From Leptolyngbya boryana PCC 6306 (GTDB taxonomy: Bacteria > Cyanobacteriota > Cyanobacteriia > Leptolyngbyales > Leptolyngbyaceae): a DNA stretch of 64,000 bases. The stretch spans positions 262,381 to 326,380 of the forward strand of contig NZ_KB731325.1 in NCBI RefSeq assembly GCF_000353285.1, read 5' to 3'. The position numbers were made by a program, and so were the translations under genes. This document shows, in pieces, positions 1-64,000 of this stretch; within the stretch, counting starts at the first letter, position 1, and every line of letters starts with the position of its first letter. The notes beneath the pieces were generated by a model, which made no database searches, was not told the origin of the DNA, and worked only from the letters and a program-made list of their open reading frames with translations.

Positions 1-1
1 A

Positions 2-271
2 ATTCGTCCCTATCTATTAGAAATTGATGGCTTCATTGCTGCCCAACAACTGCATCTGGAATGGAGCTATAGCTCTGCGATTCATCATCCAGCCACGATC
101 GCGCAGTTAGCCGAAGGGTTTATAGAGGCATTGCGATCGATTATTGCTCGCTGCCACTCCCCGGAAGCGGGAAGCTATACCCCTTCTGATTTTGAGGCAG
201 CCAAAATCAGCCAAAAGGACTTTGACAAATTGTTGGCAAAACTCAGCCAAACTGGGAGACATTCTTCATGA
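2..271 (+). CDS. NRPS C-terminal end (partial, epimerization-type tail)
   Basis: The frame is open from base 2 to a TGA at 269-271, giving the last 89 residues of a protein that begins outside the window. The order SAIHHPATIAQLAEGF, then SYTPSDF, then SQKDFDKLLAKL is the sequence that follows condensation-like epimerization domains at the end of many synthetases. The upstream protein therefore probably ends in an epimerization domain and hands a D-configured intermediate to the next synthetase. Its stop overlaps the ATG of the next gene (ATGA), so the two are translationally coupled. The rest of the protein cannot be seen. Confidence 0.8.
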   Translation: MRPYLLEIDGFIAAQQLHLEWSYSSAIHHPATIAQLAEGFIEALRSIIARCHSPEAGSYTPSDFEAAKISQKDFDKLLAKLSQTGRHSS

Positions 272-3200
272 AAATGGACAATCTAGAAGACATCTACGAA
301 CTTTCGCCACTTCAGCAGGGCTTACTGTTTCATACGATCTATGCGCCACAGTCCGGCGTGTATTTTGAGCAGTTTAGCTGGACGCTCAAGGGCAATCTGA
401 ATGCAACCGCGCTTCGGCAAGCTTGGCAGCGTGTGGTCGATCGGCACTCAATTTTACGCACTGCCTTTTACTGGCACGACTTGGAAAAGCCTTACCAAGT
501 CGTGTATGGGCAGATCGACCTCCCTTGGCACCAGGAAGATTGGCGACACTTTGATCCAGAGACACAGCGCGATCGCTTAGATGAATTTCTCAGGGTCGAT
601 CGCCAAACAGGATTTGAACTCTCCCAAGCTCCCCTGATGCGCTTGGCACTATTGCGTTTAGCTGATGATGCCTATCACCTTGTCTGGAGTAGTCACCATT
701 TGCTGTTAGATGGCTGGTCAGAGTCGCTGATCTTCAAAGAAGTGTATGCCTTCTATGAAGCATTTTGCCAGGGACAAGACCTGCACCTGAGCCAACCGCG
801 CCCCTTCCGTGACTACATTGCCTGGTTGCAGCAGCAAGATCTCGCTCAGGCGGAGGCATTTTGGCGGCAGAGGCTCAAGGGGTTCACTGCACCGACTCGT
901 CTTGCGGTCGATCGCAACGCTCACAATTTACCTAGCCAGGAAGAAGATTATGACTGGCAGCGCATCGATTTGTCGGAAGCGACTAGTATCGCGCTCCAGG
1001 ATCTAGCACGACAGCATCAACTCACACTCAACACCCTAGTCCAAGGTGCTTGGGCATTACTGCTCAGCCGCTACAGTGGCGAGTCTGATGTGGTCTTTGG
1101 CGTTACGTCCTCCGGTCGCCCGACGGACTTAGCCGGAGTCGAGTCAATGGTGGGGATTTTCGTCAACACGCTGCCCCTGCGCGTTCAGGTTCCTCCCGAT
1201 GCCTCTCTGCTGCCCTGGCTGCAACAGATTCTGGCTCAACAAATGGAGGTGCTTCAGTATGAGTACAGTCCACTGGTACAGGTGCAGGGCTGGAGTGATG
1301 TCTCTCGCAACCAACCTCTGTTTGAAACCTGTCAAGTTTTAGAAAACTATCCCGTTGATGCCACGGTGAAAAACGGCGTTGAGGGGTTTGAGATTCAGAA
1401 TCCACGATCGTTTGAGAAAACCAATGAACCTCTCCGATTGCTAGCGATTCCTGATGCGGCACTGCGGCTTGAGCTTTGGTATGATACGCGCCGCTTCGAT
1501 CGAGCAACGATCCATCGAATGCTTGGACATTTGCAGACGCTCCTAGAAGGCTTTATCGCCCATCCTGAAGCGTGTCTCTCAGCGTTACCGATGCTGAGCA
1601 ATGAGGAATTGCAGCAATTGAAAGTATGGGGAGAAGGAGCGGTTCAGCCGGCATCGGGCGAATGTATTCATCACTTATTTGAAGCACAAGTCGATCGCAC
1701 GCCTGACAATATCGCAGTCATTTGTGCAGACCAGCAATTGACCTACCGAGAACTCAACGATCGGGCAAATCATCTGGCTCATTCTCTGCAAACCCTGGGT
1801 GTCAAGCCCGAAACACTCGTGGGGATTTGTGTAGAGCGTTCCTTAGAAATGGTCGTGGGCGTTCTAGCCATTCTCAAAGCAGGAGGGGCTTATGTACCCC
1901 TCGACCCAACCTATCCGGCAGAGCGGGTAGCATTCATCTTGCAAGATGCTCAGATATCCGTCTTGCTGACTCAGCAAACGCTTCTTTCCACGCTGCCTGA
2001 CACCCCTGCCCAAGTGGTTTGCCTCGACGCGAAGACAAATTTTCCAGAAACTTTAGAGATCAATCAAAATCCACAATCTGCAATCACTCCCGCGAATCTC
2101 GCCTATGTCATTTACACCTCTGGTTCAACAGGTCAGCCAAAAGGTGTCGCCATTGAACATCGAAATACGATCGCGTTACTCCACTGGGCGCAATCCGTTT
2201 TCACTGCCGATCAGTTATCAGGCGTCCTAGCTTCTACGTCGCTCTGCTTTGATTTGTCGGTGTTTGAGTTATTTGCACCGTTGAGTGTTGGGGGAACCGC
2301 AATTCTGGCTGAAAATGCCTTGCATCTACCCACGCTAGCCGCAGCAGAGCAAGTGACGCTGATCAATACTGTGCCCTCTGCGATCGCTGCCTTGATCGAG
2401 ATGAACGGCATTCCCAAGTCGGTGCAAACCGTCAATTTAGCAGGAGAACCGCTGCCGCACAAGTTAGTGCGCCAGTTGTATGAGCGATCGCACATCCAGC
2501 AGGTGTTTAACTTGTATGGACCCTCGGAAGACACAACGTATTCTACGTTTGCGCGAATTGATCCGCAGATCGAAGGGACACCTCCGATTGGTCGCCCGAT
2601 CGCCAATACTCAAGTTTATGTTTTAGATCAGCAGTTGCAGCCTGTCCCCATCGGGGTTCCGGGTGAACTGTACCTGGGTGGAGCGGGGCTAGCACGCGGC
2701 TATCTCAATCGCCCCGATTTAACTGCCGAATGGTTTATTCCCAATCCGTTCTCAGCACCGGATTTTGCAGATCGGCTTTACAAAACCGGGGATCTAGTGC
2801 GCTACCTTCCCGATGGTCATCTCGAATTTCTCAACCGGATTGATCATCAAGTTAAAATTCGCGGCTTCCGCATTGAGCTAGGCGAGATTGAGGCGGCACT
2901 GAGCCAGCATCGGGCTGTTCAAGATGCAGTTGTATTGGCAAGAGAGGATGTTCCCGGAGAGAAACGCTTAGTCGCTTACATCGTCCCCCAATCTCTCGAT
3001 CGCCATGCTTCTAGCCAAAACCTGGAAGACCAGCAGGTTTTGCAGTGGCAGATGGTATATAACGACGATCGCTTCCGTGACACTCAAACAGAATGGGAAC
3101 CGACGTTCAACATCAGCGGTTGGATGAGCAGTTATACCAATCAACCCATTCCGGCAGAGGAAATGCGAGAGTGGGTCGATGCAACAGTTGATCGGATTCT

Positions 3201-5754
3201 CGCCTTACGCCCTCAGCGAGTTCTAGAAATTGGGTGTGGCACCGGTCTGCTGCTGTTCCGCATTGCACCCGATTGCACTGAATATTGGGGCACAGATTTT
3301 TCGCACATCGCCTTGAGTTATGTAAAACGAGTTTTGAGTCTGCCGCAATATCAACTGCCCCAGGTTCGGCTATTGCAGCAGCAGGCAGACCAGTTGGAAG
3401 GGATTGAGCCACACAGGTTTGATACAGTCATTCTCAACTCGGTCATCCAATACTTCCCTAGCATTGACTACCTTCTCCGCGTTCTGGAACATGCTGTCAA
3501 TGCCGTTGCACCAGGAGGCACAATCTTTATCGGAGATGTGCGGAGTTTGCCATTACTAGAAGCATTCTACAAGTCTGTTGAACTCTACCAGGCTTCAGAG
3601 CTGCTCACGCCAGAGCAACTGCGCGATCGCATTCAACGCCGCCGACTTCAAGAACAGGAACTCGTGATCGATCCTGCCTTCTTCTCTGCCCTGCAACAGC
3701 ACTTGCCGCAAATCGAGCATGTCCAGATTCAGCCTAAGCAGGGACGCTACGAGAACGAGCTAAATCAGTTCCGCTATGACGTGACCTTGCGGATTGGGGC
3801 AAACGTGGAAGCGCAAACCGGAAAAACTGAGGAGCGCTCCTGGCAGACCTATGCCAACAATCCTCTACAGCAACAAACGACCCGTGAATTTGTTGGTCAG
3901 TTGCGCGACTATTTGCACCAAAAACTGCCCGACTACATGGTGCCTTCTGCCTTTGTCTTGCTAGAGGCACTGCCACTGACCCCCAACGGTAAACTCGATC
4001 GTCGATCGCTGCCTGCTCCCGATCGACAGGAATCAACCGAGACTGCAACCGCCCCTCGCACCCCAATCGAAGAAATGTTGAGCGGCATCTGGGCACAGGT
4101 TCTGGGGGTGGCAACCGTGGGAATCAATGATAACTTCTTTGAGTTGGGTGGGCATTCACTGCTGGCAACTCAGGTCATTTCGCGTGTGCGAGAAGTCTTC
4201 CAGGTGGAGTTACCTCTGCGCTGCTTGTTCGAGGCTCCCACGATCGCGGCTTTAGCCCAGCAAGTGAAAGTAGCGATTCAGTCGCAGCAAGGCTTAGAAG
4301 CCCCTCCGTTATTACCCGTTCCGCGCGATCGAGATCTGCCGCTTTCCTTTGCTCAACAGCGATTGTGGTTTCTGCATCAGCTTGCGTCGGATAGCCCGCT
4401 TTACAATGACCCGGTTGCACTGCGGTTAGGTGGTTTGCTCAACGTCACAGCGTTAAAGCAAAGTATTAACGAAATTGTGCGACGACACGAAGTTCTGCGA
4501 TCGCGCTTTGACACCGTCCAGGGGCAACCTGTGCAGATCATTACTCCTAGTTTGGATGTGCCGATCTCAATGGTTGATTTGGGAGATTTACCAGAGCCAG
4601 AGCGTGAAGCGGAAGCCCTGCGACTAGCAATTGAGGAAGCTGCCCGTCCCTTTGATCTAAGTGCCGATCCTCTGCTGCGGGTCACGTTACTGCGGTTGAG
4701 TGAAACCGATCATGTTGTCTTGCTAACCCTCCATCACATTGTTTCTGATGCATGGACAATGGGCGTTTTAGTACAGGAGTTATCAGCCCTCTATGCTGCT
4801 TTCTCGACCCATCAGCCTTCGCCCTTACCAGAGCTACCGATTCAGTATGCTGACTTTGCCCTATGGCAGCGGCAATGGTTACAGGGAGAAGTCCTACAGG
4901 CGCAGTTAAATTACTGGCGACAACAATTAGCAGCGTTACCCACCCTTGAACTCCCAACGGATAAACCACGTCCTCAAATCCAGAGCGATCGCGCAGCAAC
5001 CCAAACCTTTGTTGTGCCCAAAGAAGTGAGTCGATCTCTGATCCAACTCAGTCAGCAGGAAGGTGTCACGTTGTTTATGACGCTGCTCACCGCCTTTAAA
5101 ACACTACTTCACTGCTACACTGGACAAACGGATATCGGCGTAGGTTCCCCGATCGCGAACCGCAACCGAGCAGAGATCGAACATTTGATCGGCTTCTTTG
5201 TGAACACGCTGGTACTTCGCACCGATCTCTCCAACAATCCCACATTCCGTTCCTTGCTAGCACGAGTGCGAGAAACAACGCTCGGAGCTTATGCTCACCA
5301 GGATTTGCCATTTGAGAAGCTAGTCGAAGAACTGCGACCAGAGCGACAGCAGCAACATTCGCCGCTCTTCCGAGTTTGGTTTGTGCTACAAAATGCGCCG
5401 ATGCCTCCGTTAGAACTACCAGGTCTTACCCTGACACCGTTCGATGTTGATAGTGGAACGACCAAGTTTGATTTAGCGCTGTTCTTCTTTGAAACCAGTG
5501 AGGGACTAGAAGGCTGTTTTGAGTACAACGCTGATCTATTCGATACATCGACGATCGCTCAAATGGTGCACCAGTTTGAAGCACTGCTCCAGACGGTTGT
5601 GGCGCAGCCGGATATCCAGTTGAGTGTTCTATCGAATCAGGTTGCCAAAGCTGCCAAAGAACAGCAGCTTCTCCAGGCACAAGCAATTTCCGCCACAAAT
5701 TTACAACGACTTCAGCGCATCACCCGCAAACCGCTCAGTCGCGCTAAATCATGA
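268..5754 (+). CDS. NRPS, C-A-NMT-PCP-C
   Basis: A 1,828-residue synthetase acting in the cytoplasm. Domains in order: condensation (HHLLLDGW from residue 143); adenylation (YTSGSTGQPKG near 616, RGFRIELGE near 865); an N-methyltransferase inserted between adenylation motifs A8 and A10 (SAM site VLEIGCGTG at 985-993); A10 NGKLDRR near 1240; carrier domain with phosphopantetheine Ser1297; a second condensation domain with HHIVSDAW from 1489. Pocket residues read by eye are D-L-F-N-N-A-L-T-Y, resembling Ala/Gly codes, so N-methyl-Ala or N-methyl-Gly is inferred. The terminal condensation domain has no adenylation partner here. It must work with the next synthetase, which starts at 6834. The ATG at 268 overlaps the previous stop, and the reading frame is intact. 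Confidence 0.95.
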   Translation: MKMDNLEDIYELSPLQQGLLFHTIYAPQSGVYFEQFSWTLKGNLNATALRQAWQRVVDRHSILRTAFYWHDLEKPYQVVYGQIDLPWHQEDWRHFDPETQRDRLDEFLRVDRQTGFELSQAPLMRLALLRLADDAYHLVWSSHHLLLDGWSESLIFKEVYAFYEAFCQGQDLHLSQPRPFRDYIAWLQQQDLAQAEAFWRQRLKGFTAPTRLAVDRNAHNLPSQEEDYDWQRIDLSEATSIALQDLARQHQLTLNTLVQGAWALLLSRYSGESDVVFGVTSSGRPTDLAGVESMVGIFVNTLPLRVQVPPDASLLPWLQQILAQQMEVLQYEYSPLVQVQGWSDVSRNQPLFETCQVLENYPVDATVKNGVEGFEIQNPRSFEKTNEPLRLLAIPDAALRLELWYDTRRFDRATIHRMLGHLQTLLEGFIAHPEACLSALPMLSNEELQQLKVWGEGAVQPASGECIHHLFEAQVDRTPDNIAVICADQQLTYRELNDRANHLAHSLQTLGVKPETLVGICVERSLEMVVGVLAILKAGGAYVPLDPTYPAERVAFILQDAQISVLLTQQTLLSTLPDTPAQVVCLDAKTNFPETLEINQNPQSAITPANLAYVIYTSGSTGQPKGVAIEHRNTIALLHWAQSVFTADQLSGVLASTSLCFDLSVFELFAPLSVGGTAILAENALHLPTLAAAEQVTLINTVPSAIAALIEMNGIPKSVQTVNLAGEPLPHKLVRQLYERSHIQQVFNLYGPSEDTTYSTFARIDPQIEGTPPIGRPIANTQVYVLDQQLQPVPIGVPGELYLGGAGLARGYLNRPDLTAEWFIPNPFSAPDFADRLYKTGDLVRYLPDGHLEFLNRIDHQVKIRGFRIELGEIEAALSQHRAVQDAVVLAREDVPGEKRLVAYIVPQSLDRHASSQNLEDQQVLQWQMVYNDDRFRDTQTEWEPTFNISGWMSSYTNQPIPAEEMREWVDATVDRILALRPQRVLEIGCGTGLLLFRIAPDCTEYWGTDFSHIALSYVKRVLSLPQYQLPQVRLLQQQADQLEGIEPHRFDTVILNSVIQYFPSIDYLLRVLEHAVNAVAPGGTIFIGDVRSLPLLEAFYKSVELYQASELLTPEQLRDRIQRRRLQEQELVIDPAFFSALQQHLPQIEHVQIQPKQGRYENELNQFRYDVTLRIGANVEAQTGKTEERSWQTYANNPLQQQTTREFVGQLRDYLHQKLPDYMVPSAFVLLEALPLTPNGKLDRRSLPAPDRQESTETATAPRTPIEEMLSGIWAQVLGVATVGINDNFFELGGHSLLATQVISRVREVFQVELPLRCLFEAPTIAALAQQVKVAIQSQQGLEAPPLLPVPRDRDLPLSFAQQRLWFLHQLASDSPLYNDPVALRLGGLLNVTALKQSINEIVRRHEVLRSRFDTVQGQPVQIITPSLDVPISMVDLGDLPEPEREAEALRLAIEEAARPFDLSADPLLRVTLLRLSETDHVVLLTLHHIVSDAWTMGVLVQELSALYAAFSTHQPSPLPELPIQYADFALWQRQWLQGEVLQAQLNYWRQQLAALPTLELPTDKPRPQIQSDRAATQTFVVPKEVSRSLIQLSQQEGVTLFMTLLTAFKTLLHCYTGQTDIGVGSPIANRNRAEIEHLIGFFVNTLVLRTDLSNNPTFRSLLARVRETTLGAYAHQDLPFEKLVEELRPERQQQHSPLFRVWFVLQNAPMPPLELPGLTLTPFDVDSGTTKFDLALFFFETSEGLEGCFEYNADLFDTSTIAQMVHQFEALLQTVVAQPDIQLSVLSNQVAKAAKEQQLLQAQAISATNLQRLQRITRKPLSRAKS

Positions 5755-5761
5755 GGAAGTA

Positions 5762-6823
5762 ATGACACAACAAAACAGGGCAAAGCTAAGCCTAAACACA
5801 TTGGGAACTACGAGCCGAAAATCTGTCAAGGTTTCGCAGTCCGCGTTAATTCAAACCAGCCATTTACTAGGAACCTCAATTCCGCTCGTGATTCAGCCAA
5901 CGGTTGAGTCGATGGATCTGATTGCCTGGGCAACCTCGAATCGAGAGACGATCGAAGCGCTATTTCTTCAGCATCGTGCTTTGTTGTTTCGGGGTTTCAA
6001 GATCAAAAGTGCCGAGCAGTTTAATCAGTTTGTGCAAGCCACTGCTCAAGGAGAATTGTTGAGTTATCGCGATCGCTCCTCTCCCCGCCATGAAGTGGAA
6101 GGCAAGATCTACACCTCCACCGATTATCCGGCTCAAGAAAGAATCTTTCTGCACAACGAAGGAACTTACTGGTTAACCTATCCGCTCAAAATCTATTTCT
6201 GTTGTCTCACTGTTGCCGAACAAGGGGGCGAAACCCCGATCGCAGATACACAAAAAGTCTTGCAGCGTCTTGCACCCCAGATTCGCGATCGATTTACAGA
6301 AAAGAAAGTTCTGTATGTTCGCAACTATAACGATGGCTTTGGATTAACCTGGCAAACGGTCTTCCAAACCGACGACAAAGCTGTGGTAGAAGACTACTGC
6401 CGTCGCAATGCCATTGAGTTTGAGTGGAAACCAGGCGATCGACTCAGAACTCGTCAGGTGCGCGATGCGATCGCAAAACATCCGATCACAGGTGAACTAA
6501 CCTGGTTCAATCACGCCGCGTTTTTCCATATTTCAACCCTAGAACCCACCATTCGCCATGCGTTGTTAACAGAATTCAAAGAAGAAGAGTTACCGCAGAA
6601 CACCTATTACGGAGATGGTTCTGAGATCGAGCCGGAAGTCTTAGACGCGATTCGTGAAGCTTATCACCAGGAAACGATCATCTTTCCCTGGCAGGCTGGA
6701 GACATTTTGCTATTAAACAATATGCTCGTTGCCCACGGACGACGACCCTACAGCGGAGCCAGAAAAGTATTGGTGGGAATGGCAGAACCTTATTGCCACA
6801 GAGAATTCAACGTTGAGGAGTAG
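5762..6823 (+). CDS. TauD/SyrP-like Fe(II)/2-oxoglutarate hydroxylase, free-standing
   Basis: A 353-residue enzyme of the TauD/TfdA superfamily. Iron ligands are visible as H131-N-E133 and a distal H325 in AHGRRPY, followed by the 2-oxoglutarate-binding Arg in SGARK. The HxE form (not HxD) is found in clavaminate synthase- and SyrP-like members that hydroxylate amino acids, often on carrier proteins. The start at 5762 is chosen because AGGAAG lies just upstream and the gene begins 7 bp after the previous NRPS stop. A longer in-frame start at 5624 would overlap the NRPS by 131 bp. The gene lies immediately before a synthetase that begins with a degenerate C domain and has an Asx-like pocket, so beta-hydroxylation of that residue is inferred. 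It is a clear homologue of the TauD domain ending the protein at 10096-15789. Confidence 0.92.
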   Translation: MTQQNRAKLSLNTLGTTSRKSVKVSQSALIQTSHLLGTSIPLVIQPTVESMDLIAWATSNRETIEALFLQHRALLFRGFKIKSAEQFNQFVQATAQGELLSYRDRSSPRHEVEGKIYTSTDYPAQERIFLHNEGTYWLTYPLKIYFCCLTVAEQGGETPIADTQKVLQRLAPQIRDRFTEKKVLYVRNYNDGFGLTWQTVFQTDDKAVVEDYCRRNAIEFEWKPGDRLRTRQVRDAIAKHPITGELTWFNHAAFFHISTLEPTIRHALLTEFKEEELPQNTYYGDGSEIEPEVLDAIREAYHQETIIFPWQAGDILLLNNMLVAHGRRPYSGARKVLVGMAEPYCHREFNVEE

Positions 6824-6833
6824 AAAGGTCAAC

Positions 6834-9800
6834 ATGCAGAGTGCAAGTATAGACAGACAGCAAGACACGATCGAGGGCTATTCCCTTTCTCCGCAGCAGA
6901 AACATCTGTGGAAGTTGCAGCAAAGGGATCAGCACCAACCTTATCGCGTCCAGGTTTCGGTGCAGATTGATGGAGCCTTCGATCGCGAGAGACTCAAATT
7001 GGCGTTGCAGAACGTAGTCGATCGTCACGAAATTCTCCGAACTACATTCAAATGCTTACCCGGACTTACGCTCCCGCTTCAAGTGATAGGTGAGTGCGAT
7101 TTTTCTTGGTACAGCGAACTGAATTTGAGCGATCGTACTGCTCAAGTGCAAGTGAGCCAAATCGAAGCTCTCTTTCAAGAATTCGGTCAACTTCCGTTTG
7201 ACTTCGAGCAAGGATCGCTGTTTCGGGTTGCTTTAGTGATGCTGTCGGCTCAGAAGCACATGCTGTTGATCTGTTTACCTGCCCTCTGCGGAGATGGCGT
7301 GGCAGTCAAAAACTTAATTCGTGAGATCAGTCAGGTCTATCGTGCCTGCACCCAGAATCAGGAATTAACCGATGAGCCGTTACAGTATGCCGATATTGCA
7401 GCATGGCAAAACGAATTGTTAGACGCTGAAGAAAGCGAAACGGCAAAACGCTATTGGCGCAAGCTAGCGATCGCAGAAGCACTCACAGTCAAGTTGCCCT
7501 ATGAACGCTCGACTACTAAATCCTCTACTTTTCAGCCCCATGTTTTTAGTGCCACGATCGCTTCGCCATTAGTCGCCGAGATCAATGAATTTGCGAAAAC
7601 ATACGAGTGTTCTACAGAAACTTTCTTACTCACCTGCTGGCAAATTCTGCTGTGGCGCTTAACGGGGCAATCTGAGGTGGTGGTGAACACCGCCTTTAGC
7701 GGACGAAAGTACGAAGAACTAGAACCCGCGATCGGCACCTTCGTGAAATATTTGCCGCTATATGGGCAACTAAGCGATCGTGCTCAATTCATAAATGTGT
7801 TACGAAAAACCGAGGAGTTGCAGCGTGAAGCCGACACTTGGCAGGAATATTTTGCTTGGGAGGAAGAAGCGCGCGATCCATCCATCTTGCCCTTTGGCTT
7901 TGACTTTGAAACGCTGGATCTCACCAGTTGCGGTTCTGAGCTTTCCTGGTCAATTGATCGATTTTCTGTGTGTGTCGATCGCTGCAAACTCAGGCTTTCT
8001 TGTATCGATCGCCATGACGGTCTAACCACAGATTTTCATTATGATGCAACTGTCCTTCAAGCTGAGGACATCCAACGCTTGGCAGAACAGTTGCAGACGC
8101 TCCTCGAAAGCGTGATTTACAACCCGCAAGCAGAAATTTGTACCTTAAATATTTTGAGCGATCGTGAACGGCATCAACTGCTCGTAGCGTTCAATCACAC
8201 GCAATTCGATTATCCAAATCAATGCTTTCATCATCTGTTTGAACAACAGGTTGATCATACTCCAAACAACATTGCAGTTGTCTGTGGTGACCAGCATCTG
8301 ACCTATGCTGAACTCAATGCTCGTGCCAATCAATTAGCCCATTATCTGCGATCGCTCGGTGTCAAATCTGAAACGCTTGTCGGAATCTGTGTTGAACGCT
8401 CTCTAGACATGCTGGTTGGGATTCTCGGCATTTTAAAGGCAGGGGGAGCGTATGTGCCCTTTGACCCGGCTTATCCCCAAGCGCGCATCGCCTTTATGTT
8501 AGAAGACACCCAGGCTCCTGTCGTGCTGACCCAGGCGCGACTCCTTGATCGCTTGCCTGACACTTCAGCCCAACTCGTTTGTCTCGATTCCGCTTGGGAG
8601 ACGATCGAACGATCGAGTGCAGAAAACCCGCCATCCTCGCTCACACCAGACCACCTGGCTTATGTGATCTATACTTCCGGCTCGACTGGAAAACCCAAAG
8701 GAACCTTAATTCCGCATCGAGGACTCGTCAATTACTTGTGCTGGTGTACGCAAGCGTATGGGGTTGAGCAGGGGGAGGGGGCATTAGTTCATTCGTCGAT
8801 CGCGTTTGATGCCACGATTACGGGGCTATTTGCGCCCTTACTGGTCGGCTCGAAAGTCGAACTACTGCCCGAAGACTTGGGAATTGAAGCGTTAGCCATT
8901 GCGCTCCAAACAAAGTCGAACTATAGCTTGATCAAAATTACCCCTGCACAACTCGAACTACTGGCACAACAGCTTCCTGCTGAAACCGCGTCGCATCGAA
9001 CCCAGATGTTCGTGATTGGCGGTGAAAATCTGACGGCACAGCACATTGCTTTCTGGCAAACTGCCGCTCCTGAAACGGCTTTGGTGAATGAGTATGGTCC
9101 AACAGAAACCGTAGTCGGCTGCTGTGTCTACTGGGTTCCTTCCGATCAACCCTCGACAGGTTCCATTCCAATCGGTCGCCCCATTGCCAACACTCAGCTT
9201 TATTTGCTCGATCGCAATCTTCAACCAGTTCCCACCGGGTTTCCCGGTGAGCTATACATCAGTGGCGCAGGAGTCGCGCGGGGCTATCTCAATCGTCCTG
9301 AACTCACAGCAGAACGCTTTATTCCTAACCCCTTCTGCTCAGGTTCTCGGTTGTATAAAACCGGTGACCTGGCTCAATTTCTTCCCAACGGCACGATCGA
9401 ATATTTGGGGCGTATCGATCATCAAGTCAAAATTCGCGGCTTCCGCATTGAGCTAGGCGAAATTGAAACTGTTCTGGCTCAGCATCCAGCCGTGCAGCAA
9501 GCAGTTGTCATCGATCGCGAAGATACTCCTGGAGATCAACGCCTGGTTGCCTATCTCGTTCCTGCACCTTCTGCCACGCCCAACGCCTCCATTCTCCGAC
9601 CGTTTCTTCAGGAAAAACTTCCTGCCTATATGGTGCCGTCTGCGTTTGTGGTGTTAAAGAAGCTGCCGCTCACCTCTAATGGCAAAGTCGATCGCAAAGC
9701 CTTACCCGCACCCGAACAAGTCAGACCCGAGCTAGAAGCTGCCTATATTGCGCCTCGCAATTCGATCGAATCAACCCTAGCCGCAATTTGGGCGGAAGTT

Positions 9801-10103
9801 TTGGGACTCGAACAAATCGGTGTGTATGACGACTTCTTTGACTTGGGCGGACATTCCCTCTTGCTCACGCAAGTCACCTCTCGCATTCACAATGCTTTGG
9901 GGATCGACTTACCCATGCGTCAACTGTTTGATGCCCCCACGATCGCTGCTTTAGCCGAGGTGATTGCTGACAAACAACTAGAGCAAGCAGACCATGACCT
10001 CCTGGCTCACCTGATAGCAGACTTAGAGCAATTGCCGGAAGCTGACGTTAAAGCTGCCCTGATTGCTGAAACATCTTCCACCGGGAGCATTGACCATGAG
10101 TGA
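6834..10103 (+). CDS. NRPS, degenerate C (interface-like)-A-PCP
   Basis: A 1,089-residue single-module synthetase. The N-terminal 460 residues follow a condensation fold, but the catalytic HHxxxD is replaced by PALCGD (149-154): both His are gone and the Asp is kept. Interface domains of this kind are reported in siderophore synthetases that make beta-hydroxyaspartate, where they are thought to recruit the hydroxylase. Adenylation follows (YTSGSTGKPKG near 613, RGFRIELGE near 868, NGKVDRK near 949), then a carrier domain with Ser1008. The pocket reads D-A-T-K-V-G-E-V-G, closest to Asn/Asp codes. The ATG at 6834 has AAAGG 5 bp upstream and lies 10 bp after the hydroxylase stop. The in-frame start at 6729 would run through the hydroxylase gene. 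With no active condensation domain of its own, it depends on the C domain ending the protein at 268-5754. Confidence 0.93.
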   Translation: MQSASIDRQQDTIEGYSLSPQQKHLWKLQQRDQHQPYRVQVSVQIDGAFDRERLKLALQNVVDRHEILRTTFKCLPGLTLPLQVIGECDFSWYSELNLSDRTAQVQVSQIEALFQEFGQLPFDFEQGSLFRVALVMLSAQKHMLLICLPALCGDGVAVKNLIREISQVYRACTQNQELTDEPLQYADIAAWQNELLDAEESETAKRYWRKLAIAEALTVKLPYERSTTKSSTFQPHVFSATIASPLVAEINEFAKTYECSTETFLLTCWQILLWRLTGQSEVVVNTAFSGRKYEELEPAIGTFVKYLPLYGQLSDRAQFINVLRKTEELQREADTWQEYFAWEEEARDPSILPFGFDFETLDLTSCGSELSWSIDRFSVCVDRCKLRLSCIDRHDGLTTDFHYDATVLQAEDIQRLAEQLQTLLESVIYNPQAEICTLNILSDRERHQLLVAFNHTQFDYPNQCFHHLFEQQVDHTPNNIAVVCGDQHLTYAELNARANQLAHYLRSLGVKSETLVGICVERSLDMLVGILGILKAGGAYVPFDPAYPQARIAFMLEDTQAPVVLTQARLLDRLPDTSAQLVCLDSAWETIERSSAENPPSSLTPDHLAYVIYTSGSTGKPKGTLIPHRGLVNYLCWCTQAYGVEQGEGALVHSSIAFDATITGLFAPLLVGSKVELLPEDLGIEALAIALQTKSNYSLIKITPAQLELLAQQLPAETASHRTQMFVIGGENLTAQHIAFWQTAAPETALVNEYGPTETVVGCCVYWVPSDQPSTGSIPIGRPIANTQLYLLDRNLQPVPTGFPGELYISGAGVARGYLNRPELTAERFIPNPFCSGSRLYKTGDLAQFLPNGTIEYLGRIDHQVKIRGFRIELGEIETVLAQHPAVQQAVVIDREDTPGDQRLVAYLVPAPSATPNASILRPFLQEKLPAYMVPSAFVVLKKLPLTSNGKVDRKALPAPEQVRPELEAAYIAPRNSIESTLAAIWAEVLGLEQIGVYDDFFDLGGHSLLLTQVTSRIHNALGIDLPMRQLFDAPTIAALAEVIADKQLEQADHDLLAHLIADLEQLPEADVKAALIAETSSTGSIDHE

Positions 10104-13100
10104 TCTAAGCCAACGCCTTGCTGCCCTCTCACCAGAAAAGCGGGCATTGCTGCTGCAACGACTGCATCAGACGAGCCAGCACCCAACCCCAACTCAGATT
10201 CAACGACAGGCACGATCGACGAACACGTTCCCGCTGTCTTTTGCCCAACAGCGCTTGTGGTTTCTCAATCAGCTAGAACCCGGTAACGCTTTCTACAATA
10301 TGCCTGCGGCTATTCTGCTGAAGGGACACCTGAATATTGCAGCACTCGAACACAGTTTAGACGCACTAATTCAGCGTCATGAAGCCTTACGGACAAACTT
10401 TACCACCGTAGCAGGAGATCCTGTTCAGGTAATTGCAACCGCTCGATCGCACAATTTGTCGATCGTTGATCTGCATCACTGTTCAGAACCTGAACAAACC
10501 CAGAGAGTGCAACAACTCGCTCAAGCAGAAGCCCAACTTCCCTTTGATTTAGGGAACGATTCGCTCCTGCGGGTTTGCTTACTCCAACTGAGCGAGACGC
10601 AGCACGTCCTTCTGTTCACGCTGCATCACATCATTGCCGATGCCTGGTCATTGGGTGTGTTGATCCAAGAATTTGCCCAAGCCTACAGTGCTTTTTCGAC
10701 AGGCGAGTCTCTTTCACTGCCAGAACTACCGATTCAGTATGCCGATTTTGCCGTGTGGCAACGGCAGTGGCTTCAAGGCGATGTCCTAGAGACTCAACTC
10801 CACTATTGGCAACAGCAACTCCAGCACGCCCCACCTCTGCTCGAACTGCCCACGGATCGTCCCCGTCCTCCGGTGCAGACTTTTCGGGGAGCCTATCAAT
10901 CTCTCATACTACCCAACGCCTTGATGGAGGAACTGAAAGCCTTCAGCCGTCGTGAGGATACAACTCTCTTTATGACGATGCTGGCAGCCTTTAAGACCTT
11001 GCTGTATCGCTATACTGGGCAAACTGATCTTCTAGTGGGTTCCCCGATCGCGAACCGCAATCGCCTGGAAGTGGAGAATATCATTGGGGTGTTCATTAAC
11101 ACTTTGGTTCTTCGCACTGACGTTTCAGGCAATCCCACGTTTCGAGAGCTATTGGCTCAAGTTCGCAAAACCACACTCGACGCATACGCGCATCAAGACT
11201 TGCCATTTGAAAGACTGGTTGAGACACTGCACCTCGAACGCAACTTGAGCTATAACCCAGTCTTTCAGGTAATGTTCCAGCTTCAGAACGCACCGATGGC
11301 TGACCTGGAACTCCCCGGTTTAACGCTGAGTAACCTAGAAACTGCTGGAGAAACTACTCAGTTCGATCTGAGCCTCAACATGGCAGAAACCGAAGCAGGG
11401 TTGCAAGCCCTGATCGAGTACAGCACAGATTTATTTGATGATGAGACGATCGCTCGAATGTTAGGACACTTCCAAACCTTACTAGAAGGAATTGTCGCCC
11501 ATGAGAACGATCGTCTCTCAAATTTACCTTTACTGACAAAGGCAGAACAGCACCAATTCCAGGAATGGAACCAGACTCAAGTTGAATTTGCCCAAGTCCC
11601 CATTCACCAGTTATTTGAGGCACAGGTCAAACGAACCCCGGACGCGATCGCTGCTGTATTCGAGCAGGAACACCTGACTTATCAAGCCCTGAACGATCGA
11701 GCCAACCAACTGGCAAGTCATTTGCAAACGTTAGGCGTTCGTCCCAATGGGTTAGTGGGAATTTGTGTCGATCGCTCCCTAGAAATGCTGGTCGGCATTC
11801 TCGCAATTCTCAAGGCAGGTGGGGCTTATCTCCCGATCGATCCGGCATATCCGCAAGACCGTATCGCCTTCATGCTAGAGGATGCAGACGTTGAGATTTT
11901 GCTGACTCAATCGCATCTCTCCCCTCCGCTTACCCAATCTAATCCAAAAGTTCTCTACCTCGATTCTGATTGGACAACGCTCTCCCCCGGTTCCCCGCTC
12001 CCCTGTTCTCCCGACCACCTCGCCTATGTGATCTACACCTCTGGCTCTACGGGCAAGCCCAAGGGAGTGCAAATCGAACACCATTCGCTGTCCAACTTTA
12101 TCCAATCACTTCAGCAACACCTCAACCTCACCTCCCAAGATTTTTTCTTCTCGGTTACGACCATCACCTTTGACATTGCCGCGCTAGAACTCTTTCTGCC
12201 ATTGACAGTGGGTGCCCGTGTCGTGATTGCCAGTCGCGCAGTCGCCTGTGATGGGGTGCGGTTATCTGAAGCGTTAGTCCAATCCGGCACCACGATCATG
12301 CAAGCAACGCCTGCGACTTGGCGGCTTCTACTGGCATCAGGATGGCAGGGTAACGCACAACTGAAAGTGCTTTGTGGTGGAGAGGCACTGCAAGCGGATC
12401 TGGCAAGTCAGTTACGGTCTAAGTGTGCTGCCCTCTGGAATCTGTATGGTCCTACCGAAACCACCATCTGGTCTACGATTCATGCGGTTGAATCTGACAA
12501 CGAACCCGTTCCCATCGGATGCCCGATCGCCAATACCGAGATTTACGTGTTGGATCGCGATCGACAACTTGTTCCAGTCGGGGTCACGGGTGAACTCTAC
12601 ATCGGAGGTGCAGGGTTAGCCAGAGGCTATCTCAATCGTCCAGAATTAACCGCAGATCGGTTTCTCCAGCTTGAACTGCCAGAGCAGCAGCAAACACGAC
12701 TCTATCGAACTGGAGATCTCGCCCGCTACCGCTCGGATGGCACGATCGAGTGTTTGGGACGCATCGACCATCAGGTAAAAGTTCGGGGCTTCCGCATCGA
12801 ACTCGGTGAGATTGAATCCGTATTGTGTCAACATCCCACCGTACAGCAGGCAGCCGTTACCGTCAGAGAAACCGAATTCGGCGATCAACGCATCATTGCT
12901 TACGTTGTCCCTGTCTCCGCGTCTCATTCTGAATGGCGCAGCTTTCTCAACACAAAGCTCCCTGACTACATGGTGCCTGCTGCTTTTGTACGGCTAGAAG
13001 CATTACCTTTAACCCCAAACGGCAAAGTCGATCGCAAAGCACTTCCTGCACCGAGTGAGATTCCATCTGAGCTAGACCCAACACTTGAAGCCGCACAGAC

Positions 13101-15789
13101 ACCCGTTGAAGAAATGCTAGCTTCTCTGTGGTCGCAGATTCTCGGAGCCGAGATAGGCATTCACGATGACTTCTTCGCCTTTGGTGGACACTCCCTCTTA
13201 GCCACACAACTCATGTCACGCGTGCGGGATGTGTTCAATGTGGAGTTGCCGTTGCGTGTGCTGTTTGAAACTCCTACGATCGCGCGATTGGCACCGCAGA
13301 TCGAGAAGGCAATGAAAACCAGACAACAGCTTGCCATTCCGCCTCTGCAACCCGTCGATCGTACTCAAGCATTGCCTCTATCCTTTGCCCAACAACGGCT
13401 GTGGTTTCTCAGTCAGCTTGCACCCGATAGCGCACTCTATAACTTTTCTGCTCACGTTCGCTTAGCCGGAACGCTCAATATATCTGCACTAGAGCAAAGT
13501 GTGAACGAAGTCGTGCGACGCCATGAAGCCCTGCGAACTGCCTTTGCTGTCGTAGAAGGACAACCCATCCAGATCATTGCTCCGACTTTGACCCTGCCCG
13601 TCCCGGTTGTAGACCTGCGATCTCTCTCCCCTGCCGAGCAGCAGACGGCTGTCCAACACCTAGTTGATGAGGAAGACCGTAAGCCCTTTGATCTAACCTG
13701 TTGTCCACTACTGCGGGTAACAGTGCTCCGGTTGAATGCAACAGAGCATGTCTTGCTATTGACCATGCACCACATCATTTCGGATGGTTGGTCTATGGGA
13801 GTGCTACTGCGTGAATTAATGGCATTGTACGAAGCGTTTTGTACAGGTCAGCCTTCTCCCCTGCCTGCGTTACCGATCCAATACGCTGACTTTGCTGTGT
13901 GGCAGCGACAATGGTTGCAGGGAGACGTGCTAGACCAGCAGCTTCACTACTGGAAACAGCAGCTTTTAGGGGGCAATTTGCCGCCGTTGAAGTTACCGAC
14001 GAAGCCATCCCAACCTAAAAGCCAGAATTACCAGGGCAAAAGCCATACCAGTGAACTCTCGGTCGATCTCTCTAGACAGCTTCAATCCCTCAGTCGTCAA
14101 GAGAATGTCACTCTATTCATGACGCTGCTGGCAGCTTTGCAAACGTTGCTGCATCGCTACACCCATCAGGATGACATTGTGGTGGGCACCGACATTGCTA
14201 ATCGCACCCATAGCGAAACAGAATCGCTCATCGGTTTCTTCGTCAATCTCTTGGTGCTGCGATCAGATATGCGCGGCAATCCTAGCTTTCGGGAACTGCT
14301 GCAACAAGTCCGGGAAGTCACACTCAACGCCTATGCTCATCAAGACCTACCTTTTGACAAACTGGTCGAAGAATTGCAACCAGAGCGCAACTTACATCAG
14401 ACTCCGCTCTTTCAGGTGTTGTTCGTGTTGCAAAATACGCCCGTTCCGACGATCGAGCTAACGGATCTGACGCTGCATCCTCTCGACACCCAAGAGAACG
14501 ACTTATCGAAATTTGATTTAGCCCTCTTTGTGACAGAGACGGAACCCGCCATTCAAATAGCCTGGAAGTTCAACGTCGATCGCTTTGACCCTGACACGAT
14601 CGCTCAGATGGCAAATCACTTCACTGCTTTACTTGCCAGTATTGTCGCTGCACCCGAAGCACGACTTAGCACATTGAGTCTGCAAACCGCAGCCGAACCC
14701 AAACCACTTCATCAACCCCGCGATCGCAAAAACATGAGTTTCAGTAAATTTAAATCCATTCAACCAAAAGCCATTAGCGTACCCGAAACGGGACTCGTGA
14801 CCACAAGCTATCTCCAGCCTGGAGAACCCCTACCCCTCGTTGTACAGCCTAATCTAGAAGATATCGATCTAATTGGTTGGGCAAAGAACAACCGGGGCTT
14901 GCTTGAAACGGAGTTATTAAAGCATGGTGCAATTCTCTTTCGCGGATTCAATGCGGCTTCAGTCCCAGAGTTTGAGCGGTTTGCCCAAACGATTTGCCCA
15001 GCGCTATTTGGGGAATACGGCGACTTGCCCCGCGAAGAGGTTAGCCAAAACGTCTACACCTCTACTCCCTATCCGGCTGATAAAGCCATTTTGTTCCACA
15101 ACGAAAGTTCGCATCTGCACTGCTACCCAATGAAGATCTGGTTTTTCTGTGTGCAGCCTGCCCAATCGGGGGGTGAAACGCCGATCGTAGATTGCCGAAA
15201 AGTTTATCAACTGCTCGATCCCAAGTTACAAGAACACTTTGCCCAAAAGCAACTGATGTACGTGCGGAACTATACCGATGGACTCGATGTTAGTTGGAGC
15301 CGATTCTTCCACACCACGGATCGATCCGTTGTAGAATCTTACTGCCACAATCATGGCATCGAGTTTGAGTGGAAAGCTAACAATGGCTTGAGAACTCGCG
15401 AAATTCGTCCAGCAGTCGCAACGCATCCCAAAACTGGGGAAACGGTCTTCTTCAATCAAATTCAACTGCATCACTTGTCTTGTCTCGATCTCAGTGTCCA
15501 AGAGTCTCTGCTTTCCCTGTTTGGTGAGGAAAACTTGCCGCGTCAGGTCTACTATGGGGACGGAACACCAATTGAAGACTCAGTCGTTGAAGAAGTTTGT
15601 GAGGCGTATCGGCAAGCCACCGTTCAATTCCCTTGGCAGAAAGGTGACATCCTGATGCTAGATAACATGCTGAGCGCTCATGGGCGTAATCCTTATGGGG
15701 GTGCCCGCAAGATTGTGGTGGCAATGGGAGAACTCGTTAGTCCCGCAGAGACAGCAAGATTGGAGGCAGGCAATGCAGTTGCAAGATAG
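10096..15789 (+). CDS. NRPS, C-A-PCP-C fused to TauD hydroxylase
   Basis: A 1,897-residue protein. Condensation (HHIIADAW from 177); adenylation (YTSGSTGKPKG near 647, RGFRIELGE near 897, NGKVDRK near 975); carrier Ser1033; second condensation (HHIISDGW from 1225); then a complete TauD-like domain from about 1,550 with iron ligands H1668-N-E1670 and H1862, and an Arg at 1871. The pocket D-I-L-Q-L-G-L-I-W is the classical glycine code. The start at 10096 has GGGAG 8 bp upstream and overlaps the previous stop by 8 bp; another in-frame ATG exists at 10063. An in-frame ATG at residue 1547, just before the hydroxylase domain, matches where the free homologue starts, suggesting a gene fusion. The last C domain and hydroxylase appear to serve the Asp module of the next protein. 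Confidence 0.95.
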   Translation: MSDLSQRLAALSPEKRALLLQRLHQTSQHPTPTQIQRQARSTNTFPLSFAQQRLWFLNQLEPGNAFYNMPAAILLKGHLNIAALEHSLDALIQRHEALRTNFTTVAGDPVQVIATARSHNLSIVDLHHCSEPEQTQRVQQLAQAEAQLPFDLGNDSLLRVCLLQLSETQHVLLFTLHHIIADAWSLGVLIQEFAQAYSAFSTGESLSLPELPIQYADFAVWQRQWLQGDVLETQLHYWQQQLQHAPPLLELPTDRPRPPVQTFRGAYQSLILPNALMEELKAFSRREDTTLFMTMLAAFKTLLYRYTGQTDLLVGSPIANRNRLEVENIIGVFINTLVLRTDVSGNPTFRELLAQVRKTTLDAYAHQDLPFERLVETLHLERNLSYNPVFQVMFQLQNAPMADLELPGLTLSNLETAGETTQFDLSLNMAETEAGLQALIEYSTDLFDDETIARMLGHFQTLLEGIVAHENDRLSNLPLLTKAEQHQFQEWNQTQVEFAQVPIHQLFEAQVKRTPDAIAAVFEQEHLTYQALNDRANQLASHLQTLGVRPNGLVGICVDRSLEMLVGILAILKAGGAYLPIDPAYPQDRIAFMLEDADVEILLTQSHLSPPLTQSNPKVLYLDSDWTTLSPGSPLPCSPDHLAYVIYTSGSTGKPKGVQIEHHSLSNFIQSLQQHLNLTSQDFFFSVTTITFDIAALELFLPLTVGARVVIASRAVACDGVRLSEALVQSGTTIMQATPATWRLLLASGWQGNAQLKVLCGGEALQADLASQLRSKCAALWNLYGPTETTIWSTIHAVESDNEPVPIGCPIANTEIYVLDRDRQLVPVGVTGELYIGGAGLARGYLNRPELTADRFLQLELPEQQQTRLYRTGDLARYRSDGTIECLGRIDHQVKVRGFRIELGEIESVLCQHPTVQQAAVTVRETEFGDQRIIAYVVPVSASHSEWRSFLNTKLPDYMVPAAFVRLEALPLTPNGKVDRKALPAPSEIPSELDPTLEAAQTPVEEMLASLWSQILGAEIGIHDDFFAFGGHSLLATQLMSRVRDVFNVELPLRVLFETPTIARLAPQIEKAMKTRQQLAIPPLQPVDRTQALPLSFAQQRLWFLSQLAPDSALYNFSAHVRLAGTLNISALEQSVNEVVRRHEALRTAFAVVEGQPIQIIAPTLTLPVPVVDLRSLSPAEQQTAVQHLVDEEDRKPFDLTCCPLLRVTVLRLNATEHVLLLTMHHIISDGWSMGVLLRELMALYEAFCTGQPSPLPALPIQYADFAVWQRQWLQGDVLDQQLHYWKQQLLGGNLPPLKLPTKPSQPKSQNYQGKSHTSELSVDLSRQLQSLSRQENVTLFMTLLAALQTLLHRYTHQDDIVVGTDIANRTHSETESLIGFFVNLLVLRSDMRGNPSFRELLQQVREVTLNAYAHQDLPFDKLVEELQPERNLHQTPLFQVLFVLQNTPVPTIELTDLTLHPLDTQENDLSKFDLALFVTETEPAIQIAWKFNVDRFDPDTIAQMANHFTALLASIVAAPEARLSTLSLQTAAEPKPLHQPRDRKNMSFSKFKSIQPKAISVPETGLVTTSYLQPGEPLPLVVQPNLEDIDLIGWAKNNRGLLETELLKHGAILFRGFNAASVPEFERFAQTICPALFGEYGDLPREEVSQNVYTSTPYPADKAILFHNESSHLHCYPMKIWFFCVQPAQSGGETPIVDCRKVYQLLDPKLQEHFAQKQLMYVRNYTDGLDVSWSRFFHTTDRSVVESYCHNHGIEFEWKANNGLRTREIRPAVATHPKTGETVFFNQIQLHHLSCLDLSVQESLLSLFGEENLPRQVYYGDGTPIEDSVVEEVCEAYRQATVQFPWQKGDILMLDNMLSAHGRNPYGGARKIVVAMGELVSPAETARLEAGNAVAR

Positions 15790-18700
15790 AGTGATTCAGG
15801 GATTTCGACTTTCTCCACAGCAAAAACGGCTTTGGGAAGTGCAACAAGAGAACGGCATCTATCGCGTTCAATGCACTGTGCGGATTGACGGTGATCTGAA
15901 TTTAGGAGTGCTGAAATCTGCCCTTCAACAAATCATCGATCGCCACGAAATTCTGCGGACTGATTTTGTCCGTCCGGGTGGGCTAAAAACTCCCATTCAG
16001 GTCATTGCAGAAAGTGGTCAACTCGTATGGCACAAGATCGATTTGCGAGGCGGATCTGTCCAGCAACAACAGACCCACATCAATGCTTTATTTGAGCAAG
16101 ATCGATGCCAAGCATTTGATGTGGAGCATGGATCAGGGCTGCGATCTACCTTGTTAACCCTGTCAGCCCAACAACATATTTTGTTGCTCAGTTTGCCTGC
16201 TTTGTGCGCTGATGCCAGAACACTGAAAAATCTCGTTCAAGAGGTGGGTCAGTCTTATCAGGCTTGCCTTCGGGGTGAAACACTTGATGACGAAATTGTG
16301 CAATATACGCAGTTCTCAGAATGGCAAAATCAATTCCTAGAAGATGAGGATGCCCACATCGGTCACACCTACTGGCAGCAACAAGACTTCTCAAGAATTA
16401 CCACTCTAAAGTTGCCCTTTAAAGCAAAATCCATTCGTTCCGCTCCCTTTGATGTTCGCGCTTTGGAGCAGCAGATCGCACCGGAAACGATCGCTAAAAT
16501 CAACGCACTCACCCAACAGCACAACACGACCCCAGCCACATTTTTTCTTGCTTGCTGGATGATTCTGCTCTGGCGCTTCACTCAACAAGGCGAGATCATC
16601 GTCGGTACTGCCTGTGAGGGTCGCAATGATGAGGAACTAGAAACTGCGATCGGTCTATTTGCCAAATATCTACCGCTGCGGTGCTGCCTGCAAGAACAGG
16701 AGACATTTGATCAACTGCTACGATCGATTGATCAAACAGTTCAGAATCATTTGCAATGGCAGGATTACTTTACTGGGAACCATTTAGAGCAACAATCTGA
16801 ACGTGGATGGAAAGCACTTCCATTTTGTTTCGATTTTGATGATCAACCTGCGGTATACGCTGCTGACGGATTAGTGTTTACGCTTGAACGGCACTCTCCT
16901 TACACAGAACGCTTCAAGCTCAACCTCTCCTGCACTCAAACCGCAGAGGCTTTGTTCACCCGATTTCACTATGACGCGACTCTGTTTAGTGATGAAGACA
17001 TTCAGCAATTAGGGGAACATTGGCAGGTGTTAATTGAGGGAATTGTTGCAAATCCCCAAAAAACGATCGCTCAACTCCCCATTCTCAGCGATCGACAGCG
17101 CCATCAACTGCTTGTTGAATTTAACAATACCCAAACTCCTGTCTCAAAGTTCTGCATGCATAAGCGATTTGAGGCACAAGTCGATCGCACTCCGAATCAG
17201 ATTGCTGTCATCTTTGAAGACCAACAACTGACCTACGCCGAACTGAATACTCGCGCCGCTCAACTTGCTTGCGATTTACAAGCATTAGGAGTTAAGCCCG
17301 AAGTCCGGGTTGGAATTTGCTTGGAGCGATCGTGTGATTTCATCATTGCGATGCTTGCCGTTCTTAAAGCAGGAGGAGCCTATGTGCCCCTCGATCCTGC
17401 TTTTCCTCGCGAGCGCTTAGCCTTCATGATGCAAGATGCCCAGATCTCAGTGCTGCTGACTCAAACGCTTCTGCTCAAGTCAATTCCTGACATCACGGCT
17501 CCAGTGATCTGCTTAGACAATCGACCCGATTTCTCAGATTCGCCCCTACTCTCCCACCGTCCTACTCCCTCCAACTTGGCTTATGTGATCTATACCTCTG
17601 GTTCCACAGGTAAGCCCAAAGGCGTGGCAGTGGAACATCAGCAACTTTGCAATTATGTGCAGGGCATTCTGGAACGCTTGAACCTGCCCGAAGGATCTAG
17701 CTTTGCTACGGTGTCTACGATCGCGGCTGATTTGGGAAACACAGCAATTTTCTCGGCTCTTTGCACCGGGGGCTGTCTTCACATCATTTCTGCCGATCGC
17801 GCCACAACTCCGCAAGCTTTCGCAGACTATTGCCGCTACCATGCGATCGATTGCCTCAAAATCGTGCCCTCTCACCTGGAGGCGTTGCTCGCTAGTGGAA
17901 ATGCTGATATTTTGCCTCGTCAACGGTTAATTTTGGGTGGGGAAGCTTGCAACTGGAGTTTAATTGAAACGATCCAGCAGCTAGCTCCTAACTGTGTCAT
18001 TCTGAATCACTACGGACCCACAGAAACAACGATCGGTGTACTGACCTATCAAGTGGAAGACCTTCCTACTCATGCAAGAACGAACTCTGTTTTGCTGGGT
18101 CGCCCGATCGCGAACACACAGGCTTATGTCCTCGATCAACAGTTGCAGCCTGTCCCGATCGGCATTCCTGGTGAACTCTATATCAGTGGTGACAACCTAG
18201 CACGAGGTTATCTGAACCAGCCCCAATTAACCGCAGAACGCTTTATCCATCACCCATTTAGTCAGGACGGACGATTGTACAAAACAGGTGATTTAGTACG
18301 ATACCGAACGGATGGAAACCTTGAGTTTTTAGGGCGAATGGATGATCAGGTTAAAATTCGAGGGTTTCGAGTTGAATTAGGCGAAATCGAGACAGCCTTA
18401 TGCCAGCATCCCGATATTCAACAAGCGATCGTTCTACTTCGCTCCGATGTGGCAGGCAACCCGCGCCTAATTGCCTATGTCATTTCCCATTCTCAGGCAA
18501 CCTCTACCACCCATGACTGGCGCAATTTCTTGAAAGCCCAAATGCCCGAATATATGCTGCCCTCAGCCTTTATTCGGTTAAAAACCCTTCCGCTCACGCC
18601 GAACGGTAAAATCGATAAGCAAGCCTTACCCATTCCCGATCTGTTCAAATCAGATCAGGAAACGACCTTTGTGCCACCCCGCGAAGCGTTAGAACTGCAA

Positions 18701-19753
18701 CTCACCCAAATTTGGGAAGACCTGCTGAATGTGCGACCCATCAGTGTGACGGATAATTTCTTCGATCTAGGGGGACATTCACTTTTAGCAGTTCGGCTCA
18801 TTGCTCAAATTGAAAAACAGTTCCAGCACAAATTGCCGTTGTCGAGCTTTCTTCAAGCTGCAACGATCGAGCATCTTGCAGGAATTCTCCGACAACAACC
18901 GCAAGCCTGGGAGCGATCGCCTCTGATTAAAATTCAATCGCACGGAACAAACTCGCCCTTGTTTTTCATGCACCCGATCGGAGGCAATGTGATTTGCTAT
19001 GCCAGTCTGGCAAGCCATCTCGGTTCTGAGCAACCGTTTTATGGGGTTGAAGCGCCTGGTTTATATGGTGAGGAAGTTCCTCTAGAATCCGTTGAAGCGT
19101 TAGCAGCCCACTACATTCAAGCGTTAAAAACCATTCAACCTCAAGGACCGTACTATTTGGGGGGCTGGTCAATGGGCGGAATCGTGGCATTTGAAATGGC
19201 ACAACAATTGCAACAACAAGGTGAAGCGATCGCGCTACTTGCCCTATTAGATAGCACCCCACCGCTCTCAAACACCCCATCTCCAACAGACAATACTAAC
19301 TCTCTGGAAGATGCGAGACTGTTAGCTGATCTAGCAGAATCCACTGCACACTTTTTTGGTAAACAGTTGTCGATTTCACCCACTGAACTCCAATCGCTAG
19401 ACCCTGAGCAGCAGTTGAATTATGTTTTAGAGGTGATGAAGGCTGCAAATTTTGTTCCTCCAGATATTCAGCCAAGTCAAATTCAGGCATTTCTTCAGGT
19501 GTATAAGAGCAATGCTCGCGCCCTAATGCGATACGTGCCGAAGCGTTATTCCGGTCAAATCACCCTCTTTCGATCCAGTCAGCCACTCCCAGAGCATCAA
19601 ACCATTTCTGACACGATTTCCAGTTGGGCTTCGCTGTCAACTCAACCGATCGACATTCACACTGTTCCTGGAGACCATACCACGATGCTTGCTGAACCCA
19701 ACGTTCAGGTTTTAGCAGCACAGATCAAAGATTGCTTGAAACGCACCGCCTAA
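15773..19753 (+). CDS. NRPS, degenerate C (interface-like)-A-PCP-TE, terminal module
   Basis: A 1,326-residue terminating synthetase. The N-terminal condensation-like domain has PALCAD (142-147) in place of HHxxxD, the same change as in the protein at 6834-10103. Adenylation follows (YTSGSTGKPKG near 607, RGFRVELGE near 863, NGKIDKQ near 944) with pocket D-L-T-K-I-G-H-I-G, one conservative change from the classical Asp code. The carrier Ser is residue 1003. The C-terminal type I thioesterase has GWSMGG with Ser1133 and a late His in GDHTTM, and would release the peptide by hydrolysis or cyclization. GGAGG lies 6 bp before the ATG at 15773, and the gene overlaps the previous one by 17 bp. An in-frame start at 15680 has no such site and would lengthen the overlap. 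Confidence 0.94.
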   Translation: MQLQDRVIQGFRLSPQQKRLWEVQQENGIYRVQCTVRIDGDLNLGVLKSALQQIIDRHEILRTDFVRPGGLKTPIQVIAESGQLVWHKIDLRGGSVQQQQTHINALFEQDRCQAFDVEHGSGLRSTLLTLSAQQHILLLSLPALCADARTLKNLVQEVGQSYQACLRGETLDDEIVQYTQFSEWQNQFLEDEDAHIGHTYWQQQDFSRITTLKLPFKAKSIRSAPFDVRALEQQIAPETIAKINALTQQHNTTPATFFLACWMILLWRFTQQGEIIVGTACEGRNDEELETAIGLFAKYLPLRCCLQEQETFDQLLRSIDQTVQNHLQWQDYFTGNHLEQQSERGWKALPFCFDFDDQPAVYAADGLVFTLERHSPYTERFKLNLSCTQTAEALFTRFHYDATLFSDEDIQQLGEHWQVLIEGIVANPQKTIAQLPILSDRQRHQLLVEFNNTQTPVSKFCMHKRFEAQVDRTPNQIAVIFEDQQLTYAELNTRAAQLACDLQALGVKPEVRVGICLERSCDFIIAMLAVLKAGGAYVPLDPAFPRERLAFMMQDAQISVLLTQTLLLKSIPDITAPVICLDNRPDFSDSPLLSHRPTPSNLAYVIYTSGSTGKPKGVAVEHQQLCNYVQGILERLNLPEGSSFATVSTIAADLGNTAIFSALCTGGCLHIISADRATTPQAFADYCRYHAIDCLKIVPSHLEALLASGNADILPRQRLILGGEACNWSLIETIQQLAPNCVILNHYGPTETTIGVLTYQVEDLPTHARTNSVLLGRPIANTQAYVLDQQLQPVPIGIPGELYISGDNLARGYLNQPQLTAERFIHHPFSQDGRLYKTGDLVRYRTDGNLEFLGRMDDQVKIRGFRVELGEIETALCQHPDIQQAIVLLRSDVAGNPRLIAYVISHSQATSTTHDWRNFLKAQMPEYMLPSAFIRLKTLPLTPNGKIDKQALPIPDLFKSDQETTFVPPREALELQLTQIWEDLLNVRPISVTDNFFDLGGHSLLAVRLIAQIEKQFQHKLPLSSFLQAATIEHLAGILRQQPQAWERSPLIKIQSHGTNSPLFFMHPIGGNVICYASLASHLGSEQPFYGVEAPGLYGEEVPLESVEALAAHYIQALKTIQPQGPYYLGGWSMGGIVAFEMAQQLQQQGEAIALLALLDSTPPLSNTPSPTDNTNSLEDARLLADLAESTAHFFGKQLSISPTELQSLDPEQQLNYVLEVMKAANFVPPDIQPSQIQAFLQVYKSNARALMRYVPKRYSGQITLFRSSQPLPEHQTISDTISSWASLSTQPIDIHTVPGDHTTMLAEPNVQVLAAQIKDCLKRTA

Positions 19754-19774
19754 TTTGCACTAACCATTAAAGTG

Positions 19775-20530
19775 ATGCACAGTAACTGGATCATCCGCTC
19801 AAAGCCCAATCCTCAAGCTCGACTGCGATTGTTCTGCTTTCCCTATGCCGGGGGTAGCGCGTCCATCTTCCGCTCGTGGTCGGATCAATTACCACAAAAC
19901 ATCGAAGTGTGTGCTGTCGAACTTCCAGGACGGGGCACACTGATGCGCTTAGCACCTTACACCCAGTTAAAACCATTAGTCGAAGCGATCGCACAATCGC
20001 TGTTACCCAATTTGAATCAACCTTTTGCGCTATTTGGTCATAGCATGGGCGCATTGATTAGCTTTGAACTGGCGCGTTTCCTGCGTCAAGCGTATGGATT
20101 AACTCCCCGTCATCTGTTTGTCTCTGGTCGTGCTGCTCCTTACATTCCCGATCGAGATCCACCCATCTATACCTTGCCTGACGCTGCCTTCATTCAGGAG
20201 CTACGTCGGCTGAACGGCACCCCTGAAGCGGTCTTGCAAAACCAGGAACTCATGCAACTGCTCACTCCGATTCTACGGGCAGATTTTGCCGCGATCGACA
20301 CCTATCGCTATCAGCCTGAACCAGCCTTAGGGTGCCCGATCACAGCGCTCGGTGGCTTACAGGATTTAGAAGTGAGCCGAGACGATCTTGAGGCTTGGCA
20401 AACCCAAACGATCGCGCCCTTTCAGATCCAGTTATTTCTGGGGAATCACTTCTTTCTGCACTCGGCTCAATCGCTTCTATTAAAAGCGATCGCCCAACAA
20501 TTACAAGCGGTTGAGCCAGCGATCGGTTAA
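19775..20530 (+). CDS. Type II thioesterase of the NRPS cluster
   Basis: A 251-residue alpha/beta hydrolase with the nucleophile elbow GHSMG (Ser90) and a C-terminal GNHFF holding the catalytic His. This is the layout of stand-alone editing thioesterases that clear misprimed or stalled carrier domains in NRPS/PKS pathways. It begins with the FPYAGGSASIF motif usual in this family. It starts 21 bp after the terminal synthetase; a GTG directly upstream (19772) is an equally possible start. Its position right after the TE-bearing module fits a housekeeping role for this assembly line. Confidence 0.92.
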   Translation: MHSNWIIRSKPNPQARLRLFCFPYAGGSASIFRSWSDQLPQNIEVCAVELPGRGTLMRLAPYTQLKPLVEAIAQSLLPNLNQPFALFGHSMGALISFELARFLRQAYGLTPRHLFVSGRAAPYIPDRDPPIYTLPDAAFIQELRRLNGTPEAVLQNQELMQLLTPILRADFAAIDTYRYQPEPALGCPITALGGLQDLEVSRDDLEAWQTQTIAPFQIQLFLGNHFFLHSAQSLLLKAIAQQLQAVEPAIG

Positions 20531-20564
20531 CAAAGACAACTCTTTATTCTCTAGTATTCATGCA

Positions 20565-22706
20565 ATGAAGCATTTGCGATTGCCCAAACCACATTTTATC
20601 CGTCTAGATTCTATCTCTAGACGATTGAATCGCAACGCAGTTCGAGTGTTGCCATTACTGTTCGGTTTCATTCTGACCTTGATGTTGGGAACCTATAGTC
20701 TTGCGGCTGAACCCAAGGCGACCGAGATTCTCTGGGATACCATGGGGGTTCCTCATATCTTTGGTAAAGACGTGCCGAGTGCATTTCAAGCTTTTGGGTG
20801 GGCACAGATGCAAAGTCACGGGAACTTACTGCTGCGGCTGTATGGTCAGGCACGCGGACGATCCGCTGAGTACTGGGGCAAAGAATATCTCGAATCCGAT
20901 CGCTGGGTACAAACCATGGGGATTCCCGATCGCGCTCGCCAATGGTATGAAGCCCAGAACCCCACCTTCCGTCGTGCGCTTGATGCCTTTGCGGCTGGTA
21001 TCAATGCCTATGCGACTCAACACCCTGATTTGATTGGTGATGAGGTTGAGCGGGTGCTACCCATTCATGCCGTAGACGTAATAGCGCATAGTCAACGAGT
21101 TCTTCACTTTACATTTGTCGTTGATCCCCAAATGCTAGCTGGTTTGACCGACGAAGAAGTTCCAAGGGGATCAAACGCTTGGGCGATCGCACCTTCCCAC
21201 TCTGAAAGTGGCAACGCTATGCTCCTTGCCAATCCTCATCTACCGTGGTCGGATCTATTTCTTTGGTACGAAGCCCAAATCACTGCTCCCGGAATTGATG
21301 CCTATGGAGCAACACTCGTCGGGATTCCTGTTTTAGCGATCGCATTTAATGATCACTTAGGCTGGACACACACGGTGAACACCCACGACGGTTGGGATAC
21401 CTACGAACTGACATTAAGTCATGGAGGCTATCGGTTCGATGATAAAGTCCGTCCTTTTGAACGAGAAGAAAAAACTCTGAAAGTTAAGCAGTCAGACGGC
21501 AAATTGCGTAAAGAAAAACTGATGGTGCGGAGATCGATTCATGGCCCAGTCATCAAAGAAGAGAAGGGTAAAGCGATCGCACTGAGAGTCGTTGGACTTG
21601 ATCAACCTGGCTTGCTAGAGCAGTGGTGGAACATGGCACGAGCCACCAACCTATCTCAATTTGAAACTGCTCTACGCCCATTACAACTCCCCATGTTCAC
21701 CGTGATCTACGCCGATCGCGAGGGACATATCATGCACCTGTTCAATGGACAAGTTCCGGTGCGAAAACAGGGAGACTTCGCCTATTGGGAAGGCATCATT
21801 CCTGGGGATACATCTGCGACATTGTGGACAAACTATCATCGCTATGATCAATTACCACGTGTTCTAGATCCTGCTAGCGGTTGGCTGCAAAATGCTAACG
21901 ATCCACCCTGGACAACGACCTTTCCTCGTGCGATCGATGCCAATGACTATCCCTCTTACATGGCTCCCCGTGGACCCATGAATTTTCGTGCCCAAAGTTC
22001 CGCTCGAATGCTCACTGAAGATAGCCGCATCTCATTTGAAGAGATGATTCAGTACAAACATTCAACTCATATGGAGCTTGCCGATCGTGTGCTAGATGAC
22101 TTACTGCGTGCAGCCACAAATGATAGTAGCGAAATTGTGCGTCAAGCCATTCCAATTCTGAAAGCGTGGGATCGTAATGCCAATGCAGAGAGTCGGGGTG
22201 CGGTTCTCTTTGCCGCTTGGGTGGAAGCGATGAACCTTTCCAAAGCATTTGCAACACCCTGGAACGAAAACGCTCCTCGCACAACACCCAATGGATTGAG
22301 CAATCCAAAAAGCGCAGTTGCCGCCTTAAAAACCGCAGCTACTAAAGTGAAAACAGCGTATGGAGCACTAGATGTGCCTTGGGGAGACGTGTTCCGCTTA
22401 CGTTATGGCTCGATCGATTTACCTGCTAATGGAGGTCCCGGAAAGCTCGGAATTTTCCGGGTGCTCAACTTTGTTCCGAACGACCAAGGGCAATTTGAAT
22501 CGAGCGATGGTGATACCTTTACTGCTGCGATCGAATTTTCTAACCCAGTTCGGGCGATGGCACTCACAAGCTATGGCAATGCAACTCAACCCCATTCTGC
22601 TCATGTTGGCGATCAATTGAAAGCGTTCTCCCAAAAGCAACTCCGCCCAGTCTGGCGATCGCGTCAGGAAATTTTGGCTCATCTAGCTGAGCGACAAACA
22701 TTTTGA
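20565..22706 (+). CDS. Exported penicillin-acylase-family (PvdQ-like) Ntn hydrolase
   Basis: A 713-residue precursor of the penicillin amidase family (PF01804). A basic N-terminus is followed by a hydrophobic stretch (PLLFGFILTLMLGTYSLAA) that looks like a signal peptide, so the enzyme should reach the periplasm. The autocatalytic cleavage site is GSNAWAI, with Ser203 as the likely N-terminal nucleophile of the beta chain, followed by the usual NPHLPW. The family includes PvdQ, which removes the fatty-acyl tail of the pyoverdine precursor in the periplasm, and lactone acylases. Lying between the thioesterase and the siderophore receptor, it could trim or recycle the lipopeptide, which is inference. 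The ATG at 20565 is 34 bp after the previous gene; a TTG at 20511 is a less likely start. Confidence 0.88.
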   Translation: MKHLRLPKPHFIRLDSISRRLNRNAVRVLPLLFGFILTLMLGTYSLAAEPKATEILWDTMGVPHIFGKDVPSAFQAFGWAQMQSHGNLLLRLYGQARGRSAEYWGKEYLESDRWVQTMGIPDRARQWYEAQNPTFRRALDAFAAGINAYATQHPDLIGDEVERVLPIHAVDVIAHSQRVLHFTFVVDPQMLAGLTDEEVPRGSNAWAIAPSHSESGNAMLLANPHLPWSDLFLWYEAQITAPGIDAYGATLVGIPVLAIAFNDHLGWTHTVNTHDGWDTYELTLSHGGYRFDDKVRPFEREEKTLKVKQSDGKLRKEKLMVRRSIHGPVIKEEKGKAIALRVVGLDQPGLLEQWWNMARATNLSQFETALRPLQLPMFTVIYADREGHIMHLFNGQVPVRKQGDFAYWEGIIPGDTSATLWTNYHRYDQLPRVLDPASGWLQNANDPPWTTTFPRAIDANDYPSYMAPRGPMNFRAQSSARMLTEDSRISFEEMIQYKHSTHMELADRVLDDLLRAATNDSSEIVRQAIPILKAWDRNANAESRGAVLFAAWVEAMNLSKAFATPWNENAPRTTPNGLSNPKSAVAALKTAATKVKTAYGALDVPWGDVFRLRYGSIDLPANGGPGKLGIFRVLNFVPNDQGQFESSDGDTFTAAIEFSNPVRAMALTSYGNATQPHSAHVGDQLKAFSQKQLRPVWRSRQEILAHLAERQTF

Positions 22707-22811
22707 AGAAATACCGCTCCCGGCTCAAATTGCTTCACTAATCATCACGTCTAGCAAATCTTGACCCTTGCAATTTGAGTCAGATTGTTTCTGAAGTTGA
22801 GCCTTTAGTCT

Positions 22812-22841
22812 TTGACAGTCATGCAAGCTTTCTGATAAATT
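22812..22841 (+). promoter_or_regulatory. Candidate promoter of the TonB receptor gene
   Basis: TTGACA at 22812-22817 is a perfect -35 hexamer. GATAAA or TAAATT sits 16 to 18 bp downstream as a weak -10. The 195-bp gap between the acylase and the receptor is the only sizeable gap in the cluster, so the receptor probably has its own promoter. Read by eye only. Confidence 0.4.
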
Positions 22842-22848
22842 CTTGATT

Positions 22849-22878
22849 GACTTATTTGAAAAATATTCTTAATAAGTC
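22849..22878. promoter_or_regulatory. AT-rich dyad upstream of the TonB receptor (possible operator)
   Basis: GACTTATT at 22849-22856 is repeated inverted as AATAAGTC at 22871-22878, with a 14-bp AT-rich centre. It lies just downstream of the candidate promoter and 23 bp before the first ATG. A Fur-type or other iron-responsive repressor would be placed like this, but the sequence is not a textbook Fur box. Confidence 0.35.
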
Positions 22879-22901
22879 CCTAAAATGTGTTCGAGGGAAA
22901 A

Positions 22902-25493
22902 ATGATGAGTGCAAAGGCTTGGTTGTGGGCAGTTGTCCCTTTTTTAGCATTATTACAAGGGGTGAAACCGGCAGATGCTCAGGTTTCGAGGCTCCCTGAA
23001 ATCGAGTCTATATCAACCGCAGCAGGCACTGTAGTAGCACAGGCTCCGCCAACCGTGGAACGGGTTAATATTACTGATGTCCAAGTGAGATCGACAGAGA
23101 ATGGTTTAGCCCTACAACTCACTACAGCGCCCAATGCAGCTTTGAAGCCTATCATTCAAACATCGGGGAATCGTTGGATTGCAACCTTTGAAAATGCAGC
23201 GCTGGCATTACCAAGTGGGCAATCATTTCAAGCAAACAATCCAACGGCTGAAATCTCGCAAGTACAAGTTCAACAAGTCAGTAATATACAAGTACAAGTA
23301 GAAATTATTAGCAAAAGCGAACTTCCTAATGTCGAGATCGCTCCCACTGCTGCCGGGCTGTCGCTCACGGTATTGGCGAATGGGAAAACATCATCCGATA
23401 CAGCAACACGGTCTGATGCGGAATCAGAAGAAGAAGAAGTCGTCGTGACGGCAACCCGTACTGAGGAACCGTTAAAGAAAGTGCCGCGATCGATTACCAT
23501 CATCAACCGCCAGCAGATTGAAGAACAATCACGCCTCACGCGAAATTTGGGAGATATTCTCGCGAATACAGTGCCAGGATTTAGCGCTCCAACTCAACGC
23601 ACCAATACCTTTGGCTCAACTTTGCGAGGACGAGGCATTTCGGTCTTGATCGATGGCGTTCCTCAAAATGGAAACCTACAGTCTTTGCCCACGCAATTGA
23701 CCTCGATCGATCCGAGTGCGATCGAGCGCATTGAAATCGTTCGGGGGCCAAATTCGATCTACGGAGGGCAAGCAACGGGCGGTACCATCAACATCATCAC
23801 CCGCAAACCATCAAATCAATTGACCTCTACTCTTGAACTTGGAACCACCACTGCATTAACAGGCTCAGAGGACAAATTTGGGTATAACCTGCAATATCAG
23901 TTATCTGCCAAGCAAGGAGCGGTCGATCTAACTACTGGGATAGGGTTAACCACAACAGGCACATTTTATGACGCGGAAGGGGATCGAATTGCCAATAGCG
24001 TGAGTCCTGACGATACTCAGATTCTGAATGGCTTGTTGAAAGTTGGCGTAGATCTCGATCCACAACAGCGATTGCAATTTACTGCAACTCACTACAACAA
24101 TCGTAGAAATAACAATTTAACAGAAGATGCAAGCATCGATGTGATACCTGGAATTCAAAAAGCACGCACATTAGCGATCGATGGGTTGCAAATTTTAGGC
24201 ACAACTGAAGGCTCATATATTCGCAATACGAATGTAGCGCTCGACTATACGCACCAGAATCTTTTTGGCAGTAAAGTACAGGGGCAGGTTTACTATCGCA
24301 ACAATGCGTTTCGTGGTAGTGGGATTCCCTTTGATGGTCGAGACTTTCTAGGCGTGATTGGACGAACACCCGGTGAATCCGAGCAATTCGGGACACGGCT
24401 CCAGGTCAACACACCCTTTAACCCAGACAAAACCTTACAACTCCTATGGGGAGTTGATTACAACAACGAAAAAAGTTTCCAAAACATTGAGGTTTTTGAT
24501 CCAGAAGCCTTTGATGCCAGTGGTGGCAGTGTGTTTCGTAAAATTGCAGAACGAACCTTCGTTCCTCGTTATACCGTGAATGACCTGGGCTTATTTGCCC
24601 AGTTACAGTGGGATGCCAACGATCGACTCAATCTCAGTGGGGGATTACGCTACGTCAATCTTGGCTTAAAGATCGATGATTACGTCACCATTAATGATCA
24701 AGCTGTTCAAGGGGGCGATCGTCAGTTTGACACAGTAGCCTTCAATGCAGGTGCAACCTATCAACTCTCTGATCAATTGAGTGCCTTTGCGAGCTTTTCA
24801 CAAGGATTTTCCGTTCCAAGCTTTGGATTTATTTTGCGAGAACCTCCAAGTGGGTTCACGCGAGTCACCGATGCAATACGGCTAACAGAACCTCAGAAAG
24901 TCAACAACTATGAAGTGGGTCTACGAGGTCGATGGTCAACTGTCCAGGCTAGTATTTCTGGGTTCTACAACACTTCAGATCTAGGGGAAGATTTTCGCTT
25001 GGTCAACAATAATCTAGAGATTGTTCGTGCACCTCAGAGAACCTATGGGGTTGAAGCGACCTTAGATTGGCAAGCAACAAAAACACTATCTTTCGGTGGA
25101 ACACTGACCTGGCAAGAAGGAGAAAATGATGAGGACGAGGATGGAAATTTTCTTGCATTAAATAGCATCACCGTTCCTCCTGTAAAACTGACTGCCTATG
25201 TAGAAAATGAAACCCTTCCAGGTTGGCGAAATCGATTGCAACTGCTTTATTCGGGTAATCGCGATCGCGCGTTCCAAGATGGAGTAGATGGTGGCAAAAT
25301 TAGTAGCTATGTCACGCTGGACTTTATCAGTCGCATTCAACTAGGTCAAGGTGAATTACAGATTGGGATTCAGAATCTCTTGAATACTCAATATTTCCCA
25401 GTCTATTCGCAGTACTTTGCACCCTTCTTTGACAGTGCAAATTATGCCGGACAAGGTCGCACCCTAAGCGTGACCTACCGCGTCACATTCTAA
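22902..25493 (+). CDS. TonB-dependent siderophore receptor with AMIN domain
   Basis: An 863-residue outer-membrane receptor. It has a signal peptide (LWAVVPFLALLQGVKPADA) and an AMIN domain at about 50-165, typical of cyanobacterial siderophore receptors. A TonB-box-like EEEVVVTATR follows. The plug domain (DILANTVPGF, RGRGISVLIDGVP, IERIEIVRGPNSIYGGQATGGTINI) precedes a long beta-barrel ending in a terminal Phe (TYRVTF), the usual signal for barrel insertion. ATGs at 22902 and 22905 are both possible; GAGGGA lies just upstream. As the last gene of the cluster, it is the likely uptake gate for the ferric form of the peptide made by the genes before it. No periplasmic binding protein or ABC permease is visible in the window. 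Confidence 0.95.
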   Translation: MMSAKAWLWAVVPFLALLQGVKPADAQVSRLPEIESISTAAGTVVAQAPPTVERVNITDVQVRSTENGLALQLTTAPNAALKPIIQTSGNRWIATFENAALALPSGQSFQANNPTAEISQVQVQQVSNIQVQVEIISKSELPNVEIAPTAAGLSLTVLANGKTSSDTATRSDAESEEEEVVVTATRTEEPLKKVPRSITIINRQQIEEQSRLTRNLGDILANTVPGFSAPTQRTNTFGSTLRGRGISVLIDGVPQNGNLQSLPTQLTSIDPSAIERIEIVRGPNSIYGGQATGGTINIITRKPSNQLTSTLELGTTTALTGSEDKFGYNLQYQLSAKQGAVDLTTGIGLTTTGTFYDAEGDRIANSVSPDDTQILNGLLKVGVDLDPQQRLQFTATHYNNRRNNNLTEDASIDVIPGIQKARTLAIDGLQILGTTEGSYIRNTNVALDYTHQNLFGSKVQGQVYYRNNAFRGSGIPFDGRDFLGVIGRTPGESEQFGTRLQVNTPFNPDKTLQLLWGVDYNNEKSFQNIEVFDPEAFDASGGSVFRKIAERTFVPRYTVNDLGLFAQLQWDANDRLNLSGGLRYVNLGLKIDDYVTINDQAVQGGDRQFDTVAFNAGATYQLSDQLSAFASFSQGFSVPSFGFILREPPSGFTRVTDAIRLTEPQKVNNYEVGLRGRWSTVQASISGFYNTSDLGEDFRLVNNNLEIVRAPQRTYGVEATLDWQATKTLSFGGTLTWQEGENDEDEDGNFLALNSITVPPVKLTAYVENETLPGWRNRLQLLYSGNRDRAFQDGVDGGKISSYVTLDFISRIQLGQGELQIGIQNLLNTQYFPVYSQYFAPFFDSANYAGQGRTLSVTYRVTF

Positions 25494-25519
25494 TAGAACT
25501 TTCTGCTATAGCACTTCAA

Positions 25520-25564
25520 TCAATAGTCCGGGCAGTATCGCTGCCTGCCTGCCCGGACTATTGA
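25520..25564. terminator. Perfect 16-bp hairpin after the receptor gene
   Basis: TCAATAGTCCGGGCAG (25520-25535) pairs perfectly with 25549-25564 across a 13-nt loop, 27 bp after the receptor stop. No T-run follows, so it is terminator-like rather than a textbook intrinsic terminator. It also marks the border between the cluster and the mobile DNA. Confidence 0.5.
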
Positions 25565-25644
25565 TATACCAGAATTCAAGCATAACCCTTTTCCCAAACT
25601 CAGCAATGATAGTTGAATATACCTTTAGCATCAGTATGGAGGGG

Positions 25645-25941
25645 TCATGAGGAGGGTAGCTGACCACTTGCTCTCAGGATGGCAACTTGAGCGGCATAAA
25701 TCTCTTTCTTATTTGTATAGCGCTTGAAACTTCTGCGATCGCGGTGTCGAGTCAATTTCATCGCTTCCCCTTCACCCAAGCCATACTTGATTAGCAAATT
25801 CGTCGCATAGGTATGCCGCCCCCGGTGCGAGTGCAAATCAATGCCCGTCTGTGTCTCAATCCATCGCATGACTTCCCGAATTCCCCAATAGGTCAATCGC
25901 TGTTTCTGACTCTTTGTTCGATTCGAGTGTGCTGCGTATTT
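25645..25941 (-). pseudogene. Tyrosine recombinase C-terminal fragment
   Basis: Only the catalytic C-terminal end remains: HRGRHTYATNLL (the HxxR box), then TRHRDRRSFKRYTN with the second His and the nucleophilic Tyr. The frame is closed upstream by a stop just beyond 25941, and the N-terminal part with the first catalytic Arg is missing. The break lies where the IS21/ISL3 elements begin. No matching N-terminal half is seen beyond the IS21 element, so flanking DNA was lost or rearranged. Confidence 0.7.
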
Positions 25942-25952
25942 TCACAACTTCG

Positions 25953-27872
25953 GGTTCTCCGCAGGTTTTGGTGAGCTAGATTAAATATGTGAAAATTCAG
26001 CATTCATTTCATTGTTCAAGTAGCCAATCTCAGTTCTCTAACCGAAAATGGATTTCTATCTTTCCTGAACCATTGCGTGTAGACAAACAAATTTGTCGTC
26101 CTACTATTCTATAAAGTAAGACGATTTCAATGCGTATTAAGATTTGCTTTACTGTTTGATAGCTCTAGCTCGTCAAGATAAATCTCCGATTGAGTAAATC
26201 AAAACTTGCCCTGCCATACATCTGCCGCTTTAGTAGTTTCAATCGGTTGATGTTCCCTTCCACAGGTCCATTGCTGATATCAGTCATGAGGCTCGCTTTT
26301 ACGGCAGCATAGTCCTCTTTTAACCCTTGAGCAAATCCCTGAAACAGCTTCATTGAACTACTCATCGCTTGATCTAACCAGATATCCAATTGCTGAGGTA
26401 ATCGTTCTCGCACCAGCTTTGTAAACCCTTGCGTCAAATCAATCGCTGCTGCCAATTCGGGATGTTGTGTTTTGAGGTCTGCGATCAAAACTTGCTCTAC
26501 ATCCGTTCGCTGATCCGCTCGACGCATCACCATCCAAGTCGCTCGACGAGCAGTCAACGGGGGGTGTTGTAGATCGCTAATTGGAAGCTGGAGTTGCACA
26601 CCGAGTTGAGCACGGTGTTGCTTTTGTGTCTGCCGCAATCGATGAGTGTATCGAGCGACCGTTTGATAGCTCCCTCGATACCCTTGCTGTTGGATTTCTT
26701 CAAACAACTGTTTCGTATTGCTTTGTCCTTGATTCCATTGGTTCAGCACATAGGGTTTGTAGGCATCGAGTTGACTACGTTGAGAACGACCTCGATGTGG
26801 ATGTGGTTGCCATTCAGGAAACTTGGAATGGCTCAAGTAGCGATACACCGTGCGTTTTCCCATGCCGAGATGTCGGGCGATCTCCAGGATCTCCCAGCCT
26901 TGCTGTCGTAACTGATGCACTTGCTCGTACTTTGCAAATCGGCGTTCTCGCGCCTTGGCAGAGCGCTCCTGTATAGCTAGACGAGGTACTACGGGAGCAA
27001 TCATGATGGCATCGTTCACAGGAATTTGTGCGGCTTCCACAGCTTTCAATTGCTGGGTGTGCATTGCTAAGATTCGCTCTAGTACTTCTGCTAAATTTTT
27101 CAACAAATGGAAGCGATCTGCAACCTGAGTTGCATTCGGTGCGCCTCTCGTCATGCCTTGTCGATAGGTCTTTGATCGATCACGGGAGAGAACTTCCACG
27201 CCTGGATGCTCTTTTAACCATTCTGCTAAGGTGTCTGCTTCGCGATCTGGAAGCAGCACAATCGGTCGATTTGTCTCTAAGTCAACCAAAATTGTGCCGT
27301 AACGTTGTCCACGCCGGAATGCAAAATCATCTACTCCTAACGCTTTGGGCGTTTTCACCGCAGGTATCGACTGGCGAGAGATCAGCGATAGCAGAGTGTT
27401 TTGACTGACCTCACAGTGCAGTGTTTTGCTCAGTTTAGCCCCACCTTCACCGCCTGTATACAATGCGATCTCACTCAGTTGTGCTGCTAATCGCTTCGTT
27501 CGTCTTGCCCACGGAGCCATCACGCCCGCGATCCGTTCCGTGAAGATTTTGCGATCGCATCTTTCCTGATCACAGAAAAACTTGCCCACGGTCAGTTGGA
27601 TTACGATTTGGTAATCTGCCCACGGTAAATCTGCCAATGTTCGTTCGTAGAGACTATGCACTCGATGAGCAACCTGATCACAAACGGGACAACGAACAAT
27701 CTGCTGTACCGATTCCATCAAAACTCGAATCTGCCTCTGTTCTACATCAAGTTCGTAATTCTGTAATTGCAGGTGTTCTGGGTTAGGAAGCAATTGGGTT
27801 AAGAGTTCCACTATCTTTCCGATGCGATTCATCACCATTCTGACAAATCTTCACCAAAACCTGCGGTGAACC
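25953..27872 (-). mobile_element. ISL3-family insertion sequence
   Basis: One transposase gene flanked by terminal inverted repeats at 25953-25974 and 27851-27872 that match at 21 of 22 positions (CCGCAGGTTTTGGTGA is identical in both). AACTTCGG occurs directly outside both ends (25946-25953 and 27874-27881, sharing a base with the left repeat). This fits the 8-bp target duplication known for the family. The element looks complete and possibly active. Confidence 0.85.
26165..27838 (-). CDS. ISL3-family transposase
   Basis: A 557-residue transposase. The N-terminus has the zinc-binding CPVCDQVAHRVHS and a second Cys pair (FFCDQERCDRKIF), as in the zf-ISL3 domain. A helix-turn-helix region follows at about 300-340 (GWEILEIARHLGMGKRTVYRYL). 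The DDE nuclease core includes LGVDDFAFRRGQRYGTILVDL and, near the end, NGPVEGNINRLKLLKRQMYGRA with the catalytic Glu. The reading frame is intact and sits within matching terminal repeats. It would catalyse cut-and-paste or copy-out movement of its own element. Confidence 0.93.
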   Translation of the reverse strand: MVMNRIGKIVELLTQLLPNPEHLQLQNYELDVEQRQIRVLMESVQQIVRCPVCDQVAHRVHSLYERTLADLPWADYQIVIQLTVGKFFCDQERCDRKIFTERIAGVMAPWARRTKRLAAQLSEIALYTGGEGGAKLSKTLHCEVSQNTLLSLISRQSIPAVKTPKALGVDDFAFRRGQRYGTILVDLETNRPIVLLPDREADTLAEWLKEHPGVEVLSRDRSKTYRQGMTRGAPNATQVADRFHLLKNLAEVLERILAMHTQQLKAVEAAQIPVNDAIMIAPVVPRLAIQERSAKARERRFAKYEQVHQLRQQGWEILEIARHLGMGKRTVYRYLSHSKFPEWQPHPHRGRSQRSQLDAYKPYVLNQWNQGQSNTKQLFEEIQQQGYRGSYQTVARYTHRLRQTQKQHRAQLGVQLQLPISDLQHPPLTARRATWMVMRRADQRTDVEQVLIADLKTQHPELAAAIDLTQGFTKLVRERLPQQLDIWLDQAMSSSMKLFQGFAQGLKEDYAAVKASLMTDISNGPVEGNINRLKLLKRQMYGRASFDLLNRRFILTS

Positions 27873-27873
27873 G

Positions 27874-27907
27874 AACTTCGGCAGGTCATTCTCACTCAAC
27901 TTCGGCA
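27874..27907 (-). repeat. IS21 left-end repeats (two units)
   Basis: AACTTCGGCA at 27874-27883 and 27898-27907, 24 bp apart, are the inverse of the right-end units. They are probable binding sites for the IS21 transposase. The first unit abuts the ISL3-family insertion. Confidence 0.7.
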
Positions 27908-28048
27908 GGTCTAGAGATAGCGTAACTGAACCAAGTCAAGATAGCAAATGTTTTTTACTAGGCAATCAGTTTGAGAAACAGTTACGCAAATATGAGATGT
28001 CTGCTAAAAGCAACACAGACATCAACTGAAAAAGGAATGATAGCAAAA

Positions 28049-28810
28049 TTACTCTGCGTCAATGCTATCGGAATTGACATTGACTTTACTGGTGAGTTTT
28101 CGCATCGACTCGCCTTTGAGAACTAATCGGATGGAATCATGCACAATGCGGTCAAGCATGGCATCCGCCAAAGTTGGGTCTTGAATTTGCGAATGCCATT
28201 GATTGACCGGCAGTTGAGTGGCAAACAAACACGAAGCTGTGCGGTAACGAACATCGAGTAAGTCCAATAGATCGCGAGCTTGGTCAGACGACACGGCATC
28301 TCTCAACCAATCATCTAGAATGATCAATTCAAACGCCGCGATCTGTTGCTGAAATCGACGAAATGAGCCATCAGCTTTGGCAAATTTGAGTTCCATCAGC
28401 AAATCTGCACACTTGAAGTAGCGCACGGAATGTCCCAAAGTACAGAACTGATCTGCCAGTACCGACGAGAGAAAGGTTTTGCCCACTCCCGTCGCTCCGA
28501 CAATAATCAGATTGAGATGGTCTTGCACCCATTTACCACCTGCTAGCTCCAAGAATTTCGTCTTCGACAACCCGCGTGGAACCGTAAAATCAATATCACT
28601 GAGATGAGCCGTCGTTGAGAGTTGAGCTTGCCTTAATCGGCGTTGGAGGCGCATCTGTGAACGATGCAGTTGTTCACGTTCCAGCAGCAATGTGAATCGG
28701 TCTTCAAAACTCAAATCATGATAGGTCGGACTGTTGCGTTGCTCCATCCAAGCATCGAGCATTCCCACCAGTCGCATCGCTTTCAATTGTTCGGTAACAG
28801 AAGAGGTCAT
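28049..28810 (-). CDS. istB: IS21-family helper ATPase IstB
   Basis: A 253-residue AAA+ ATPase. The Walker A GATGVGKT is followed by Walker B LIILDDWL. IstB-type proteins load on target DNA and activate the IstA transposase. It starts 15 bp after the istA stop, the normal order for this family. The frame is intact. Confidence 0.93.
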   Translation of the reverse strand: MTSSVTEQLKAMRLVGMLDAWMEQRNSPTYHDLSFEDRFTLLLEREQLHRSQMRLQRRLRQAQLSTTAHLSDIDFTVPRGLSKTKFLELAGGKWVQDHLNLIIVGATGVGKTFLSSVLADQFCTLGHSVRYFKCADLLMELKFAKADGSFRRFQQQIAAFELIILDDWLRDAVSSDQARDLLDLLDVRYRTASCLFATQLPVNQWHSQIQDPTLADAMLDRIVHDSIRLVLKGESMRKLTSKVNVNSDSIDAE

Positions 28811-28825
28811 AGGTCTAGGTTGAGA

Positions 28826-30376
28826 TTAATGATAGTACTGAGCGCCGCGCAGGTTGGGGTGTTCAATCGCAGAAGTCGCAACGGGTTCAGCTTCAACGGT
28901 TGCCGTATCAAGGCGCGTGGCTAAAATCGAGCGTAATCGTCGCAAACCCACCATGCCAAAGGCATTCGCTCGCCGACAAGCCGCTTCGAGTCGTTGGGTT
29001 CCATGAGTGGTTGCCAGTCGTTGAATGCCTCGAATTGACCGAAAGGCTTGTTCTTCATGCGCTTTGGTGTTGAAGATTGCTTCAACTTGAGCACGAGTGT
29101 GACTGCCAATCTGGTCTGCCCAAGCGAGAAAGCGCTCTTTCGATTGACGCTTATATTCCCAATGTTCTGGGGGCATATGCTCAGCGACGGTAGAATGTCG
29201 ATACTGCACTCGTGAGCGTTCATGCACCGCAATGCGCTGATGGTCGTGAAAGACTTCAATCAAATGCTCAGCGATCTTCACTTGGACTTCGCGTTGCACA
29301 TACCAGTAAGGTACGGAATAGTAGTGCTTTTCCACTTCCAGGTGATAATCCAAATTCACCTTTGCCGTTCTCCAGCGTGCAAACGTAAAGGGGTGACTGG
29401 GCAAGGCTTTGAGGGCTGGCTTGTCTACCTGCTCAAATAACACCTGACGGGAGACTCCATACCCGCTCATGACGCGATCATTTAAATGCTGCAAGGGCAC
29501 CAGAATCGCTGCGTTCAAGTCAGTAAAATTGGTAAATCGCTCGTGTCGTAAGGGGGCAAGGATTTGTCGCTCGACTTCTTGCACCGCTTTTTCGACTTTC
29601 GCTTTGTCTTTTGGTTTGTTGGGACGAGCGGGTAAGATGACCACATTGAAGTGTCGAGCGAACTCTTCGTAACTGCGGTTGATCCCTGGTTCATAGCGAC
29701 ACGGGTCGGTCACCCCGGATTTGAGATTGTCCGGTACAATGCATTCGGGCACACCCCCAAAAAACGGCAAGGCGCGTTGATGCGCGCCAATCCAATGCGG
29801 TAATTCTTGACTCGGTGTGGCTTCTGCATAGGTGTAGTTGGAAGCCCCAAAACATGCCACAAAGATTTGTGCTTGGGTGACGGTCTGAGTCTCTGGATGC
29901 ATCACTTCAACCGTTGGTCCGCAATAGTCTACGAATAGCTTCTCACCTGCCTTGTAGACCTGTCGCATCGTCAGTTGGTGACGCACTTTCCACTTGTTGT
30001 AGCGACGACAAAAGGTTCCATAGCTACAGTCCCATTGCTGCTTATCGATACCCTCCTGCCACAATAATGCCAAGGTTACACCTTTACGTTGCAGTTCTAT
30101 CTCTAGTGTCGTAAAATCGATTGTCTCTAGTTTCTCTTTAACTGCTCTTTTTCCTTTTCCTAATTGTGCCTTCGCTTCACTGTCACTCAGTTGTTGAATC
30201 TGTTCATAACTCAATCCTTTTGCAGTCGCTCGACGAATGTAATCTTGTACCGTTGACCGTGCAACCGCACAACTTTGTGCAATCGAGCATTGGCTGTGTC
30301 CTAACTCATGCAACCGCATAATTTCTCGAAATTTGTCCATCGACAGTCCCGCTCCTTGTCCGGTTCGTTTGCTCAC
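28826..30376 (-). CDS. istA: IS21-family transposase IstA
   Basis: A 516-residue DDE/rve transposase. The N-terminal helix-turn-helix (LHELGHSQCSIAQSCAVARSTVQDYI) is followed by the retroviral-integrase-like core. The latter contains EKLFVDYCGPTVEV (first Asp), FGGVPECIVPDNLKSGV (second Asp) and ARPNKPKDKAKVEKAVQ (Glu region). A C-terminal beta domain follows. It works with IstB, and the gene pair lies inside matching terminal repeats. Confidence 0.94.
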   Translation of the reverse strand: MSKRTGQGAGLSMDKFREIMRLHELGHSQCSIAQSCAVARSTVQDYIRRATAKGLSYEQIQQLSDSEAKAQLGKGKRAVKEKLETIDFTTLEIELQRKGVTLALLWQEGIDKQQWDCSYGTFCRRYNKWKVRHQLTMRQVYKAGEKLFVDYCGPTVEVMHPETQTVTQAQIFVACFGASNYTYAEATPSQELPHWIGAHQRALPFFGGVPECIVPDNLKSGVTDPCRYEPGINRSYEEFARHFNVVILPARPNKPKDKAKVEKAVQEVERQILAPLRHERFTNFTDLNAAILVPLQHLNDRVMSGYGVSRQVLFEQVDKPALKALPSHPFTFARWRTAKVNLDYHLEVEKHYYSVPYWYVQREVQVKIAEHLIEVFHDHQRIAVHERSRVQYRHSTVAEHMPPEHWEYKRQSKERFLAWADQIGSHTRAQVEAIFNTKAHEEQAFRSIRGIQRLATTHGTQRLEAACRRANAFGMVGLRRLRSILATRLDTATVEAEPVATSAIEHPNLRGAQYYH

Positions 30377-30422
30377 GTCTTCTACACCCTTCAGTCAATT
30401 GCGACCGCAGTGTAGAGCCATG

Positions 30423-30504
30423 TGCCGAAGTTGGCTGAGAATGACCTGCCGAAGTTGAGTGAGAATCGGGTGCCGAAGTTACATGAGAATCACCTGCCGA
30501 AGTT
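30423..30504 (+). repeat. IS21 right-end repeats (four units, 24-bp period)
   Basis: TGCCGAAGTT at 30423, 30447, 30471 and 30495, each separated by 14 bp that include TGAGAAT. They are transposase-binding end repeats, twice as many as remain at the left end. Confidence 0.75.
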
Positions 30505-30546
30505 CATGCAATTTTGCATGTGCCCACGAGATACGCAACCAGTGCA

Positions 30547-31341
30547 TTAGGAAGACTCAGAACGCTTGTCAGATAGGCAGTTGAGGAACTCAATCAACTT
30601 TGGCGACACGCCAAAAATCTCAACAGAAATCTGGAGTGTATTGGATCGGGCTGCATTTCGTTTCAAACGTTCTGCCCAAGCGAGTCGTCGATGAGCACGT
30701 TGGCTGCGAGTCAGGTAAGAGATCGCGGGTTCGATAGTTTGAATTGCTGAATTGCTCTGTTCAATCCGAGATTGGTGTCGCCGCAGGTGTTGCCGAATCT
30801 CTCGCCGCAGTTGAGTCGCTGGAATGTCTGTCCAGATCAACGCTTGAGTCCCCTGTACGGTTTTCATCGGAGCTTGAGCAATGATCGTAATCTCAGGCTC
30901 TACGGCAACTGTCGGAACCGGAGGCAGCTTTGTTCGGATGACTGAAATTCGTCTGCCATTGGTGTTTTTGGAATCATCGGACAGACAATGTTGCTTTACG
31001 GGACAGCTCGCACAAATGCGCGGATTCATACTAAACAGCATTTGCATATCGCCGCGGCGAGTATAGCGAATTTCACGGCGGGACATACGATGACCTGCGG
31101 GACATTGCACAGATTCATCATCCATGATTTTGAAGTCTTTGCCTGCATACTTATGACGACTTTTCGCCCAGCCCTCCGCAACCGTCATTGCACCATAGCG
31201 AGGGGTAGGGTGACTCGATTGAGGCACAGCTGCAGGTTGAGGGGCTTCGGGTTGAGGAGTCGCAACCTCCTCCGTCATCTCTGGTAAAGCAGACGACCAT
31301 TCTGTTTGCCGCTCACACAACTGAGGCGTATGCCGCGTCAA
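30547..31341 (-). pseudogene. Transposase C-terminal remnant (IS1182-like)
   Basis: About 264 codons. The segment CPAGHRMSRREIRYTRRGDM followed by NPRICASCPVKQHCLSDD is a Cys-rich region found in the C-terminal part of IS1182/IS4-like DDE transposases. The N-terminal DDE core is missing: the open frame begins only at the edge of the 122-bp palindromic element at 31330-31451. A TTG inside that repeat is the nearest start. It is probably non-functional. The family assignment is moderate. Confidence 0.55.
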
Positions 31342-31451
31342 TTACTTTTGGGCTTCGCGTCAATTAGAACAAATGCTCAAACCTTTACAGATGCAGAGCG
31401 ATCGCATCTCAGTATAATTGACGCGAACCCGATTTGTAATTGACGCGGCAT
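31330..31451. mobile_element. MITE-like 122-bp palindromic element
   Basis: ATGCCGCGTCAATTAC at 31330-31345 is inverted perfectly at 31436-31451. Just inside, TTCGCGTCAATTA is inverted again, so each end carries two direct copies of CGCGTCAATTA about 20 bp apart. The centre has a further small hairpin (GATGC...GCATC). There is no coding capacity. Doubled subterminal motifs inside terminal inverted repeats suggest a non-autonomous element moved by a transposase elsewhere. Confidence 0.55.
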
Positions 31452-31452
31452 A

Positions 31453-31792
31453 ATTGGCATTCCCACTGACATCGCCGTTTCAGTTGCTGAACGATTAGCA
31501 CAACTGGCACCGGGTGCAAAGGTGGTAGAAGCGTTTAACATTACATTTGCCGAGATTCTCGCTTCTGATTCTCGTCAATTTGGAAGTGAACATCCAACCG
31601 TTTTTTACTGTGGAGACGATGCCGAAGAAGGCGATCGCGGCTCAACTCATTCAGGACTGTGGCTATGATGCGATCGATGCTGGCGGGTTAATGGTGTCGC
31701 GCAGTCTGGAAACCTTAGCCACTGCCTGGGTACAGTTTGCAGTGGTCAGTAACCTGTTCCCAAATGTTGGTCTTAAAGCGTTGCGTCGGTAG
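31453..31792 (+). pseudogene. F420-reductase-like oxidoreductase remnant, frameshifted
   Basis: The first frame reads IAVSVAERLAQLAPGAKVVEAFN up to about 31,630. The sequence then continues one frame over as AIAAQLIQDCGYDAIDAGGL and LETLATAWVQFAV to the stop at 31792. Together these match the C-terminal half of NADPH-dependent F420 reductase-like proteins (PF03807 family). The Rossmann N-terminus is missing, cut at the palindromic element. One frameshift plus truncation make it a pseudogene. Confidence 0.7.
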
Positions 31793-31894
31793 GTTCAGTA
31801 TACGTTCCCCTTTCCCCTCAACCCATGCCCCTCAAACCAAGCTCCCTTCTTGTCAAAGCAACACTGCTTTTGAGTAGTAGTCTCACCGGGCATT

Positions 31895-32715
31895 GTCAAC
31901 TTAACCGATGATAATCAAAATTAGACACAATAATTTCTAGATCGCGGTCATCGCTCCAGTTTACGCAGCATCTTTCACGCAGGTGATTTCCCACGAATCC
32001 TCAAAGCATTGGCGCATCTGTTCTCGATATCGTTTTGAACTCAGGTCATGTTGCTTCGGGTGAAAGTGGGATCGAATCGGGTCAAAGGCTGAGAGAAATC
32101 GTTGCGCTTGCCCTGGAGACTTGAAGCGGCGCATTCGTCGTTCTCGTACCCTGGTCGGTTGATGCGAATTTTCTGCCCGATTATTCAACCCTTTGTGTTG
32201 TCGATGTTCTACGCTCGGCATCACCTGTTTCTTTGCCGCTTCATAACTCTTCAGCTTGTCGGTGACCATCACCCGTGGCACAAACCCTTGTTTCTTCAAA
32301 AGCTTGCGGAAAAATCGCTTCGCTGCTTCAGTGTCTCGATGGCGTTGCAGTAAGACATTCAGCACGTTCCCTTCACTGTCTACTGCCCGCCACAGGTAGT
32401 ATTGCTGCTTCTTGATTGTTACTACCATTTCGTCAAGATGCCATTTGTCTGTGATGTAACGACGCTTGCGCTGCAACTGATTCGCGTATTGCTGTCCGAA
32501 TTTCTGACACCATTCCCGAATCGATTCGTACGTCACCTCAATGCCTCGGTACAACATCATCTTCTCGGTGTCTCGGTAGCTGAGGGGGAAGGTGTAATAC
32601 CACCACACACAGTAACTGATGATTTCGCCGGGGAAGCGATGACGGGAGTACATGGGCAAGCGGATGCGCTCAACGTTGAACCAGTACGATCATTCTATAG
32701 CCCGGTTAACCTGAC
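31895..32715 (-). mobile_element. IS6-family element
   Basis: One transposase gene lies between imperfect inverted repeats: GTCAACTTAACCGA at 31895-31908 against the complement of 32702-32715, 11 of 14 matching. The size (about 0.82 kb) and single gene are usual for IS6/IS26 relatives. The outermost bases and target duplication were not resolved. Confidence 0.7.
31961..32659 (-). CDS. IS6-family transposase
   Basis: A 232-residue DDE transposase, full length for the family. It has FPGEIISYCVWWYYTFPLSYRD, then KWHLDEMVV (first Asp), RVMVTDKLKSY (second Asp) and NNRAENSHQPTRVRERRMRRF (catalytic Glu). Members move by replicative cointegration and often join DNA segments, which fits this rearranged region. 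The frame is intact. Confidence 0.93.
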   Translation of the reverse strand: MPMYSRHRFPGEIISYCVWWYYTFPLSYRDTEKMMLYRGIEVTYESIREWCQKFGQQYANQLQRKRRYITDKWHLDEMVVTIKKQQYYLWRAVDSEGNVLNVLLQRHRDTEAAKRFFRKLLKKQGFVPRVMVTDKLKSYEAAKKQVMPSVEHRQHKGLNNRAENSHQPTRVRERRMRRFKSPGQAQRFLSAFDPIRSHFHPKQHDLSSKRYREQMRQCFEDSWEITCVKDAA

Positions 32716-32720
32716 TGCGA

Positions 32721-32980
32721 AGATAAAAGAGTCTTTCTGCTGCCGTCTTTTCCACAGTGTCATAATCACTACCTCATTCCACTCTGTAGTCTAGCCTGCT
32801 GAGAAGAAAAATTCGGATGAAGAATTGCAGTCTTTTAAGATCCTCTTGATGGAAGAGCTTGGTTTCCATGCAATCTAATCCTGCGAAGTTAGAACGAGTC
32901 AACTTTCTCTATACTATGCAGGAACGAGCTTAGGACACCTAAGCATTCCTGATTGATAGGTATTTCTACAGCTTCTGACC
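32721..32980. other. Non-coding stretch between IS6 element and palindrome
   Basis: No credible gene on either strand. It is AT-rich and ends in the first copy of the 22-bp near-palindrome at 32984-33005. Confidence 0.5.
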
Positions 32981-32983
32981 TTC

Positions 32984-33005
32984 TGTACTGCAACGTTGCG
33001 GTACA
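32984..33005 (-). repeat. 22-bp near-palindrome, copy 1
   Basis: Centre GCAACGTTGC with outer arms TGTAC and GTACA; 11-bp arms with one mismatch. It is the exact reverse complement of copies 2 and 3. Pairing extends to 28 bp (32981-33008) through flanking TTC and GAA. It lies 37 bp past the 3' end of the recombinase gene. Confidence 0.8.
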
Positions 33006-33041
33006 GAAGATTCTTGATATTTCTAGGCTCAAGTTTGAGAG

Positions 33042-34286
33042 TCATGCAAAATCTTCAGCGTATTGCAGGTCTTGAAGTGTTTGGAATGACAGACCTAGCG
33101 ATCGCGCAACGATCTCTAATGCAACTCCTTCTCTCAGCAGATTCCTGGCGATTTTTAACTTTTCTGCCTGTGCTTGATCCTCAGTTTTGAGTGGAGCGAA
33201 GGGAAGAGCATTATTCAATCCAGCACTTCCTAAGCTTTGCTGACGTTTTTGACAATTTCTAAAGAAAGCATTAATTGCAGCTTCTTGTTCAGCCCGAAGG
33301 GTATAACGACGAAATACAGACTCGCTCTCAATTCCACCTAATCGACGGGCATGAGTGGGATCAATATCATCCAGCAGCAATTCTGTCAGATAGGTGTGTC
33401 GAAATAGGTGAGGATGCAGATTTTGGATTTCAGCTAATTCTCCAATCTTTTCAATTGCAAAGTAAATTCCATGATACGTTAGTCGCTCCCCGCGCCGGGT
33501 CACATGATGTGAGAGTAGCAGTGGACGATCACAGCTTAGTTCCTCTCCCTGACTTCTACGCCAATTCAGATAAGAGTCAATCTCAACCCAAGAAGCGGGG
33601 TCAAGTGGAACGATTCGGGGGCGATCGGTCTTAGTATCTGCAATGAAAAGAACTTTTCCGCTGAATCCGTCTGTCGTGTGATTTCCGATCGCGCCCAGAT
33701 TCAAGTCAACCACTTCACCTGCTCGTAAGCCATGACTAAGAATATGGATGAGTGCGCGATCTCGCAACTGCGTCTCTCCGCGTTGGTCAACGGCACTCCA
33801 AACCAATGCTTGTTCTTCCTCAGTTAAGCTCTGCGCTTCCGGCAGAGGAATTGCTTTTCCTTTGAGTCCGATCGCTGGATTTGTGGGTACTAAATCAGGA
33901 TAGGTCTTGTGCAGCCAAGCAAAAAAGCTCCTCAGTGCCATCACCGCTAGGTTGCGACTGCTTGTGGAAAGTGGTTTCCCCTGGCTGGTTCGCACTTCCT
34001 CCGTCAAGTAACGCAAATAATGAGCATTGAGATGATGCGGTTTGATTTCGCTCCACAACAATTCTGACCACAACAAAAAGCGGTAAAGCTCTCGTTCGTA
34101 GTTTCTGCGAGTATTTGGCTCAAACCCTCCCGCATTGAGAAACTCCCGCACTTTCACACTACGAATATCTGTTGGTGGCAACCGTAGTGTCGCCACCTTA
34201 CCTTTTTGTCTCGGAGGCGAGGTGCGATCGTCGAGAGGCAAGGGGATCAAATGCGCTTCAACTTGTGGGAGCGATCGAGCAACCAT
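33042..34286 (-). CDS. Tyrosine recombinase / phage-type integrase
   Basis: A 414-residue recombinase. An N-terminal SAM-like core-binding domain lies at about 45-150 (NTRRNYERELYRFLLW). The catalytic domain has SHGLRAGEVV (first Arg), HPHLFRHTYLTELLL (HxxR), a later RRLGG in place of the second His box, and FRRYT with the nucleophile Tyr. The tail of about 70 residues ends in an HTH-like EIVARSLGLSFQTLQDL. It is the last gene of a three-gene leftward operon and lies beside copy 1 of the 22-bp palindrome, which might be a site it uses (inference). It is not the source of the fragment at 25645-25941, as their active-site regions differ. Confidence 0.9.
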   Translation of the reverse strand: MVARSLPQVEAHLIPLPLDDRTSPPRQKGKVATLRLPPTDIRSVKVREFLNAGGFEPNTRRNYERELYRFLLWSELLWSEIKPHHLNAHYLRYLTEEVRTSQGKPLSTSSRNLAVMALRSFFAWLHKTYPDLVPTNPAIGLKGKAIPLPEAQSLTEEEQALVWSAVDQRGETQLRDRALIHILSHGLRAGEVVDLNLGAIGNHTTDGFSGKVLFIADTKTDRPRIVPLDPASWVEIDSYLNWRRSQGEELSCDRPLLLSHHVTRRGERLTYHGIYFAIEKIGELAEIQNLHPHLFRHTYLTELLLDDIDPTHARRLGGIESESVFRRYTLRAEQEAAINAFFRNCQKRQQSLGSAGLNNALPFAPLKTEDQAQAEKLKIARNLLREGVALEIVARSLGLSFQTLQDLQYAEDFA

Positions 34287-34309
34287 ACTTTCAATCCATT
34301 ATTAAAAAA

Positions 34310-35032
34310 TCAGCGTTGAGTGTGTCCAACAATCCAGATTTCCCCGTCGTACCAATCCCCTCGTAACTCCAACAAAAATCCTCCTAATAATAATGCCAAC
34401 CAAACTTCGATCCACGGTTGATTTAGCTGCTGACACAACTCGACAAAGGGAATCGCATGAACCTGAGCCGTTTCCCAGAAGGTAACGATCGCCTCCGTCC
34501 ACTGAGCCACATCTTCATCATGAGCAGTCTCCATTGCGGCTTTAAATGCTGCGGCTGCTTCTGCATCCGTTAACTTTGCGTCTTGCCGCAACTGCTCACC
34601 CATGACCGTGATTAATTGAGCAGAATTAACAGGTCCAGCCGCAGATTCAGTTGGCTCTATTTTAATTGGAGATTTCCGATATTCTGGATAGGGCGCGGGG
34701 AGATCATATTCAACCAACCTAGATAAATTAAACTCTTGCGTCTGCATCACTAAATCAACCCGACCGGAAATATCGACAATTGGCTCAACTGGATCATGCT
34801 GCTGCTTCCAATCTTCAATCAAGACATCCGAGCGTAGACAAATTAATTCTGCAATTTGTTGCAAAATTTCACCTGCTAACTCTAGCTGCACAGAAGCCGA
34901 TTGAGATGCGATGATTTCAACCCATTGGTCGTAGGTTTGCCATACGCTCGTCAGTACCTCTTTCTCATCAGGAAACGCAGTCGCTACTTCTAGCGATCGC
35001 CGTAAATCGAGTTCGAGTTGCTGACTATCCAT
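34310..35032 (-). CDS. Unknown protein, recombinase operon, 240 aa
   Basis: Not recognised. It is acidic and mostly helical in appearance, with an Ala-rich segment (AEAAAAFKAAMETAHDED) and a tryptophan-rich end (QPWIEVWLALLLGGFLLE, then GDWYDGEIWIVGH). The ATG at 35032 is preceded by AGGTGAG. It starts 22 bp after the 201-aa gene and ends 23 bp before the recombinase gene, so the three are probably co-transcribed. A role as an accessory or regulatory factor for the recombinase is only a guess from position. Confidence 0.7.
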   Translation of the reverse strand: MDSQQLELDLRRSLEVATAFPDEKEVLTSVWQTYDQWVEIIASQSASVQLELAGEILQQIAELICLRSDVLIEDWKQQHDPVEPIVDISGRVDLVMQTQEFNLSRLVEYDLPAPYPEYRKSPIKIEPTESAAGPVNSAQLITVMGEQLRQDAKLTDAEAAAAFKAAMETAHDEDVAQWTEAIVTFWETAQVHAIPFVELCQQLNQPWIEVWLALLLGGFLLELRGDWYDGEIWIVGHTQR

Positions 35033-35054
35033 CGACTCTCACCTAATAATCAGT

Positions 35055-35660
35055 TCATCGCATCGGGCGACCCGTACAAAGCGGACAGAGCGCAGGGTGA
35101 CGTTCATCTCCCTCATCATGCAATCGACCAATGCGATATGTCTGATATTCCGGAAAATTTTCATTTAAGACTTGGTTGAGTGCCCTTACCATACTTGGAA
35201 TGAGATAATCTGTCACATCCTTCGGCGCAAGTCCTCGACAGTGATAAGGTCCAGAGAACGCGATCGTCTGATCCCCTAAAAGCAGCAAAGCCCCGATCGC
35301 GTGCAATCGATCCTTTGGCGTTTCACGATACCACAATAATTGGACATAGACCCGCTCTGGAGGCAGAACTGGAGCGGCTTGAGGTATCCACGCTCTCAGC
35401 AAATCTGAAGTTGAGAAATCGTTGCCCTGTGCTCTCAAGTGTTTAATTCCAACCTGCTGTTTGGCAAGTTTTTTGCGTTTATAGTTTTCTCGACGTTGAG
35501 CATTAATCGTTTCCTGGTTGGCGTAATAGTAACGAAGCTTATGACAAGGATCTCCTGCCCAACAGCCATCCCCACCTTGAGCCGCATCATGAATCTGTTT
35601 TGCCTCGGTATCGCTGAGGGCAGAACAAAGTTTACATTTTGGGTCAGGATTTTTCGGCAC
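35055..35660 (-). CDS. Unknown Cys-rich protein, recombinase operon, 201 aa
   Basis: Not recognised. The N-terminus has CKLC, then CWAGDPCHK. The C-terminus ends CPLCTGRP, so one or two metal-binding sites are likely. A basic stretch RRENYKRKKLAKQ suggests nucleic-acid contact. It starts with GTG preceded by GAGGAGGA at ideal spacing, which decides the start. It is the first gene of the leftward operon that ends with the tyrosine recombinase, and faces the Uma2-like gene across a 243-bp AT-rich gap that should hold both promoters. Confidence 0.75.
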   Translation of the reverse strand: MPKNPDPKCKLCSALSDTEAKQIHDAAQGGDGCWAGDPCHKLRYYYANQETINAQRRENYKRKKLAKQQVGIKHLRAQGNDFSTSDLLRAWIPQAAPVLPPERVYVQLLWYRETPKDRLHAIGALLLLGDQTIAFSGPYHCRGLAPKDVTDYLIPSMVRALNQVLNENFPEYQTYRIGRLHDEGDERHPALCPLCTGRPMR

Positions 35661-35903
35661 GGATTCCTCCTCTATTCATCCTCAGTCATTCAAAGCCACT
35701 TTTCATCAAGTTTTATAAGAATTTAATAGTACAAAAATACCTAGAATTGATTAGTAATTCCGTACTTATATCGAACATCGTTAGAGTTTCGCTAGAGTCA
35801 AGATAATTGAATATTATCTTATATCAAAAACATTAGTTGATGCGTACTGTAGAGTAAAATAGGGGCAATCGCGCTATCTGACCTCAAATAGGTCGTGGAG
35901 TCT

Positions 35904-36704
35904 ATGGAGTTGCCCACTGAGCAAGCCTCAATCCAAGCGGAAGTCCACCAGCCGGACATTCCGATGCCTCCGACCAACTTAACTTTTGACGATGGAGAAC
36001 CTTTGGAAAGCCCTCGCCATCGCATTGCGATGAATCTCTTGATTCGCTCTGTCCAGTCCGCGTTTCACGATCGTTCCGACTTTTTTGCAGGCGGCAATAT
36101 GTTTGTGTATTACAGCCGTACTCAAGCGATGAATCAAGACTTTCGCGGACCAGATTTTTTTGTGACGCTGGATGTCGATGGCAGTCGGGAACGGAAAGCG
36201 TGGGTGACTTGGGAAGAAGAGGGGCGTTTTCCGGATGTAATTGTGGAATTCCTATCGCCGAGTACCGAAAAAGTGGATCGTGAGGATAAAAAGCGCCTGT
36301 ACGAACGAATTTTCAAAACTCAAGATTATTTTATTTTTGACCCTTTTGATCCTAACTCCTTACAAGGTTGGCACTTGCAGATTGGGCGGAGAGGTTATCA
36401 ATCGCTCCGCTTTAATGCACAGGGCTGGCTTTGGTGTGAAGCATTAGAACTATGGTTGGGAACCTGGCAGGGGGTGATCGATCGCGAACCTGCCACTGGA
36501 ACTTGTGATTGGCTGCGATTCTACGATCCAGATGGAAATCTCATTTTGCTTCCAGAAGAGGCAGAACGAATTGAGAAAGAGGCGGAGAGAGCAGAAAAGG
36601 AGGCTGAACGGGCGAGAGCCGATCGAGCAGAACAAGAAAACATAAGGCTGATCGAGCAACTGCGCGTTAGAGGAATCAATCCAGAAGAATTATTGGGAAA
36701 TTAG
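35904..36704 (+). CDS. Uma2-family (DUF820) PD-(D/E)XK-fold protein
   Basis: A 266-residue member of the Uma2 family, greatly expanded in cyanobacteria. The restriction-like core is visible as FRGPDFFV (Asp) and DVIVEFLSPSTEKVDREDKKRLYE (Glu, then Lys). The C-terminus is a charged coiled coil (EEAERIEKEAERAEKEAERA) as in many family members. Function in cells is unknown; nuclease activity is inferred from the fold. The ATG at 35904 was chosen over an in-frame GTG at 35895. It stands alone, facing the recombinase operon, with an IS4-family element 75 bp downstream. Confidence 0.9.
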   Translation: MELPTEQASIQAEVHQPDIPMPPTNLTFDDGEPLESPRHRIAMNLLIRSVQSAFHDRSDFFAGGNMFVYYSRTQAMNQDFRGPDFFVTLDVDGSRERKAWVTWEEEGRFPDVIVEFLSPSTEKVDREDKKRLYERIFKTQDYFIFDPFDPNSLQGWHLQIGRRGYQSLRFNAQGWLWCEALELWLGTWQGVIDREPATGTCDWLRFYDPDGNLILLPEEAERIEKEAERAEKEAERARADRAEQENIRLIEQLRVRGINPEELLGN

Positions 36705-36778
36705 CGGTACTGTCAATCGCTACCAAACTGGGTTGATATTCGTAAAACCCTTACACGGAGATAACAGGAGGAGTTAAG

Positions 36779-38051
36779 TTCAGGGGGTGACAACGGGGCT
36801 ACAAGGCAGACTGAATCAGGGAAATGGCATGGAGACCTCGCTGGAAAAAGCGACGTTTCTGCGGCTTGAGTGCCATGAGTTGATGTGCCAACGTTGACTA
36901 TAGATTGAGACTGCCAATCCACAAACTTCCATACAGCCCGATCCAAAATCGACTGTGGCGATAATGAGCGCGTTTCGGTTCTTTGACTCGACCGACATAC
37001 TGCTGCACCTGTTTTTTGCGAATGCGCTTTCCTTGTACCGAGGCAAGCGAGTAAGCAATCGTCATCAGAACGAGTAAGGCAGTAAAACGATGAAAGTCAG
37101 CATGGCAGTCTTCAAGGTGATAGCCACCGGATTTGAAGTCCTTAAACCCCGGCTCAATGCAGAACCTGAAGTCGTAGTGAAACAACACTTGGTTGATATC
37201 GGTGAGATTGGTGAGCAAGTACCACACTTCGGGAGTTGTCGATTGAGCGTAAGCGCGTTTCTGATACATCACGAGATTGTGTCTACCAAAGCCGCGTTTC
37301 TGAGTGACTTGGATTTGCAAATATTGTTCGGGAATACCCGGAGATTGTGGTAGGTCATCGAGCCGCGAAAAGCCTGCACCTGCTTCTGGTTGAACGGTTG
37401 TACTCTTGGGTAAGCGAAATATGAATAACACGTTTTTCGCAACACACCAGGCAGCAAGCTCAATACTGTGAAACTCACGGTCGCCCAGCAAGACAAAGCG
37501 CCGTTTTTTCAACAACCGAAACACAGGTTGCAACACACTCTGTTGATCCCTCAGTGAACTCTGTCCTTGTTTGTCGAGCCACGTCCAATACAACGGAATC
37601 GCTCGATTGTGATACACGAAACTGACCATCATCAGGTTATGTCGGTTCCACTGCGTTCGGTCAAGCACGATTTGTAAGATTTGCCCACGCGGAATGTGTT
37701 GTTTGATCCACTGTTTAGCGATAGGAAACCACAACGCTTCGGGTGTCATCTGCGGCAGGCTTAAAAAGCGTTGTAGATTCCGTCGTCTACTCTCAAATAG
37801 AATCGGTTGTGGAAATAGCGTTGCAAGACGTTCAATCGTAATTCTGCGTTCTTGCTGCAATAGATTGACTAAGATTTCCAGCGTGATGAATTGAGCATCC
37901 GAGAGTTGTGATTTCAAACAGGATTGGTAGAATGAAGGCAACATTTTTAGTGACGAAGGAGTGAATCAATTAGTGTCACTCCTTTTTTTCTGAGCCTATC
38001 GCTGCTATCCGGCAGCGCTTCTAACTTTCAAGCTCGTTGTCACCCCCTGAA
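36779..38051 (-). mobile_element. IS4-family element, complete, with target duplication
   Basis: Perfect 17-bp terminal inverted repeats TTCAGGGGGTGACAACG lie at 36779-36795 and, inverted, at 38035-38051. The direct repeat GGAGTTAAG flanks both ends (36770-36778 and 38052-38060), matching the 9-12 bp duplications of the family. With an intact transposase this looks like a recent insertion. Confidence 0.92.
36898..37944 (-). CDS. IS4-family transposase
   Basis: A 348-residue DDE transposase. It has QIVLDRTQW (first Asp), FVLLGDREFHS (second Asp), and the family signature Y-(2)-R-(3)-E-(6)-K seen in YDFRFCIEPGFKDFKSGGY. The frame is intact and lies within perfect terminal repeats. It is oriented against the Uma2 gene and with the decayed OLD nuclease. 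Confidence 0.94.
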   Translation of the reverse strand: MLPSFYQSCLKSQLSDAQFITLEILVNLLQQERRITIERLATLFPQPILFESRRRNLQRFLSLPQMTPEALWFPIAKQWIKQHIPRGQILQIVLDRTQWNRHNLMMVSFVYHNRAIPLYWTWLDKQGQSSLRDQQSVLQPVFRLLKKRRFVLLGDREFHSIELAAWCVAKNVLFIFRLPKSTTVQPEAGAGFSRLDDLPQSPGIPEQYLQIQVTQKRGFGRHNLVMYQKRAYAQSTTPEVWYLLTNLTDINQVLFHYDFRFCIEPGFKDFKSGGYHLEDCHADFHRFTALLVLMTIAYSLASVQGKRIRKKQVQQYVGRVKEPKRAHYRHSRFWIGLYGSLWIGSLNL

Positions 38052-38064
38052 GGAGTTAAGGCAA

Positions 38065-39905
38065 TTAATGCTTTGGTGGATGAGAAAGTTGGGCAAGTTC
38101 GTCTAGCAGAGAGGCAATTTCAGTGGGAAGTCTCACAGTTTGAAGTTGCTCAGATGTGAGACTTCCCAAGTTTTTAGCGATCGTGGCTCGAATCTTATTC
38201 TGTAAAGCAACCGGAAGAGTTGAGCGAATGTGCTGTAATACAAATGCAGCGCGATCCTTGCCCCGCTGCCAAGTCTCAGGATTGGCGCGAACTTGCTGCC
38301 GTGCTCTAACCTGGCATTCCTTACCCACGTATTTCCGTACCCTTCGGAAATGTTCTGCTAACTCGTCCTCTGATTCTTCACGGAGATTCTCATCAACATC
38401 CGCTGCGGAAATTGCCGCTTGAATTCGATCTTTAAAATCTACGGGAGCAGCATTACCAAGCGTGTTACGAAGTATCGATTCTAAAACGTCAACTTCCACA
38501 AATAGTGATTCGATACGGTGACCACTCTAAATGCAGTCGATTCGCTCTACCTGAAGCCCAGATCGAAGCCAACGCATTGGTGGTTCCTTGTCGTAGTCAC
38601 GATCAAGAACGCATACAATGACAAGACGCTCATTATTCTCAAGCTTGGGAAGAAGAGGGCTAGATGCAAGACGCTCAGCGAGATCTGCTGTCGGTATGTT
38701 AGCAACGCCATCAAGCGGTATACACGTCCAATTGTTGAATTGTTCGATCTGGGCTGATGCCTTACTAAGGTGAGCGATGGCGCATTGTTCTAAAATAGTC
38801 TTATCGGTCGAACCCTCAACAAAAAGAACTCGCCGAGCCGCAAGAAAATTGACTGCTGAGTAGAGAGACAGATCATGAGTTCCCTCCAAGGCTTTCAGTA
38901 AATCCTTTTGTGAATGAAGTTGTCTGAAGCGCGAAAATTACCGCTCAATATTTAAGATCGCACTGTCTGAATATTGCCGAAGGCAGTGGACAATGTGATT
39001 AGAGTGAGTAACTAAAATGACTTGTGCGTTAGCTGTACGTGAAATCTCAGCAATGTATTCAGCAACTGTAGCTTGTATTACAGGATTCAGGTGTAATTCA
39101 GGCTCATCTAGTAATAGTACACATTCATCGGTAAGTGTAGGGCGAGCGAGCTGCATCTCAACTTGGCTAGGAAGAGCGAGTAGACTCACCAGAGCATCGT
39201 TAGCGGATTGAATTTCGAGTCTAACTCCTCCACGACAAAAATTAACGGCGAGAGGAGCACCAGATTGAGCGTCGCAAAGAGGTGTTCTAGGGATAATTTC
39301 AGCTTCTGCGACAGTTCGTAATATACAGTTAAGCCGTTCAATTGCCTTCTCATTAAAGCGAATCAGCCAATTTCTTACTAGTCCACAACTGGCGTTAGAG
39401 GAAGATGCAGTTTGAAGTTCGTCGTCAAGATAGATAGGTTTCATTAAAGCGAAGTGTATTGACATAACTATTAAAGGTCGAACTCATGCCCTTCACTGAG
39501 TTCTTACTGAGTTCCTTGGGAATAAGCGCTTCAAGCTCTACAGTCACATCTGGAGAAGCGATGTCACTTGTTTGAGCCGTAAGTAGTGCTTTTGCGAGCT
39601 ATCCTGCGCCATCAAAGAGTCTCTGGATTGTAAAGTGTTTGGCAGAAAAAGGATCAGAAGGATCAGCCTGCATGAACAACATGTTCAACCTGCCTAGGTT
39701 CCGATGTGAGGAATGCAATCTCTTCACTGCTGGCTGTCCAACTTGAATTGCTTGAAGATACGGAAGGGGTTGCTAAATCGACTCCTTGCATTAAGAGGGA
39801 GATTCCCCTAAGGAGCGATGTCTTCCCAAATGCATTTCTGCCAATAATGACCGTGAGCGGAGCGAGGTCGAGTTGGAGTGATTTGTAGCAACAGAAGTGA
39901 GAGGG
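38065..39905 (-). pseudogene. OLD-type ATPase/TOPRIM nuclease, decayed
   Basis: Pieces read in order on the minus strand: IIGRNAFGKTSLL (Walker A, near 39,830), DECVLLLDEPELHLNP (Walker B), QVILVTHSNHIV, then RRVLFVEGSTDKTIL and VCVLDRDYD (TOPRIM). This is the layout of OLD-family defence nucleases (AAA ATPase plus C-terminal TOPRIM). The frame is broken by a TAG at 39599-39601, frameshifts near 39,665 and 39,450, a TAA at 38938-38940 and a TAG at 38527-38529. The last three segments (39465 to 38065) share one frame, so only single codons separate them. The gene is dead unless the stops are read through. The IS4-family element lies 13 bp past its end. Confidence 0.8.
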
Positions 39906-39925
39906 ATGTTTGCAGGAGGAAGAGT

Positions 39926-40141
39926 ATGCACGGCAACCAATCCGACAAAATGGAGAAGCTCAAAGGAAAGGAGATCGCGATCGCACTTCTGTACCGCAAC
40001 GTTGCAGTACAAAGCAAGATCATGCCGACCTCATTTGAGGGCAAACGTTCCCAAGTGTATACTGATGCCTACAAAGCAGCCATGAGCAAAATCGACGAAA
40101 TCGAAAAACAGCACGTAGATTTTTGTTGGAAATCGAGATAA
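39926..40141 (+). CDS. Small unknown protein upstream of parA, 71 aa
   Basis: Not recognised. The ATG at 39926 has a near-perfect Shine-Dalgarno AGGAGGA at 39914-39920, the best in this region, and the frame ends at 40141. The product (EKLKGKEIAIALLYRN early, DAYKAAMSKIDEIEKQH late) is basic and helical. Copy 2 of the 22-bp near-palindrome lies inside it and encodes part of LLYRNVAVQ. It precedes parA by 211 bp and may belong to the partition locus. Confidence 0.5.
   Translation: MHGNQSDKMEKLKGKEIAIALLYRNVAVQSKIMPTSFEGKRSQVYTDAYKAAMSKIDEIEKQHVDFCWKSR
39990..40011 (+). repeat. 22-bp near-palindrome, copy 2
   Basis: Identical to copy 3 and the exact reverse complement of copy 1; centre GCAACGTTGC. 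It lies inside the 71-aa gene, 342 bp before parA. Confidence 0.8.
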
Positions 40142-40190
40142 ATCTTGTACTATATGAAATCAACGCTGGAAGGTTAGCGAAGCGTTGACT

Positions 40191-40212
40191 TGTACCGCAA
40201 CGTTGCAGTACA
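40191..40212 (+). repeat. 22-bp near-palindrome, copy 3
   Basis: Identical to copy 2 with centre-to-centre spacing of exactly 201 bp. It lies 141 bp upstream of the parA ATG in non-coding DNA. It is a candidate parS or autoregulatory operator. Confidence 0.8.
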
Positions 40213-40352
40213 TCCTTAAAAGTTGCGTTTCAGGAGTTCTAAATGGCATGAAACAGTCGATTCAAGAGACTCTATCAGCCATAACTGGACACAAACAAAG
40301 CATTTTCTATCAGTTGATCATGACCCAGTAATAGAATACGGAAACTGAATTT

Positions 40353-41195
40353 ATGCAGGTTAGACTTACGATCGAGAGCAATACGGGTGGTTCTGGAAAA
40401 ACAACATTAGCCAGCCATCTCGCCTACGCACTGGCGAAAAAGAAACTTCGAGTCGTTTTGATTGAGCTTGATCCGAATGGTTCGCTTGCCTTGTTTACTG
40501 GACTGCCAAAGCTGCGACCGGATGAAGTGGAAGATTCAATCTCGTGTATTTTTGAGCGTCAGTTTAAAGGGGATTATCCGCTCGTTCCAGTTTGGGAAGA
40601 ACATACGAAGTTAGTTCAAGTGATTCGAGGCGGCTCTCCCTTGCATACTGCCATTCGAGGACTGCACTTGCATGAGCGTCCTTATGAAGTGCTGAAGGAT
40701 CGCTTAGAAGACTATCCGATCGACGCGGATGTGATTATTATTGACACGCCTGCTTCGGTTGAGCCGATGGGATTGATCGCGTTGGCAGCAGCAACTCATT
40801 TCATTGCCGCAATCAAGCCAGAGTTCAAAGACTCTTGGAGTTCAAGCGATATGCTGAACTGGTTTTACGAGAAAGTAGACTCGTTGCGCCTGCGTCCTCG
40901 TCCTGAAATCTTAGGCTTTGTTCCGTCGCGGGTTGACCTTCAGAAAGCGGTTCATCGCAATCTTCTCGGTCTTAGAGCGGATGGCACAACCAATGACAAA
41001 ATTGATCCGGTTGATACGATTCCTTATCAGCTACAACAGCTTGAGATTCCTTGCTTTCCTCATATTAAAGAATCTGGCTTTTTCCTCAGCGCTAGTGGAA
41101 CAGGACTTCCGGTTCATTTGTATAGACCTGACGACAAAATCACGAAGTCGTTCGATCCAATCGTCAAAGAAATTGTTAAGAACCTGAAGAAGTAA
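40353..41195 (+). CDS. parA: ParA-family partition ATPase
   Basis: A 280-residue P-loop ATPase of the ParA/MinD type. The deviant Walker A reads TGGSGKTT: the second Lys is present, but the signature Lys that normally precedes GG is Thr. ELDPNGSLALF replaces the usual DxDPQGS. Walker B-like VIIIDTPAS is present. ParA proteins move DNA by ATP-driven binding to the nucleoid with ParB. The gene lies 12 bp before parB, and two copies of the 22-bp palindrome lie upstream. This suggests the region derives from a plasmid or a self-maintaining island. The missing signature Lys could alter dimer-dependent ATPase activity. Confidence 0.88.
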   Translation: MQVRLTIESNTGGSGKTTLASHLAYALAKKKLRVVLIELDPNGSLALFTGLPKLRPDEVEDSISCIFERQFKGDYPLVPVWEEHTKLVQVIRGGSPLHTAIRGLHLHERPYEVLKDRLEDYPIDADVIIIDTPASVEPMGLIALAAATHFIAAIKPEFKDSWSSSDMLNWFYEKVDSLRLRPRPEILGFVPSRVDLQKAVHRNLLGLRADGTTNDKIDPVDTIPYQLQQLEIPCFPHIKESGFFLSASGTGLPVHLYRPDDKITKSFDPIVKEIVKNLKK

Positions 41196-41207
41196 AAGGA
41201 CTAAATT

Positions 41208-42479
41208 ATGCCAAAACCTCAAGCGATTAAGCCGTCTGCCATGTTTGCAGATGCTAACCAAAGTCAGCAGATCTCTCGGCTCAAAGGTCGGGTCGAAGAA
41301 CTGGAAACGGAAATTGCCGAACTTAAATCGAGTGGTTCTAGCTCTCAAGAGAAAGCAGAGCTTGAGTCCAAAATTCAGTTTTTGGTGCAAGAACTGTCAG
41401 AAACTCAGGGAGTCAAGCAAATTGACTTCAAAGACATCAGCCGCAATCCGCTGCAACCCCGCATTATTTTTACTCAGGCACAACAGCAAGCGTTTGCCAA
41501 TGTATTAAGAGAGGAAGGGCAGCTTGCCCCAGTGCTGCTGATTGAGATGACGGGAGAGGTGCGATCGCAGTTAGAGCAGTACGAGGAACAAGGACTCTTC
41601 ATCGCAGATCAGCCACTCTATGACATCAACCTTCCCTACCTGATGTTTGATGGGGAGCGACGATTACGATCGGGTCCACTGAGCGGTCTATCAAGCCTAA
41701 AGTCAGTCATTATGCCTGCCAAGGGTGCGATCGATCTTCTGGAAATTCAGTCGAAAGCAGTTTCGACCACAATTCATCAAAAGAAACTGCATGACCTGGA
41801 AATGGCGCAAGTTCTCATTTGCCAATGCGCTCATCGTTACCCTTACCTGAAAGATGTTTTGGACGAATCGTTAGATATTGAACTTCCACGCGCACTCAAT
41901 ACGGCTTTGACTCAGTTAAAACGACGATTAAGACGTGGCGATCAATCTGCCGATTTAGCAGAGATTCTGACTGCTGATCGCTCAGTTCAAAAAGAGTGGA
42001 TTGAAAATTCAGGTTTAGAAGAAGAAGCCAGGGCGATTTTAGATGTCATTCTGAGCTACCAGCAGAACCCGGCTACCATCTCTCGATATGTGCTTCCTTT
42101 GCTGAAACTACCAGATGATTTGAAGCAAGCAGTCTGGGATGAAGGCTTAGAACCTGCAAAACTTCGCTTGCTTAATCAACTGAATGCAGAGGCACTAAAT
42201 TTTGAGGATGAAGCAGAAGCGAAAAAGATCCGGATGGAAGTAACTCAAAATGCGATCGCAAACAATTGGAGTACACAGACCATTAATGAGCAAGTGAAGA
42301 TCATTCTGGCTCAACACAATCCCAGTTCTGAACCTGAACAACTCAAATTGCCTAAAGAGATTACAGCACTAGAAAATACTGATTTTTCTGAATTATCTCC
42401 CGCTCAATTACGAGAGTGTCAGCAAATTCTTAACCGCAGGCTCAAGGAGATCAAACAGTTAATCAATCAAGAATCCTAG
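41208..42479 (+). CDS. parB: ParB-like partition protein
   Basis: A 423-residue ParB-like protein. An N-terminal coiled coil (RLKGRVEELETEIAELKS) precedes the ParB/sulfiredoxin-fold domain with ISRNPLQPR and DGERRLRS, matching the CTP-binding boxes of the family. A helical DNA-binding middle and a second charged helical tail follow. AAAGGA lies just before the ATG, 12 bp after parA, so the pair forms an operon. It probably binds the palindromes upstream of parA (inference). Confidence 0.88.
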   Translation: MPKPQAIKPSAMFADANQSQQISRLKGRVEELETEIAELKSSGSSSQEKAELESKIQFLVQELSETQGVKQIDFKDISRNPLQPRIIFTQAQQQAFANVLREEGQLAPVLLIEMTGEVRSQLEQYEEQGLFIADQPLYDINLPYLMFDGERRLRSGPLSGLSSLKSVIMPAKGAIDLLEIQSKAVSTTIHQKKLHDLEMAQVLICQCAHRYPYLKDVLDESLDIELPRALNTALTQLKRRLRRGDQSADLAEILTADRSVQKEWIENSGLEEEARAILDVILSYQQNPATISRYVLPLLKLPDDLKQAVWDEGLEPAKLRLLNQLNAEALNFEDEAEAKKIRMEVTQNAIANNWSTQTINEQVKIILAQHNPSSEPEQLKLPKEITALENTDFSELSPAQLRECQQILNRRLKEIKQLINQES

Positions 42480-42515
42480 CGATTGTACAGGTAAACCTAA
42501 CCTGGAGACATTGGA

Positions 42516-43109
42516 ATGCAGAAAAATCGAGATAACTCGGTTCACGAAGAGTTGCTCACAAAGCGTTTAATGACGCTATCTGAGCAACCCGTGAGCCGTT
42601 TAGGATTAGCTAGTTAGTATCTCAAAGATCTAACCTGTGTTCAGCCCGCTTTTGAAGCAAGCATCAATTTCTATTGCTCCTACAATCTCTCCTCCGATCC
42701 AATAGTAGAGAGACTTGCGCCACTCATCGCAACACAAAGAGAATCCGTCTTTGTTGCAACAGGAAGCAAATCTCGTGATCTCAATACACTATAGGACTAT
42801 TTAGATCAGAGCCATCGATCGCTGAAACTCGATATCATTGATGCTTTCTTCATCGAATACTTCTCTCCAAAGAATAGCGCCAAGGAGATTCAAGCCGTTC
42901 TTGCTCAGTTGCAGCAGTGGAAAACGGCGGGAGAGATTCGCTATATGGGATCTAGCACTCACAATCGGGGCATTGCTCTCCAACTGATTCAGGGAGATCA
43001 GGTGAATGTCTTAATGCTGCGATATAATATGGCACACCGAAAAGTAGAAGACCAAGTTCTTCCGGCGGCGCTGCCCCAGTGGAGCCTTTCTGAACGACGG
43101 GTTGGTTGA
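42516..43109 (+). pseudogene. Aldo/keto reductase-like gene, two in-frame TAG stops
   Basis: From the ATG at 42516 the frame reads TLSEQPVSRLGLAS, then TAG (42615-42617), then YLKDLTCVQPAFEASINFY and ERLAPLIATQRESVFVATGS, a second TAG (42792-42794), then LDIIDAFFIEYFSP, QWKTAGEIRYMGSSTHNRG and VLMLRYNMAHRK. These match aldo/keto reductase strands and the usual HNR/YN motifs. The natural C-terminal third is missing: after about 43,060 the sequence joins unrelated DNA. It starts 36 bp after parB. Non-functional. Confidence 0.7.
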
Positions 43110-43131
43110 TGCAAGCATTCGTGGTGACCAT
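43065..43131 (-). pseudogene. Start of a peptidoglycan-binding-domain gene (fragment)
   Basis: AAGGAG at good spacing precedes an ATG at 43131 that opens TTNACINQPVVQKGSTGAA. This resembles the first residues of cyanobacterial PG_binding_1 proteins. Homology stops after about 22 codons where the sequence meets the aldo/keto reductase remnant. A short truncated 5' end. Confidence 0.4.
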
Positions 43132-43214
43132 GATAGATTCTCCTTGATGAATAGAGCAGGAATAAAAAACAGAAACAATTGAGGAACAGAAAAGAGTGAG
43201 AGAGTAGAGAATCG

Positions 43215-43261
43215 GGGAAAGCACCCGCCATCAGGAGGATGCCTTTAGGTTGTGCTTTCCC
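43215..43261. terminator. Hairpin, 10-bp stem
   Basis: GGGAAAGCAC (43215-43224) pairs with GTGCTTTCCC (43252-43261) across a 27-nt loop. It lies between two peptidoglycan-binding gene fragments on the minus strand and could be a terminator. Confidence 0.35.
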
Positions 43262-43278
43262 AACAGCGCCAAGATGGA

Positions 43279-43470
43279 TTAACAGCCCACGGCTTCGACG
43301 CGAACGCTTTGACTGCGAACGAGGTCATAGAGCCGTTGGTGTACAAGCAGAGTCGCAAACCCATTGGCAGGAGAGAAGCCATAGCGCTGTTGGAAGGTGA
43401 TGACTGCAGCGACGGTTCTCGGTCCATAGAACGGTTGAATCATTGCGTCGATGAGACTGCTGGGTTCAGC
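43279..43470 (-). pseudogene. Peptidoglycan-binding-domain fragment
   Basis: The minus strand reads AEPSSLIDAMIQPFYGPRTV then AAVITFQQRYGF, the typical GPRT-AAV-FQQ pattern of PG_binding_1 domains, ending at a stop at 43279-43281. No start is visible; the upstream end overlaps the tail of the HNH gene in another frame. It is a 3' remnant. Confidence 0.5.
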
Positions 43471-43472
43471 CT

Positions 43473-44657
43473 TTATCCAAATCGACTCAAATTTCGAGTT
43501 TCCGCAACTTGTTCAATGAAATCAGCGACTGCATGAGCTAAGGATGCAGCAAAAAGGTCTTGTTGTAGCTGCGAGAACCGGATTTCTGCATCCTCCCGAA
43601 GCACATCGGACAAGGATTCTGAAGCGCTGTATTGACTGTATGCCAGTTCAAAATAGGGCTGCGCTTGCTGGAGCCGTTCAATTGTGGGTAAGCGATCGCG
43701 TTTGACGTGAGAATTGAATTTTGGATCAGCAGGAACGAGATTCTACAGCTCGTTAATCGGGTAAACGGAAACAGGCATCAGATGGTCTAGATCGTAAGCA
43801 ACACCTTGAGTAATTTCGCGGTGTGTCCAGGGGCAGATAAAGGTATAACCTTCGAGAATCAGTAGATCGATTTTGTTACGCTCCCAGGTCAGCGGACGAC
43901 GGTTATCAGGACGATCCGTGAGCAGGGTGTAAATATCTCCTCGATCGAGGCTGGAATCGTCTTGCTTGACTGACTCGGTGAATAAGCACCACTCATGAAT
44001 GCATAAAGCTTCGACCCAGAGCGACATTTCTCGGAATACTTGCCATAAATCAGCTTTCACAACTAGGCATTTCTCATGCGGCTGAGTGCTGGGAACTGCG
44101 ATCGTGCGATCGTTAAGCTCCTTAACCTGCTTCGGCTTCTCGAACACGGTCCAATTTCCTGGTCCTGCATACCGAATCGGCATTTCTAGCGTTTTGCTGA
44201 TGTCCTTAAGAACCTGTTGATAAGCGTCGAGCAATATGGGTGGATACGTCTTGCGCTTGCGCGGGACACGCAACTCGTTGATGACAAAAAATCCATCTGA
44301 GGGACGTGCAGCACTGCCAAGAGCATGTTCCCATAGTTCTCGAAAACGGGTTAAGGCAGGGCGAAACGCCATGTCATTTTTGCGCTTATTATTTGAAGGT
44401 GTCACCTCCTTGAAGGTTGTGGCTCGTTGTCCTTGCCAGATTGGACGATCAATTTGAGCAAATCCCCAGTAGTAGGCAACCCAGAACTCAGCTAAGAGAC
44501 GGAGTGGAATCGCAATGTCCTGACGATAGCTTCGCAAGTCAGGAAATGACAGCACGACATCATTAATTGCGCGAAGAAGAGCAATTTTGTAGCTGGTGAT
44601 CTTAGTGTCGTGTTTGAGAATGGTGCTAATCACCATTCCGGCAGACTTGTCAGCCAT
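43473..44657 (-). pseudogene. HNH endonuclease-domain protein, one in-frame TAG
   Basis: The open part (304 codons from the ATG at 44657) ends CPWTHREI, then YDLDHLMPVSVYPINEL and a TAG at 43743-43745. The same frame continues NLVPADPKFNSHVKRDRLPT and on to a TAA at 43473-43475. NEL-W-NLVPAD is a usual continuation of HNH nucleases, so one TGG-to-TAG change cuts the protein inside its catalytic domain. Cys and His residues of the zinc-bound HNH site are visible. It lies back-to-back with a SNF2-helicase remnant, 184 bp apart, which suggests a former restriction or defence unit. Confidence 0.8.
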
Positions 44658-44841
44658 TTTTAAAGATCAGTTAGAGTATAAGATACTACTCTAATGCCCC
44701 TGTGATGGAACATGAGAAGGGAACCGAGTTGAGTGGCAGCGAGAGTCACCTGATATGGTTAGAGATCGTTTTATACCTGCAAGAGTATGATAACGGAGGT
44801 GACGTATAGCCCATCTACTCATTTCAGGTTTCTGTACTTCT

Positions 44842-45332
44842 ATGAGCGCTATTCAAGCCATTCCAGAGCAAGGACAACTCGTTAAGGTGCGGCAGCGCTT
44901 GTATGTGATGGCTGACGGGTGCCAGACGACACTGCCTGCTGGTCTTCTATTGTCTAAAATCTGCTCAATATCTCGTTCTGTTGTCCTCGATCGCAGACGA
45001 TGGCTTGGGTGAAGAGCTTCAGGTGATTTAGGGGTTAGAACCCGGAGCGCAGAGGTTTGAGCGAGTGGCTGCTCAAACCCATGGGCTTTGATGATTCCGC
45101 AGACTGGATGCGTTTCTCGACCCGATGCGATAGGGCTGCTGCTGCTGATATTCGCACCCTCCAAGCCCCGTTTCGGAGTGGCACTGATCTTGAGGATTAC
45201 TAGCTTGATCCAGTGGTTCGAGCGATTCAGATGCCGCGTGTCAATTTGCTGATCGCGGATGATGTTGGATTAGGCAAGACGATCGCAACGGGTTTGGCAG
45301 CCCAAGAACTCCTGATTGTCAGTTCCCTCAAT
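44842..45332 (+). pseudogene. SNF2-family helicase N-terminal remnant (DrmD-like)
   Basis: Three frames must be joined. PEQGQLVKVRQRLYVMADG starts at the ATG at 44842. SIADDGLGEELQVI, a TAG (45029-45031), then GLEPGAQRFERVA follow. The third segment is ADIRTLQAPFRSGTDLEDY, a TAG (45201-45203), then LDPVVRAIQMPRVNLLIADDVGLGKTI (helicase motif I). This is the N-terminal end of a SNF2 helicase like those in DISARM-type defence loci. After about 45,330 helicase homology stops and DNA leading into mcrB follows. Dead gene, with several lesions and no C-terminus. The DrmD link is tentative. Confidence 0.65.
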
Positions 45333-45400
45333 GAGATTCGTAATTGCGGATTATAATCCCAAAGGAGATCGCTCAATCTCCATCAAACAGGTCTAAAAAA

Positions 45401-48010
45401 ATGGAACACCCGATGGTGCTCAGTTCACAGAAAGTCGGTGAGCTTCTGAGTCTGTTTAAGCAACAATATCCAGACTGGAAAAGCTTCTCGAATCCAATCG
45501 ATATTCGCTTTCAAGAAGATGAAATTGACTATAAACAAAAGCTGATTGATAAAGCAAAACATCAATTAGCTGAACCTGAATTGCGTGAACTGATTCAGTC
45601 GGAGGACTACAATACCTTCATTGCTCGGCTTCAAATTTTAGGACAGGATAAAGAGAATAATCTACTCTTTCTTCGATATCCAAGTTCAAGCGACTTGAAT
45701 ATTCTGAGCGTTCCAGATTTGGATAGGAAAACGTTTTGCAAAGTCTTCTATGACTTACTGTATGGCGATGGAAGTCTCGAAGCTCGATTGGATGACTATT
45801 TAACATGGATTGAACGCAACAAGCTACCGAACAAGTGGGCCTTTCCCACACACTTTCTCTTTCTATGTCATCCTGAAACAGAAATTTTTATTAAACCCAG
45901 TGCAATCAAAACCTTTCTAGATTTTATTGACCAAGGGAGCATCTTCACATCTAGCCCTTCAGCACAAAGCTACAGCGCAATTAGACAAGTCGCCTCTTTC
46001 TTAAAAGAAGCTCTTCAACCATACAAGCCGCGAGACATGGTTGATATTCAGAGTTTGATCTGGGTCTGTAGCTCAAGTCTGAGTCAGCAAGCACGCTATT
46101 GGAAAATTGCACCTGGTGAAGACGCTTGGCAATGGGATGAATGTCGTCATCAAGGCTTTATTGCCATTGGATGGGACGAACTCGGTGACATTGCCAATCT
46201 TAGCAGATCGCAGTTTGATGCTCGGCGGGATCAGTTGATTACCCAACATCCAGGCTGGAAGTGGTCAAAGACGGGCGTGAATCAGGTGTGGGTGTTCTCG
46301 CAAATCCAAGAGGGAGATCGCATTGTTGCCAATCGCGGTAAAACAGAAGTGCTGGGAATTGGCACGGTCACAGGTTCTTACTATTTCGATGCCAATGCCA
46401 ATGAGCAAAAACATCGATTGCCCGTGCAATGGTATGATTTAACGCCTCGTTCGGTTAACAAAAGTGGATGGCAAAGAACCTTAATTGCCGTATCCGAAGC
46501 GGAATTTAGCGCGATCACTGAAGCGGATATGGGCACCCATCCTAAATCTCTATTTTCTCCAATTACCTTTGAACTATTGGCAGAACTCAAAGCAACGCCA
46601 AAGAAAACAACTTATCTAGCAAGGAAAGATGAGTTTAAGCAACAACTAGAAGAACCCTTTCAACGGCTATTTCGGCAAGTTGCAGCCCAACTTCCAGAAG
46701 CACTGACTGAGCGGATGGAAACGGAACGAAAAATCTTTGCCAAAATTCCCAAGAATGACTTCAAGCATGGCGGTGCTTGGGACTTCTACTGGGGGGCATT
46801 TTATCCGAAGGGCGGGCAACGAACGCAAGATGCTCAACTCTTCCTCTGGATGAACTATGAGCGTCTAGAATTCGGCTTCTTCATCGGTATGTACGGCAGC
46901 GAACAACGACAGCGATTTATTCAAAACTGCCAAAAGTACTACTCACTGTTGCTTGATCTATTAGAAGAAAACTTATCCGATCCAAACCTATTCTTCGGAA
47001 GCCGTAGCCGCGCCATCATTAGTTCAGATGGAACAATATCGGGTCAGGCGAATCTCAGCTGGCAAGATTGGCTGAAGAACCCAGAACAACTGGGAGATTT
47101 ACATGTTGCGATCGTCCTTCCTAAATCCACAGTTTTAGCGAGTTCGATTGATCAACTCACACCCCAAATCGTGCAAACCTATCAACAACTGTTTCCGCTA
47201 ATTTTACTGGCAACGTCGAACGATCCGACTCTAGAAATTGAAGAATATCTCCTAGGAGACGAACCTTCCCTTCCCATCAATCCGCCCTACTCTCTTGCTC
47301 AGTGTGCTGAAGAGACGTACATGGACTCAGAAGTCTTGAAAGGCTGGGTGCAAGCCCTCGATCGGAAACAACAAGCCGTTCTGTATGGACCTCCTGGCAC
47401 GGGTAAAACCTTCCTGGCTCGTCATCTAGCTCGACACTTAGTTGGAGATGGGAATGGATTTGTGGATATCGTGCAATTTCATCCCGCCTACACTTACGAA
47501 GACTTTATTCAGGGCATCCGACCCAAACGAACAGAAGGAGGATTGGATTATCCCACCGTGCCAGGACGGTTCCTAGACTTCTGCAAACGTGCTCAGTCTT
47601 GTGGTGATCATCCTTGTGTTTTGATCATTGACGAGATCAACCGTGCCAATCTCGCTCAAGTATTTGGCGAATTGATGTATCTCCTAGAATACCGGGATGA
47701 AAAACTCTATTTAGCGAGTGGTGATCTCTTGAGCATTCCGAAAAATGTTCGCATCCTGGGAACGATGAATACCGCCGATCGCTCGATTGCCCTGGTTGAC
47801 CATGCGCTGCGTCGCCGCTTTGCTTTTCTCTATGTTCCACCCAACTACGAGGGCTTGCACAAATACCATGAATCAACAGGTTATTCGGCGGCGAACCTCA
47901 TTCGCATTCTGAGGCGAATCAATGCTCAACTTGACGATCCCCATTATCAAATCGGCACCAGTTTCTTTCTTCGTCTAGATCTAGACACGGAACTCAAAAG
48001 CATTTGGTAA
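45401..48010 (+). CDS. mcrB: McrB-like GTPase subunit, with premature TAA
   Basis: An 869-codon product. An unassigned N-terminal domain is followed at about 215-370 by an EVE-like (YTH-related) modified-base-binding domain (RYWKIAPGEDAWQWDECRHQ, then GDRIVANRG). An unassigned alpha/beta middle follows. The McrB AAA+ motor has Walker A GPPGTGKT (663-670), IIDEINRANLAQVFGE (from about 742) and MNTADRS (789). McrB recognises modified DNA and drives the McrC nuclease with GTP. The TAA at 48008-48010 is premature: the same frame continues LEIEPYLEEFFFDQPDK to a TGA at 48107-48109 that overlaps the mcrC ATG. The product lacks 33 residues, and activity is uncertain. ATGs at 45401 and 45413 are both possible starts. 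Confidence 0.88.
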   Translation: MEHPMVLSSQKVGELLSLFKQQYPDWKSFSNPIDIRFQEDEIDYKQKLIDKAKHQLAEPELRELIQSEDYNTFIARLQILGQDKENNLLFLRYPSSSDLNILSVPDLDRKTFCKVFYDLLYGDGSLEARLDDYLTWIERNKLPNKWAFPTHFLFLCHPETEIFIKPSAIKTFLDFIDQGSIFTSSPSAQSYSAIRQVASFLKEALQPYKPRDMVDIQSLIWVCSSSLSQQARYWKIAPGEDAWQWDECRHQGFIAIGWDELGDIANLSRSQFDARRDQLITQHPGWKWSKTGVNQVWVFSQIQEGDRIVANRGKTEVLGIGTVTGSYYFDANANEQKHRLPVQWYDLTPRSVNKSGWQRTLIAVSEAEFSAITEADMGTHPKSLFSPITFELLAELKATPKKTTYLARKDEFKQQLEEPFQRLFRQVAAQLPEALTERMETERKIFAKIPKNDFKHGGAWDFYWGAFYPKGGQRTQDAQLFLWMNYERLEFGFFIGMYGSEQRQRFIQNCQKYYSLLLDLLEENLSDPNLFFGSRSRAIISSDGTISGQANLSWQDWLKNPEQLGDLHVAIVLPKSTVLASSIDQLTPQIVQTYQQLFPLILLATSNDPTLEIEEYLLGDEPSLPINPPYSLAQCAEETYMDSEVLKGWVQALDRKQQAVLYGPPGTGKTFLARHLARHLVGDGNGFVDIVQFHPAYTYEDFIQGIRPKRTEGGLDYPTVPGRFLDFCKRAQSCGDHPCVLIIDEINRANLAQVFGELMYLLEYRDEKLYLASGDLLSIPKNVRILGTMNTADRSIALVDHALRRRFAFLYVPPNYEGLHKYHESTGYSAANLIRILRRINAQLDDPHYQIGTSFFLRLDLDTELKSIW

Positions 48011-48105
48011 CTAGAGATTGAGCCTTATCTGGAGGAATTCTTCTTCGACCAGCCTGACAAAATGAAAATGCTGCGATGGGAACAGGTGAAGGAGCAACTC
48101 AACCC

Positions 48106-49359
48106 ATGAACGTGACGAAGCCCATCGTTTATGAACTAACCGAGTATGCTGCAACAATATTGCCTTCTGACGCTATTCCAATTGAATTAGGAACGCTGCT
48201 CTGGCAGACTTATGGCGAAAATGGCACCTTGCGAAAGAGTGTGGTCAAGATTGATTTTCCTTCTCCGATCACAGGCGGACAGTGGCGATTAACCTCACAA
48301 GGCTGGGTCGGCTATATCCCACTATCAGATGTGCTAGGATTTCGGCTGCAACCGAAAGTTGGTCTAGCAAATATCTTTGGCATGTTGGAATATGCCTACA
48401 ACCTTAAGAGCTTTCATTTTCTCGACGGCTTGAGTCACTTCGATACCCTCGAGGAACTTTATAGCTTCCTCGCAGATATCCTATCTCGACGCATTCTCGA
48501 TCGCGCTCGAAAAGGTCTCTACCGCACCTACGTTCCAAGGAGCGATCAGATGACCGTTGTCCGGGGGCGCATGGACACACGGCATCTAGTTCAGAAACCG
48601 TGGGAAGTCAACATCAAATGCCACTACAAAGACCATACATCAGACATTGAAGATAATCAGATTCTGCTCTGGACACTGCATCAAATGATTGCTTGTGGAG
48701 GCTGTAACCCTCAAGCACTAACCAACGCACGTCGAGCTTACCGAGCGCTGCAAGGCACAGTTTCGCTAGAACATGTTGCTCCTCAAGCTTGGATGAAACG
48801 GATCTACAACCGTCTGAATGACGACTATCAAGCGTTGCACGCACTTTGTCGATTCTTCTTAGAGCAAAGTGGACCGAACCAGACCGAAGGCAATCGTAAA
48901 ATGCTGCCTTTTCTGGTGAATATGGCACGACTCTACGAACTGTTTGTCGCGGAGTGGTTGAAAGCTCACCGAGTCAGCCACCTATGGATCCACAATCTCG
49001 ACGTTAAATCTCAACATCAAGTTGAGATTAATCAGGAGGGATCCTTGTCCTTCAACATTGACCTTGTGTTATTTGATCGCACAACGGGTCAACCCCGTTA
49101 CGTTTTGGATACGAAGTACAAAATTCCAACCGCGCCTTCTACTGAAGATGTTGCACAGATTATTGCCTATGCAACGGCTACAGGCTGTTCGGAAGCAGTT
49201 CTCATCTACCCAGAAATACTACAAATGCCCCTCGATGCCAGAGTGCAAAACATCCATATTTGCACTCTGACTTTTGCTGTAGATGGAGATTTGTCTCAAG
49301 CAGGAGAACAATTTTTAGAAAGCTTACTTGCGTGTCAACCCATAGCTAGGACAGCATGA
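48106..49359 (+). CDS. mcrC: McrC nuclease subunit
   Basis: A 417-residue protein with the McrC N-terminal domain (GWVGYIPLSDVLGFRLQPKV) and PD-(D/E)XK nuclease core: D319 in FNIDLVLFD, then D335-x-K337 in VLDTKYK. With McrB it forms a modification-dependent restriction complex. The ATG at 48106 overlaps the natural mcrB TGA (ATGA), so translation was coupled to readthrough of full-length mcrB. An in-frame ATG at 48076 is less likely. Its 3' end overlaps the convergent 483-aa gene by 14 bp. Confidence 0.9.
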   Translation: MNVTKPIVYELTEYAATILPSDAIPIELGTLLWQTYGENGTLRKSVVKIDFPSPITGGQWRLTSQGWVGYIPLSDVLGFRLQPKVGLANIFGMLEYAYNLKSFHFLDGLSHFDTLEELYSFLADILSRRILDRARKGLYRTYVPRSDQMTVVRGRMDTRHLVQKPWEVNIKCHYKDHTSDIEDNQILLWTLHQMIACGGCNPQALTNARRAYRALQGTVSLEHVAPQAWMKRIYNRLNDDYQALHALCRFFLEQSGPNQTEGNRKMLPFLVNMARLYELFVAEWLKAHRVSHLWIHNLDVKSQHQVEINQEGSLSFNIDLVLFDRTTGQPRYVLDTKYKIPTAPSTEDVAQIIAYATATGCSEAVLIYPEILQMPLDARVQNIHICTLTFAVDGDLSQAGEQFLESLLACQPIARTA

Positions 49360-50797
49360 ATGCATCAAGTTCGTCAATGGTATGAATTATTTTTGTTTGG
49401 GGAACTCCATATACCTCAGCGAGCTGAATGCTGTTTTGCAATCTGAGCGCTGTATTTTTGGTTTGATCAAAAGCAGCTTGTGTTAGATCTCCTAGTCGTT
49501 CATATTTAATGATGATCTGGGCAATAACCTCCTGATAAGCGCGATCAATTTTGGCAAGGCACTGGTTATAGTACGCTGCTAATCTTTTTTGCAACTTTTC
49601 TGCTGCTTCACCGAGATATGGTTTTCCAAAACTCATGATCATCCGACCCGCAATGGTTCCGACCAATGCTCCTAAGACAGGCACGGGGATCACAGCTTGC
49701 CCGATCGCTGCACTGAGCGCGACGATCGCCGACTCTGCACAAGCAATCTGCCCGAGTTCTAGAAATTCATCAAGCGTAATGTCGCCATCCGCATAGCGTT
49801 TTCCGATGGCTACAACCGCAAAACCTGCACTAATCACAGCACCCGCAAGTGGAGCAGAAAGATTCGCAAAGTTGGTTAATCCATAAAGTGCTGCGCCAGA
49901 AACTCCGCCCGTTGCTCCGCCCTGGGCAGTGGCGAAACCTAGCTCTTGCCAGTCTGCGCTTGTGAAATCACCTTTAAAAGGATTCTTGCCTTGCCGATAT
50001 TTTTCAAACAGTTTGAAGGTGACCTGAAGACCTGCTCCAATCACAGCCCCTTGAGCCGCGACCTTTGCCATTTCTCCAAGGCTCGGTTGATGCTCTAACC
50101 GAATCTTGTCTTTCAAGTCTTTCTGAGTCTCTTTTAGCTCCTGTTCATGTCGGTCTAAAGTATCTTGAACCTTGCCTTGCTGAACTTCACTGTAGTTAGA
50201 GATTCCAGGCTTGACCACCTCGTGAAATGGTCGACCTGACAATTGCTCAACTGCCTGAATCTTCTCCCGAATTTTCTGAATGGAGGTTTGAGACAGCCCT
50301 TCCACCATCTCCCCTTGAGCGACACGCTGCATCACTTCATACTGATCTTTTGGTACGTGATAGTAGGAACCATTACGCCCAAAATACTCATACTGTTTCA
50401 TGTGATTTAGAACGTGTTCCAGGTTCTTCCCAACTCCATTGACAAACTTCGATTGAACCTCCACCTGGTCAATGCAATAGTCTGCTGGCGCAGTTCGACC
50501 GATGCCATCAAAGGAAGCAGTAGGCGTGAGTTGATGCACCAAGTCTCGTGCGTTCCGAATTCCCACTTCAACCTGCTCTGCAATCTCACCATGTTTCGTG
50601 TGCAAGTTGCCTAGAATGTGCTCAGGACTGCCCACGAACTCACGAACCTGCTGAACTTGGCGCAAAGCATCAGCAAAAGCGCTATCTTGACGGCTGAGGT
50701 CTTGTGCGAGTTCTCGCGCACGGTTGAGATTTTCAGCATCAACCATGCTGGCGATGATCTGTGTGGTTGGATGGATATTCTCTTTCATGCTGCACAT
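49346..50797 (-). CDS. Unknown membrane-associated protein, 483 aa
   Basis: Not recognised. The N-terminal half is helical and charged, with coiled-coil character (DTLDRHEQELKETQKDLKDK). The centre has a run of Gly/Ala-rich hydrophobic segments, including GGATGGVSGAALYGLTNFA, AGAVISAGFAVVAIG, and AIVALSAAIGQAV with VPVLGALVGTIAG. These could span or perforate a membrane. The end is again helical. It begins 4 bp after the stop of the 282-aa gene, so the two are co-expressed. It ends convergently inside mcrC, at the edge of a defence island. A role as membrane effector or toxin is speculation from shape and location. Confidence 0.75.
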   Translation of the reverse strand: MCSMKENIHPTTQIIASMVDAENLNRARELAQDLSRQDSAFADALRQVQQVREFVGSPEHILGNLHTKHGEIAEQVEVGIRNARDLVHQLTPTASFDGIGRTAPADYCIDQVEVQSKFVNGVGKNLEHVLNHMKQYEYFGRNGSYYHVPKDQYEVMQRVAQGEMVEGLSQTSIQKIREKIQAVEQLSGRPFHEVVKPGISNYSEVQQGKVQDTLDRHEQELKETQKDLKDKIRLEHQPSLGEMAKVAAQGAVIGAGLQVTFKLFEKYRQGKNPFKGDFTSADWQELGFATAQGGATGGVSGAALYGLTNFANLSAPLAGAVISAGFAVVAIGKRYADGDITLDEFLELGQIACAESAIVALSAAIGQAVIPVPVLGALVGTIAGRMIMSFGKPYLGEAAEKLQKRLAAYYNQCLAKIDRAYQEVIAQIIIKYERLGDLTQAAFDQTKNTALRLQNSIQLAEVYGVPQTKIIHTIDELDAFMLS

Positions 50798-50801
50798 TGG
50801 A

Positions 50802-51650
50802 TTAGGCGATCTTCTGATTGAGCAACTTCGATAGGGATTGAATATTGTTGATCAGCGCCGCAAGCGTTTCTTGTTGCCCCTGTGTAAATTTGCGGTAATC
50901 CTTCGGTGCTTCTTTCATCAAAGTCTTGAGCTGAAACAGAACACCATCCGCATGTTGTTGAGTTAGATCTAAAAGACGATCAATTGCTTGTTCTGCGGCG
51001 GATAGCTTCTTCGTTTCCGCTTTGATTTCTACGGTTTCTTGTGTGGCTTTTTCCGCGACTTCTGCATTTTTATGATTGGCATAGAACGCACTGCCTGCAA
51101 GAGCGACTCCTCCGATCGCCCAACCCACCGGGCCTGCTAGCGCAAGCAACGCATTGCCTGCAGCCATTCCTCCTCCGCCTGCTGCGAGTGCACCACCGCC
51201 AAGCCATGCGAGTGCGGCATTCGTTGCAGCAGCGCCAGATAAAGCAGAAATCGCAGTTCCAGTCGAAGCCGTGCCGAAAGTGGTTGCGATCGCCATCGCT
51301 GCAGTTGGACCAAAAGCGGCGACACCTGCTCCGGCAGCGACACCTGCTCCAGCAACCGATCCACTGACCTGCTCATGTTTTCTCGCTTCCAGCTCGATTT
51401 TTTCTGCCAGTTCTACAAATCGGCGATATTCTGCTTTGAACGCTGCAACCGTCTTATCAAATTCTTTCGGGGAGTTTGACAGAGTATTAATGTAGTCTTC
51501 GCAAGCTTGAATGATTTGATCGGCTGTTCCACGCCGTCTGTTGTATAACTTCTCAGATTTGTACGTCACCTGAGCAAAAACACTTTCGTACTCTTTCGCG
51601 GCACCTTTGAGCGCCTTCAAAGCGCGATCCCTTGAACCCTGATTGAACAT
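50802..51650 (-). CDS. Unknown glycine-zipper membrane protein, 282 aa
   Basis: Not recognised. A helical N-terminus (about 1-90) is followed by an unusually Gly/Ala-rich hydrophobic stretch at about 95-195 (GSVAGAGVAAGAGVAAFGP, ALAWLGGGALAAGGGGMAAG, GPVGWAIGGVALAGSAFYA) that could form several packed transmembrane hairpins. A helical C-terminus (ETKKLSAAEQAIDRLLDLT) follows. The shape resembles pore-forming or glycine-zipper proteins. It is the first gene of the pair with the 483-aa protein. Partner dependence is inferred from the 4-bp gap. Confidence 0.75.
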   Translation of the reverse strand: MFNQGSRDRALKALKGAAKEYESVFAQVTYKSEKLYNRRRGTADQIIQACEDYINTLSNSPKEFDKTVAAFKAEYRRFVELAEKIELEARKHEQVSGSVAGAGVAAGAGVAAFGPTAAMAIATTFGTASTGTAISALSGAAATNAALAWLGGGALAAGGGGMAAGNALLALAGPVGWAIGGVALAGSAFYANHKNAEVAEKATQETVEIKAETKKLSAAEQAIDRLLDLTQQHADGVLFQLKTLMKEAPKDYRKFTQGQQETLAALINNIQSLSKLLNQKIA

Positions 51651-52006
51651 CTTTGTGTGCTGAGAAAAGCGAAACAGCTATGACCAGTAATATACCCAAA
51701 ACCCGTGTGAAGCTTCCTATGCGACGATTGCAACAACAAGTCTTTAAATTCGGCGGTGCTCAATGGCGAAATGAAGTGTGTTCCTTATGTGGTTGATAAG
51801 GCGAACGTCCTGGTTTTTTGAAAAAACTTCGCGAAGTTTTACCTCTTTGCTATGCACAATCAATACACTAAGTACCACTTCACTTAATACTTCTATCGAT
51901 TTCTGGCAACGCTCGAAACCAACATGACATCTCCAGGAACAGGCTTGCTGTCCAAAAAATTCCCTGATTTATGCGATTTCTAGTATGTGTGAGCTGCAGC
52001 TAAAGT
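51651..52006. other. Intergenic region
   Basis: No credible gene. A 38-codon frame opens at the ATG near 51,680 and ends EVCSLCG, but it has no support beyond being open. A perfect 18-bp palindrome lies at 51823-51840. Confidence 0.5.
51823..51840. terminator. Perfect palindrome ending in TTTT
   Basis: AAAACTTCGCGAAGTTTT is a perfect 18-bp palindrome about 170 bp upstream of the membrane-protein pair. It could be a weak bidirectional terminator or an operator. Confidence 0.35.
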
Positions 52007-52423
52007 CTATCGATTCACCCCGCAAGCTTTTGTCAAAAACTTCTCTTGATACAGGCTGGCTGTGAACCAAGATCCTTTTTCGTGCTGCACAATTCGGCGA
52101 GGTTGTTGAGTTGAATCCAAGATTCCTGTTTTTAAGATGAATAGCTGTCGTGTTCGACAATTGCCACTGTATCGTACGTATTGTTTATCTATTTCTGCAT
52201 CGAAATTAACGCGATCTCCTCGACGTACAACAGTATTGGCTCCAAATAAATCAGGGTCTGAACCCTGCGGATACATGCTGCTGACTCCTCCCGTTCCAGG
52301 AACGATCTCCCATGTAATGGTCTGAGCTAGTATTGGCGACGTATAAAATAAGGCTCCTGCTACTGCAGCTCCAAAAAGTAGCATAGATCTAGCATGCCTA
52401 GATAAATTTGTTAGCTTCACCAT
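52007..52423 (-). CDS. Small secreted protein of unknown function, 138 aa
   Basis: Not recognised. A clear signal peptide (MLLFGAAVAGALFYTSPILAQT) predicts export, leaving about 100 residues with two Cys (GNCRTRQ and KACGVNR) that may form a disulfide. The mature part looks like a small beta-rich domain (TWEIVPGTGGVSSMYPQG). The ATG at 52423 has GGAG at good spacing; a TTG at 52435 is less likely. It stands alone between the membrane pair and the pseudokinase, all on the same strand. Confidence 0.75.
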   Translation of the reverse strand: MVKLTNLSRHARSMLLFGAAVAGALFYTSPILAQTITWEIVPGTGGVSSMYPQGSDPDLFGANTVVRRGDRVNFDAEIDKQYVRYSGNCRTRQLFILKTGILDSTQQPRRIVQHEKGSWFTASLYQEKFLTKACGVNR

Positions 52424-52546
52424 GTAAAACTCCAAATTGCGATTCTTAGAAAAAGGTGTTGTTACACACTATAGGCGATGTACAATTTATGAATCAGCAT
52501 TTAGTCAGCTACCAAGCCATCAATCAGGTAACAGGCAGCTCTCGCC

Positions 52547-53605
52547 TTACTTGGGTTTAGAGAACTGATTTGCAATGTGGATCGCTTTTTCTTGAACCAC
52601 ATTGAAAGAAGGAAGCGCAGCGTTAACTAACCAATGAAGAGCTTTCTCTGCTGCTTGCTGAGGACCCGATTGAGTAACGGGCTGTGCTGTTGCTGAAGCA
52701 TCAAGCTGCTTCAAGTCCTTGAGGAGGAGTTTAATATTTGCATAGCGATCGAGAAGTAATGGAGCAGCCATTTTCTCTAAAATTTTGCGGAAAGCAGGAC
52801 TAAGAGAATTGTGGGTCAAATAGTCCTGGTAGTTCCAGTGTTTACCCTGATAGTCAAGCAGATAGGTAGGTTCTATACCCGTCGCAGCCTGTAAGCAGAC
52901 TACACCCAAACTGTAAAGGTCGCTAGCAAACGTGGCTTTTCCTGTCAGCTGTTCTTGGGCGGAGTAAGCAGGGTCGCCGATTAGGTACTCTCCTGCCTTG
53001 AGAATGCTATCTTGCATCATTTCTGCAATTAATTGAGGAAACCCAAAGTTAATTAAGGTAAACGTTCCAGAATGATGTGAGTAAAGAATGTGTTCCGGTT
53101 GAATATCTCTGTGGAGCAATGAAGATTCATGGAGCGTTTGCAGAGCGGGTAGGAGATCTCCAAGTAGCTTTTGGATCTGGCTTTCGGTGAGGTAAGACTG
53201 ATTCTGGAGCAGTTCAGATAAGGTAGAGCCGTGGGGAAGTGCTTCAATCAGGTACAAGCCATTGCCGACGACAGAATAATCGATCGGTGTCTGCAGGTTC
53301 GGGACATCCTTCAAGGTATGCAATGCGGCAACAGACTGCTTGAAAATCTCGATCGCTCTTTGACGATTCGCTGAGTTCTTGAGAATCTCTTCAGGCAATA
53401 GAATTTGCTTCAGTTGGATGGGAGCGCTGGCTGAAAAAGCTGTGTCTACTCCCTTGAAGGTTCTAATAAATTTACCCATTTGGATCGGTTGTAGAGCACG
53501 GTAGCGAGACTTAATCAGCAATTTTGCGCCACAACTACGACAGGCTCTTTGGTTGTCAGGATTTTGCGGATCAGTGCAATGGGGATGTAGGCAAACGCTC
53601 ATCAT
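52547..53605 (-). CDS. Zinc-ribbon Ser/Thr kinase-like protein, probable pseudokinase
   Basis: A 352-residue protein with four Cys at positions 5, 10, 22 and 25, the N-terminal zinc ribbon common in cyanobacterial Ser/Thr kinases. A protein-kinase fold follows. The catalytic loop reads HRDIQPEHIL: HRD is present, but the following Lys is Gln and the metal-binding Asn is His. DFG is INFGF (Asp to Asn). No glycine-rich loop is seen. APE-like PAYSAQEQL and DLYSLGVV are retained. With both metal-binding residues changed, phosphotransfer is unlikely; a scaffold or sensor role is inferred. There is no transmembrane segment. The start was chosen at the ATG pair 53605/53602 directly before the Cys motif. 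Confidence 0.82.
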   Translation of the reverse strand: MMSVCLHPHCTDPQNPDNQRACRSCGAKLLIKSRYRALQPIQMGKFIRTFKGVDTAFSASAPIQLKQILLPEEILKNSANRQRAIEIFKQSVAALHTLKDVPNLQTPIDYSVVGNGLYLIEALPHGSTLSELLQNQSYLTESQIQKLLGDLLPALQTLHESSLLHRDIQPEHILYSHHSGTFTLINFGFPQLIAEMMQDSILKAGEYLIGDPAYSAQEQLTGKATFASDLYSLGVVCLQAATGIEPTYLLDYQGKHWNYQDYLTHNSLSPAFRKILEKMAAPLLLDRYANIKLLLKDLKQLDASATAQPVTQSGPQQAAEKALHWLVNAALPSFNVVQEKAIHIANQFSKPK

Positions 53606-53656
53606 GATTCTTAAAATGCTCTCGCTACCCTCAGTATTCCCAATGTGCCGTGACAA

Positions 53657-54575
53657 ATATGGCTTCTGAATAGACAGGAGCAGTATTATCGCTACGTAGT
53701 ATCTACCCCATTCTCAAGGCTTGCACCTATGCTGGAGTTCGACCAATATGCTAATGGGTGAGAATCTGTTTGATCTTGGTGAAATTAGTGCAGATTTTCT
53801 AGTGGACAAGTTGGACTAAGTGAAAGAGATTAAGGAACGCGATCGCATGTAAAAAAACCGCTGCACTGGCTCTGATTGATCCGCAATCATGTGTTGACTA
53901 AATTGTTCGATCGAGGGCATTTGAGATTGCAGAATTTCCCAAATCTGTGCAGTGCCCGTACTACTTTTCGCTTGTGGAATATTTAGCGTAACCGCACCAC
54001 GCAGTTCTCCCAAGGACAAACGAATCAGCAGATTTTAGAGGGACTTCTACCCAGCTAATTTGCAAGCTATTTTTGCGATCGTTTTTTCTACTGCTGTAAC
54101 TTACCAAGGTGTGTAAATAATCTGGTCGAATAGGCAAATTTCACAAGATATTGCGAGATCAAGAACAAGGGTTAGCCTCGTCTTCTCTGTCTTGACAAAC
54201 CACGATCGCAGATTCAAATGTTCAGGTTCAAGGCATCAATAGTCAAATTACTTCCTTAAGTATTTTCGCGGATTTTATCAAGAGATGCCCAAATTCTTAT
54301 CCTACTTACACTAAACCAACTAACCTCAACATTATCTGCACTAATTTTCTCTCTCTTCACTGTTCTCTTATAAGAACGAAACTCCAAGGGTGTGCAATTT
54401 CGGTATATTCTTTTCCCAGAGTTCCGTATGTTCCCCCAAAGCCTCGCAGGTTTAGATTGATTATCCTTAAGAAAAGCTTAAGTCTAGGGCGTTCAATTCA
54501 CGCTGCTGGATGCCTTGCTTTGACTCAACAGGTACTAACTTTCCGTTGTGTCTACTGTCGTTTTGTAAGGTCTTT
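53657..54575. other. Long intergenic region
   Basis: About 0.9 kb without a gene I can support. A 67-codon minus-strand frame (53816-54019) lacks any family resemblance. HIP1-like GCGATCGC occurs near 53,840. The stretch between divergent genes should hold the promoters of the pseudokinase and the 241-aa gene. Confidence 0.45.
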
Positions 54576-55301
54576 ATGCCGTCTAATTTTCAGCCTCAAG
54601 AACAGACGTTTGTGTTGGCTCCAAGTTCAGATCAGCCACTCAACCCTGCACTCGTTAATGAAGAATTCTGCCGCTACAGTGGCGTGATTCCAATGGACTG
54701 GGAACTAGCGCGAGATCCCATCTACACCCCTCAACTGGTTCAACTCGCTTACCAAAATAACATTACGATTACAGCCCAACCAAATCGCATCTTGTTCACG
54801 GAAATGACCGCGAATAAAGAGAAAGGAGAGTATCGCGCGGCTCAGTTAGTTCGTCGGTTTGCAGAGGCTCTGCCGAATTTGAAGGTGCAAGCGTTTGGGT
54901 TTAATCCATTGGGACATGCTCAACTTGGTGACACAAAAGAAGATGTGCGAGACTATCTCAACCAAACGCTCCTTTCACCTGGAGCATGGCAAAATGTTGG
55001 GATAGAACCTGTCCGTCCCCAAATCAGCTTAGCTTATACCTTGGAAGAAAGAAGACAACTGAACCTAACAATCAGTGAAGCAAGTCTAAGAAGTGATGCT
55101 GTGGTTTTCACCCCTGTCGTGGTCTTTTCAGGAAATTTTAGCTACACCATTGAAGGTGAAGCCGCAGAAGCGTGTCGAGCATCGATGCTGAGAGCGTTGG
55201 ATCGCGCTCAAGAAGATTTGGACTTCTTTATCAACCTGATCAATGAGAAATTTCTAGCTGTTACATCTGTTGCACCTGCATTAATTCCCGCATTTGCTTA
55301 G
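54576..55301 (+). CDS. Unknown cytoplasmic protein, 241 aa
   Basis: Not recognised. No signal peptide or membrane span. It opens NFQPQEQTFVLAPSSDQPLN, has a segment ITITAQPNRILFTEM that looks like a beta-sheet region, and a helical end RASMLRALDRAQEDLDFFIN. The ATG at 54576 is preferred; an in-frame ATG at 54510 would add 22 residues unlike the rest. It is the gene immediately before the giant surface protein, 248 bp away on the same strand. Nothing in the sequence ties their functions. Confidence 0.7.
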   Translation: MPSNFQPQEQTFVLAPSSDQPLNPALVNEEFCRYSGVIPMDWELARDPIYTPQLVQLAYQNNITITAQPNRILFTEMTANKEKGEYRAAQLVRRFAEALPNLKVQAFGFNPLGHAQLGDTKEDVRDYLNQTLLSPGAWQNVGIEPVRPQISLAYTLEERRQLNLTISEASLRSDAVVFTPVVVFSGNFSYTIEGEAAEACRASMLRALDRAQEDLDFFINLINEKFLAVTSVAPALIPAFA

Positions 55302-55549
55302 TTCATTTCTTATCCTAATTGTGGTGGAAGCTGATTGTCATCCAGCTAGTAAACTCGCGCTTCCTCCCAACAAGTTCTTTCTATGCTGATTGCTCTTGCT
55401 GAGATTGGTATAACTGCGATCCAACTTCTGCACTTATCGTGTGCAGAACATTGAGGAGCGCAGCCATTTTGATCATGAGCATCTAGTTGCGCTGATTCTT
55501 CTCAGAATCAGCATATCCTCTTGCACACATTCACCTCTTGCATATCGTT

Positions 55550-58500
55550 ATGAGTTCGTCGGATCAAATTCTGGGCCAAAACAGCCAAGATGTTTTTGCG
55601 AAGCCCTTTCTGCAAGAAGCATCTCTGCTCAACAGCGTGGCGAGCTTAGGCATTCAGTCTAATCAGCCGAATAACAGTTTGGCAGCCCCGACTCCGACCC
55701 TCACCCCGATTACGCCTGCTCCCGCAGATGTCATCATCGGGAAAAATATGACTCCCGATTGGTTTCTTCCACCCCTTGCTAGTCAGACCGCAGCAACTGT
55801 TCCCATTGGAAATAGTAATACGATCGATCCCTTAACCGGAAATCGTTCTAGTGCAACTTTGGCCACCACAACTACTCCTACTCCATTGCCAACCTTCTCC
55901 ATCATTGCTGAAGGCAGAGTCACTGTGAATGGAAATAGTGACTTTGATGGGGTCGCGAATGATTTGACCGACGATGTTTTCATTTATGCAGGGAACGGTT
56001 TCAACCTCAATGGCAACACAGACCTTGCAACGCAACGAGATGCAAGTGGCAATATCATCGTCGATAGCCAGGGTAGATCTGTCTTACGTCCCTATGCTGT
56101 AAGTGTTGGACCGAATGCGGGAAGTAGCAGCGTCAATGGTTTGAATCGCTATGCAGGTTTAATTCCACCGCCAGTCGCGCCGCGCCAAACGGTTGCTGTT
56201 CCCGTTTATGCCGATTTGCGTCAGCAAGAACTCGATCGTCGAATTCCAACCGGCACAACAACCGTAACCTTTGATGCCAAGCAGAATTCGCTCAAGAATG
56301 CTCAAGATTGGAACCGTCTATTTCCAACTAGCGGAACTGCAACTCAACCGCGTGTTGTTCGAGTCGTGAATGGCAGCTTGAACATCCCAAATAATGTCAT
56401 CTTCAGCAATATGGTGATTATTGTTGAGAATGGCAACATTACGATGGGGAATAACCAGTCCCTTGATAATGTTGCTCTCGTTGCCAATGCGGGAACGATC
56501 GACTTAAGCAACATTCAAGCCAAAAACCTCGCTGCATTTGCTTCGGGTGGAATCAGCACGAACGGAGGTGCACGTTTTGATGGAACGACACTGCTCGTCA
56601 ATAATAGCGGTGATATTACCTTCAATAGTGCAACGAAAACTTTTGATGCAACCCAAAATCTAAGAGTCATCAGCCAAGGCAATATTCTCTACAATGGCGC
56701 GACTAATACTCGTGGTAACTTCGTTGCGGCTCAGAGCTTTACGTTTAATGGTACGTCTTCGCTCTATGGCTCGATTCAAGCCAAAGGAGATATTACCTTT
56801 AATGGTCGCTCCAGTGTGGTCGCGATCGACCAAATTGCTCCTACCATCACCGCACGGTTAGAGCGAGATACTGCGCCGAGTGGCACCACGAATACAGACC
56901 GCCTCACCTTTGATGCCACGATCGTCGGTCAAGTTACAGACAACATCGCGATCGCGCAATTCAAAGCCGGAATCGATGCAATGTCTTCAGCCAACTTTGT
57001 CAACATCCTGCCGCAGCGTCAAGCGGATGGCACATTCCGCTTAACCCGATCGCAACTAGAGCAAATCAACGGCGGCACTCTCGTTGATGGAGTACATACC
57101 TTAAAGCTCCAAGCGATCGACCAAGCCGGAAATGCGTCTGCCATTTTTGAGCTAACGTTTACGCTCGACACAAAAGCTCCAACCATTTCGAGCCCAGATT
57201 TAATTACTGCAAGCGATAGTGGACGCAGTAACACGGACAACCTGACGAATACGAGCCGTCCTACATTGGAAGGAACGGCAGAAGCAGGCGCGATCGTTCG
57301 GCTCTACCAGAACAATCAACTGATCGGGCAAGCGATCTCGACCGAGACGGGAGCTTGGGCGTTTCAAGTTGCGCCTCTAGCTGATGGACAGTACAGCTTT
57401 ACGACGACAGCTGAGGATGCAGCCGGAAATGTCAGCTTGCCTTCGGCTCCATTGCTCGTGACGATCGATACGAAAGTCGATGCCCCGATCAATCTAGACC
57501 TCATTCCTCCGAGCGATAGCGGGCAAAGCGACCGGGATGACATCACCAATCAAACCTCGCCGATTATTGCAGGACAAGCGGAAACAGGCACGATCGTCAA
57601 ACTCTATCGTGAAACGGTTCTGATTGGCGAAACGACAACTGATGCGAATGGGCGTTGGCAAGTGGCGACGACTGCTCTGAGCAATGGCACGCATCGTTTA
57701 ACCGCGACCGCAACCGATGCCGCTGGAAATGTGAGTTCACCATCAAGTCCATTAACAATCGTCGTCGATGCAGTACAGCCGACTTTAAGCTTAACGACTT
57801 CTACGACAACTCCAATTACCCAAGTCTCGAAGTTAACTGGAAGTCTCGATGGAACCGGAAGTGCAATCGCATCTGCAACCTATTTCTTTGACGGTGGAGT
57901 TGAACGATCAATTGTTCTCGATGCAGCGGGACGATTTGATCAAGCCTTTGATCTGACGGGAATCGCGAACGGCAATCGCATTCTCACGATCATCACCACG
58001 GATGTGGCAGGCAATGTTCGCACCACTCAGTTGAATGTCGTTGTGGCAGTGGATAAAGAAGCACCAATCATCACGGCTAAATTGGTGCGTGATACTGCAC
58101 CCGATAATCAAACGAACCAAGATGTGATCACGTTTGATCCGACGATTTTTGGAACCGTTCGGGATGCCAATCCGATTGTTGAGTTTCAAGCTCGATTTAG
58201 CAACACTGCACCGTGGGTCAATATTTTGGCGCAGCGACAAGCGGATGGCAGTTTTACCCTGACTCGAAGCCAATTAAATTTAATTTATGGTGCTGCGGTT
58301 CCCGATGGCACTTACACGCTGCAACTTCAAGCAAAAGATGAATTTGGCAATGTCAGTCTGTTCGGATTGGGATTCACGCTTGATACGATCGTCGAAGCGC
58401 CGCAAAATCTGCAACTGACCGCTAGCAGCGATACGGGAACGAGTGGCAGTGATCGAATTACACGGATTGCAACGCCAACCATTACCGGACGTGCAGAACC

Positions 58501-61500
58501 AAACGCACGAGTGCAATTATTTGAGGGCACAACGCTCGTAGGTCAAACGACTGCAACCGAGCAAGGAACCTGGCAGATGACGACAATCGCACTGTCTAAC
58601 GGCGTTCATACTTTGAGCGCGATCGCAACGGATATTGCTGGGAATGTCAGTGTTCCATCGCAGGCGTTTGTCGTAACCGTGGATGCGGTTCTACCAACCC
58701 TGATCTTGAATCAAGCGATCGATGTTGCACCGTTAACCGATGGCGCGAGATTGAGCGGCATCATCAATGGCACGGGTTCTGCGATCGCACAAATTCTGTA
58801 CCGCTGGACAAATGGACAACCGGTCTCGATCAATGCAGATGCAGATGGAGCCTTTGATCAGGAGTTAGATTTTGCAGGCATTGGTAATGGATTGCAAACC
58901 CTGACAATCGTAGCGGTCGATGTGGCAGGCAATATCAGTACGCAGACGTTCAATGTCACCGTTGCCCTAGATACTGATGCACCGCTAGGAACGGCAACTT
59001 TGCTGAATGACACAGCAATGGGTGGAACGACAAATACCGATCGCATTACGAGTGATCCAACGATTACCGGCACGGTGCTCGATGCGAACCAGATTGTAGC
59101 ATTCCGAGCGAGTGTGAATGATGCGAATCCGACCGTTAATGTGTTGGCTGCGGTGGATGCACAAGGACGTTTCATGCTCGATCGCGCTCGGCTAGAGCAA
59201 ATTCTAGGGAGTACTCTCTCTGACGGGACACAAACCGTTTATCTTCAAGCGGTAGACCAATACAACAATGTCTCCCAAATTTTCGAGGTCAGTTTTGTTC
59301 TCGATACGTCATTGGCATTGTCCGTAACGCTTGATCCCGCGTTTGATTCTGCTCCCGTTGGAGATAGTCAAACAATTTCTTCTGTAGTGAGTTTGTCAGG
59401 TCAGGTAGAAGCAGGCGCGATCGTCAAATTAGTGCAAACTGGAGCAACTGCGATCGCGGATGTGAATGGACGCTTTGTGTTTGAGAATGTAGCGCTGGCA
59501 TTGGGAGATAATGCGTTTACGTTCGAGGCTGAAGATATTGCAGGCAATCGAGCAACCACGCCACTGATTGTCAAGCGTTTAGGTTCAAATCAAGCGCCGA
59601 CGGATATCTTACTTAGCAGCAATACAATTCCTGAGAACAGTGCGGCGGGTGTTTTAGTTGGAACGCTGAGTACGATCGACCCAGATGCAGGCGATCAGCA
59701 CCAATACACGTTGGTGGATAACTCGAACGGACGATTCCAACTGATTGGTAATGAACTGAGAGTTGCACCTGGAGCAATTCTCGATTACGAGGCTGCAACG
59801 AGTTATACCGTCAAGGTTCGCACAACCGATAATGGCAAGCCGAATCTGTTCTTCGATAAGGTGCTGACGATTCGACTGAGTGACATTAATGAGCGTCCTG
59901 TCTTTACCAGTACACCGATTATTAATGCAGAAGCAGGAAAACTTTACAGCTACACGATTACGACAGTTGATCCTGAGAATGGCGATCGTGTGATTGCTGC
60001 AAAAAATCTGCCCAGTTGGTTGACGTTAACCGATAACGGCAATGGTACAGCAACCTTGACTGGAACCCCTTCTAGCAATCAGACCGGACTCTATGCAGTT
60101 AATCTAACCGTGACTGATGCAGGTGGTTTAACTTCTACGCAAATCTACTTGCTTGGGGTTGATGTGGTACTGCGCGAGGGGACAAACTTCCGCACCTCAC
60201 AATCCGTCTCTTTCACCGTGGATCGTCCGACACTGCTCAAATTTACGATCGATCCCAGTTTTGATACGACACAAGATTTCGTCAATGACGCATTTGAAGT
60301 CGCATTGGTGGATGCAAAAGGTCGATCGCTTGTACCCGCAATGGCAGTTGATCGTGAAGTGTTCTTCAACTGGACCGAGGGCGAATCAGTTGCACTCGGT
60401 TCTGGAGCAACCTATGACAGTGTCACGAAGACTGTCATCCTAAATCTGACTGGGGTTCCGAAGAATACAGAGGCAACACTCGTCTTCCGACTGATAAATA
60501 ATGACCAGGATACGGCGACTGAGATACGGATTCGCGATCTGCAATTGATCGATGCCCCGGCGAATACTTTGCCCCCTGTGATTGGCTACAGCGGAGCGAC
60601 AAATCTGCTCTCGCCTGTATTGCCAAACTTCAATGTGATGGAAGATGTGTCGTCGAGCATGGCGATTCAATATGATCAAACGTCCTTTGACTCAGCGAAG
60701 AAGTTGCTGTACACGACTATAGCTGTCAAGAATAACGGAACTTATAGTGTTGATGTTCCGCTACTCGTTGCTGTGTCACGTTTAAGCGATCCTTCAGTAC
60801 TGGTGAGAAATCCAGATGGCTATACGCCAGAAGGACTGCCTTACTACGATTTCAGTCACCTGGTGGCAGATGGTAAATTTGATCCATCTGAATTGTCGGG
60901 AGATCGTAGTTTGGTCTTCTACAACCCGAACGGCGTACAGTTTATCTATGAACTGGTCGTTCTGGCACAACTGAATCGAGCGCCGAAGATTACATCTCAA
61001 CCTGTTGCTGAAGTCGTTGCCGGAAATCCTTACACCTACCAAATCAAAGCAACTGATCCGAATCAAGATGTTTTGATCTATTCCCTCAAAGTTGCACCAG
61101 ACGGAATGACCATTAATTCACAAACCGGAGTCATTACTTGGGCAACCACAGCGTCATCTGTTGGGAATCAGTCCGTTATGGTCGAAGTAAGCGATGGAAG
61201 AGGTGGAAAAACGACGCAAGTCTACACACTTTCGGTCTTACAGTTTCCATCTAATCGCCCACCGCAATTCACATCAACGCCAACAGTTGATGCCTATGTC
61301 GGTCAAAACTATCAATATGATGCTCAGGCAAAAGACCCAGACCAGGACAATCCGTTGATCTACAGTTTGGTTTCGGGTCCAGATGGAATGTCGATCGACG
61401 CGCTGACTGGCAGAATCAGTTGGAAGCCGCCCGCTGCTCTTGTTCTTGGCGATACGGTACTGAGCACGATTAATGCTGCAGGTCAGATTGATGAATTTAC

Positions 61501-64000
61501 GTTTACAGGTGTAGCTGGACAACGGCTCTACATTGATCCATTGCGGTTCTCAGGTAACGCTTCTGATTGGCAGATTGAAGTTTATAGTCCCAGCAATCGA
61601 AGAGTTTTGAGCGTCACAACTCTTGCTGAAAATCAACTGCTAGCCCTAACGGAGGCTGGAAATTATCGGGTTCGAGTGAGCCAACGCTACGGTAATACTG
61701 GTAGCTATGGATTTAGCATCATTGATATTGTTCAAACGCCAGTCCTTGTCCCAGAGAAGGTTGTGCAAGGAAAATTGACCCCTGGTTCAGAAGACGATTT
61801 ATTCCGCTTCACCGGACGTAAAGGGCAAAGAGTCTTCATTGACAAGCTCACAAATAACGGTAGCTTAGACTGGGTGCTATATAACAGCAATAACCAGTAC
61901 ATTACCTATTCAGGTTTTAGTGACTTGGAAATGATTCTTCCTGCAGACGGTGAGTATTTACTTGCCTTACGTGGGCAAGCGGGCTTTAGTGCTGTAGTAG
62001 ACTATTCCTTCATGCTAGTTATGCCTGATATTGTCAGTCGCCCTATGGCTACTGGGGCCTTAGTCACGAGCGAAATTGCCAAAAAAGGTGAGCAGGATAT
62101 TTATACTTTTGAAGGCAAAGCTGGTCAACAGCTTTATCTAGATGCAATTAGCGGTTCCTCAATGCAGGTAAGCATTCTTGATCCTTTTGGGCGGCAACTG
62201 ACCTCTAAATATTTTCCTACTGATCTCTCTCCCGATCAAGACTTAGTGCTAGGAATGGATGGACTCTACCAAGTTGTAGTGGATGGTTATCTTGAAGGCA
62301 TTGGAGCCTACCAGTTCCGACTGCTGGATCGCTCTCAAGCAGAAGAAATTCAAACAGATACTGACATCAGAGGTACATTTGATCGAACTGGAACTGAAGT
62401 CAAATCCTATCGTTTCAGCTTGAGCGATCGCCAATATACTTTCTTTGATGGGCTAGGCGGTAGTGGTGGATGGACACTCTTCAACGCTAGTGGACGACCC
62501 GTAGCGACCGGAAGAACCGATAATATTCGAGAGTTGTATCTAGAAAGTGGCGATTACTGGCTAATTATCCAGGGAGAAGGCTCTGGGCAGTTCAATTATG
62601 GCTTAAGAGTAATCACGCCAGAAATTGCACCACCTCAAAGCATTCAACTTGGAGAAACAGTAAAAGGTGCCATCCTTGAAAAGGGTGAGCAAGATAACTA
62701 TACGTTTGTTGGACAAGCTGGACAACAACTCTTTTTCGATGTTCCTCAATCCAACCCAGTTACGGTTACAATCTATGACCCCGCAGGTCGCGGAATTTTC
62801 GTTCGTTACTCTTCTGATAGTCCATCTCCAATTGTTTTGAACACAAGCGGAACCTATCGGGTTGAGGTTGATGGATACGAGAGAGCCACAGGTAATTACA
62901 CGTTCCGTTTACTTAATAAAGCCGCTGCGATTCCTATTTCATTCGATCAGACTACTGTCCAAAATTTTGAAAGTGCTGGATTGCAAGATTCCTACCGTTT
63001 CACGATTTCAGAACGCCAATATGTATTCCTTGATGGAGTTGCTGGCGTTGGCTCTTGGCAGCTGTACGGTCCTTCCGGCAACAGAATCGATGGAAGAGAG
63101 TTGCTCACCAACTGGGAAGGATATTTAGAACCTGGTGAGTACTGGCTATTGACTCAGGGAAATAGCAACTCTTCTTTGGGATACCAATTTCAATTAATCA
63201 CACCTGAATTTGCACCCGCTCAACCTAAACTCTGGCAAGACACGATTACAGGTACAATCTCGAAAAAAGGAGAAAGAGACGCTTACACTTTTCAAGGAAC
63301 TGTAGGACAGCAATTATTTTTGGATGTTTTGCAATTCAATGCAACCATATTCGTAGAAATCTTTGACCCAATGGATCGATCTCTGGGTCAGTTTAGTTTG
63401 AATCACGACCAAGGGCTATCTTACAATTCTCAAGGGCTATCTTTCTCTGCTTTGCCGCTTTCAGGGACTTATCGCGTGGTGGTTGATGGAGAAGGGGAGG
63501 GAGTTGGAAACTACAGTTTCCGATTTCTGCAGAGGCAAGATGCAACTTTAGTGAATATTAACAGTTCAATTCCAGGCTCCTTTGATGCGACGGCTTCACC
63601 TAATGCGTATCGCTTTACGCTCGATTCCAATCGGAAGATTCTGATTCAGAGAGAGTCCGGTGAGGGAGTTTGGGAGTTGTACAGTCCAAACGGTAGGCGT
63701 CTAACGACCCAATCACTCAGCTCTAGTACAATGCAAGATCTAGTTGCAGGTGAATACTGGATTATTGTCCAGAAATCTGGTAGCACAAGCAACTATACAT
63801 TCCGAATTCAAGATCTAGGAGATGGAACGGTTGCAACACCTTCAGGTAGCCGAGTGACATTCGGTACTCCTGTTAATGGCTCTATTACATCAAGCACTCC
63901 AGTTCAAACATTTCGTTTTGATGGAACAGTTGGACAGCAGATCTGTCTAGATATGATCGAGGGAACTCCTCGTCAAAGGATCGCAATTTTTGACCCTGCT
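55550..64000 (+). CDS. Giant modular surface/adhesin-like protein (partial, 3' end outside)
   Basis: Open from the ATG at 55550 to the window edge: 2,817 codons without a stop. There is no N-terminal signal peptide, so C-terminal type I secretion is a reasonable guess. Residues 1-120 are Pro/Thr-rich. About 280-425 resembles a beta-helix (NGNITMGNNQSLDNVALVA). From about 427 to 1,345 come tandem Ig-like domains ending in AGNVS-type turns. A cadherin-like domain follows (IPENSAAGVLVGTL, then LDYEAATSYTVKV) near 1,346-1,449. Then come putative-Ig domains (YTYQIKATDPNQDV; YQYDAQAKDPDQD). From about 1,960 to the end are at least nine PPC-like beta domains of two alternating types. It is likely a cell-surface or matrix protein. 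No Shine-Dalgarno supports the start, so an earlier one is possible. Confidence 0.88.
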   Translation, partial: MSSSDQILGQNSQDVFAKPFLQEASLLNSVASLGIQSNQPNNSLAAPTPTLTPITPAPADVIIGKNMTPDWFLPPLASQTAATVPIGNSNTIDPLTGNRSSATLATTTTPTPLPTFSIIAEGRVTVNGNSDFDGVANDLTDDVFIYAGNGFNLNGNTDLATQRDASGNIIVDSQGRSVLRPYAVSVGPNAGSSSVNGLNRYAGLIPPPVAPRQTVAVPVYADLRQQELDRRIPTGTTTVTFDAKQNSLKNAQDWNRLFPTSGTATQPRVVRVVNGSLNIPNNVIFSNMVIIVENGNITMGNNQSLDNVALVANAGTIDLSNIQAKNLAAFASGGISTNGGARFDGTTLLVNNSGDITFNSATKTFDATQNLRVISQGNILYNGATNTRGNFVAAQSFTFNGTSSLYGSIQAKGDITFNGRSSVVAIDQIAPTITARLERDTAPSGTTNTDRLTFDATIVGQVTDNIAIAQFKAGIDAMSSANFVNILPQRQADGTFRLTRSQLEQINGGTLVDGVHTLKLQAIDQAGNASAIFELTFTLDTKAPTISSPDLITASDSGRSNTDNLTNTSRPTLEGTAEAGAIVRLYQNNQLIGQAISTETGAWAFQVAPLADGQYSFTTTAEDAAGNVSLPSAPLLVTIDTKVDAPINLDLIPPSDSGQSDRDDITNQTSPIIAGQAETGTIVKLYRETVLIGETTTDANGRWQVATTALSNGTHRLTATATDAAGNVSSPSSPLTIVVDAVQPTLSLTTSTTTPITQVSKLTGSLDGTGSAIASATYFFDGGVERSIVLDAAGRFDQAFDLTGIANGNRILTIITTDVAGNVRTTQLNVVVAVDKEAPIITAKLVRDTAPDNQTNQDVITFDPTIFGTVRDANPIVEFQARFSNTAPWVNILAQRQADGSFTLTRSQLNLIYGAAVPDGTYTLQLQAKDEFGNVSLFGLGFTLDTIVEAPQNLQLTASSDTGTSGSDRITRIATPTITGRAEPNARVQLFEGTTLVGQTTATEQGTWQMTTIALSNGVHTLSAIATDIAGNVSVPSQAFVVTVDAVLPTLILNQAIDVAPLTDGARLSGIINGTGSAIAQILYRWTNGQPVSINADADGAFDQELDFAGIGNGLQTLTIVAVDVAGNISTQTFNVTVALDTDAPLGTATLLNDTAMGGTTNTDRITSDPTITGTVLDANQIVAFRASVNDANPTVNVLAAVDAQGRFMLDRARLEQILGSTLSDGTQTVYLQAVDQYNNVSQIFEVSFVLDTSLALSVTLDPAFDSAPVGDSQTISSVVSLSGQVEAGAIVKLVQTGATAIADVNGRFVFENVALALGDNAFTFEAEDIAGNRATTPLIVKRLGSNQAPTDILLSSNTIPENSAAGVLVGTLSTIDPDAGDQHQYTLVDNSNGRFQLIGNELRVAPGAILDYEAATSYTVKVRTTDNGKPNLFFDKVLTIRLSDINERPVFTSTPIINAEAGKLYSYTITTVDPENGDRVIAAKNLPSWLTLTDNGNGTATLTGTPSSNQTGLYAVNLTVTDAGGLTSTQIYLLGVDVVLREGTNFRTSQSVSFTVDRPTLLKFTIDPSFDTTQDFVNDAFEVALVDAKGRSLVPAMAVDREVFFNWTEGESVALGSGATYDSVTKTVILNLTGVPKNTEATLVFRLINNDQDTATEIRIRDLQLIDAPANTLPPVIGYSGATNLLSPVLPNFNVMEDVSSSMAIQYDQTSFDSAKKLLYTTIAVKNNGTYSVDVPLLVAVSRLSDPSVLVRNPDGYTPEGLPYYDFSHLVADGKFDPSELSGDRSLVFYNPNGVQFIYELVVLAQLNRAPKITSQPVAEVVAGNPYTYQIKATDPNQDVLIYSLKVAPDGMTINSQTGVITWATTASSVGNQSVMVEVSDGRGGKTTQVYTLSVLQFPSNRPPQFTSTPTVDAYVGQNYQYDAQAKDPDQDNPLIYSLVSGPDGMSIDALTGRISWKPPAALVLGDTVLSTINAAGQIDEFTFTGVAGQRLYIDPLRFSGNASDWQIEVYSPSNRRVLSVTTLAENQLLALTEAGNYRVRVSQRYGNTGSYGFSIIDIVQTPVLVPEKVVQGKLTPGSEDDLFRFTGRKGQRVFIDKLTNNGSLDWVLYNSNNQYITYSGFSDLEMILPADGEYLLALRGQAGFSAVVDYSFMLVMPDIVSRPMATGALVTSEIAKKGEQDIYTFEGKAGQQLYLDAISGSSMQVSILDPFGRQLTSKYFPTDLSPDQDLVLGMDGLYQVVVDGYLEGIGAYQFRLLDRSQAEEIQTDTDIRGTFDRTGTEVKSYRFSLSDRQYTFFDGLGGSGGWTLFNASGRPVATGRTDNIRELYLESGDYWLIIQGEGSGQFNYGLRVITPEIAPPQSIQLGETVKGAILEKGEQDNYTFVGQAGQQLFFDVPQSNPVTVTIYDPAGRGIFVRYSSDSPSPIVLNTSGTYRVEVDGYERATGNYTFRLLNKAAAIPISFDQTTVQNFESAGLQDSYRFTISERQYVFLDGVAGVGSWQLYGPSGNRIDGRELLTNWEGYLEPGEYWLLTQGNSNSSLGYQFQLITPEFAPAQPKLWQDTITGTISKKGERDAYTFQGTVGQQLFLDVLQFNATIFVEIFDPMDRSLGQFSLNHDQGLSYNSQGLSFSALPLSGTYRVVVDGEGEGVGNYSFRFLQRQDATLVNINSSIPGSFDATASPNAYRFTLDSNRKILIQRESGEGVWELYSPNGRRLTTQSLSSSTMQDLVAGEYWIIVQKSGSTSNYTFRIQDLGDGTVATPSGSRVTFGTPVNGSITSSTPVQTFRFDGTVGQQICLDMIEGTPRQRIAIFDPA

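Follow-up and report, generated by a model that had tools for sequence, protein, structure and literature searches.

The arrangement of two NRPS modules in Leptolyngbya boryana PCC 6306 raises the question of why each should be cut at the same place, with a TauD-family hydroxylase (TauD) in the cut, and whether the degenerate C domain that follows the cut serves to dock that hydroxylase. The window, by which we mean the whole stretch of 64,000 nucleotides that was analysed, is part of a 521,445-base contig. This contig is most likely an L. boryana-type plasmid, because the free TauD is 100% identical to copies on four L. boryana plasmids and because the window carries ParA- and ParB-like genes, whose matches lie under the curated cut-offs. 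Upstream of the hydroxylase modules are a FAAL-like (acyl-ligase-like) protein with a PCP and a C domain, its C-A-PCP continuation, a KS-AT-KR-ACP protein and two more NRPS proteins, along with genes for two FecCD permeases, a periplasmic binding protein, an MFS transporter and a second TonB receptor. A PKS/NRPS line, hydroxylases and iron transport genes are the combination that marks a cyanochelin-type cluster, and the region of the hydroxylase modules is with good confidence best explained as belonging to a cyanochelin-like siderophore gene cluster, of which it forms the 3' half, on an L. boryana-type plasmid. A passage of a 2025 paper has already named the L. boryana cluster as possibly cyanochelin-like (PMC12628792); no isolated product of the cluster was found in the literature.

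It had been predicted that the order C, TauD, degenerate C-A-PCP is used twice, and all of the ORFs and domains are indeed present, with TauD free in one copy and fused in the other (Table 1). The ORF starts at 6834 and 15773 were taken from the annotated L. boryana plasmid pLBX. In both copies the C domain ahead of TauD has its HH intact; the first of these C domains closes its protein ahead of the free hydroxylase.

Table 1. Coordinates of the two split modules and of neighbouring genes in the window.
Feature	Positions	Strand	Internal domains	Basis
NRPS protein C-A-MT-PCP-C	268–5754	+	Last C 4306–5637 (HHIVSDA)	Pfam, domain borders, motifs
Free TauD-family hydroxylase	5762–6823	+		PF02668, 164 bits
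NRPS protein I-A-PCP (I = degenerate C)	6834–10103	+	I 6864–8159; A 8217–9713; PCP 9771–9965	Pfam, domain borders, pLBX annotation
NRPS protein C-A-PCP-C-TauD	10096–15789	+	A code DILQLGLIWK (Gly-type); second C 13366–14688 (HHIISDG); fused TauD 14740–15786	Pfam, domain borders, motifs, A code
NRPS protein I-A-PCP-TE	15773–19753	+	I 15785–17089; A 17144–18637; PCP 18686–18889; thioesterase 18953–19750	Pfam, domain borders, pLBX annotation
Type II thioesterase	19772–20530	+		Pfam; pLBX annotation
Penicillin-amidase-family acylase	20511–22706	+		PvdQ model 252 bits, under its 950-bit cut-off
AMIN-TonB-dependent siderophore receptor	22887–25493	+		TIGR01783 232.5 bits, cut-off 223.5

The two degenerate domains belong to the C superfamily (PF00668, 231 and 236 bits); they share 42% identity, against 33% or less with any of the four C domains in these proteins. 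Both have lost HHxxxDG, the aligned motif reading PALCGDG in the first and PALCADA in the second. Across a set of 62 complete units, which takes in both units of the window as well as two from other phyla and from which six units with short domains and the two of locus L048 were dropped, HH is found in none, every unit keeps the Asp and 55 have Pro at the first position. Because the motif site is conserved in a new form, the domain is not the product of mere decay, and that candidate explanation was rejected. An AlphaFold2 model of the domain in 15773–19753 (mean pLDDT 89.4) has a C-domain fold, and the best PDB matches found for it with Foldseek are C domains, with the X domain of 4tx3 at rank 23 (TMq 0.80); none of the 55 PDB sequences listed carries the name "interface domain". 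In PNAS in 2019, Reitz et al. reportedly described an interface domain that goes with NRPS-fused hydroxylases and proposed a docking role for it; it is said to be a C-superfamily domain without HHxxxDG, lying beside a siderophore β-hydroxylase that is C-terminal on an NRPS protein. The degenerate C domains of the window match this published interface (I) domain in their C-superfamily fold, in the loss of HHxxxDG and in having a siderophore β-hydroxylase as partner, and they differ from that system in that an I domain also follows a free hydroxylase.

The same order recurs well beyond this cluster. A survey of TauD covered 83 places, of which 72 are cyanobacterial and the other 11 come from eight plasmid records belonging to other phyla; the loci were picked by similarity to the window's TauD, and the profiles were built from those same loci. 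A TauD search of genome contigs gave 14 loci, all cyanobacterial. Once the two cyanobacterial places of L048, which is of the same species as the window, were left out, a C domain (of either C type), TauD and I stood in order in 65 of the remaining 70, with TauD fused in 35 of the 65; the exceptions were L075, L077, L085, L086 and L087. Since the order recurs in 65 of 70 places, it is not a matter of chance. A search for other such clusters had been suggested as a check by the original prediction, and the unit C-hydroxylase-interface-A-PCP that it put forward proves to be both real and recurrent. Outside the cyanobacteria, four of the 11 places share the order (L088 with a free TauD; L090, L091 and L094 with a fused one) and seven do not. 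Gaps of more than 600 bases were seen in two of the 65 places.

The position of the cut is constant. All 142 distinct I domains scoring above 380 bits come first in their ORFs, and TauD and I were found in the same ORF in none of the 62 complete units and none of 71 further pairs. (Identical I sequences were removed only for this count of 142 and for the 121-unit distance analysis described below.) When 386 cyanobacterial genomes were searched with the I profile, taking at most the four best candidates per genome, 53 places in 25 genomes scored at least 403 bits, the next score being 300, and TauD lies within 1.5 kb upstream in 50 of the 53. TauD is absent from the slot at L126, which holds an asparagine-synthetase-like protein and a PF05118 Asp/Asn hydroxylase, and from that at L127, which holds a methyltransferase and an asparagine-synthetase-like protein; at L128 no such gene adjoins on its strand, and a TauD lies about 19 kb off on the opposite strand. 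A neighbouring TauD is likewise lacking at another three I places, one in genome G431 and two in G443. Among the Nostocaceae, with at most the eight best candidates taken per genome, an I-type domain occurs in at least 127 of 217 genomes.

A further 80 I places, the best listed after exclusion of genomes already studied (six of them probably repeat earlier loci), gave a similar picture. TauD is the domain just upstream in 71 (50 free, 21 fused), counting as "just upstream" whichever of six profiled domains was detected last before I, so that other genes may intervene; six of these 71 TauD-I places have gaps of more than 600 bases. Of the nine others, one is a tandem pair of I domains behind a TauD and eight are empty slots of the form C, then I-A-PCP. 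These nine counterexamples led to rejection of the rule that I never occurs without TauD. All eight genomes with an empty slot carry a TauD elsewhere, in five of them on the same contig about 12–22 kb away.

The two TauD proteins of the window are 46–47% identical to each other, and the HxE...H triad and Arg are invariant in all 62 units, the window's two included. The fused hydroxylase falls in a starred 25-row clade of the TauD tree, mostly of fused proteins, together with the fused hydroxylase of cyanochelin B. It is IβHAsp-like, being C-terminal on an NRPS protein and followed by an Asp-type module. The free TauD belongs to a starred five-row clade whose members precede I domains; it did not group as a stand-alone TβHAsp, as judged by proxy in a tree with no named TβHAsp reference. 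The free TauD proteins without an I domain at L091, L092, L094 and L095 form a starred clade of their own, and the idea that free cyanobacterial hydroxylases are of this I-less proteobacterial type was rejected because the clades are separate. Also rejected was a recent tandem duplication of the TauD-module pair within the cluster, given the low identity of the two TauD proteins, their different clades and the closer outside relatives of each. Against NCBIfam, TauD gave only weak matches, to trimethyllysine dioxygenase.

These features may be read as parts of one cycle. A condensing C domain ends one polypeptide, the next opens with an HH-less I domain joined to A-PCP, and the hydroxylase lies in the gap. 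The A domain would charge the PCP with its amino acid, the I domain would hold the partner hydroxylase against the aminoacyl-PCP, and Fe(II)/2-oxoglutarate-dependent hydroxylation would take place at the β carbon, after which the intact upstream C domain would condense the peptide onto the hydroxylated residue. A docking role for the I domain is what we infer from this layout.

Loading before hydroxylation is not the only possible order of events. AsnO-type enzymes hydroxylate the free amino acid before loading, and were TauD to do the same, the gene order would reflect co-regulation only. Some free TauD proteins on proteobacterial plasmids, the I-less ones noted above, have no adjacent I and would suit this route; however, in the second copy of the window the hydroxylase is the last domain of an NRPS protein, the hydroxylase adjoins the I-A-PCP module, and the A codes are those of unhydroxylated residues, all of which make the free-amino-acid route quite improbable.

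The proposal that the I domain docks the hydroxylase finds new, if indirect, support in how the two are inherited. Over the 62 units, pairwise distances correlate at 0.83 between TauD and I, 0.75 between I and A, 0.74 between TauD and A and 0.54 between TauD and C; over the 121-unit set, the corresponding values are 0.78 (TauD-I), 0.64 (I-A) and 0.63 (TauD-A). Nearest neighbours agree between TauD and I for 74 of the 121 units, between I and A for 62 and between TauD and A for 58. Among 77 units from 34 genomes, the correlation of cognate TauD and I is 0.70, whereas shuffling I within genomes gave a mean of 0.17 and a maximum of 0.33, with none of 1000 shuffles as high. Because within-genome shuffling lowers the correlation in this way, the pairing is specific and does not simply follow species history. 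In the 47 fused units, however, TauD correlates better with A (0.95) than with I (0.84), which speaks against a special TauD-I bond in the fused class. Taken together, the comparisons support the view that hydroxylase and following I domain are inherited as matched pairs, as docking would predict, but joint selection for substrate could produce the same match.

The same data bear on whether I might be no more than a relic, a C domain that has lost its activity and survives between proteins as a spacer or a communication terminus, with no binding of the hydroxylase. The eight of 80 places with no other domain detected between C and I-A-PCP would agree with this, as would the ordinary C-domain fold predicted for I. 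A relic of this kind is nevertheless unlikely, since the motif is conserved in its new form, TauD and I are matched within genomes, and in the 121 units I follows TauD more closely than it follows A even though I and A share a polypeptide.

Which residue is hydroxylated in each module is a separate matter. Code extraction was checked on cyanochelin B, where the seven amino-acid codes fit the residues in their published order (Cys, Phe, Gly, Asp, Ser, Asp, Gly), the usual meanings of the non-Asp codes being assumed; an eighth A-like domain near the start of that line is presumed to be an acyl ligase. In the window, the code DLFNNALTY of 268–5754 is presumably Ala-type. The second interface module has the Asp-type code DLTKIGHIGK, near the DLTKIGHVGK of both β-OH-Asp modules of cyanochelin B, and the first has DATKVGEVGK, which is Asn-type and is given as an Asn prediction in a passage of PMC3547906. 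In the A-domain tree the Asp-type (37), Glu-type or GE (17) and DSALIAEVWK (8) rows form one clade each, and the window's first A domain falls in the 17-row GE clade, apart from the Asp-type rows. Its pocket core is 68–75% identical to four GE-type domains and 30–36% identical to six others. Because the first A domain is thus Asn-type by code, tree and pocket core, two β-OH-Asp residues, as originally expected, are not the first expectation; β-OH-Asn with β-OH-Asp appears likelier from the sequence. The claim that each aspartate module is cut at one place therefore stands as to the cut and falls as to "aspartate" in the first module, so that the notion of two aspartate modules is probably half wrong.

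The alternative that both modules load Asp, giving two β-OH-Asp residues, is a possibility to be taken seriously, though the less probable one. A passage of PMC12628792 states that the cluster of L. boryana NIES-2135 could encode a cyanochelin-like siderophore with two β-OH-Asp residues, iron chelation would be better with two than with one, and the TauD and I of the first module group with Asp-type units (L052 and L053). The code and clade of the first A domain, its pocket core and the DLTKIGHVGK shared by both β-OH-Asp modules of cyanochelin B stand against it. Under the preferred Asn-and-Asp reading, the codes would predict a product region of N-methyl-Ala, β-OH-Asn, Gly and β-OH-Asp, followed by TE release.

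Among the 142 I-headed modules, 62 codes are Asp, 33 Asn, 33 DSALIAEVW, five Gln-like and one Ser-like; of the rest, one was misaligned and seven had no readable A domain. DSALIAEVW is a His code that accepts the β-OH form, according to a passage of PMC12283262. This spread of Asp-, Asn-, His- and Gln-like codes distinguishes the I-headed modules from the system of Reitz et al. In the portions consulted, non-exhaustively, of the literature on interface domains and hydroxylated cyanobacterial siderophores, no description of I-headed Asn or Gln modules was found.

How an Asn-type A domain came to stand behind this hydroxylase may be seen in the piecewise affinities of the first module. The N-lobe of its I domain is nearest to L052 and L053 (62 and 56% identity), both Asp-type free units, as is its PCP (65 and 69%), while segment A5–A8 of its A domain is nearest to Glu-type units. 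In the I tree the window's first I forms a three-row group with L052 and L053 (support 99), and in the TauD tree the free TauD joins the same two (89/60), within a five-row clade (100/99) that adds two His-type units. These affinities suggest, without proving, a swap of the A core under a retained hydroxylase-interface pair. The odds of such a swap are lowered by the middle and C-lobe of the first I domain, which are 35–42% identical to L052 and L053 and no nearer to them than to most others compared. A broader reading would be that hydroxylase and I form a portable cassette with the A core exchanged beneath, a single lineage of hydroxylases thereby serving modules for Asp, Asn and His. Here an Asp-type core would have been replaced by an Asn-type one, and the outcome would be a siderophore-like peptide containing β-OH-Asn and β-OH-Asp. 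On this reading, too, tailoring enzymes that act in trans would have their place in the gap that separates C from I-A-PCP. Held jointly, these propositions are tentative and more apt to fail in some part than to hold throughout. In genome G278 this gap is occupied not by TauD but by asparagine-synthetase-like proteins, accompanied by a PF05118 hydroxylase or by a methyltransferase.

The architecture and the hydroxylase-positioning role of the interface domain are already published. Siderophore β-hydroxylases and interface domains are detected as module parts by antiSMASH 8, which, like an eLife paper (RP109154; PMC12971057), cites Reitz et al. (2019) in the portions consulted. The eLife paper, in those portions, recognizes the classes TBH_Asp, IBH_Asp and IBH_His and two cyanobacterial ones, CyanoBH_Asp1 and CyanoBH_Asp2, which are metallophore hydroxylase classes from cyanochelin clusters, the same setting as the window's. 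What is added here is a set of testable rules, namely that I begins its protein, that hydroxylase and I are matched, and that A cores seem to be exchanged beneath them. Such rules tell which hydroxylase serves which module, and they predict an L. boryana product that differs from the two-β-OH-Asp structure suggested for the cluster.

A parallel is offered by the X domain of glycopeptide NRPS (4tx3), which likewise has the C fold and binds an oxygenase that works in trans on the assembly line. Its partner is a P450, which acts on the completed peptide, whereas the partner of I is a TauD that presumably acts on one aminoacyl-PCP alone; the fold search with the I model ranks ordinary C domains above the X domain. 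The closest known relative is the cyanochelin B cluster of Leptolyngbya sp. NIES-3755 plasmid 2 (AP017310.1; PMC12628792), which is also plasmid-borne and also has a PKS/NRPS line, iron transport genes and a free and a fused β-hydroxylase (one self-standing and one fused, in the words of a passage of that paper), each before an I-A-PCP protein. In cyanochelin B, however, both hydroxylated modules are Asp-type, the fused hydroxylase acts before the free one and a reductive domain terminates the line. The cluster in the window has the reverse order, with the free hydroxylase ahead and serving an Asn-type module; its line terminates in a TE, and an acylase gene lies nearby. The free hydroxylases of the two clusters fall in different groups of the tree.

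The adenylation (A) domain of the interface module, whose interface domain (I) is a condensation (C)-superfamily domain lacking HHxxxDG, carries a Gln-like code (DAWQFGLID or DAWQYGLID) at five loci from other genomes (L151, L173, L186, L192 and L129). At four of these loci the module comes just after TauD, meaning that TauD is the previous domain detected with six profiles and that other genes can intervene; at L129, a second interface domain stands between TauD and the Gln-like module. Judged from sequence, the pairing of such a code with TauD just upstream would mean beta-hydroxy-Gln.

The slot between C and I-A-PCP is occupied by other proteins at L126 (asparagine-synthetase-like protein and PF05118 hydroxylase) and L127 (methyltransferase and asparagine-synthetase-like protein), both from one genome, G278. 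At eight further loci (L138, L139, L140, L161, L163, L178, L180 and L196) no enzyme was detected in the slot, and TauD is present elsewhere in their genomes; a hydroxylase may work in trans there, or the interface domain may be idle.

At L061, TauD, I and A occupy separate ORFs. One stop was counted within the TauD match at three places (L061 and the matches behind L019 and L029), which may reflect a frameshift, a pseudogene or a match extending beyond the gene end.

A candidate role for the acylase in the window is to cleave an acyl chain off the product. The transposases comprise ISL3, IS4 and a further DDE type, along with IstB and a Mu-like partner.

Coordinates of features in the window and at other loci
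Sequence	Positions	Strand	Feature	Location
Window	20511-22706		Penicillin-amidase-family acylase, PvdQ-related	Inside cluster
Window	26165-31341 and 36898-37944	-	Several transposase genes	Just after cluster
L126	5570-8249		Slot without TauD	Ahead of interface module
L127	6813-9511		Slot without TauD	Ahead of interface module
L061 (G334)	14029-16412		Split unit
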